Positions 1 through 34,287 of a stretch of DNA of 34,287 nt are shown piece after piece. Below the pieces are notes generated by a model, which saw only the letters and a list, made by a program, of their open reading frames with translations, did no database searches and had not been told where the DNA came from. The DNA is from Bacteroidota bacterium (lineage in GTDB: Bacteria; Bacteroidota; Bacteroidia; UKL13-3), in assembly GCA_027482225.1 (NCBI GenBank), contig JAIXWD010000022.1, forward strand, positions 1 to 34,287, written 5' to 3'. A program made the position numbers and the translations under genes. Position 1 is the stretch's first letter; each line of letters opens with the position of its first letter.

Positions 1-59
1 TTGTCAATGGCTTCTTTCAGCAGAGCCTGCTCCAACTTTCTTCCAATAATTTTACTCAT
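1..59 (-). CDS. N-terminus of a probable AAA-type ATPase (cut by window edge)
   Basis: An ATG at 59-57 opens a reading frame that runs off the left edge after 19 full codons, reading MSKIIGRKLEQALLKEAID. The opening IIGRKxE...L is typical of prokaryotic AAA ATPases of the DUF234-associated type, where it comes just before the Walker A region. No nucleotide-binding motif is inside the window, so the assignment rests on this short start alone. A strong inverted repeat lies 12 bases upstream of the start and may regulate the gene. Another protein with a similar start remains possible. Confidence 0.4.
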   Translation of the reverse strand, partial: MSKIIGRKLEQALLKEAID

Positions 60-476
60 AATAACAACTTATAACTCGCCAAAATTACAAAATAAAATTA
101 GTTTTGGCGAATTATAAAAGCATTTTACTTCATTCCATAATCAAAACAAAACGATATTATTCTTAAGCCATACGAAATTTTACCAATATGAATTAAGCTG
201 CATTTGTACCAAAGCTGCGTAAGCCCTCAATTCATCTCAAAATTGGTTCGAGAATAGACCATTGTGGGGAGCAAAACAATAGGTGGCTTTTTTATGGTAT
301 TAATTTTGTATCCAAATGCAATAGCTGTGCGAAGTAAGAACTATAGATAAGCTATCGGGGAGTATAGGTAGTAGACAAGCCACAAGAAATAATGGCCCTT
401 TTTTTGCCTATTAGTGTATTAGGGAAGGTGCATTTTTTTAAGTTATTTTATATTTTTATAAGTACAAATAAAATAT
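60..476. other. Intergenic region with no recognised gene
   Basis: Apart from the inverted repeat at 71-115 I see no coding frame, RNA gene or known element here. A TANNTTTG-like string (TAATTTTG, 301-308, plus strand) has no suitably spaced -33 partner and lies 170 bases from the next start. The last 60 bases before 477 are very AT-rich. Confidence 0.5.
71..115. repeat. Inverted repeat upstream of the ATPase-like gene
   Basis: Two 14-base arms, 71-84 (ATAACTCGCCAAAA) and 102-115 (TTTTGGCGAATTAT), are inverted copies with one mismatch and a 17-base AT-rich spacer. The minus-strand string TAATTTTG (complement of 80-87) fits the Bacteroidota -7 consensus TANNTTTG and overlaps the left arm. This is the layout of an operator over a promoter, although an RNA hairpin in the leader is also possible. 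No clear -33 TTG was seen at the right distance. Confidence 0.5.
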
Positions 477-890
477 ATGGCAACGAAAAAAAGTTGGCTT
501 GATAAATTGAATGAACATAAAGAGCCAAAAATTAAAAGAATTGACATTGACTTTGCTGATATTCCATCAGGTAGTAATATGTTAATTGCTACGCCCAAAA
601 TCATAGATCAGTATATTCAAGAAATTGGTGTTGGAAAATGCATAAACATAAAAACATTAAGGAAAGACCTTGCCATACAACATAATGCTGATTACACTTG
701 TCCTGTAACCACAGGAATATTTTTGCGAATTGTGGCAGAAGCAAATTATGAAAAGTTCCAACAAGGAAAACGTATTGAAGAAATCACACCTTTTTGGAGA
801 GCGATTGAACCGAATAGTGTATTAGCCAAGAAACTTACATGTAGACAAGATTTTATACTACAACAAATCGAAAAAGAAATCGCAAATTGA
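477..890 (+). CDS. ATL/MGMT-like small protein without the active-site cysteine motif
   Basis: This 137-residue soluble protein resembles small Bacteroidota proteins annotated as MGMT family, related to alkylguanine-DNA alkyltransferase and alkyltransferase-like (ATL) proteins. Visible features are an N-terminal KKSWLDKLN, a winged-helix-like middle (ITIxxxR-type segment followed by a conserved CPVTTGIF at about 75-82) and a later ITPFWRAI. That last segment occupies the place where MGMT has PCHRV and ATL proteins have PWHRV, so the methyl-accepting cysteine appears to be missing. Repair-like DNA binding is plausible by family, but no activity can be read from the sequence. The gene stands alone, and its ATG at 477 follows an AT-rich leader without an obvious Shine-Dalgarno sequence. 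Confidence 0.5.
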   Translation: MATKKSWLDKLNEHKEPKIKRIDIDFADIPSGSNMLIATPKIIDQYIQEIGVGKCINIKTLRKDLAIQHNADYTCPVTTGIFLRIVAEANYEKFQQGKRIEEITPFWRAIEPNSVLAKKLTCRQDFILQQIEKEIAN

Positions 891-1052
891 AGCTGTTAAA
901 TGCATTTTACCTATAACTGTCATTTGTTTCATAATTAATTTAATTCCCCTTTCATACAGACTTTACGTTAGCGTGAGCGTAATATTGATTGACGTAAATA
1001 TTCTAATATAATTTCAATGTAAAATGAGTTAAACTTTAACTATTTTCGAATC

Positions 1053-1382
1053 ATGTATATTTCTATCACGGGTTTAAAACCGAAAAGTATTTGGGGGACT
1101 TTAAGGTTCTGGAATTTGGCTATTCCATCGTTCCGTCAGGCACAAACTGCAAATGGCAACATACATTGTGCGGTTAAGCATATTAAGGGTTACCAATGCA
1201 CGCTTACCGCCTGGGAAAACCGTGAAATGATGTTGGACTTTATGAGAAATGGTGTGCATCTAAAAGCCATGAAAGCGTTTTCGAGTATTGCTACTGGAAA
1301 AACATTTGGATATGAAGCAGCCGATTTACCCAATTGGGATGAAGCTTTTACTTTACTTCAAGAAAAAGGTAAGCAATACTAA
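1053..1382 (+). CDS. Small DUF3291-like (dimeric alpha-beta barrel type) protein
   Basis: This 109-residue protein has no signal peptide. Its pattern (MYISITGLKPK, a Trp/Phe-rich helix, then TLTAWENREMMLDFM and HLKAMKAF) fits small DUF3291 / antibiotic-monooxygenase-like proteins of the ferredoxin-like fold. The carotenoid oxygenase CrtA (spheroidene monooxygenase) has a related fold but is roughly twice as long, so a carotenoid role is only a guess from the neighbouring crt genes 650 bases away on the other strand. The 160 bases upstream contain a short inverted pair (TTACG 963-967, CGTAA 978-982) and a further ACGTAA at 992, which could be a binding site. Function is otherwise unknown. Confidence 0.5.
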   Translation: MYISITGLKPKSIWGTLRFWNLAIPSFRQAQTANGNIHCAVKHIKGYQCTLTAWENREMMLDFMRNGVHLKAMKAFSSIATGKTFGYEAADLPNWDEAFTLLQEKGKQY

Positions 1383-1396
1383 ATGCTCCACAAAAG

Positions 1397-1428
1397 TTAA
1401 ACACTTAGTGGGCCCTTTTTGTGTTTAA
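1397..1428 (+). terminator. Weak hairpin after the DUF3291-like gene
   Basis: TTAAACAC (1397-1404) pairs with GTGTTTAA (1421-1428) across a 16-base loop that contains GGGCCC and a T run. It starts 15 bases after the stop codon. The stem is AT-rich and no clean T tract follows it, so it is a doubtful terminator. Confidence 0.25.
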
Positions 1429-1462
1429 AGGGTTAAGTAATGATGCATTTGTTGTAAATCAT

Positions 1463-1954
1463 TTAATATAAATGATCACGAACTGCCCTTAAGCCATAAA
1501 CAGCATACATCTCCTGGTCACTTTGCAGTAAAACGATTTCCCCATTGATAATTGATAACCTAAGGAATACTTTCTCCTCTTCATCAAATCCTAATCCTAC
1601 GTAATAATTGGTTTCAAATGTTCCTAAAGTATTGCTTTGCTCGTATATCAAATTTAGTTCAGTTTCATTGGGCAATCGCCAACCGTCACCAAGTTTTTCA
1701 CATACTACCTCGGCTTGTTTCGAGTTATAAAAGCCAACATCATGCATCATAACATCTAAATCCCCAATTGTAACATAATCAATTAAAGTATCATTATTTT
1801 TAAAGGTGTTACTTTCGGTATTTTTATGTAAAGTATCAATCTTACTTTTAGAATTAATTTCATCTAATTTTGTTGACGCATCAACCTTATCATTTACTAA
1901 ATTACAAGAAGTAAATAAAGCCAAAAAGGCACTGAATAAAACGGTGTTTTTCAT
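1463..1954 (-). CDS. Lipoprotein with a DUF1566-like C-terminal domain
   Basis: The 163-residue product begins with a lipoprotein signal (hydrophobic 4-14, lipobox FTSC with C17), so it is probably anchored in the envelope. A low-complexity polar linker (about 18-60) leads to a domain with GDGWRLPNETEL (89-100), YYVG (117-120) and a terminal YGLRAVRD. The GWRLPT-x-xEL ... YxxRAVR pattern is characteristic of DUF1566 / Lcl C-terminal domains, which are often found on secreted or surface proteins and have a C-type-lectin-like character. The usual role of such domains is unsettled. It ends 78 bases beyond the idi stop on the same strand, and no terminator separates them, so it could be co-transcribed with the carotenoid operon or independent. 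Confidence 0.6.
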   Translation of the reverse strand: MKNTVLFSAFLALFTSCNLVNDKVDASTKLDEINSKSKIDTLHKNTESNTFKNNDTLIDYVTIGDLDVMMHDVGFYNSKQAEVVCEKLGDGWRLPNETELNLIYEQSNTLGTFETNYYVGLGFDEEEKVFLRLSIINGEIVLLQSDQEMYAVYGLRAVRDHLY

Positions 1955-2031
1955 AACTATGATTTAAAATGGATAGCAAGGCAAGTTTATGGATAAAAAT
2001 TAAAATCCGAGTTCAACTCATCTTAACTAAA

Positions 2032-2541
2032 TTATAAATGTCTAACGTATTGGTTTAATATAATTTTAAACCATTCGGTGTATTTGTTCGGAAATTGTTT
2101 CAAATCACTTAGCACATCATCTATCGTCATCCATGCGTAGTCGTTAACTTCCTCGGGGTTAATGTTGGGTTTATCATTAAACTCGCCTACAAAAATAAAA
2201 TCAAGTTCATGTTCGGTAAGTCCATTTTCAAATTGGGCTTTGTATAAAAAGCTAAACTTTTCTGTTAACTCACAATCAAAGCCCATTTCTTCTTTTAGCC
2301 TGCGGTGTGCAGCATCAATTGTTTGTTCGTTTGCGCGTGGATGGCTGCAGCAGGAATTGGTCCATAAACCGCCACTGTGGTATTTATTTAATGCACGTTG
2401 TTGTAGTAGTAATTCACCTTTGCTATTAATAATAAATATGCTGAATGCGCGATGTAATAGTGCTTTCTGATGGGCTTCTAATTTCTCCATCAAGCCAATT
2501 TCATTGTTGTGCTCATCAACTAAAATAACAAATTCTTGCAT
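2032..2541 (-). CDS. idi: Isopentenyl-diphosphate delta-isomerase, type I
   Basis: This enzyme interconverts IPP and DMAPP, supplying the C5 units for prenyl and carotenoid synthesis in the cytoplasm. The 169-residue protein has the type I (Nudix-fold) signature: TNSCCSHP (61-68) with catalytic Cys65 and metal-ligand His67, a Nudix-like helix AAHRRLKEEMGF (77-88), and TEHELD (109-114) with acidic residues matching the E114/E116 pair of the E. coli enzyme. I chose the ATG at 2541 because it gives the normal length and leaves 7 bases after the upstream stop; a longer frame would overlap the upstream gene. It is the last gene of the leftward carotenoid operon. Confidence 0.93.
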   Translation of the reverse strand: MQEFVILVDEHNNEIGLMEKLEAHQKALLHRAFSIFIINSKGELLLQQRALNKYHSGGLWTNSCCSHPRANEQTIDAAHRRLKEEMGFDCELTEKFSFLYKAQFENGLTEHELDFIFVGEFNDKPNINPEEVNDYAWMTIDDVLSDLKQFPNKYTEWFKIILNQYVRHL

Positions 2542-2548
2542 GGTTATA

Positions 2549-3037
2549 CTATTGTTGTAAGGTTGCTTTTTCAGCGGTATTAACCTCACCACAATTTAAT
2601 AAAAACTTTATAATGCGTTTTTTTAAATCCACATCTTTAATGGCCTTTACTTCTTTTAGTAAAAGTAATTTATCTGCATTGATATTTGAATGGTAATCTA
2701 AAAATTTGGGAGAATTACATTGAATAGAAAAGCGAATAAATCTGAGCTCTACATTAAGTGGTTCTTTTTGTATGGCTTGTTCTAATACATCTTTTCCGGT
2801 TTTAAAAAAGTTAAGTTTTTTATAAGGACTCATAACATGCTTAGCCATTACAATGGTTACAGCGCCTTTATATCCTATAAATATTGTGTTGTTTGATGTT
2901 TTTAAATTTGCCAATAAATTAACAGCTGTTTGCTCGTTAAATACCGACTTTTCATAAGCATTTCTTACTTCAGTTAAGGACAAATGAGAGAAGGTGAAAG
3001 ACGTTAAAATGAAAAATAAAATCAACCAACGTATCAT
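2549..3037 (-). CDS. Unknown secreted protein in the carotenoid operon
   Basis: I do not recognise a family with known function. The 162-residue product starts with a probable signal peptide (MIRWLILFFILTSFTFSHL), followed by a helical, Lys/Leu-rich body with a segment NVELRFIRFSIQ (about 96-107) that resembles a degenerate TPR-like helix pair. No catalytic motif is visible. Its start codon shares one base with the crtB stop (TAATG), and idi begins 7 bases after its own stop, so it is translated from the same mRNA as two carotenoid enzymes. That implies a role near pigment synthesis or membrane deposition, but this is context only. Confidence 0.7.
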   Translation of the reverse strand: MIRWLILFFILTSFTFSHLSLTEVRNAYEKSVFNEQTAVNLLANLKTSNNTIFIGYKGAVTIVMAKHVMSPYKKLNFFKTGKDVLEQAIQKEPLNVELRFIRFSIQCNSPKFLDYHSNINADKLLLLKEVKAIKDVDLKKRIIKFLLNCGEVNTAEKATLQQ

Positions 3038-3873
3038 TACAGCATATTAAAACTGTGGCGAATGTATGACCCAAAAAATAGTGCATATTTTTGGTTATCT
3101 GGTATTCGAACGCGCTCTTCTAAAATACGGTTCACAGGCATATTAGTTATTTTTTTAAGCAAATTTTTGTAGTAAATGTACGCAACGTAAACACCCAATC
3201 GAGTATCTTTAGGTAATTTTTTAATTCCCTCGTATCCAGCAGCAAAATCTTTAATGATATCTGCTTCAATTTCGCGTTTGGTTTCATCATTAAAGGATTG
3301 TGCATGTAATTGAGGAAAATACATTCTTCCCAATCCATCTACATCTGCTTTAAAATCGCGTAAAAAGTTTATTTTTTGAAAAGCCGCACCCAATTTCATG
3401 GCACTATTTTTTAACTCATTATATTTGGTTTGATCACCTTCAACAAATACTTTCAAACACATCAGTCCTACCACCTCTGCCGAACCAAGTATATACTCTT
3501 CATAACCTCGTTGATCGTAGCTTTGTTCTGTTAAATCCATCTCCATGCTATGTAAAAAAGTATCTATTAATTTGTGGTCTATTTGATACTCATTTACTAC
3601 TCTTTGAAAGTTGTTTAATACAGGATTTAAGCTAATGCCTTGCTTAATTGCTTTATAGGTATCAGCTTTAAAATCATCTAACAAAATCTTTTTATCAAAT
3701 TCATGAAATGTATCTACAATTTCATCTGCAAAACGAACAAAACCGTATATGGCGTAAATTGGGTTGTGAAATTTTTTGCCTAAAAATTTAACCCCTAGAG
3801 AAAAGGAGGTACTATATGAATTAGTAACCATTTTACTGGTTCTCTCTGAAATGTTGTCAAATAATGCTTTCAT
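3037..3873 (-). CDS. crtB: Phytoene synthase
   Basis: It condenses two GGPP molecules head to head into 15-cis-phytoene, the first committed carotenoid step, at the inner membrane face. The 278-residue protein is normal length and carries both aspartate-rich substrate and Mg-binding motifs of the squalene/phytoene synthase family: DEIVD at 50-54 and LRDFKAD at 171-177, followed by GRMYFP (182-187). YSTSFSLG (20-27) matches the conserved N-terminal motif. The ATG at 3873 lies only 3 bases after the crtI stop, indicating translational coupling. Squalene synthase relatives are possible in principle, but the crtI neighbour decides for phytoene. Confidence 0.95.
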   Translation of the reverse strand: MKALFDNISERTSKMVTNSYSTSFSLGVKFLGKKFHNPIYAIYGFVRFADEIVDTFHEFDKKILLDDFKADTYKAIKQGISLNPVLNNFQRVVNEYQIDHKLIDTFLHSMEMDLTEQSYDQRGYEEYILGSAEVVGLMCLKVFVEGDQTKYNELKNSAMKLGAAFQKINFLRDFKADVDGLGRMYFPQLHAQSFNDETKREIEADIIKDFAAGYEGIKKLPKDTRLGVYVAYIYYKNLLKKITNMPVNRILEERVRIPDNQKYALFFGSYIRHSFNML

Positions 3874-3876
3874 AGG

Positions 3877-5364
3877 TTAATTTTTATTAATTTTTAAGTC
3901 TTTGGCAATTAAATTAGCAACCACATTTCCGCTGATTATACTTGGTGGTAAACCTGGTCCGGGAACAGTTAACTGCCCAGCAAAGTATAAGTTTTTTATC
4001 TTTTTACTTTTGATGCGTGGTTTAAGTATAGCTGTTTGGTCTAATGTATTTGCTAGGCCATATGCGTTTCCTTTAAATGCATGATAATCGGATACAAAAT
4101 CAGTGTAAGCATAGCTTCTATTGTAAACCACGTGAGGCATGATTTCTGTTTGGGTATGTTTTTCTAATCTTGCCATTATGGTTTTAAAATAACTTTCGCG
4201 CACGGCTTCAGTATCCGCCATTCCTGGTGCTACGGGTATCAGCATAAATAAATTTTCACAACCTTCGGGTGCAACTGTGTTGTCTGTAACACTTGGTGCC
4301 GACACATAAAATAATGGTTCTGTTGGCCATTTTGGTTCAGTATAAATTTCGTGTGCATGACGGGCAAAGTCTGCATCAAAAAATAAGTTATGATGTTGTA
4401 AGCCTGAAATACGTTTGTTTAATCCTATGTAATAAATTAAACAAGAAGGAGCTAGTTTTCTCTTATCCCAATAACTTTCGTTGTATGATTGGTCAGCAGT
4501 TTGTAACAACTTTTGTTCTATGTGATGGTAATCACCTGCTCCTACAATAATATCCGCCTCAAAATAGCCATTTGCAGTTATTACTTTAGTGGCAATTCCA
4601 TTTTCTGTTTCTATTTTTATAACCTCGTGGCTAACTTTAATATCAACACCATGTTTTATTGCAATTGTTTTAAATGCCTCAATAATTTTAAACATTCCGC
4701 CCGTTGGGTACCAAGTACCCAAGCTCATATCGGCATAATTCATTAAGCTATAAAGTGCAGGTGTATTTTTAGAAAGCGCACCTAAAAACAAAATAGGAAA
4801 CTCTAATAATTCAATTAAAAATGGATGAGAAACAAAACCACGTACATGTTTTTTAATGCTGGTAAACACATCCATTTTTATTAAGCCTTTAAGTAAACGG
4901 GCATCTGCAAATTCAAATATGCTTACACTTGGTTTGTAAACTAAATCGTTGATACCAACTTCATATTTGTATTGTGCTTCTTTTAAAAATGATCTAAGTT
5001 TAATGGCACTTCCAGTTTCATAACTTTCAAACAATTGCTCCAGTTCGAGCATGTTAGCGGGTATGGCAACTGCTTCCCCATTTTTATCAAATATTTGGTA
5101 GCTTGGGTCTAATCGTTTTAGTTCGTAAAAATCGGAAGTAGTGTGTCCAAAATCATTGTAAAACTTTTCAAAAACATCGGGCATCCAATACCAACTAGGA
5201 CCCATATCAAATGTAAAACCCTGTGCTTCAAATTTACGGGCCCTGCCACCAACATCGCTATTTTTTTCGAGCAAAGTAACCTTAATCCCTTTTTGGGCTA
5301 AGTAACTCGCAGCGCTAAGTCCTGCTACACCTGATCCTATTACTATTGCTGTTTTTGCAGTCAT
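3877..5364 (-). CDS. crtI: Phytoene desaturase (CrtI type)
   Basis: This FAD-dependent amine-oxidase-like enzyme desaturates phytoene, normally to lycopene. From the first ATG (5364) the protein has 495 residues. The dinucleotide-binding motif GSGVAGLSAA lies at the N-terminus directly after a beta strand (TAIVI), followed by LLEKNSDVGGRA. Near the C-terminus, NLYFAGQLTVPGPGLPPSI is the bacterial-type phytoene dehydrogenase signature. A TTG at 5385 would add seven residues, but the ATG gives the standard short lead to the FAD motif. It follows the TonB receptor gene by 75 bases, including a run of A/T, and precedes crtB by 3 bases. It differs clearly from the crtD-like paralogue at 8295. Confidence 0.93.
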   Translation of the reverse strand: MTAKTAIVIGSGVAGLSAASYLAQKGIKVTLLEKNSDVGGRARKFEAQGFTFDMGPSWYWMPDVFEKFYNDFGHTTSDFYELKRLDPSYQIFDKNGEAVAIPANMLELEQLFESYETGSAIKLRSFLKEAQYKYEVGINDLVYKPSVSIFEFADARLLKGLIKMDVFTSIKKHVRGFVSHPFLIELLEFPILFLGALSKNTPALYSLMNYADMSLGTWYPTGGMFKIIEAFKTIAIKHGVDIKVSHEVIKIETENGIATKVITANGYFEADIIVGAGDYHHIEQKLLQTADQSYNESYWDKRKLAPSCLIYYIGLNKRISGLQHHNLFFDADFARHAHEIYTEPKWPTEPLFYVSAPSVTDNTVAPEGCENLFMLIPVAPGMADTEAVRESYFKTIMARLEKHTQTEIMPHVVYNRSYAYTDFVSDYHAFKGNAYGLANTLDQTAILKPRIKSKKIKNLYFAGQLTVPGPGLPPSIISGNVVANLIAKDLKINKN

Positions 5365-5439
5365 TGATTTTGTTTTGTTTTCCAAGTTGTTGGTATAACA
5401 CCTGCTATTTTAAATTGTTTTTTTTTTTTGATACATTCA

Positions 5440-7851
5440 CTAAAACTCAACAATGAATCCAAATGTAGGTAAGAAAGTGTCGTTAAAGTTAGGAATAATT
5501 TTTGGAATGCCATTACTTCCATCTGTTTTAATGGCTTGTCCATCTGTTGTTGCCCAGCCCGCATTATCTGCTGTACGTTCGAACGCATATTGAGGATTTG
5601 CAGGGTTTTTTGAACGTAAAACATTCTGGATATCAAGAAAAACATCTAAAGTAATGCGCTTAAAATTCCACTTTTTATCAAACCTAATATCAGTTTGATT
5701 AAATGCACCTAAACGAATGGTATTAAGTAAAGAAAAATCAAGCGTACCCGTCCCGGTTAACAAATAATTTTGGCGAGAGCGGTTTTCCTCGAATGGGGTG
5801 TATGGGTTTCCGCCTGCATATCGATGCTTTAAACCCACTTCCCAACCTTTTTTAAATTTGTATCCAGCTATAGCAGAAATTAAATGCCGGTTATCCCATG
5901 CCGAAGCAACGTATTTTGTATTCGCACCACTAAATTGGCTGTAAAAAAAGGTATACGATAAAGTGGTGTAAAATCCTTTAATCAGTTTTTGTTGAAGAAA
6001 AACCTCAAAACCGTAGGCCTGTCCTTTTCCTGAACTGCTTATGTTTTCATTGCCTATGGCACCAAATTCTGTACCTTGATTGGCTAAAGAAATACCATCT
6101 CTTTCAGATATAGAATAATTAAAATATTGTTTATAAAAGCCTTCTAGCGTAATGCGGGTGGTATTTGTAGGAAGGTATTCAATGCCTGCAACATAATGAT
6201 CAACACCAATGTACTTATTGTCTTTATTTTGAAAACGCCCTATACTGTCTTTAAAGCCTAAAATGGTATAACCTGGCAAACGGTAATAACGACCAACGCT
6301 AGCGTTAATATTTAAGTTCGACTTTAACGCGTATGATGCAGATAAGCGTGGTGATAGCGTTTCCCAAATCTTGTTTCCATTATTTAAAAAGGTATTTCCA
6401 TCACTTCGTATGCCAAAAGAAATATTTAATTTATCTGCTAACACACGCCTACTTACATCACCAAAAATACCGTACTTAAAAAATTCAATATTGGTATTGA
6501 GTGGTACATTGAAGTTATTTCCATTAGCTGGATTTCTGAACACAGCAAAACCTTCGTTATTAAATTTCACATATTGAAACATCCCACCATAACTGTATTT
6601 CCACTTGCCACTAAATTTGTTCAAATCAAAACGAAATTTATTTTCTATTTCTTGAGATATCAATTTTAACGTGCGTGTATTTTCGTCTTTGGTTTTGGCA
6701 TCAGTAAAACGGTCTAATCTGTTTTCAAACATATTTCTACTGGCAGATACATTAATAAAACCATTGTTAATTCTACGTTTAAGTGTAGTACCTATGGTAT
6801 AGTTCCATTGGTTAATAATGGGGTTTGATAGTAAAACATATTCTGATTCTGGTGTTGAATTTTTAGGAACAGCAAAACTAAATTGATCAATGGCTCCAAC
6901 GCCTAAAGTGGTGAGTACCGTTTTATTGTCAATTTTAGTTGTGGTTTTGTATTGAAAATCCCAATAATTAGGGCGAATAGGTAAATCGAGTGCCATGAAT
7001 AAAAACTCCAAGTAGCTTCTTCTTGCTGATGCTAAAAAGGTGGTTTTTTTACTGATTGGCCCGTCTAATGTTAAACCAAACTCTGATGCGCTTAGTCTTA
7101 CATTTCCTTGAATACGCTCACTATTTCCATCTCTTTGTTTAAAGCTTAAGACAGATGATAAGGCATTGTCTACATTGGCTTTAAAACTACTGGTAGTTAA
7201 AGAAACTTCCTCAATAAAGCTCACATTTAATATACCTTGTGGTCCGCCACTTGAACCTTGCGTGCTAAAATGATTTATTACTGGAATCTCAATGCCATCA
7301 ATATAAAATACATTTTCACTTGGTCCGCCACCACGTATCAAAATATCATTTCGAAAGGCCCCACCACCAGTATTGCCTCCAACACCTGGCAAGGCTTGAA
7401 TTACCCTGCTGATATCAAAATTTCCACCAGGATTGCTTTTAATTTCTTCTGCAGTTAAATTTTGAACCGAAAGTGGTGTTTCTGTTTTCTTACCGAAAGT
7501 CCTTCTTTGCACTACTACTTCAACTAAACCAAATTTTTCTGGTTCCAATTCAATATTAAAGGTTTGTATGTTACCCGATGTAACCACCACATTAAATAGC
7601 GTTTTTTGTTGATAGCCTAAGTATTGAAGTTTAATATTGTATGATCCAGGAGTAATTCCAATAATCTTAAATTTTCCTTCTAAATCAGATTGGGCTCCAA
7701 ATGATGTTCCTTCTAAAAGTATAGTTGCCCCTGTAAGCAATTCTTGGGTGAATTTGTCTTTTATAACTCCGGTTATTATACCCTTTGATTGAGCGTAAAT
7801 AGCTTGGGTAATTAATACAATGGAAAATAAGACAAAGAGTGATTTTTTCAT
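5440..7851 (-). CDS. TonB-dependent receptor with carboxypeptidase-like N-terminal domain
   Basis: This is an outer-membrane active transporter of 803 residues, starting at the ATG at 7851 (a TTG at 7860 adds three residues). It has a signal peptide ending around YAQ, a carboxypeptidase-regulatory-like beta sandwich (GVIKD...GATILLEGT...GKFKI...PGSYNI...LGY, about 28-110), a plug domain (PGVGGNTGGGAFRNDILIRGG...VFYIDGIEIP) and a 22-strand-type barrel ending in the aromatic FGFIVEF. The substrate cannot be read from the sequence. No SusD-like partner is adjacent, which argues against a classic glycan uptake pair. It is first in the same-strand run leading into crtI with no visible terminator between, so co-transcription with pigment genes is possible. 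Confidence 0.9.
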   Translation of the reverse strand: MKKSLFVLFSIVLITQAIYAQSKGIITGVIKDKFTQELLTGATILLEGTSFGAQSDLEGKFKIIGITPGSYNIKLQYLGYQQKTLFNVVVTSGNIQTFNIELEPEKFGLVEVVVQRRTFGKKTETPLSVQNLTAEEIKSNPGGNFDISRVIQALPGVGGNTGGGAFRNDILIRGGGPSENVFYIDGIEIPVINHFSTQGSSGGPQGILNVSFIEEVSLTTSSFKANVDNALSSVLSFKQRDGNSERIQGNVRLSASEFGLTLDGPISKKTTFLASARRSYLEFLFMALDLPIRPNYWDFQYKTTTKIDNKTVLTTLGVGAIDQFSFAVPKNSTPESEYVLLSNPIINQWNYTIGTTLKRRINNGFINVSASRNMFENRLDRFTDAKTKDENTRTLKLISQEIENKFRFDLNKFSGKWKYSYGGMFQYVKFNNEGFAVFRNPANGNNFNVPLNTNIEFFKYGIFGDVSRRVLADKLNISFGIRSDGNTFLNNGNKIWETLSPRLSASYALKSNLNINASVGRYYRLPGYTILGFKDSIGRFQNKDNKYIGVDHYVAGIEYLPTNTTRITLEGFYKQYFNYSISERDGISLANQGTEFGAIGNENISSSGKGQAYGFEVFLQQKLIKGFYTTLSYTFFYSQFSGANTKYVASAWDNRHLISAIAGYKFKKGWEVGLKHRYAGGNPYTPFEENRSRQNYLLTGTGTLDFSLLNTIRLGAFNQTDIRFDKKWNFKRITLDVFLDIQNVLRSKNPANPQYAFERTADNAGWATTDGQAIKTDGSNGIPKIIPNFNDTFLPTFGFIVEF

Positions 7852-8121
7852 TTTATACAATTATACAGAAAAAACCAAACAGATTCGATATTGTTTTATT
7901 GATTACTAGCTTTTTAAATATGTTAATCACTTTGTTTATGGGTTATTTATTCTGCGAAAATTTGATAGGGTAAAATGTAAATTGATATCATTAGAGGACA
8001 TCTTCAATCGCATGGTTAAATTCTTTTTTAATAAAATAAGTTATTGCAAATCAAATGTTAAATAATAATATAATGCACCTATTAATTGATGATCTGCTAT
8101 TAAAATGATGTTTCTGTCAAT

Positions 8122-8156
8122 TTGAATATTACAAAGAACCTATATAACTAAATTTG
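8122..8156 (+). promoter_or_regulatory. Candidate promoter of the crtD operon
   Basis: TAAATTTG (8149-8156) matches the Bacteroidota -7 consensus TANNTTTG exactly. A TTG at 8122-8124 could serve as the -33 element, but the 24-base spacer is longer than the usual 17-23. The transcript would begin near 8163, giving a leader of about 130 bases before crtD. Confidence 0.4.
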
Positions 8157-8178
8157 ATACATATGAAGTTTTAGTTAA

Positions 8179-8277
8179 ATGATAGAGGTAATGAAAAATA
8201 AAATCATCGGTACATATAGCTTTAAAAACCGTGAGATAAATTTTTATCTGCCTGATTTTAGTGTTTACTTCGCGTAA
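8179..8277 (+). other. Possible 32-codon leader reading frame before crtD
   Basis: An ATG at 8179 (a second in-frame ATG at 8191) opens a frame of 32 codons ending in TAA at 8275-8277, 17 bases before the crtD start. Translation gives MIEVMKNKIIGTYSFKNREI followed by a short hydrophobic-aromatic tail (FYLPDFSVYFA). It lies inside the predicted crtD leader. A frame this short can occur by chance, so it is noted rather than asserted as a gene. Confidence 0.18.
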
Positions 8278-8294
8278 GTATTAATCAAATCACC

Positions 8295-9779
8295 ATGAAT
8301 GTAATTATCATTGGATCGGGAATTGCTGGCTTGGCAAGTGCAGTTAGATTAGCCATTGCCGGACACGTTGTTACTGTTTATGAAAGTAATGCCTATCCCG
8401 GAGGTAAACTCACGGAGATTAATATGGGTGAATTTAGGTTTGATGCAGGCCCTTCATTATTCACACTTCCAGAATTGGTAACTGATTTATTTAAATTAGC
8501 GGGCAAAAATCCCAGCGATTATTTTGAGTACGAGCAAATAGAAAAAGCATGTAACTATTTTTATGAAGATGGTACATCCTTTACTGCCTATCATAATAAG
8601 CAAAAATTTGCGGAGGAGTTAACAAATAAGTTAGGTATTACAAACACAAAATCGCTATTTAAGTACTTAAATAAATCGGCAAAAAAGTACGCTTTAACTG
8701 CACCACTATTTATTGAAAAGTCGTTACACAAGTTAAGTACGTTTACCAGCATAAACACATTAAAGGCTATTTCTAATCTTGGTACTTACCAGCTTACTAA
8801 AACCATAAATGATGTAAACGAAACCGCTTTTAAAGATCCACGTTTGGTGCAATATTTTAATAGATTTGCTACATACAACGGAAGTAGTCCTTATAAGGCT
8901 CCTGGAATGCTTACCATGATACCGCATTTGGAACATAACATAGGCACGTTTTTCCCAAAAGGAGGAATGATAGCTATTACAAACAGCATATATAAATTGG
9001 CGCTTGAATTGGGTGTTAAATTTTTATTTAACAGCTATGTTAAAGAGATAAAAACGGAGGGTGTTAAAAACCAAAAAGTGGTAAAAGGTATTATGGTAAA
9101 TGGGGGATTTGTTCCTGCCGATATCATTTTAAGTAATGCAGATATTCATCCAACATATACTAAACTTTTAAAAAACGAACCTCAACCCAAAAGATTACTA
9201 AACCAAGAGAAGTCTTCCTCAGCTTTAATTTTTTATTGGGGTATTAACAAAGCGTTTCCCGAATTAGATTTACATAATATTTTGTTTAGTAGCGATTACA
9301 AGATTGAATTTAAACACATATTTAGTTATAAAAGTATTTATTACGACCCAACCATTTACATAAACATTACTAGTAAATACAAAACAGATGACGCCCCACA
9401 GGGATGTGAAAATTGGTTTGTTATGATTAATGTTCCAGCTAACACTACTCAGAACTGGGATGCCCATGTTGCACAAGCCCGTAAGCAAATCATTTCAAAA
9501 ATAAATAGGATACTTAAAACTAAAATTGAATCATACATTGTTGCTGAAGAAATTCTAAATCCAGTTACCATAGAAAGTAGAACATCATCTTTTGGTGGGT
9601 CGTTATATGGTAACTCCAGCAATAATATGTACGCTGCATTTTTACGGCATAAAAATTTTAGTAGTAGTATAAAAGGATTGTATTTTTGTGGTGGCAGTGT
9701 TCATCCTGGTGGTGGATTACCGCTATGTTTAAATAGCGCCAAAATTACAACAGAAATTATAAACGAAGATTATTCATGA
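8295..9779 (+). CDS. crtD: CrtI-family desaturase, probably 1-hydroxycarotenoid 3,4-desaturase (CrtD-like)
   Basis: The 494-residue FAD enzyme of the phytoene-desaturase superfamily has GSGIAG at 7-12, YESNAYPGGKL following the second strand, FRFDAGPSLFTLP, and a C-terminal GLYFCGGSVHPGGGLPLCL. The last motif (HPGGGLP rather than the PGPGLPP of the crtI product here) is typical of CrtD-type desaturases. The next gene is a CruF-type 1,2-hydratase, whose product is the substrate of CrtD: introduction of the 3',4' double bond in a 1'-hydroxylated acyclic end. The stop overlaps the cruF start by four bases (ATGA). A second phytoene desaturase is the alternative; context and the C-terminal motif favour CrtD. 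Confidence 0.8.
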   Translation: MNVIIIGSGIAGLASAVRLAIAGHVVTVYESNAYPGGKLTEINMGEFRFDAGPSLFTLPELVTDLFKLAGKNPSDYFEYEQIEKACNYFYEDGTSFTAYHNKQKFAEELTNKLGITNTKSLFKYLNKSAKKYALTAPLFIEKSLHKLSTFTSINTLKAISNLGTYQLTKTINDVNETAFKDPRLVQYFNRFATYNGSSPYKAPGMLTMIPHLEHNIGTFFPKGGMIAITNSIYKLALELGVKFLFNSYVKEIKTEGVKNQKVVKGIMVNGGFVPADIILSNADIHPTYTKLLKNEPQPKRLLNQEKSSSALIFYWGINKAFPELDLHNILFSSDYKIEFKHIFSYKSIYYDPTIYINITSKYKTDDAPQGCENWFVMINVPANTTQNWDAHVAQARKQIISKINRILKTKIESYIVAEEILNPVTIESRTSSFGGSLYGNSSNNMYAAFLRHKNFSSSIKGLYFCGGSVHPGGGLPLCLNSAKITTEIINEDYS

Positions 9780-10423
9780 AAACCAAAACGCCATTTATAG
9801 CTATTGCCATTTTGGTAATTTTACATACGGTGGGTTTAGTAGGAACCGCTTTTTTTAATGAGGACTTGATGAAATTAACCCCTGTCAATTTACTTATCAG
9901 TTTGGCTATTGTATTTTGGTTTCATGAAGACTATAATAAATCGTTTGTATTTTATTTAGCCGTGGTTTACATCTTTGGTTATTTATTAGAGCTAGCAGGA
10001 ATAACTAGTGGTAAAATTTTTGGGCAATATTTTTATGGTAATAATTTAGGTTTAAAACTAGCCGATGTGCCTTTAATAATTGGTATAAATTGGGTAATGC
10101 TAAGTTATTGTAGCATGAGTGCTGTTGGCGTTTTAAGCATCAGGTTTACCTTATTAAAACAACAATTTATAGCTCCGGCAATAGGCGCCCTATTGATGGT
10201 TTTTTCTGATTTCTGGATTGAACAACTTTCTCAGCGACTTGATTTTTGGTACTGGAAGAATAACACGATTCCAATACAAAATTATACAGCTTGGTTTTTG
10301 TTTTCGTTTGCATTTAATTTTTTATTTGTTCGTTTGCAATTACAAAGCACTAACAAAGTTGCTGCGGCATTATTTATACTGCAGTTGTTATTCTTTATTG
10401 GTTTGAATGTGTTTCTTAATTAA
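9776..10423 (+). CDS. cruF: Carotenoid 1,2-hydratase, CruF family
   Basis: This 215-residue integral membrane protein has about six to seven hydrophobic segments. It carries the CruF / bisanhydrobacterioruberin-hydratase (DUF422) pattern ELAGITSGKIFGQYFYG (about 80-96) followed by GLKLADVPLIIGINW (about 100-114). Enzymes of this family add water across the terminal 1',2' double bond of an acyclic psi end, giving the tertiary alcohol found in myxol and saproxanthin. It overlaps crtD by four bases, which indicates coupled expression of hydratase and desaturase. crtZ follows 31 bases later. Confidence 0.85.
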   Translation: MKTKTPFIAIAILVILHTVGLVGTAFFNEDLMKLTPVNLLISLAIVFWFHEDYNKSFVFYLAVVYIFGYLLELAGITSGKIFGQYFYGNNLGLKLADVPLIIGINWVMLSYCSMSAVGVLSIRFTLLKQQFIAPAIGALLMVFSDFWIEQLSQRLDFWYWKNNTIPIQNYTAWFLFSFAFNFLFVRLQLQSTNKVAAALFILQLLFFIGLNVFLN

Positions 10424-10454
10424 ACTTTTAATCTAACTTATTGTTATTTATAGT

Positions 10455-10913
10455 ATGATACTTTTGAATATGATGATTGTAATAGCCACCTTCTTTTTTA
10501 TGGAGTTTATGGCTTGGTTTTCACACAAGTTTGTAATGCATGGTTTTTTATGGTATCTACATAAGGATCATCACCAGGTTGAGCCAGGTTTTTTTGAAAA
10601 GAATGACGCTTTCTTTTTAATTTATGCTGTACCAAGTGCATACTGTTACATGACAGGTTTAATGGCTGGAGGCGACTTTAGGTTATATATAGGTATTGGC
10701 ATTTCGTTATACGGTTTAGCTTATTTTGTGGTTCATGATATTATTATTCATCAACGGTTTAAAATATTTACCCACTGGAATAACCGATATGTAAGAGCTA
10801 TAAGAAGAGCACATAAAATGCATCATAAACATTTAAATAAAGAACACAGTGAAAATTTTGGTATGCTCATTGTTCCCATAAAATATTGGAAAGACCCCAA
10901 CACCAGTAAATAA
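10455..10913 (+). CDS. crtZ: Beta-carotene 3-hydroxylase
   Basis: A 152-residue membrane di-iron hydroxylase of the fatty-acid-hydroxylase superfamily. The expected histidine clusters are all present: HKFVMH (24-29), HKDHH (36-40), HDIIIH (94-99) and HKMHH (120-124), on a protein with four hydrophobic helices. It hydroxylates C3 of the beta-ionone ring made by the cyclase encoded 12 bases downstream. Length and motif spacing are those of bacterial CrtZ. Confidence 0.93.
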   Translation: MILLNMMIVIATFFFMEFMAWFSHKFVMHGFLWYLHKDHHQVEPGFFEKNDAFFLIYAVPSAYCYMTGLMAGGDFRLYIGIGISLYGLAYFVVHDIIIHQRFKIFTHWNNRYVRAIRRAHKMHHKHLNKEHSENFGMLIVPIKYWKDPNTSK

Positions 10914-10925
10914 TTCGAATAAAAT

Positions 10926-11615
10926 ATGACATTGTATGCGTGGTTAATGTTTGCATCCTTTCTCGGTCCCTTTTTGTTAAGTTTTGATAAAAAAGTAGCC
11001 TTTTATAAAAATTGGCTTCCGTTGTTTGCTGGTATTTCCATAAATGGTCTAATCTTTATTTTATGGGATGGATGGTTTGCCAGAACCGGTGTTTGGGGCT
11101 TTAACAATGATTATGTTTGGCAAACTAGAGTCAATGATTTGCCTATAGAAGAATGGCTTTTCTTTTTTGTAGTGCCTTATGCAAGTGTTTTTATTTATGC
11201 TTGTTTAAAAGCCTACTTCAAAACAGAACCTTTTGCCAAATACAAACACCACATTACCCTTTTTTTTCTGACATTATCCTTTGTAATGGCATTATTTAAC
11301 TCTGATAAAACTTATACGTTTTATAATTGCCTTATAGCCTCAGTTCTTTTATTAATTCACTACTTATTTATAAAGAGTAGTTGGATGGGGTATTTTTGGT
11401 TGGCTTATTTGATACACTTGGTACCATTTTTTATTATTAATGGAATACTTACAGGTGCAGCCACCACAGAGCCTGTTGTTTGGTATAACAATAGCGAAAA
11501 TGTTGGAATACGCCTTTACACCATTCCTATTGAGGATACTGTTTATGCTCTTACTTGTTTGTTGTTACCTATAACAGTAATGGAATGGATACAAACTAAA
11601 ACTGCAAATAAATAG
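10926..11615 (+). CDS. crtYcd: Lycopene beta-cyclase, fused CrtYc-CrtYd type
   Basis: This 229-residue, multi-spanning membrane protein combines the two subunits of the heterodimeric (actinobacterial/archaeal) lycopene cyclase. Each half has its motif: GVWGFN plus LPIEEWLFF (72-80) in the first and IPIEDTVYALTCLLLP (200-215) in the second. It closes the psi end of lycopene to a beta ring. Coexistence with cruF and crtD suggests that only one end is cyclised, giving a gamma-carotene-type intermediate. It is the last gene of the rightward set, and its final 20 bases overlap the end of the opposing MBOAT gene. Confidence 0.9.
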   Translation: MTLYAWLMFASFLGPFLLSFDKKVAFYKNWLPLFAGISINGLIFILWDGWFARTGVWGFNNDYVWQTRVNDLPIEEWLFFFVVPYASVFIYACLKAYFKTEPFAKYKHHITLFFLTLSFVMALFNSDKTYTFYNCLIASVLLLIHYLFIKSSWMGYFWLAYLIHLVPFFIINGILTGAATTEPVVWYNNSENVGIRLYTIPIEDTVYALTCLLLPITVMEWIQTKTANK

Positions 11616-13074
11616 GCATTATTGGTGTTGCCGACTTAAACTGAATCAATAAAAAAATTAATAATGTAAATGTAACTACATATACCCACAACGGTATATT
11701 ATTAAATTTAGCTATTACATTGTCTGCTAAAGTATCTCTTAAGCTGTGTAGTATATAACCTAAAAACATCATGCCAATAACGGGGGCATAATTTAAATAA
11801 ATCTGCGGTATGAGTTCCACGTTAAAGTTTGTGGTAATTTGATGAATCATATCAAAAGCATCGGTTATACTTTTTGATTTAAAGAATATCCAAGCAAAGC
11901 ATACAAAATGAAACGTGATAAATGTGCCAATGAATTTTCGTATTGGTGCCGAAATAAAACTAAATACATCTTTTAGATAAGTAACTCTTAATTTATCTAA
12001 TGCCAAAGCAATGCCATGTAATGCACCCCAAATAACAAAGGTAAAATTAGCCCCATGCCAAAGTCCACCAATTAGCATCGTTACAAATAGATTGATGTAT
12101 TGACGTATTTTCCCTAATCTGTTTCCGCCTAATGGAATGTACAAATAATCGCGAAGCCAATTGCTTAAACTGATATGCCACCTGCGCCAAAATTCAGTTA
12201 TGTTTTTACTTTGATAGGGTGATAGGAAGTTAATATTTATATCAAAACCTAACCATTTTCCTAAACCAATAGCCATATCGCTATAACCGCTAAAATCACA
12301 ATAGATAACAAGAGCATATCCATAAACAGCCAATAGGGCTTCTATTCCGCTATAGCGCATGGGTGCATCAAAAACATGTTCAACCAAATTAACAAAGATA
12401 AAGTCGCTAATGATTACTTTTTTAATTAAACCAGCAGCTATCAGATAGGCACCTTTTGCCAGTTCGTTATTATTAAGTTGATATGGTTTATGGATTTGAG
12501 GAATAAAATCGGCAGCACGTACAATAGGCCCCATTATTAACTTTGGGAAAAACGACAAAAAGAATAAATAATCCCAAAAACTTTTTACAGGTTTAAATTC
12601 TCCACGATATACGTCAATGGTATAGCTTATGTTTTCAAATGTATAAAACGATATTCCGATAGGAAGTAATAAGCTTAATGGTGTAATATTGGTGAATCCT
12701 AAATCATTACTAATGCCAATAAAAAAATCGGTGTATTTAAAGTAAACAAGTAACCCTAAATTAATAACAATGCTAAATATTAAAAGGAGTTTTTTTCTTG
12801 TTATAACGATAGACTTGTGTATTAAATTTGATAAATTGAAGTCGACAATGGCTGCTATAATTACTAAGCCAACATAATATCCGCAGGCTTTATAAAAAAA
12901 GTATAAAGAAAACAAAGTAAACACCGCGGTACGTAGTTTGGTGTTTTTATGTAACAACAAATAGGCACCCATAAAAGCCAACAGAAAATACAAGAAAAAC
13001 CCAGTATTAAACAATATTGGCTCATCAGGGTTATAAAGTAACTGTGCTATTATTTTTTGTATAAAATCGCTCAT
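11596..13074 (-). CDS. MBOAT-family O-acyltransferase (AlgI/PatA-like)
   Basis: A 492-residue polytopic membrane protein of the membrane-bound O-acyltransferase family. It shows the hallmark sequence GISFYTFENISYTIDVYRGE (140-159), FPKLIMGPIVR (176-186), FWRRWHISLSNWLRDYLYIP (295-314) and IGGLWHGANFTFVIWGALHG (335-354), with H340 at the place of the catalytic histidine of AlgI. AlgI and PatA move acetyl groups across the inner membrane for transfer to alginate or peptidoglycan; the glycan here is unknown. The ATG overlaps the stop of the upstream SGNH gene by four bases, so acyl carrier and transferase candidates are made together. Confidence 0.9.
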   Translation of the reverse strand: MSDFIQKIIAQLLYNPDEPILFNTGFFLYFLLAFMGAYLLLHKNTKLRTAVFTLFSLYFFYKACGYYVGLVIIAAIVDFNLSNLIHKSIVITRKKLLLIFSIVINLGLLVYFKYTDFFIGISNDLGFTNITPLSLLLPIGISFYTFENISYTIDVYRGEFKPVKSFWDYLFFLSFFPKLIMGPIVRAADFIPQIHKPYQLNNNELAKGAYLIAAGLIKKVIISDFIFVNLVEHVFDAPMRYSGIEALLAVYGYALVIYCDFSGYSDMAIGLGKWLGFDININFLSPYQSKNITEFWRRWHISLSNWLRDYLYIPLGGNRLGKIRQYINLFVTMLIGGLWHGANFTFVIWGALHGIALALDKLRVTYLKDVFSFISAPIRKFIGTFITFHFVCFAWIFFKSKSITDAFDMIHQITTNFNVELIPQIYLNYAPVIGMMFLGYILHSLRDTLADNVIAKFNNIPLWVYVVTFTLLIFLLIQFKSATPIMPIYLQF

Positions 13075-14243
13075 TTATTAATCACATATTTTTGTAGTGC
13101 ATCAAACAAAAGCATTCCTTGAATTTCGTATCCTCCCTTGCTAAAATGTATGTGGTCTTTGGCTGCATAACCGGTTTGTACCCATTGTCTCATACTTCTG
13201 TCACCACCCATTGCGCGATATAAATCCCAACACATCACTTGTTGTTGGTTACAAAAGTTTATCATAGTTTGCCTAATTATTTCTACTTTAGGGTTATTAA
13301 TATATGCCACCGTTCTTCGGGTTCTCCATTTGCCTTTCACTTTCTTGCGTGTTGTTACAGACTTGCGCAGGTAATTATCTGCAGGCGTTGTGTAGATAAT
13401 TTTATCAGCGCCAGCTTCCAAAATTTTTGAATGGAAATTTTGTAATTGAGCGCTTAAACTATCGGCAGAAATATCACTTACGCTTTCATTTGTTCCCATT
13501 GAAATAATAATTAAATCTGGTTGCAAGGATTTAAGTTGTTGGAAAAACAAGTTGGAATTAATATAATTATTAAATGTTGCACCATTTGCACCTATGGTAT
13601 AATAGATTACACCAGGATTACCGTTGCTTGATATTAGTCCGTTTAAAGTAATGTTACTTTTTGTATTAAGGTGAAAGCTATTGCTTAAGGGTTTTTTATA
13701 GCTTGTAATATTATAAGTTGTTGAAGTTTGAGTTGTATAGTTTTCATCTTGATTATCGTGGTTAAAACCAATTGCATGTTCGTTATCTGATTGAAAAATT
13801 ACACTCACAAATTGTGGTTGGGTATCTTTTTTAATGTTAAAAACCACCATACTACCTGCGGGTATTTGTGCATTATAGCCAACAATTCCTACATCACATG
13901 CTGTTTTACATTTGGTTATTTTGGAGGCAATAAACGGAGCACTTGCTACAGAACTAAATGTGGGTGGGCTATTTGTTTTGATCTGACGATATGGAAATAG
14001 AATACCTATACCTGCATTACCGTATTCTTCTTGAAGTAAGCTGCGTAACTTCCCACTAAACCAATCAGCTTGTATGTGCGAATCGCCTATATGTACCACT
14101 TTAAAAACTTTGTTGTAAGTATCAATGGTTATTGGCTGTGGTTGGTATATTACATTATCATCATGCATTAATACGGGCTGTGCCAATGCAATTACTTTTA
14201 TTAAAACAAAATTAGCGAGTAGGATAAGCCTGTTCATATTCAT
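13071..14243 (-). CDS. Secreted SGNH-hydrolase-like protein (acyl transferase/esterase)
   Basis: The 390-residue product begins with a signal peptide (MNMNRLILLANFVLIKVIALAQ). Block I is HIGDSHIQADWF with Ser55 as nucleophile, block III reads SMGTNE, and block V is DHIHFSKGG with Asp363 and His366, so a complete Ser-Asp-His set with the oxyanion Asn is present. Roughly residues 95-225 are beta-rich and separate blocks I and III, suggesting an inserted sandwich domain. Proteins of this fold (PatB, AlgX/AlgJ) complete glycan O-acetylation or remove acetyl groups. ATGs exist at 14243 and 14237, with a TTG at 14261; all overlap the upstream gene, and the ATGs give the better signal peptide. Confidence 0.8.
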   Translation of the reverse strand: MNMNRLILLANFVLIKVIALAQPVLMHDDNVIYQPQPITIDTYNKVFKVVHIGDSHIQADWFSGKLRSLLQEEYGNAGIGILFPYRQIKTNSPPTFSSVASAPFIASKITKCKTACDVGIVGYNAQIPAGSMVVFNIKKDTQPQFVSVIFQSDNEHAIGFNHDNQDENYTTQTSTTYNITSYKKPLSNSFHLNTKSNITLNGLISSNGNPGVIYYTIGANGATFNNYINSNLFFQQLKSLQPDLIIISMGTNESVSDISADSLSAQLQNFHSKILEAGADKIIYTTPADNYLRKSVTTRKKVKGKWRTRRTVAYINNPKVEIIRQTMINFCNQQQVMCWDLYRAMGGDRSMRQWVQTGYAAKDHIHFSKGGYEIQGMLLFDALQKYVINK

Positions 14244-15588
14244 TAAGTATTGCGTTACCAATTAATCTACCAATTTTAGCCGAACCACTTTGATTAAAGT
14301 GGGTATAATCACTACCAGCCAATATTGGTTTTTTTTCTGCCCATGTTTTCATGCTATTATACCCGCCCATGGCCTCGTATAAATTAAAAAATGCACAACT
14401 AAATTTTTTTGCTACTGCCTGTTGTGATTCCAATAAATTTTCTACTCCATTTCCTGTTCTGAATTCACCATCAACTTTAAAAGCTTTATCGGCTGTGCTA
14501 ATAATTAAAATACTAGTGCATGGAAAAGCTTTACGTAAATGTTTAATACTTTTCTCTAATTGCTTTTGGTAATATTTAAAGTTAACAATGCTATCATTAT
14601 ATAACAGATTAGGGCCGTAATGTAAAACCAATAAATCATATGGGCGCAACGAATCAATTTGTTTTAGCATTTTAGAGTTTAGTCGAGTTAGTTCCGTTCC
14701 GCTTGTTCCTCTAAAAGACAAATTATCAAGTATAACCCCCGTTTTACTTTCGGATGCAAAACCGAATAAAGGAGTCATACTTTCATTTACAACAAGTTCC
14801 AATGATTTTAAATTGCTATTGTCATTAAGTTTAGCTACGTTAAAGAAACCGTCACCAATAAGTTTGTAATATTGCTTGTTGCATGAAAAATCTAATGTGC
14901 CATTGCCATATAAAATACTCATATCGTATAAACTTGATAAGTGCCTTCCACCACCAGGTCTAATAATAATATTCGCATTTTTTTTTGCAAAAAATGTGTG
15001 TCCACTAAAACCAAGTATTAATTTCTGCTTGTTGTTATTAAAGTTTACGTCCTCCCAGTTATCGTTTGCTATAGCTTTAACTGTTTGTCGAAAGTGTGCA
15101 ACAATACTTGTAGCAGGAATAAATCCCACACCATCACCCCCAAATTTATTTTGTAAAATGGCACGAATCGTTTGAGTAATTAAATCACCCTCAATCATAC
15201 TATCTCCATAGTAACCAATTCTAACTTTTCTATTCTTATGAGTATACTGTTGGTTTAAGGATGTTAAAAACGCATCCATGCCATTCTGTGTTTTTAGCGT
15301 ATCAGGGTGCTCAATTCCTATATCATTTCTAATAATTATGGCTACATCCTTATTTGTTTCTATGGTATCTTTTACTAAATCTTTTAATAGGGGGCCGATT
15401 TTTATCTTTTTATTTTTTGCGTTGATTTTTTGTGTATATCTGGCTTCTAAATCAGAAAAAATATGTACTGCTGACAAGTTATTATTTTTCCAAAACTTTT
15501 GCGGAATAACAACGCTTATTAAAAGTAAAACTATGCAGGTAAACGCTATTATTAAAAATGGTCTATGATGGTTATTTTGATGCTGCAT
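14212..15588 (-). CDS. Membrane-anchored SGNH-hydrolase-like protein
   Basis: The 458-residue product has one N-terminal transmembrane segment (FLIIAFTCIVLLLISVVIP, 11-29) preceded by a charged tail, so the rest should lie in the periplasm. Block I is YYGDSMIEGD with Ser130; block III is HYGPN; block V is SDYTHFNQSG with Asp427 and His430. A basic, poorly conserved stretch (about 50-115) links anchor and domain, and a beta-rich insertion separates the blocks as in the downstream SGNH protein. The two are therefore probably diverged duplicates, one anchored and one free. It overlaps the preceding glucosaminidase gene by 17 bases and the next gene by about 30. Confidence 0.8.
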   Translation of the reverse strand: MQHQNNHHRPFLIIAFTCIVLLLISVVIPQKFWKNNNLSAVHIFSDLEARYTQKINAKNKKIKIGPLLKDLVKDTIETNKDVAIIIRNDIGIEHPDTLKTQNGMDAFLTSLNQQYTHKNRKVRIGYYGDSMIEGDLITQTIRAILQNKFGGDGVGFIPATSIVAHFRQTVKAIANDNWEDVNFNNNKQKLILGFSGHTFFAKKNANIIIRPGGGRHLSSLYDMSILYGNGTLDFSCNKQYYKLIGDGFFNVAKLNDNSNLKSLELVVNESMTPLFGFASESKTGVILDNLSFRGTSGTELTRLNSKMLKQIDSLRPYDLLVLHYGPNLLYNDSIVNFKYYQKQLEKSIKHLRKAFPCTSILIISTADKAFKVDGEFRTGNGVENLLESQQAVAKKFSCAFFNLYEAMGGYNSMKTWAEKKPILAGSDYTHFNQSGSAKIGRLIGNAILNEYEQAYPTR

Positions 15589-16069
15589 TGCGGGTGTTTA
15601 ACTCCGTTAGGTTATGTTTTAATATTTGGGATTTAATTTTTATTTTCCATTCTTGTGGTGAGCCACTGTAGCCGCTTTTAGCCATTTGGTTTAGCCATGC
15701 ATTATAGTTAAAATTACCTTTTAATGTGGTATAAAATCTTCTTCTTTTTAAGTAAAAACAAAAATCATAAAAACTAGCCGAATCTGACTCATAATTGCGA
15801 AAACGAGTTTGTATACCATTTATTTTACGTAGCTTATTTCCCGATTTAATGCCGAAATGATTGTTTAGTACTTTTGCGTTTCTGCTTGTTCCAGCTGCAC
15901 TTTCAATAATTGCAACTCCTAAAATTAAATCAGCAGGAATTCCAAATGAATCAGATAAATGCCTACATAGATCACTATATTTTATGATATAATCATCAGT
16001 TACTTGTTGTGCACGAATAATTGTAGCTGTAAGCAACAATATGAGTAGAAGTTTGATATGAGTTACCAA
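15572..16069 (-). CDS. GH73-type glucosaminidase (FlgJ-like), secreted
   Basis: The 165-residue product has a signal peptide (THIKLLLILLLTATIIRAQQ) and a single glucosaminidase domain. GIPADLILGVAIIESAAGTS (43-62) contains the likely catalytic Glu56, followed by NNHFGIKSG (69-77), FRNYESDSASFYDF and the C-terminal WLNQMAKSGYSGSP. GH73 enzymes cut the N-acetylglucosaminyl bond of peptidoglycan. It is first of a four-gene leftward operon with two SGNH proteins and an MBOAT, which suggests cell-wall work. The only usable start is TTG at 16069, as no in-frame ATG or GTG precedes the signal peptide. Confidence 0.82.
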   Translation of the reverse strand: MVTHIKLLLILLLTATIIRAQQVTDDYIIKYSDLCRHLSDSFGIPADLILGVAIIESAAGTSRNAKVLNNHFGIKSGNKLRKINGIQTRFRNYESDSASFYDFCFYLKRRRFYTTLKGNFNYNAWLNQMAKSGYSGSPQEWKIKIKSQILKHNLTELNTRNAASK

Positions 16070-16211
16070 ATTAATATAAATATAATAATCGAAATTAAAG
16101 TTTTAAAGATGCAATTATATCCAGAGATTTTATATGTTCAGTTTTCAAATGTTGTTATATATTAGTTATTATTTACTAATTGTTTAAAATCGCAATATCA
16201 AAATATATCTG

Positions 16212-16568
16212 ATGTTAAGTGCTGAAATAAAAATACATGTAAAAAATGAACCTGCTCAACTGATTGAAAATAATGAGCGCACGATACTTTTTTGTAATGA
16301 AGCTTTTACGCGGCTATTTGATATTAAAGGGGCCGTTGAAGAGTTTTTGGGAACAAATTGTATTGACTTGATGATTTCTCTTTCAAATGCAATACCTGAT
16401 ATAGAACGGCTTAGTGCATTTGTTGCCAGAAGTTTGGCAAACAGATTACCTGGTAAAATTCAGGACATTAAAATAAATACACGTACCACCATTACAATAG
16501 AATACAAATCTTTGATTCTAAAAGATGGTACTTTGATTCACATATGGGAATACCATATTTTACATTAA
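16212..16568 (+). CDS. Orphan single PAS-domain-like protein
   Basis: This 118-residue soluble protein resembles one PAS domain and nothing else: an acidic start, LIENNERTILFCNEAFTRLF (17-36) matching the PAS core 'x-D-x-x-x-I-x-x-x-N-x-x-F', FLGTNCIDLM (45-54), then a helix and two closing strands (TTITIEYKSLIL, TLIHIWEYHIL). No kinase, HTH or cyclase domain follows before the stop. It could be a stand-alone sensor or a remnant of a larger protein; the following 170 bases show no continuing kinase frame. It is divergent from the glucosaminidase operon. Confidence 0.6.
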   Translation: MLSAEIKIHVKNEPAQLIENNERTILFCNEAFTRLFDIKGAVEEFLGTNCIDLMISLSNAIPDIERLSAFVARSLANRLPGKIQDIKINTRTTITIEYKSLILKDGTLIHIWEYHILH

Positions 16569-16737
16569 TGCGATTAAAGACAACTTGATTACCACATATT
16601 GTGTTTTCATAGCCCTAATTTACCATTTGCTATTAGTGATTATTTTCTCAAACTAATTTTATTGAAAATTTCAGACGGGTGTATTACAAATAATAATGAT
16701 GAAATCTACCCCAAGTACAACATTAACAACACAATAA

Positions 16738-16769
16738 AAAAGCCATTCAACCTAAATCGAATGGCTTTT
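16738..16769. terminator. Bidirectional terminator between PAS gene and ndk
   Basis: An 11-base perfect stem, AAAAGCCATTC (16738-16748) with GAATGGCTTTT (16759-16769), closes a 10-base loop. On the minus strand the stem is followed by a T-rich run, 23 bases after the ndk stop, so it is best read as the ndk terminator. It can also stop plus-strand transcripts. Confidence 0.8.
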
Positions 16770-16791
16770 ATGTTCACCTAGCTGGGTGGTG

Positions 16792-17211
16792 TTAAAATCT
16801 TTCAAAAGCATTAAAGAAGAATGAAGCTTCTATAGCTGCGTTTTCATCACTATCGCTACCGTGAATGGCATTAGCATCAATAGATTTTGCATATAGGTTA
16901 CGAATAGTACCTGCTTCAGCTTTAGAAGGGTCGGTTGCACCAATTACATCGCGAAAATCGCTAACTGCATTGTCTTTTTCCAACACTGCAGCTACAATTG
17001 GCCCCGAAATCATAAAATCTACTAAATCTTTAAAGAATGGGCGCTCACGGTGAACGGCATAAAACTCACCCGCTTTCTCGGCACTTAAACGCGTATATTT
17101 CATAGCAACCATTTTAAATCCTTTACCAATAATATGGTCGATAATTTTGCCTGTGTTACCATTAGCTACTGCATCTGGCTTAATCATGGTAAATGTTAAT
17201 TTTCCGCTCAT
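16792..17211 (-). CDS. ndk: Nucleoside diphosphate kinase
   Basis: It transfers the gamma phosphate between nucleoside triphosphates and diphosphates via a phosphohistidine, in the cytoplasm. The 139-residue protein has the family start ([10 protein letters not shown]), [15 protein letters not shown] (57-71), [14 protein letters not shown] (91-104) and the active-site NAIHGSDS with His117. The frame is open 63 codons further upstream, but ATG 17211 (MSGKLTF) gives the family length. It stands alone with its own terminator and is divergent from purK. Confidence 0.97.
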
Positions 17212-17241
17212 TTTGTTTGTATTAATATGTTTTTCAGGCTG

Positions 17242-17249
17242 CAAAAATA
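17242..17249 (-). promoter_or_regulatory. Candidate -7 element of the ndk promoter
   Basis: On the minus strand this reads TATTTTTG, an exact match to TANNTTTG, about 31 bases before the ndk ATG. No TTG at the usual -33 distance was found, so only half the promoter is supported. Confidence 0.35.
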
Positions 17250-17381
17250 GGATAATCAATGCTAAAAAAACTAATAATTTTAATCGATTTGGATTAACAG
17301 TTTCTATAGCCCGGTCTTCACAATTATTAAACCTTTTAAAAATTCTATTTAATGTGTGGTTGATAAAACTATTTTTGTGAG

Positions 17382-18545
17382 GTGAAAAATACCAATCCAC
17401 TTCGCAAAACCATCGGAATCATAGGTGGTGGTCAACTTGGTCGTATGATGATCGAAGAGTCTCTTCGCTTGAATAACGATTTTAATATTTTGGATGCTGC
17501 AGATTGCTCTTGTGCTGCGCTAGCAAAAAATCATATCATAGGAAAACTTACAGACGGTGATGCTATCAGAAAACTAGCTGAAATTAGCGATGTACTTACT
17601 TTTGAAATTGAACACATTGATGTTGATACATTGATGCAATTAGAGAAAGAGGGTAAAGAAATTATTCCATCTCCTCAAGTATTACAAATAATTCAGGATA
17701 AAGGAATTCAGAAAGATTTTTTTAAAACCCATCAAATACCAACCGCACCTTTTATTTTGGTTGAAAATTCTGAAGATTGGATTAACGCCATACATCAACT
17801 TGGAGGCGAAAAGTTAGTTGCTAAAACACGTAAAGATGGCTATGATGGAAAGGGGGTAACCATTTTTAAATCTGCAGATGTATTGTCAAATTCGCAGCTA
17901 ATTCCATTTAATTCGCCTAGTTTAGTTGAAGTTTTTATTCCTTGCCAAAAAGAAATTTCGGTTATGGTAGCCCGCGATGTTCATGGAAATATAAAGACAT
18001 GGCCAGTAGTTGAAATGGAGTTTGATCCCAATGCAAATTTGGTTACATTCTTAGATTGTCCGGCAAATCTTTCTTTAGAAATGGAACATGAGGCTCGAGA
18101 GATAGCATTAAGAACCATTGAAAAACTAAATGGTGTAGGAGTTTATGCAGTTGAAATGTTTCTAACAAATGAAAACCAAATATTGGTGAATGAGGTTGCT
18201 CCAAGACCGCACAATTCTGGCCATCATACCATTGAAGCTTGTTACACCTCTCAATTCGAGCAATTAGTCAGAATATTGATGGGTTTACCTTTAGGAAGTA
18301 CAGATTTAATTCAGCCAGCTGTTATGATGAATTTATTAGGTGCTGATGATTTTACTGGAACATATAGGCTTCAAGGACTAGAAGAAGTGAGTGCAATAGA
18401 GGGTGTTTATGTGCACTTGTATGGTAAAAAAGAAAGTAAGCCCATGCGTAAAATGGGACATATTACTGTAACAGCTGCAACGCTTAATGCTGCTAAAGAA
18501 AAAGCCAAGCAAGTAAGCAAACTTGTTAAATTTATAATTGAATAA
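17382..18545 (+). CDS. purK: N5-carboxyaminoimidazole ribonucleotide synthase
   Basis: PurK uses ATP and bicarbonate to carboxylate AIR in de novo purine synthesis; its product is the substrate of PurE, encoded at 28257. The 387-residue ATP-grasp protein has the N-terminal [12 protein letters not shown], the ATP-binding [30 protein letters not shown], and [18 protein letters not shown] near the metal site. Only a GTG at 17382 can start it, as the conserved [10 protein letters not shown] lies just 10 codons in. A TATTTTTG string at 17370-17377 sits directly upstream; if it is the -7 box the mRNA would be nearly leaderless. A strong terminator follows. Confidence 0.95.
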
Positions 18546-18563
18546 AATTAAACGCAACATTTT

Positions 18564-18607
18564 TTAAAACAAAACGCCCTTACATTTGCAAGGGCGTTTT
18601 GTTTTAA
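18564..18607. terminator. Long bidirectional terminator between purK and the giant adhesin gene
   Basis: The arms 18564-18581 and 18590-18607 pair over 18 bases without mismatch. The GC-rich core AACGCCCTT/AAGGGCGTT closes an 8-base loop (ACATTTGC), and A/T tails on both sides supply a U run in either direction. It lies 18 bases after the purK stop and includes the stop codon of the opposing giant gene (18604-18606). Confidence 0.85.
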
Positions 18608-21600
18608 TGTTTAATTATTTTATGTGTGCTGAGCCCATCTGACGTATTGAGTTTAAGTAAATAAACTCCTGGTTGCAGGTTACTTATATTAATGTTGTTC
18701 AGCGCTTTTGCCTCTTTAACTAATACTCCTTTAACGTCAAATATTTTTAAGTCTATAATATCTTTTTTGGTTTCAATATTTATCCAATCTTTTGTTGGTA
18801 TTGGATATACATTAATATTTGTTTCTATTCGTTTTTCTTCACTTAATACCACGGTATTAGAGTAATTATAATCTCCGTTTTGTTCAGTAATTTTAAGTCT
18901 ATAATAAGCAATATCTAAATTTGCCGCATTTTCATCCTTAAACAAATACACTTGCGTGGTACTTTTGTTGGTAGCTTTAACAACTCCTATGTTCGTAAAT
19001 AGTCCACCATCATCAGAGCGTTGTACCTCGTAATATGCAATGTTTTTTTCTTGGGCAACATTCCAAGTTAGTTGGTTCATGCCTAACATACGCTTTCCTT
19101 CAAAATAGGTGATACTAACTGGCAATGGATTATTATTGTCTGTTATAATTAATAAGAACCTATTACCATAGGTGTTAATTAAATTGTTGTTGATAGTGAA
19201 TGCATAAGTATTGTTTAAACGTAAATTGGTTAAACTGTTGTTGTTTAAATCTCTTAATAAAACCATTTTGTTACTTGGTATTTGGTTTAGTTTATCAAAC
19301 GAAAGGGTATAAGCCGAGTTTGTTGATGAGCTTACGCTAAGTACAAATGTATCTGATTGATTTAATGCAAGGAAATCTACAATGTTATGTTGGGTAGCCA
19401 CGTTATTGGTGGTTTTGAAAGATAGGTTATACCCTGTATTTGCTAACTTCAAGCCATCCTCCTTAAACACATAATTTTTACTTGCACCGCCCATAAATTT
19501 GAGCCAAGCAATATCGTATTGTATGCTATCAAGGTTCATTTTTACGATTAATTCTTGGCTATTTTTAAAATACGCTGTAGCACTTATAGCCGTTTTATCA
19601 TTCTCTTCAAATGTTACATTTTGTGATGTTTGTGTTGCCCTTACAAAAAATGCTTGCCCAGAAGAAATAGTACCTGTAGCGTTACCAACATATCCTTTAG
19701 TAACAGGATTCCAAACCCAGAAATAATTGTCTATTTGTGCTGTTTTGTTCATGTTTTCCCAATCAATTTGACTTGGGTAAGGATTACCTAACAAGTTAAA
19801 ACCTTTACCATAAATAGGAGTAGAATCGTTTGCAAAATCTAGTGCAACAGTAATATCACCTTTATTAATTGGTCCAACATAATCTGCGGTAACATCATTA
19901 GGAACAATAGATGTATTGGTTAAAGAAGTAGTTTGAGTTCTATCACCCCTAAAAAATACAAGTGCACCTTTTCCTGCTGTAAGCGTATTATTGATATTTG
20001 ATATACTTGACCAACCACGCGTGGCCGACTCTTGCCAAGTTCTGATAGAAGAGGTAGGCCCTGCAATATCAAAACCAGCAGAAATACCACCAGGTCCGCT
20101 CACCAAAATATCATCATTTAATTGTGTGTATGCATTACTCGTTGTAGGAATACTCATCATTCTCCAGCCTCTCATGATAGAATTATTACCAACAATATAA
20201 CGCTGTAAAGTTACATCACCTGTTATATCTGCATTGCTTCCAAGTTGTGCAATTCTACCGGTGCCACTAAGATTTGACAATAGTTTTAATTTATTACCAG
20301 TAGCAATTGTTCCTGCAGTAGGGGTCACTGTTCCGTTGTGCATTATTACAAGCGTATCAGCAATGGTAACTGTTTGATTTATTCTGTTGATGGTGAAGTT
20401 TAGTAATGCATTTGTGTTGCCATTGGTAGTTTGATCCATGAAAAGCGAACCAAACTCAACACCTCCCGTAATGTTAAGTGATGAAGTAGGACTACCTTTA
20501 AATTTGCCACTACCAATTAAAGCACCTGTTATGGTTAAACTATATCCGTTTAAATCAATTGTTTTACCTGCAGGTAAATCAATGTATCCAATATTCCAAT
20601 TACTGTTAAGTTGAATATTATTTGTAGCAGTTAAACTAACTTGAATATATGAACCTTCAGGTGGTGTGGAATTACCCTGCCAGTTAGTACCCGATGTATG
20701 ATTGGTTGATGCATTTCCATTCCATATGTATGGACCTTCTCTGAATAAACCATATATACCAGCTCCAATTGCAGGAGAAAAACTGCTTGTTGTTGCATCT
20801 ACATTATACCTAACAGTTGATGTTGTTAGTAATTTTTGAAGTCCATCACATAACCCGTATTTAGCGGTATAAAGCATGGCGGTTCCACCGTTGCCAATAT
20901 TTATGTTACCATTACCTGATAATAAAATATTACCACCAGTTCCATCACCAACTAGTTTACTTTTATCTGTAAACAACTTGAGTGCGTTTGCTGTGGTGTT
21001 GGTGGTTGAAAGATTTTCAGTTACGTTGATGTCACCACCATTTGTTTCAATATAAACTGTGCCTGAAGAATAAATACCAGGTGTATTTACGTTGCCAATA
21101 GTTAGTCCATCTGAAGCATCAATAAAGTTCAAGTTGCCAATTTTTACAGCATTGGTGCCTGCTGCAATGGTTAAAATGTTGTTTGATGTATTGTTTAAGG
21201 TAAACGTGCCGACACCAGAAAGTGATAAGCCATTTGCTGTAATGGGTTGTGTTTGTGTAACAACTGTTGAAGCTTCCAAAGTAATGTTACTATTGGTGGC
21301 AGTTAAAGTCCCATTAATGGCAATATTACCCCCGTATGCTTCAATAGGACCTGATGCGTTGGTATTGCTTGCAATTGTAATATTAGCTGTATTGCCAGAT
21401 TTACCTAATGCTAATCCTCCTATAGTACTAGAAATTGTGAAACTAGGAATAGGATAACTTAATGGATTGGTGAAGCTTGCGCTTACTGGTTGAATAACCA
21501 ACCTGCCTGCGCCTGAAAATCCTGAGCTATTTGTAGCGGGTATATCTTGTTCAATCACCAGTGAACCTGCATTAATAGTAGTTGCACCTGTATAGGTATT

Positions 21601-24600
21601 TAAACCACTAATGGTATGTGTGCCATTGCCAGACTTAATTAAACTGCCAGTACCACTTATTACTCCGGGATATTTTGATGAGTCACTTCTGTTAAATGTT
21701 AAAGTGCCATAGTTAACAATATTACTGGTAATAGATCCAGTAGTAGATGCATTTCCTATAGTTAAAGATTTATTTAAATCTATTGTAGTTATGCCACTAT
21801 GTGTACATGTTCCCGTTAATGTGATAGGGGCACCAACTTGTAAAATATCTTCGGTGCCTTCAAAATTACTTAGTATCGTTTGTGCTGTGCTGCGGTTAAA
21901 AATTACAAGCCCATTATTAATAACTGTACTGCCTGAAGGAAAACTAGAACTTGCATTTGTAATTTCTTGTGTACCTCTGGATGTGAAGCTGTAAGTATTA
22001 GGACTTATAACATTTGTTACGGTATTGCTAAGCGTAGTAATGCCTGTGTAGCTTAATGCACCTGTAAAATTAACTTTCCCTGATAAATATACTTGTGCAA
22101 TTCCATAACCTGTTCCGCTTGAACTGGTAGCTAATCCACCTATTGCAATACTTCCTGTTGACATATTTACGCCTAAATGATTGCCAGATCTGTATGCAGC
22201 ACCACCATAAATAGAGGTATTTGCACGTATTTGAACATTCGTTCCCGACTGACTTAACAAGGCAAATACACATTTTGTATATTGACCATCATATTGTTGG
22301 AATTGTAGCGATGCTATATTGGTTGCCGCATCATAAGATTTCACATAAGCACCTGCCATTAAAGAACCGCCACCTATAACTTGTTGTCCATCCATTAGGC
22401 CGCCTGTAATTCGGGTTAATACTTCTAAAACGGAACTACTTGTAATCATTGTAGCGGCAGTTCCGGTTAAAAAGGAGTTATAATAATTTCCAGATGCACC
22501 TTTAATTTCAACTCCTCCATCTCCTGAGATAGGTGCTGCAAAAACTAAATTCTCGTTAGGAGTTAAAATTAATTTTGAACCACTCGCAACGGTTACTCCT
22601 GATGTATTGGAAATAGTTCCACTTGAAGCTTGACTTAGAGAACCTCCTGTTCCAACTTGAAGGTCTCCTCCTGAAATGGTAGTAATTCCGGTGTAAGTGT
22701 GGTCTTTAGTTAAAGTTAACAAACCGGCTCCAGTCTTTGTTAATCTACTACCTGTTCCACTAATAACACCATCGTATGAGGAATTAGAAGAAATATTAAT
22801 GGTGGCTGTTCTACCTGTAGCTACAGCTAAATTACCTGTTCCAGAAATACTCGTTCCATTAATGTTGATATTCCCAATTGTAGAATTGGAGGATGTAATA
22901 TTGGCGTTTAAAGCAATAGTACTACCTAATAGATTAAAACTACCGCCTAAACCAAAGTCCGAACTAACTGTAATATTTGAAGTATTACCTATATTGACTG
23001 TAGCGCCATTATTCAGAAGTCCAGTATATCTACCGATGGTCAAACCGTCTACTGACGCAACGGTTAAGATTCTTATGCCATTATAAAAGCCGGTATTGAT
23101 TAAATAGTCGCCTGAATTTATGGTGCCTCCTAACGTCAATGCACTTGTATAACTACCACCATTTGGCGCCAATGTGATTAAACCAGCAGATCTAAGCCAA
23201 ATAGCTCCCGAGGTGCTTGATGCAATAAAGGTGATATCACCATTACCCGTATTGATTACTCTAGTGCCATTTGATGCAATACCATTTGTGCCTCCACTTA
23301 CACCATTTCCTGCCCAGGCAAAAAAATCACCACCGTTGGTTGTAACATTATTAAATAAGTCCATTGCATTTGCATTAAAGCCACTTGACCCAATAGCTGG
23401 ACCATCACCTACAGTTAACCCATTCCAGGTATAGCTTCCTCCGTTTGTGTTAGAACCGCCTAACCAAACATGTCCGCCATTAGTTGTGATTGCACCACTA
23501 AAACCAGAACCTCCATCGTTATTAGAGTTGTCAAAATCAGACCAAAGCACCACATTCAAAACACCCGTTCCACTGGCAGTAATGGTGCCATTATGAGTTG
23601 GCCTTCCATGTGATTGTAAAGTAAGCGTTCCCGTTCCAGCAGTTTTGGTTACAAATGAAGATATTGTTATAAAACTTCCAATTCCCTTTAGAAAAATGTC
23701 TCCATTGGCGGTTGAGGTTAAATCGCCACTAACTGTAATATTGCCTCCATAATAACTCACCGGACCTGCGATGGTCAAATGAGAGTTTTGTAATATGTTT
23801 GCCGTGTTGCCTGTTTTACCAATGGTAATTCCACTAATGCCATTGGCATCTTGGTCTATTCCAAACCAAGTTGTTTGCATATCTTGCCCAAAAGCAACAT
23901 CACTCGGTTCAAAGGTAAAACTACCTGTTCCGTTAATATAAGGTCGTTCAGTACTACCAATACTAAAAGCCGCTGTTTCACCTCTAATAATAATATTTCC
24001 TACTCCAGGGTTAAGCGTAGAGTAATCGAGGTCTAAAACACCTGAACCATTGGCATCTTTATCTGCATGAATTATAATGTTTCCACCTGCAGAACTGATG
24101 TTTCTGCGTGTGGTACCAAAAGTGCCAAAATTTGCATTGGTATTGATGGCGATATTAGAAGCGCTACTTGTTGTAACATTTATGCCATTATTTAAACTAA
24201 AATCATTAGAATTAAATGTTGCTGAGCCTCCAAGTGAAATGGAAGCATTAACCGCAATTGTTTTTACTCCATTCGAATTAATAACAAATGGATTATTGGC
24301 ACTACTTGTAATTGCCCCATTAATAGTAACATTTCCAGCTTCTATAATGAGTGCATCGCTTATTAGATAATTTGCTAAAACAGATGAATTAATATTGACT
24401 GGAGTGGTAATTGTAGAAATAACCCCATTTTCATAAATCCAAGTAGAATTGATAGTATCCCCACCCGAACTCACAATAGTTAAATCTCCAATTCCCAAGC
24501 TAGTTCTGTATATTGCATGCGCAGTATTGGTATTGAGTGCAGGGGTAAAGGTCGTTGTAGTTTCATCAAAATTGTAGCGCACATTGTTGCTGCCACCTAC

Positions 24601-27600
24601 CAAGGTGGTGAGACCATTGCTATTTATTTCCAAACCGCTGAACAGCTTCGCTATACCGCCCGTTCCCACAGAGATTGTAGGCGTGCCATTAACAGAAATA
24701 TCGCCTCCTACATTCACTCCTATTGATGTACTTTTTCCTGCATTAATAATAAGGGCATTTGCAGTAGTGTTATTTGTAGTTACGGATCCATTTAAGTTAA
24801 TATTTCCATTCAATGTTTCAACCAAAACAACTCCTGAGTTGGTATGAATTCCATTTAAACTGCCAACAGCTCCAATAGTTAATCCGCCTAACGCATCAGT
24901 ATAACTTAAAGAACCTAAACGACTTAATGCAGAGCCTCCAGCTATGGTAACAACATTGTTGCTTGTATTATTTAAAGTTACTGTGCCTGATCCTGTTAAT
25001 GATAAATTATCCGCGTTTATCGCAGCGGTTTGAGTTAATGCAGTATTAGTTTCAATGCTCAGGTTTGAATTGATTGCGCTTAATGTACCATTCACGGCAA
25101 TTGTTCCGCCATAAATATCAATTGGTGCTGCCAAAGAGATAGGCGATGCAATAGATATAGCAGAGGTGTTACCTGATTTTCCTATGGTTAAACTAGAAGC
25201 GTTTTCTGCTAAAATATGGTTGGTATTAAATGGAAAACTTAAAGCAGCTGTGAAGCTCGCACCAGTTGGTATATAGGCTACATCACCAGTTGTTTTTACT
25301 TTAAATCCATTTAAGCCAGCCAATTCATAACGATTAAAAGTAAAGCTAACATCACCTGTAGCTGCCCATATACCATTTTGAGGTGAGCCAACATAAATGT
25401 CTCCCCAGCTTGATGATCCAATGCCATAGGCTCCTGTTGTGCCGGCATTTCCTGATATTTCGATATTGCCGTTTTTCGATAGTAAGTTGATATGACGCGT
25501 TTGTCCCGCAGATCCAACTTCACGGTAAAAATTTATGGCCCCTGTATTATTACTTTGTGTATTAGTAAGTAAACCAGAAAGTATAATATTTCCATTTTCG
25601 GTTTCAATTGTTGATCCTGAACTTATACCAAAAGTAATACCCCCAAAATAATTGGTTCCGTTGTTTCCGCCAAAAGCCTCTCCATACAATTCAATTGTAC
25701 CGGCACCTGAAGTAATAAAATTCCCACGCAGACGGATTCCATCATTGTAACTTCCATTACACTTTCCATATATTTTAATGTTTCCGCCAGCAGCATTCAA
25801 TGTGGCCCCTTGAATCAATATTCCAATATTATTCGTTGTTCCGGTAGCATACAAACCGGGTCCTTGAGCACCCGTAAAGTTGCCTCCTAGTGTTAGATTT
25901 CCACCTTTCGAAAGTATACTTACATCACTATTCAAAGTGATAGCAGTACCACTGGTAACAGAACCTTCCGAGTTGGAGCGAATGGTGATATTTCCACCAT
26001 TGGTTTGAATTGTTTCATTGGCATCAATAACAATTCTACCTATTGCTTGAATTAATATGGTCGTATTGATTGGCGTAACATTTAAATTCTGGCTAATGGT
26101 TATGTCTTTACCATAAATATTTACAGGTCCATTATGATTTATGGATGAACGCATATGGCCTAAAACCACGTCTTGGTTGTTTGTTGTCTTACCTAGATTA
26201 AGCCCACCTATGCCATTGTTATCTTGGTCTATATCAAACCAAATGGTATTGATAGCTTGCCCAAATGTAGCCGTATTTGGTTCGAAAGTAAAATTTCCAG
26301 TTCCGTTAATGTAGGGTTTGTCTGTATTGTTGGTTGTAATCCAATTCATGGTAGAACCGCGTATGATCGTATTTCCTGAACCTGGATTAAATGTTAAGTA
26401 ATCCAGTTCTAAAATACCTGTGCCATTACCATCCGCATCCGCATTGATGGTTATATTTCCGCCTGAAGTGGATATTGTTTGTCGGATATTTGAGGTGTAA
26501 ATATGATTGATGGCATTGATTGTAATATTTGATGCTGTCGTTGAAGTTATGTTCTTGTTAATTGTGAAATTTCCAGAATGAAAAGTAATTGGTCCTGCAA
26601 CGCTTAATTCATTGGTGTAACTTAAATCGGCTGTATTGGTTGATTTACCATAGGTAAAACTGCTTAGTTGAGTGCCAAAATTCCAATCATTATCAAATGT
26701 AAGCGTGCCCACATTTCCAGCACGCATAAACGTGAACGCATTTCCGGTAGGTTGAATGGTTAGGTTACCTGTAGTTTGTATGGCTAGTGATCCCGAACCC
26801 GCATTTTGGTTTCTTTGGTAAATGGAATTACCTTCAATTAATATGTTACCTGAATAAGAATTTGTTCCATCGAAACCAACTCTAATTGAATTTGTTACAT
26901 CACTCGCATGAAAACGAATAGAGTTGCAATATTGCCCAGATGATTCAAGCGTATTTGTTCCTCTGAGTGATATATTCCCAGAACGTGATATAATTTCCGT
27001 AGATCCTCCAATTCCTAAACCTTCTTTATCATTTATAGTTGCCGTAAAGTTTGCATTTCCTTCTATTTGTATATTTCCTGAAACAGATGAGATTATTGTT
27101 TTTGAAGTCGATGAAAAACCCTTAATAATTGCACCAAATCGAAAACTATTATCGTTTGGGGCTTGATCAGACCCTGTTCCCCTAATAATTATTGATCCCG
27201 TTGTGGCGGTAATCGATGTTGTTCCTGATGTTGCTTCTATGCGGGTGCCATTACCATTTGTATATCTACCAGTTACTTCTCCGTTAATTTCAATATTGCC
27301 ACTTGCACTTGAAATACTGGAGTTTATCACATGAACACCATAATTCACTCCGCTGTTTGAATTAGAATTCCAAGAAAGACCGGCTAAATAAACATTGCCC
27401 CCATTTGTGTTTAAAGTGGAGTTTTCAACCCATAATCCAGGCAAATCATCTGACCAAGTTCTCGCCAAAGAATTCCCTACCGTCAAGCCATTCCATGTCG
27501 CGTTTCCATCCCCTCCGCCAATCCATAAATGTCCACCGTTGGTGTTGATGGTATTATTGTTTCTGATTGAAACTATCCCATCATCAGGATTAGTTCCTGT

Positions 27601-28026
27601 GGCAGCTCTTAAAACCACATTCAAGGCACCATTGGTGGCTGTGATTGATTGATTGGTTGTAGTAATGAAGATATCATTGGCTATAGAAAATGTTAACGTT
27701 CGGGTTTCCGAACCTGTGTAAGTGATTGTTCCAACAATGGAGCATTGTCTTGCAACGCCAATTTGCCCTGGGAGAACCACAGTCAGGTTTCCCAAATTGT
27801 TTAAGTGGTTGGAAATAACACTCGGGTGGATGTTTGCAGACCCAGAAGCACCCACATTTAGCGTATTTCCGGTAATGCTCCAATTCGTACCTGAGGTCCC
27901 TGTTTGCCCAGAAGTTGAAATGGTTAAATGTTGTGCCTGTGTGGGTTTTACCCCCAAAATTAAGAATATAATTAAACCAGTAAAATACCATTTAATTTTA
28001 AGACACTGCCCAGCTTTTTCTCTCAT
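18604..28026 (-). CDS. Giant beta-strand-repeat surface protein with T9SS C-terminal domain
   Basis: The 3140-residue protein has a signal peptide with a basic start (hydrophobic about 14-25, cleavage near TQA-QH at 31). Residues 32 to about 2500 are Gly/Asn/Thr/Ser-rich beta-helix repeats (NGGxxxI-type strands, GLTIGKTGNT, FTFEP), resembling filamentous-haemagglutinin and autotransporter passengers. Two autotransporter-associated strand repeats are visible (about 1750-1795 and 2120-2160, with GTGSLIKSGNGTHTISGLN). After that come a Bacteroidota surface-protein module (GWRMMSIP ... GFNLLGNPYPSQIDW, about 2610-2810), a fibronectin-like domain (LPVSITYFEG ... YYRLKITEQNGDY, about 2965-3060) and a type A T9SS sorting domain (YPIPTKDWINI ... 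PGVYLLKL, about 3070-3140). It is probably secreted and surface-attached, likely an adhesin. No outer-membrane beta-barrel is present. Confidence 0.92.
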   Translation of the reverse strand: MREKAGQCLKIKWYFTGLIIFLILGVKPTQAQHLTISTSGQTGTSGTNWSITGNTLNVGASGSANIHPSVISNHLNNLGNLTVVLPGQIGVARQCSIVGTITYTGSETRTLTFSIANDIFITTTNQSITATNGALNVVLRAATGTNPDDGIVSIRNNNTINTNGGHLWIGGGDGNATWNGLTVGNSLARTWSDDLPGLWVENSTLNTNGGNVYLAGLSWNSNSNSGVNYGVHVINSSISSASGNIEINGEVTGRYTNGNGTRIEATSGTTSITATTGSIIIRGTGSDQAPNDNSFRFGAIIKGFSSTSKTIISSVSGNIQIEGNANFTATINDKEGLGIGGSTEIISRSGNISLRGTNTLESSGQYCNSIRFHASDVTNSIRVGFDGTNSYSGNILIEGNSIYQRNQNAGSGSLAIQTTGNLTIQPTGNAFTFMRAGNVGTLTFDNDWNFGTQLSSFTYGKSTNTADLSYTNELSVAGPITFHSGNFTINKNITSTTASNITINAINHIYTSNIRQTISTSGGNITINADADGNGTGILELDYLTFNPGSGNTIIRGSTMNWITTNNTDKPYINGTGNFTFEPNTATFGQAINTIWFDIDQDNNGIGGLNLGKTTNNQDVVLGHMRSSINHNGPVNIYGKDITISQNLNVTPINTTILIQAIGRIVIDANETIQTNGGNITIRSNSEGSVTSGTAITLNSDVSILSKGGNLTLGGNFTGAQGPGLYATGTTNNIGILIQGATLNAAGGNIKIYGKCNGSYNDGIRLRGNFITSGAGTIELYGEAFGGNNGTNYFGGITFGISSGSTIETENGNIILSGLLTNTQSNNTGAINFYREVGSAGQTRHINLLSKNGNIEISGNAGTTGAYGIGSSSWGDIYVGSPQNGIWAATGDVSFTFNRYELAGLNGFKVKTTGDVAYIPTGASFTAALSFPFNTNHILAENASSLTIGKSGNTSAISIASPISLAAPIDIYGGTIAVNGTLSAINSNLSIETNTALTQTAAINADNLSLTGSGTVTLNNTSNNVVTIAGGSALSRLGSLSYTDALGGLTIGAVGSLNGIHTNSGVVLVETLNGNINLNGSVTTNNTTANALIINAGKSTSIGVNVGGDISVNGTPTISVGTGGIAKLFSGLEINSNGLTTLVGGSNNVRYNFDETTTTFTPALNTNTAHAIYRTSLGIGDLTIVSSGGDTINSTWIYENGVISTITTPVNINSSVLANYLISDALIIEAGNVTINGAITSSANNPFVINSNGVKTIAVNASISLGGSATFNSNDFSLNNGINVTTSSASNIAINTNANFGTFGTTRRNISSAGGNIIIHADKDANGSGVLDLDYSTLNPGVGNIIIRGETAAFSIGSTERPYINGTGSFTFEPSDVAFGQDMQTTWFGIDQDANGISGITIGKTGNTANILQNSHLTIAGPVSYYGGNITVSGDLTSTANGDIFLKGIGSFITISSFVTKTAGTGTLTLQSHGRPTHNGTITASGTGVLNVVLWSDFDNSNNDGGSGFSGAITTNGGHVWLGGSNTNGGSYTWNGLTVGDGPAIGSSGFNANAMDLFNNVTTNGGDFFAWAGNGVSGGTNGIASNGTRVINTGNGDITFIASSTSGAIWLRSAGLITLAPNGGSYTSALTLGGTINSGDYLINTGFYNGIRILTVASVDGLTIGRYTGLLNNGATVNIGNTSNITVSSDFGLGGSFNLLGSTIALNANITSSNSTIGNININGTSISGTGNLAVATGRTATINISSNSSYDGVISGTGSRLTKTGAGLLTLTKDHTYTGITTISGGDLQVGTGGSLSQASSGTISNTSGVTVASGSKLILTPNENLVFAAPISGDGGVEIKGASGNYYNSFLTGTAATMITSSSVLEVLTRITGGLMDGQQVIGGGSLMAGAYVKSYDAATNIASLQFQQYDGQYTKCVFALLSQSGTNVQIRANTSIYGGAAYRSGNHLGVNMSTGSIAIGGLATSSSGTGYGIAQVYLSGKVNFTGALSYTGITTLSNTVTNVISPNTYSFTSRGTQEITNASSSFPSGSTVINNGLVIFNRSTAQTILSNFEGTEDILQVGAPITLTGTCTHSGITTIDLNKSLTIGNASTTGSITSNIVNYGTLTFNRSDSSKYPGVISGTGSLIKSGNGTHTISGLNTYTGATTINAGSLVIEQDIPATNSSGFSGAGRLVIQPVSASFTNPLSYPIPSFTISSTIGGLALGKSGNTANITIASNTNASGPIEAYGGNIAINGTLTATNSNITLEASTVVTQTQPITANGLSLSGVGTFTLNNTSNNILTIAAGTNAVKIGNLNFIDASDGLTIGNVNTPGIYSSGTVYIETNGGDINVTENLSTTNTTANALKLFTDKSKLVGDGTGGNILLSGNGNINIGNGGTAMLYTAKYGLCDGLQKLLTTSTVRYNVDATTSSFSPAIGAGIYGLFREGPYIWNGNASTNHTSGTNWQGNSTPPEGSYIQVSLTATNNIQLNSNWNIGYIDLPAGKTIDLNGYSLTITGALIGSGKFKGSPTSSLNITGGVEFGSLFMDQTTNGNTNALLNFTINRINQTVTIADTLVIMHNGTVTPTAGTIATGNKLKLLSNLSGTGRIAQLGSNADITGDVTLQRYIVGNNSIMRGWRMMSIPTTSNAYTQLNDDILVSGPGGISAGFDIAGPTSSIRTWQESATRGWSSISNINNTLTAGKGALVFFRGDRTQTTSLTNTSIVPNDVTADYVGPINKGDITVALDFANDSTPIYGKGFNLLGNPYPSQIDWENMNKTAQIDNYFWVWNPVTKGYVGNATGTISSGQAFFVRATQTSQNVTFEENDKTAISATAYFKNSQELIVKMNLDSIQYDIAWLKFMGGASKNYVFKEDGLKLANTGYNLSFKTTNNVATQHNIVDFLALNQSDTFVLSVSSSTNSAYTLSFDKLNQIPSNKMVLLRDLNNNSLTNLRLNNTYAFTINNNLINTYGNRFLLIITDNNNPLPVSITYFEGKRMLGMNQLTWNVAQEKNIAYYEVQRSDDGGLFTNIGVVKATNKSTTQVYLFKDENAANLDIAYYRLKITEQNGDYNYSNTVVLSEEKRIETNINVYPIPTKDWINIETKKDIIDLKIFDVKGVLVKEAKALNNINISNLQPGVYLLKLNTSDGLSTHKIIKH

Positions 28027-28072
28027 TTTTATTTATTTTCTACTATAATTTGAATTTATAATTAAATTTTTA

Positions 28073-28080
28073 CAAAATTA
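28073..28080 (-). promoter_or_regulatory. Candidate -7 element for the giant adhesin gene
   Basis: On the minus strand this reads TAATTTTG, an exact TANNTTTG match, 46 bases before the ATG at 28026. No TTG lies at the usual -33 distance, so the assignment is partial. Confidence 0.4.
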
Positions 28081-28256
28081 GATTTACAGCTTTGTACTAT
28101 TTTTTATCATATTGGAATTTGTTTGTGTAATGTTGTAAAATGATAGCGTCTTCACTTTTATTTCTTTAGTAACATTTGAGGAAATTACCATAGTCATTAT
28201 TTTAACAATGCTGCCTTTTCAACCTTTTTCTTATTTTCGTACAAATAATTGGATGT

Positions 28257-28760
28257 ATGAAAACAGTAGGTATAATAATGGGAAGTGATAGCGATCTTGA
28301 AGTAATGCAAGAAGCTGAAAGAGTTCTAAATCATTTTAAAGTTGATTATGAAATTACTGTTGTATCCGCCCATCGTACCCCTGAAAGGATGTTTGAATAT
28401 GCTAAAACAGCACGTAGTCGTGGTTTAAAAGTAATTATTGCAGGTGCTGGCGGTGCTGCTCATCTGCCTGGTATGGTTGCATCAATAACCACACTTCCTG
28501 TTGTTGGTGTTCCAGTTAAGTTGAAAGCCTTAGACGGACTAGACTCCTTGTTATCTATTGTACAAATGCCTGGTGGCGTTCCGGTTGCTACCGTTGCCAT
28601 TAACAATGCTAAAAATGCAGGATTGCTAGCAGTTCAAATTTTAGCCACATACGATGATGAGTTGGCCGATGCCATGCAAGTATATAAAGATAAAATGAAA
28701 GAAGAAGTGCTTGAAAAAGCAGAAAAAGTAGAACACGGACGTAAAAAAATTGGTTTTTAA
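28257..28760 (+). CDS. purE: N5-carboxyaminoimidazole ribonucleotide mutase (class I)
   Basis: PurE moves the carboxyl group of N5-CAIR to C4, giving CAIR, directly after PurK in purine synthesis. The 167-residue protein has the class I motifs: GSDSDLEVM (9-17), SAHRTPERM (39-47), [14 protein letters not shown] (61-74) and [17 protein letters not shown]. The presence of purK in the same window supports the class I reaction. The gene is plus-strand like purK but lies 9.7 kb beyond it, behind the giant adhesin gene. A TATTTTCG string upstream (28233-28240) is a one-mismatch -7 candidate. Confidence 0.96.
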
Positions 28761-28780
28761 TTTGAATTTTATAAATAAAA

Positions 28781-28813
28781 ATGCCCCAATAAGTGTTGTG
28801 CTCATTGGGGCAT
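28781..28813. terminator. Bidirectional terminator between purE and pyk
   Basis: ATGCCCCAAT (28781-28790) pairs perfectly with ATTGGGGCAT (28804-28813) over a 13-base loop. A/T-rich flanks give U-rich tails in both directions. It sits between the convergent ends of purE and pyk, 20 bases from each stop. Confidence 0.85.
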
Positions 28814-28833
28814 ATTTATGCTTATCTTTTTAT

Positions 28834-30267
28834 TTATTCAATTTCACTAACTTTTACAGCGTTTGTTCTAGGTCTGTCTTTTATTGGCATACTTGCAGTA
28901 TTTATTACCAATTCTCCAGCCTTAATTAATCCTTTTTCCTTAAGTATGTCGTTAACATCTTGTATAGATTGATCGGTACTTTCGAAGTTTTTATAATAAA
29001 ACGCACGCACGCCCCAAACCAAACTTAATGTGTTTAATAACCTTTGGTTTCCTGTAAAAATATAAATAGCTGCCTTAGGCCTGAAAGATGATATTTTATA
29101 GGCAGTGTAACCACTAAACGTCATGCTCACTATAGCCGATGCTTTCAAGTGGTCTGATATTCTTACTGCGGTGAAACATATTTCATCACTTAAAAAAGTA
29201 GGAGAGTAGTCAGTTGGACGCCTGCCTTTGAAAAAAGGAGCATTTGTTTTCTCGGCCTCGGCAATGGTGCGCTGCATATGTTTAATAGCCAGAACAGGAA
29301 AAGCACCTACAGAGGTCTCGGCACTTAACATAACAGCATCAGCACCATCCATTACAGCGTTGGCAATATCATTAACCTCTGCTCGTGTAGGAGACGAATT
29401 TGTTATCATGCTCTCCATCATTTGGGTTGCGATAATTACTGGTTTAGCTGCTTCAATACACTTTTTTACGATGCGCTTTTGTATAACAGGAACTTGTTCC
29501 ATTGGCAACTCTACCCCCAAATCACCGCGTGCAACCATTACACCATCAGTTACTGCTATAATTTCATCAAGGTTATCCAATGCTTCGGGTTTTTCAATTT
29601 TAGCAATTACCCTCGGTTTCCATTCAGACTTGTCGATAATCTCTTTTAGTTCAAGGATATCTTCTGCTTTTCTAACAAAACTGAGACCAATCCAATCTAC
29701 CTTGTGTTCCAATCCAAACATTAAATCATTGCGGTCTTTTTCTGTCATGGCTGGAATAGATAGTTTAGTTTGTGGCAAGTTGAATCCCTTTTTTGAAGAT
29801 AAAAATCCACCAAAATTCACTTTGCATTTTATTTCATCTTCACCATTGCTTTCTATTACCTCAATCTCAATTTTTCCATCATCTAGTAAAATTAGTTCGC
29901 CCGGCTTTACATCTTTGGCTAGTGTTTCAAATTTCACCGATATTTTTTCTGATGTACCTATAATTGGTTTAGTACTAACAGTGATAATACTTCCAGTTTT
30001 TAAATCCACCTTATTGTCTAGCATTTCTCCTACGCGCAATTTTGGTCCTTGTAAATCAAGTAGCATGCTCACATGGGTATTCAAGTTATGGTTAACTTGC
30101 TTAATGTTATCGATCACTTTTTTATGATCTTCATATGTTCCATGAGAGAAATTCAATCTACAAACATCAACACCCTCTTCTATTATGGTTTTAAGCATCT
30201 CGTAACTTGAGGTTGCAGGGCCAATTGTGGCAACAATTTTCGTGCGGTTAAAATTCGCTGTCTTCAT
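28834..30267 (-). CDS. pyk: Pyruvate kinase
   Basis: It makes pyruvate and ATP from phosphoenolpyruvate and ADP, the last glycolytic step. The 477-residue protein has KIVATIGPAT (10-19), CRLNFSHG (36-43, with the phosphate-binding Arg37), DLQGPKLRVG (71-80), the active-site IAKIEKPEAL (221-230) with Lys223 and Glu225, VARGDLGVELP (246-256) with metal ligand Asp249, and ATQMMESMI...PTRAEVNDIANAVMDGADAVM-type sequence in the barrel's last third. The normal A, B and C domains fit this length, and there is no extra C-terminal PEP-utiliser domain. It has its own promoter candidate, although the IPExxxVDY gene lies just upstream on the same strand. Confidence 0.97.
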   Translation of the reverse strand: MKTANFNRTKIVATIGPATSSYEMLKTIIEEGVDVCRLNFSHGTYEDHKKVIDNIKQVNHNLNTHVSMLLDLQGPKLRVGEMLDNKVDLKTGSIITVSTKPIIGTSEKISVKFETLAKDVKPGELILLDDGKIEIEVIESNGEDEIKCKVNFGGFLSSKKGFNLPQTKLSIPAMTEKDRNDLMFGLEHKVDWIGLSFVRKAEDILELKEIIDKSEWKPRVIAKIEKPEALDNLDEIIAVTDGVMVARGDLGVELPMEQVPVIQKRIVKKCIEAAKPVIIATQMMESMITNSSPTRAEVNDIANAVMDGADAVMLSAETSVGAFPVLAIKHMQRTIAEAEKTNAPFFKGRRPTDYSPTFLSDEICFTAVRISDHLKASAIVSMTFSGYTAYKISSFRPKAAIYIFTGNQRLLNTLSLVWGVRAFYYKNFESTDQSIQDVNDILKEKGLIKAGELVINTASMPIKDRPRTNAVKVSEIE

Positions 30268-30304
30268 ATTTATGCTAAGGTTATTTGCCCTTTTTTCAGG
30301 CTCT

Positions 30305-30332
30305 CAAATGTAACTTAATTATTGTTTAGCAA
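30305..30332 (-). promoter_or_regulatory. Candidate pyk promoter
   Basis: On the minus strand TTG (complement of 30330-30332), a 17-base spacer and TACATTTG (complement of 30305-30312) match the Bacteroidota -33/-7 pattern. Transcription would start near 30298, leaving a leader of about 30 bases before the pyk ATG. Confidence 0.55.
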
Positions 30333-30360
30333 CGTTAATTAATTGTTTGTTATGCACGTA

Positions 30361-30735
30361 TCAAACATATATAAGGTTATGTTTTGACTTTAGTTTTTCA
30401 GTTTCAACTTCAAATATTATTTGTACAGTAGGTATCGTTTTGATGTTATCCTTTAGCATTTCCTCTTCAAAAAAATTAATTGCACCTTTAATTAAAAGTA
30501 GGTAGTCGAAGTTTTTTAATTCAGGAATTAATAGTTGAGATTCATCTTTGTTTATAATAAGTATATAGGTAATATGATTTTCCTCGTCATTGAAGGTATA
30601 TTGAGCAAATGCAAATAATTTAGAGGCTATTTCTATTTCATAGTCATCCACTCTTGAAAAGTGATATGGGGATATTTTATTCAAAAACCAAACTAATCGA
30701 TGGGGCTTTTCTTGCGATACAATCCCGTAAAGCAA
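30361..30735 (-). CDS. IPExxxVDY-family protein, start codon unusual
   Basis: This small protein belongs to a Bacteroidota family named after its IPExxxVDY motif, seen here as IPELKNFDYLLLIKG (residues about 70-84 from the TTG). Function is unknown; the family commonly lies beside pyk, acpP, fabF and rnc, as here. LYGIVSQEKPHRLVWFLN and the C-terminal LKSKHNL also fit. The first usable start is TTG at 30735, but the frame stays open upstream to a TAA at 30790-30792, and the codons just before the TTG read KKFELDIEFEYDF, which matches the conserved family N-terminus. No ATG, GTG or TTG occurs in that extension; ATC at 30777 or ATA at 30783 or 30789 would be the alternatives. Confidence 0.75.
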   Translation of the reverse strand: MLYGIVSQEKPHRLVWFLNKISPYHFSRVDDYEIEIASKLFAFAQYTFNDEENHITYILIINKDESQLLIPELKNFDYLLLIKGAINFFEEEMLKDNIKTIPTVQIIFEVETEKLKSKHNLIYV

Positions 30736-30872
30736 AAAATCATATTCAAATTCTATATCTAATTCAAACTTTTTGATAAATATTTGTATTTAATGCGAAG
30801 TAACGAAAATTAGACCATGCAGGTATTTAATTGACACGATTTTTTTACACAAACATCAAAAAAATAGCCGTG

Positions 30873-30905
30873 TTTGCTTTTTAGTTAAAAAAAACACTTT
30901 ATTTG
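30873..30905 (+). promoter_or_regulatory. Candidate acpP-fabF-rnc promoter
   Basis: TTTG (30873-30876), a 21-base spacer and TTTATTTG (30898-30905) resemble the Bacteroidota -33/-7 pair, with one mismatch in the -7 box (TANNTTTG). The start would lie near 30912, about 23 bases before the acpP ATG. Confidence 0.5.
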
Positions 30906-30934
30906 CACATTCGAAACTAAAATAAAATACTAAA

Positions 30935-31174
30935 ATGTCAGACGTAGCAACAAGAGTAAAAGCTATCATCATAGATAAGCTTGGCGTTGAAGAAAGTGAA
31001 ATTACTAACGAAGCTAACTTTACCAACGATTTGGGTGCTGATTCACTAGACACCGTTGAATTGATTATGGAATTCGAAAAAGAATTCAATATTGCAATTC
31101 CGGATGATCAAGCCGAAAAAATTGGTACTGTTGGTCAAGCGATTGCTTACATTGAGCAAAACGCAAAAGCTTAA
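30935..31174 (+). CDS. acpP: Acyl carrier protein
   Basis: This is the 79-residue acidic carrier of fatty-acid synthesis. The 4'-phosphopantetheine attachment motif GADSLD is at 34-39 with Ser37, followed by the recognition helix [12 protein letters not shown]. It has the expected length and helix pattern. It is first of the acpP-fabF-rnc cluster common in bacteria; fabF begins 23 bases after its stop. Confidence 0.97.
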
Positions 31175-31197
31175 TTTTATTTAAAAAACGTATTTAA

Positions 31198-32451
31198 ATG
31201 ACATCCCGAAGAGTAGTTGTTACAGGAATTGGAGCATTAACGCCCATTGGTAACAATGTTCAGGATTATTGGACAGCATTGTCAAACGGTGTGAGTGGGG
31301 CTGCCCCAATCACCCGTTTTGACTCATCCAAATTCAAAACACAGTTTGCCTGCGAAATCAAAAATTTCGATGTAAATAATTTCATTGATCGTAAAGAGGC
31401 GCGTAGAATGGATTCGTATACCCAATACGCAATGGTTACAGCCGATGAGGCATTAGTTGATGCTGGTTTAGATTTGGAAAAAGTCAACAAAGATCGTGTG
31501 GGTGTGATTTGGGCTTCCGGTATTGGAGGTTTAAGTACGTTTCATGCAGAAGTAATGGCATTTAGCAAAGGTGATGGAACTCCTCGTTTCAGTCCCTTTT
31601 TCATTCCAATGATGATTGCTGATATTGCTTCCGGATTAATTTCAATTAAGTACGGCTTTAGAGGGCCTAATTTTGCAGTTGTTTCTGCTTGTGCCAGTTC
31701 CACTAATGCAATCAGTGATGCGTTCCTTTATATAAAGGCGGGCAAAGCGGATATGATTGTAACAGGAGGATCTGAAGCAAGTGTTTGTGAACCGGCAATT
31801 GGTGGTTTTAATTCAATGAAAGCACTTTCAGAGCGAAATGATGAACCTCAAACTGCCTCACGTCCTTACGACTTAACCCGCGATGGTTTTGTTTTAGGTG
31901 AAGGAGCAGGTGCTTTAATACTAGAAGACTTAGAACACGCAAAAGCGCGTGGAGCAAAAATATATGCTGAATTGGTAGGTTGTGGTGCTAGTGCTGATGC
32001 TTACCACATGACAGCGCCTCATCCAGAGGGATTGGGAGCAAGTCTTGTAATGAAAATGGCATTAGAGGAAGCTGGTATTAAACCTGAAGAGGTTCAATAC
32101 ATCAATACCCATGGTACTTCAACTCCTTTGGGTGATGCACAAGAAATAAAAGCGATACAAAATGTATTTGGTGATGCAGCTTATCAATTGAACATCAGTT
32201 CAACAAAATCAATGACAGGGCATTTACTTGGTGGAACGGGCGCTATTGAAGCCATAGCTTGTCTAATGGCAATTCAAAAAGGTATTATTCCTCCTACCAT
32301 TAACCATGTTACACCGGATCCTGCAATAGACCCAAAACTGAATCTAACCTTTAACAAAGCCCAAACTCGTGAAGTTAATTCTGCATTAAGCAATACTTTC
32401 GGTTTTGGTGGGCATAATGCATCGGTACTGTTTCGTAAGTACGAGGGTTAA
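31198..32451 (+). CDS. fabF: Beta-ketoacyl-ACP synthase II
   Basis: It condenses malonyl-ACP with the growing acyl-ACP in fatty-acid elongation. The 417-residue thiolase-fold protein has the Cys-His-His triad: VSACASST with Cys165, NTHGTSTPLGD with His305, and KSMTGHLLGG with His342. The GFGGHNASV close to the C-terminus is also typical. It is placed between acpP, its substrate carrier, and rnc. Confidence 0.97.
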   Translation: MTSRRVVVTGIGALTPIGNNVQDYWTALSNGVSGAAPITRFDSSKFKTQFACEIKNFDVNNFIDRKEARRMDSYTQYAMVTADEALVDAGLDLEKVNKDRVGVIWASGIGGLSTFHAEVMAFSKGDGTPRFSPFFIPMMIADIASGLISIKYGFRGPNFAVVSACASSTNAISDAFLYIKAGKADMIVTGGSEASVCEPAIGGFNSMKALSERNDEPQTASRPYDLTRDGFVLGEGAGALILEDLEHAKARGAKIYAELVGCGASADAYHMTAPHPEGLGASLVMKMALEEAGIKPEEVQYINTHGTSTPLGDAQEIKAIQNVFGDAAYQLNISSTKSMTGHLLGGTGAIEAIACLMAIQKGIIPPTINHVTPDPAIDPKLNLTFNKAQTREVNSALSNTFGFGGHNASVLFRKYEG

Positions 32452-32467
32452 TTAAATCGTCCCCATT

Positions 32468-33205
32468 TTGATTTATAGAACAATCAGCGGCATCTACTAC
32501 TCCTTATTTTCAAAAAAAAGAAATTCTTATAATAGTGTTAAGCATATCACAGGTTTTTTTCCTGGCGCATTAACATGCTACTCTCAGGCCTTACGTCATC
32601 ATTCTGCATCTAATCCTGTTCATAAAAATGGGTCACGGGATAGTAATGAACGCCTAGAATATCTTGGTGATTCAGTATTGAATACAGTTGTGGCTGAACT
32701 CCTTTTCAATCGTTTTCCTTTTAAAAACGAAGGTTTTTTAACAGAAATGAGGAGTAAAATAGTGAGCAGGGAGAGCCTTAATGATTTAGCAATAAAAATA
32801 GGCCTTAGTCATATTGTTCAGTACGATAAACGAGCAATTGGACTACATACCAAAAACAGTATTTTTGGTAATGCATTAGAGGCATTTATTGGTGCGATTT
32901 TTTTGGATGGGGGTTTTTCTTTGGCTAAAAAATTTATCCTAAATAAGATTATAACCCATATTGATTTGGATACCCTTCAGCACGTTGAAAAAAATTATAA
33001 AGGCAGGTTAATTGAATGGGGACAACGACAAAATGCATTGGTAGAGTTCGATACCCAAGAAGACAACACTCGTAAGCAAAGGATATTTACAATTAAAGTT
33101 ATGGTTAACGGGAGTGTGTTAGGTGTTGCTGAACATATTTCAAAGAAAAAGGCAGAGCAATTGGCTGCAGAAAAAGTATCTGAGAGTCTGGGTATAAAGC
33201 TCTAA
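32468..33205 (+). CDS. rnc: Ribonuclease III
   Basis: This endonuclease cuts double-stranded RNA in rRNA maturation and mRNA processing. The 245-residue protein has the nuclease signature NERLEYLGDSVL (60-71), EMRSKIVSRE (93-102) and NALEAFIGAIFLD (135-147), then a double-stranded RNA-binding domain (about 175-243) ending in the typical SKKKAEQLAAEKV. In the DxxE metal-binding motif of the nuclease domain (E. coli D114/E117) the Asp position is Asn135, while Glu138 is kept. The frame begins with TTG at 32468; an in-frame stop 15 bases before it excludes a longer ATG-started form. It lies 16 bases after fabF. Confidence 0.94.
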   Translation: MIYRTISGIYYSLFSKKRNSYNSVKHITGFFPGALTCYSQALRHHSASNPVHKNGSRDSNERLEYLGDSVLNTVVAELLFNRFPFKNEGFLTEMRSKIVSRESLNDLAIKIGLSHIVQYDKRAIGLHTKNSIFGNALEAFIGAIFLDGGFSLAKKFILNKIITHIDLDTLQHVEKNYKGRLIEWGQRQNALVEFDTQEDNTRKQRIFTIKVMVNGSVLGVAEHISKKKAEQLAAEKVSESLGIKL

Positions 33206-33232
33206 TTTTTATTGAACTATTTTTTATTGTGC

Positions 33233-33255
33233 AAAATGGGGGAACGCTCCATTTT
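33233..33255 (+). terminator. Terminator after rnc
   Basis: AAAATGG (33233-33239) pairs with CCATTTT (33249-33255), extended inward by a G-U and a G-C pair over a GAACG loop. A T-rich stretch follows. It lies 28 bases after the rnc stop and ends the acpP cluster. Confidence 0.7.
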
Positions 33256-33372
33256 TATTAAATATTTATTAAAAATTATGTTTTAGAAACTCCAACATAA
33301 GATTTAATCACCTTTCATTCCTCATTTTTTTCAATTCCTTTTATAAATTGTTATCATATCTAAAATTAGGTC

Positions 33373-33402
33373 TTGTTTTTAAATATTAATTTAATAATTT
33401 TG
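33373..33402 (+). promoter_or_regulatory. Consensus-like promoter of the last secreted-protein gene
   Basis: TTG (33373-33375), a 19-base spacer and TAATTTTG (33395-33402) match TTG-N19-TANNTTTG exactly. Transcription would begin near 33409, about 28 bases before the ATG. It is the best promoter match in the window. Confidence 0.7.
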
Positions 33403-33436
33403 ATATCCTATAAGTTTTCTGAAAAATAACTAAATT

Positions 33437-34287
33437 ATGATGAAAGTATATTTACAAAGATTTAAGTCTATGGCCTTTTTAGGCTTAACTTTTATGCTAA
33501 CGATGTTCAGCGTGGTATCCCAAGCTCAAATCATTCAGGTTGGAACAGGAACAGCTTCTAATACTAATCAAGCACTTCCTTCTCCATATCAGAATTATTT
33601 CTGGGGTTCTAAGCAGCAATTTCTTATTTTAAAATCTGAAATTAATGCCCTTGGGATTAATGCAGCTGCTCCAATTACTTCACTTGGGTTCAATGTTGCG
33701 GCCTTGAACACAACTCCACCTGGTGGATATAAAGAGACGTTTATAAGATTGAAAAATGTTACATATAACGCCTTTACAGGTGTTTGGGAAACAGGCTTAA
33801 CGCAGGTATTTTATGCCGGCACCTTTACCCCTTCAGTGGGTTGGAATATGCATACATTTTCAACCCCTTTTTCTTGGGATGGAACATCAAATATAGTTGT
33901 TGAAGTTTGTAACAATGATGTTGCTTGGACTGGCACAAGTAATGCAAGTGTATTTAATTCTACAACTTCATTTTCTTCAGCAATGTTAGCCCAAAATGAT
34001 GCTTCTGGAGTTTGTGGTTCTTCGCCCTTTGTTACATCTTCCTTTGAAAGATGTAACATGCGATTAGTATTTACTCCAGCAGGTGGCGGAGGCGGCAACC
34101 CATTTTTAGCCCCTCCCATATCAAGCTTTGCATATGATAAAGGTATAGACACGGTATGGGTAAATAGCCCATATGCATTCATCAATAACTCAACAGGAGA
34201 TAGCGCTTCTTATTGGCGTATAGAGGGCCAACCAGGCGCAACACAATGTGTACCAAATTTTGGCTGTTACAACCAAATAAGTAACAA
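33437..34287 (+). CDS. Secreted surface protein, probably T9SS-exported (cut by window edge)
   Basis: The frame opens with two adjacent ATGs (33437, 33440) and stays open to the window end, 283 codons. A signal peptide (SMAFLGLTFMLTMFSVVSQA-QII) has its cleavage site near residue 30. Residues 35 to about 215 match a beta-rich N-terminal domain frequent in large Bacteroidota secreted proteins: PSPYQNYFWGSKQQFLIL, ITSLGFNV, FTPSVGWNMHTFSTPFSWDG, NIVVEVCNND and CNMRLVF. A Gly-rich linker (AGGGGGNP) leads to a probable PKD-like start (DTVWVNSPYAFINNSTGD). The T9SS sorting domain expected at the C-terminus is outside the window, so export by T9SS is inferred. Confidence 0.8.
   Translation, partial: MMKVYLQRFKSMAFLGLTFMLTMFSVVSQAQIIQVGTGTASNTNQALPSPYQNYFWGSKQQFLILKSEINALGINAAAPITSLGFNVAALNTTPPGGYKETFIRLKNVTYNAFTGVWETGLTQVFYAGTFTPSVGWNMHTFSTPFSWDGTSNIVVEVCNNDVAWTGTSNASVFNSTTSFSSAMLAQNDASGVCGSSPFVTSSFERCNMRLVFTPAGGGGGNPFLAPPISSFAYDKGIDTVWVNSPYAFINNSTGDSASYWRIEGQPGATQCVPNFGCYNQISN

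Follow-up and report, generated by a model that had tools for sequence, protein, structure and literature searches.

Organization of the locus

The window analyzed here is a stretch of 34,287 nucleotides from contig JAIXWD010000022.1 of a Bacteroidota bacterium, whose genome (G000) has a size of 2.7 Mb in 24 contigs. Between a purK-like and a purE-like gene it encodes one giant protein of 3140 aa, with a mass of ~322 kDa without its signal peptide. We confirmed the open reading frame (18604-28026) reported in an earlier sequence-only reading of this DNA and found it on the minus strand, which that reading left unstated; the plus strand of the same interval is full of stops. The start of the gene lies ~230 bp from purE. 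The giant protein consists of a signal peptide, a beta-rich passenger of ~2400 residues, a cassette of ~630 residues and a type A sorting domain of the type IX secretion system (T9SS). The features are the following:

17382..18545, plus: purK-like gene, left neighbor, convergent with the giant gene (named from sequence reading)
18566..18605, no strand: bidirectional terminator-like inverted repeat between the convergent purK and giant genes (read from sequence)
18604..28026, minus (28026 to 18604): giant protein ORF (P0001), one uninterrupted 3140-aa frame
18607..18810, minus: T9SS type A sorting domain, residues 3073-3140 (TIGR04183, PF18962)
18829..20709, minus: C-terminal cassette without Pfam name, residues 2440-3066 (homology search of relatives)
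20752..21624, minus: predicted third beta-rich module, residues ~2135-2425 (AlphaFold, self-comparison)
21553..21645, minus: PATR/autotransporter repeat 2, residues 2128-2158 (Pfam/NCBIfam profiles)
21844..22500, minus: poorly modelled stretch, residues ~1843-2061 (pLDDT mostly <50)
22654..22743, minus: PATR/autotransporter repeat 1, residues 1762-1791 (Pfam/NCBIfam profiles)
23224..24291, minus: predicted second beta-helix stretch, residues 1246-1601 (AlphaFold, VIA-align, self-comparison)
24637..27930, minus: predicted N-terminal beta-helix, residues 33 to ~1130 (AlphaFold, structural comparison)
27931..28026, minus: predicted Sec signal peptide, residues 1-32 (hydrophobic core, ...KPTQAQ; read from the translation)
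28257..28760, plus: purE-like gene, right neighbor, divergent from the giant gene (named from sequence reading)

Sorting domain, PATR repeats and likely export route

Two families exceed the cut-offs of Pfam and NCBIfam in the giant protein, namely the PATR repeat and the T9SS type A domain. The latter closes the protein, as the sequence-only reading had proposed, and is full-length (TIGR04183, positions 1-72 of 72, E=5.4e-11; PF18962, E=4.1e-11). Type A domains send their proteins along a route via PorV that ends in static anchoring or release (PMC12618676). The genome encodes the T9SS translocon, shuttle, sortase and motor (SprA, PorV, PorU, and GldM, all above cut-off) and contains other sorting-domain ORFs of 3000-4500 residues. 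The cassette preceding the sorting domain is common to other T9SS cargo of the family, with non-ortholog matches mostly at residues ~2400-2840.

The autotransporter-associated strand repeats, also proposed earlier, are present in two copies, both well over the curated cut-offs (PF12951, E=1.1e-11; TIGR02601, E=2.3e-14). The giant protein is the sole ORF of this genome that matches TIGR02601, compared to 94 type A sorting-domain matches, which argues that the pairing of PATR and T9SS in this protein is not due to chance. The repeats probably represent coils of a beta-helix and not a device for type V export.

Together with a TpsA-like predicted fold (see below), the PATR repeats would fit a genuine type V protein, either an autotransporter or a TpsA protein, with an irrelevant sorting-domain-like tail, exported by a barrel or TpsB protein encoded elsewhere in the genome. 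We consider this very improbable, since the autotransporter barrel (PF03797) is absent from both the giant protein and the whole genome while E. coli and Caulobacter controls ring, in line with the earlier claim that there is no beta-barrel translocator. In addition, no TPS domain was matched at E up to 10 in the N-terminal 1200 residues and relatives (11 members), and the protein lacks the NPNG/NPNL motif, NPNG being the TPS motif (PMC10284417). The abundance of sorting domains in the genome likewise speaks against a type V protein. A search of the genome for PF03865 (TpsB), run without any ringing control, gave no match. With sorting domains, SprA, PorV, PorU, and GldM in the genome and no autotransporter barrel, export by T9SS is the economical inference. 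The giant protein is thus likely a type A T9SS cargo, specifically a large, repetitive, adhesin-like surface protein.

Predicted fold and rod length

The alignments used for AlphaFold modelling (A1, A2) were assembled from loci in other genomes. The model of residues 28-1225 (mean pLDDT 75.6, pTM 0.68) is nearly all-beta up to residue ~1130, and the model of residues 1246-2440 (mean pLDDT 60.7) is good over residues 1246-1495 and fair to good over residues ~2135-2425. A beta-helix, which the sequence-only reading had considered as possibly continuous, is therefore predicted over most of the tested passenger but not over residues ~1843-2061, where the low pLDDT may reflect a break in the helix or an inserted segment.

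Used by itself, Foldseek found no match for either model at E up to 0.001, and the structural ranking was obtained by rescoring Foldseek candidates with VIA-align. Among solved chains, the N-terminal model comes closest to the secretion domain of HMW1 (Z 25.0 over 282 residues at 3.1 A), followed by EtpA (Z 22.9 over 744 residues at 7.1 A); HxuA, a hemopexin-binding TpsA protein, reaches Z 20.9 but at 17.6 A. HMW1 is likewise matched by the second model (Z 21.2), as is the secretion domain of EtpA (Z 20.2). That a stretch outside the N-terminus scores almost as high against HMW1 shows that the likeness concerns the type of helix and not the TPS domain. The haemagglutinin-like helix of the sequence-only reading accordingly has no basis in sequence matches (no haemagglutinin or TPS family in Pfam or NCBIfam, and none at E up to 10 in the N-terminal 1200 residues and relatives), although TpsA adhesins are what the predicted folds suggest. 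PDB sequence searches with the protein and with profiles A1 and A2 returned nothing relevant.

Many other solved beta-helices matching the N-terminal model are lyases and glucanases. A PATR- and T9SS-bearing protein of the same class (L143) is a rhamnogalacturonan lyase, and the giant protein could by the same token be an enzyme secreted in beta-helix form, namely a polysaccharide lyase or hydrolase, instead of an adhesin. We regard this as improbable because no catalytic family of Pfam or NCBIfam was matched at any position, and because HMW1 and EtpA rank above the lyases and tailspikes (Z ~16 or less). By analogy with the nearest folds (HMW1, EtpA, and FHA), the adhesin-like cargo probably serves in adhesion or aggregation. 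The label ‘adhesin’ rests on fold and size, as no binding domain was recognized in the protein; a coat-like or polysaccharide-binding role may apply as well.

Self-comparison revealed that residues 1307-1475 repeat residues 515-687 (46% identity) and residues 2174-2420 repeat residues 914-1164 (43-49% identity), while the two PATR regions are 54% alike to each other. Tandem Repeats Finder detected no DNA arrays in the gene, indicating that the protein repeats have diverged.

A beta-helix rises 0.48 nm per coil. With 19-33 residues per coil, the computed length is 35-61 nm for 2400 passenger residues and 45-79 nm for all 3109 mature residues. For comparison, FHA (230 kDa) forms a 40 nm rod from ~80 repeats of at least 19 residues (PMC3756990). 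The passenger rod should accordingly be about 35-60 nm long, and the number of strands in the model points to larger coils and hence to the lower end of this range. The fibre of a hundred nanometers or more that had been put forward is about twofold too long; a length of 100 nm was rejected, as it would take ~15 residues per coil.

In the export route that we propose, the giant protein would be exported by Sec through the signal peptide read from the sequence. PorV would then recognize the type A domain before passage through the SprA/Sov translocon (the genome encodes both components), and PorU would act ahead of anchoring or release, as described for other type A cargo (PMC12618676; PMC10202324). 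The passenger would project as a right-handed beta-helix rod of ~35-60 nm, composed of shuffled and duplicated modules.

Comparison with known secretion systems

The predicted architecture is similar to that of the TpsA proteins HMW1, EtpA, and FHA (type Vb), which share a long right-handed beta-helix with imperfect repeats, a similar size and a presumed adhesin role, HMW1 and EtpA being the top structural matches. Unlike TpsA proteins, the giant protein has a C-terminal T9SS signal in place of a TPS family match and NPNG motif. PATR repeats are frequent in passengers of classical autotransporters (type Va) but do not define them. The giant protein resembles these autotransporters in that its beta-rich passenger holds two PATR/TIGR02601 repeats, and differs in the missing C-terminal beta-barrel and in the minor share of PATR, which is undetected in the ortholog of a related genome (G002).

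Signal peptide, full type A domain and a T9SS-encoding genome are shared with type A cargo (TIGR04183/PF18962) such as RemA, whereas the passenger is a predicted TpsA-like helix and not a lectin or enzyme. SprB carries a type B domain and has an SprF shuttle. The giant protein is as giant and repetitive as SprB and other type B T9SS adhesins, but its domain is of type A and no PorP/SprF-like gene was recognized beside its gene.

Domain matches, the content of the genome and the predicted folds thus support the idea of a passenger of type V-like fold carried by T9SS, with three qualifications: the nearest folds belong to two-partner (type Vb) exoproteins and not to PATR autotransporters specifically, PATR is variable, and the pairing is found widely across the class. 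Unrelated export machines carry one and the same stalk architecture of beta-helix type together with PATR repeats, and PATR in a database name is therefore no proof of type V secretion. The giant protein also offers a test case for how a beta-helix of >2000 residues passes the T9SS translocon.

PATR repeats and T9SS across the class

Searching G000 and 57 relatives, we found the TIGR02601 repeat in 14 genomes. A comparison of 16 long ORFs (the giant protein, 13 repeat-bearing ORFs from relatives and two homologs) gave a Pfam sorting domain in 14, PATR at E up to 0.001 in 12 and a barrel in none. Across the class, the repeat occurs in 38 of 295 genomes and 29 of 155 genera. All 13 complete repeat-bearing ORFs of other families contain PATR, ten have a sorting domain and none has a PF03797 barrel; two are rhamnogalacturonan lyases, including L143. 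Judged by these domain matches, PATR and T9SS are habitually paired in the class, and their combination is not exceptional. The giant protein genuinely carries a T9SS tag and a type V-like stalk, and is in this an ordinary member of its class. A literature search, with most subscription journals outside its reach, found no paper that links autotransporter strand repeats to type IX secretion, and the pairing may be undescribed so far.

In one relative, a PATR-bearing ORF (L039, 6069-12875) has a pair of dockerin-like repeats (GDINQDGSVDFNDY, DLNGDASVDFNDY) at its end in place of a sorting domain.

The purK-purE site and possible passenger exchange

The giant gene lies between purK and purE in G000 and G002, as well as in G004 and G005 (split contigs). 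In five relatives without it (G003, G007, G008, G037, and G038), purK and purE are adjacent on the same strand, indicating that a segment of ~9.7 kb entered the site in one clade. The G002 ortholog is 58-92% identical over the last 700 residues and only 26-39% identical, out of order, over the first 600. Over residues 1-500, a protein encoded at a different site in another metagenome-assembled genome (L016) shares 52-63% identity with the giant protein. The absence of a TIGR02601 match in G002 indicates that PATR is not a constant part. Sequence comparison thus suggests exchange of passenger modules with conservation of the C-terminal anchor, although loss, duplication or unequal rates may also have contributed.

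The size of the protein and its stalk-like helix are also reminiscent of toxin delivery stalks such as CdiA-type TpsA proteins. A toxin stalk is extremely improbable here, as the C-terminus is a sorting domain plus cassette conserved at the above 58-92% in the clade, and not a variable toxin end, and no immunity-like gene was recognized beside the giant gene. For the T9SS-anchored adhesin-like protein, a tentative and rather unlikely extension is that the purK-purE site serves as an exchangeable passenger platform, in which the T9SS anchor is kept and TpsA-like modules are swapped in from other Bacteroidota. If true, such a platform would employ T9SS as a means of surface variation.

Some further observations concern neighboring genes. 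In G001, purK is followed by a different, oppositely oriented ORF (L075, 5754-6377) in a contig that shows no purE, and the purK side may therefore be a site of repeated insertion. No regulator-like ORF stands beside the gene in the window, whereas one of ~610-660 aa with a LuxR-like C-terminal end (L013, 1347-3317; L014, 7968-9863; L016, 7662-9488) is located directly upstream of each of three homologs from other taxa, in the same orientation. Elsewhere in the window (2032-11615) lies a carotenoid-type gene set (idi, crtB, two crtI-like genes, a hydroxylase-like and a lycopene cyclase-like gene), named from a look at the sequence only.
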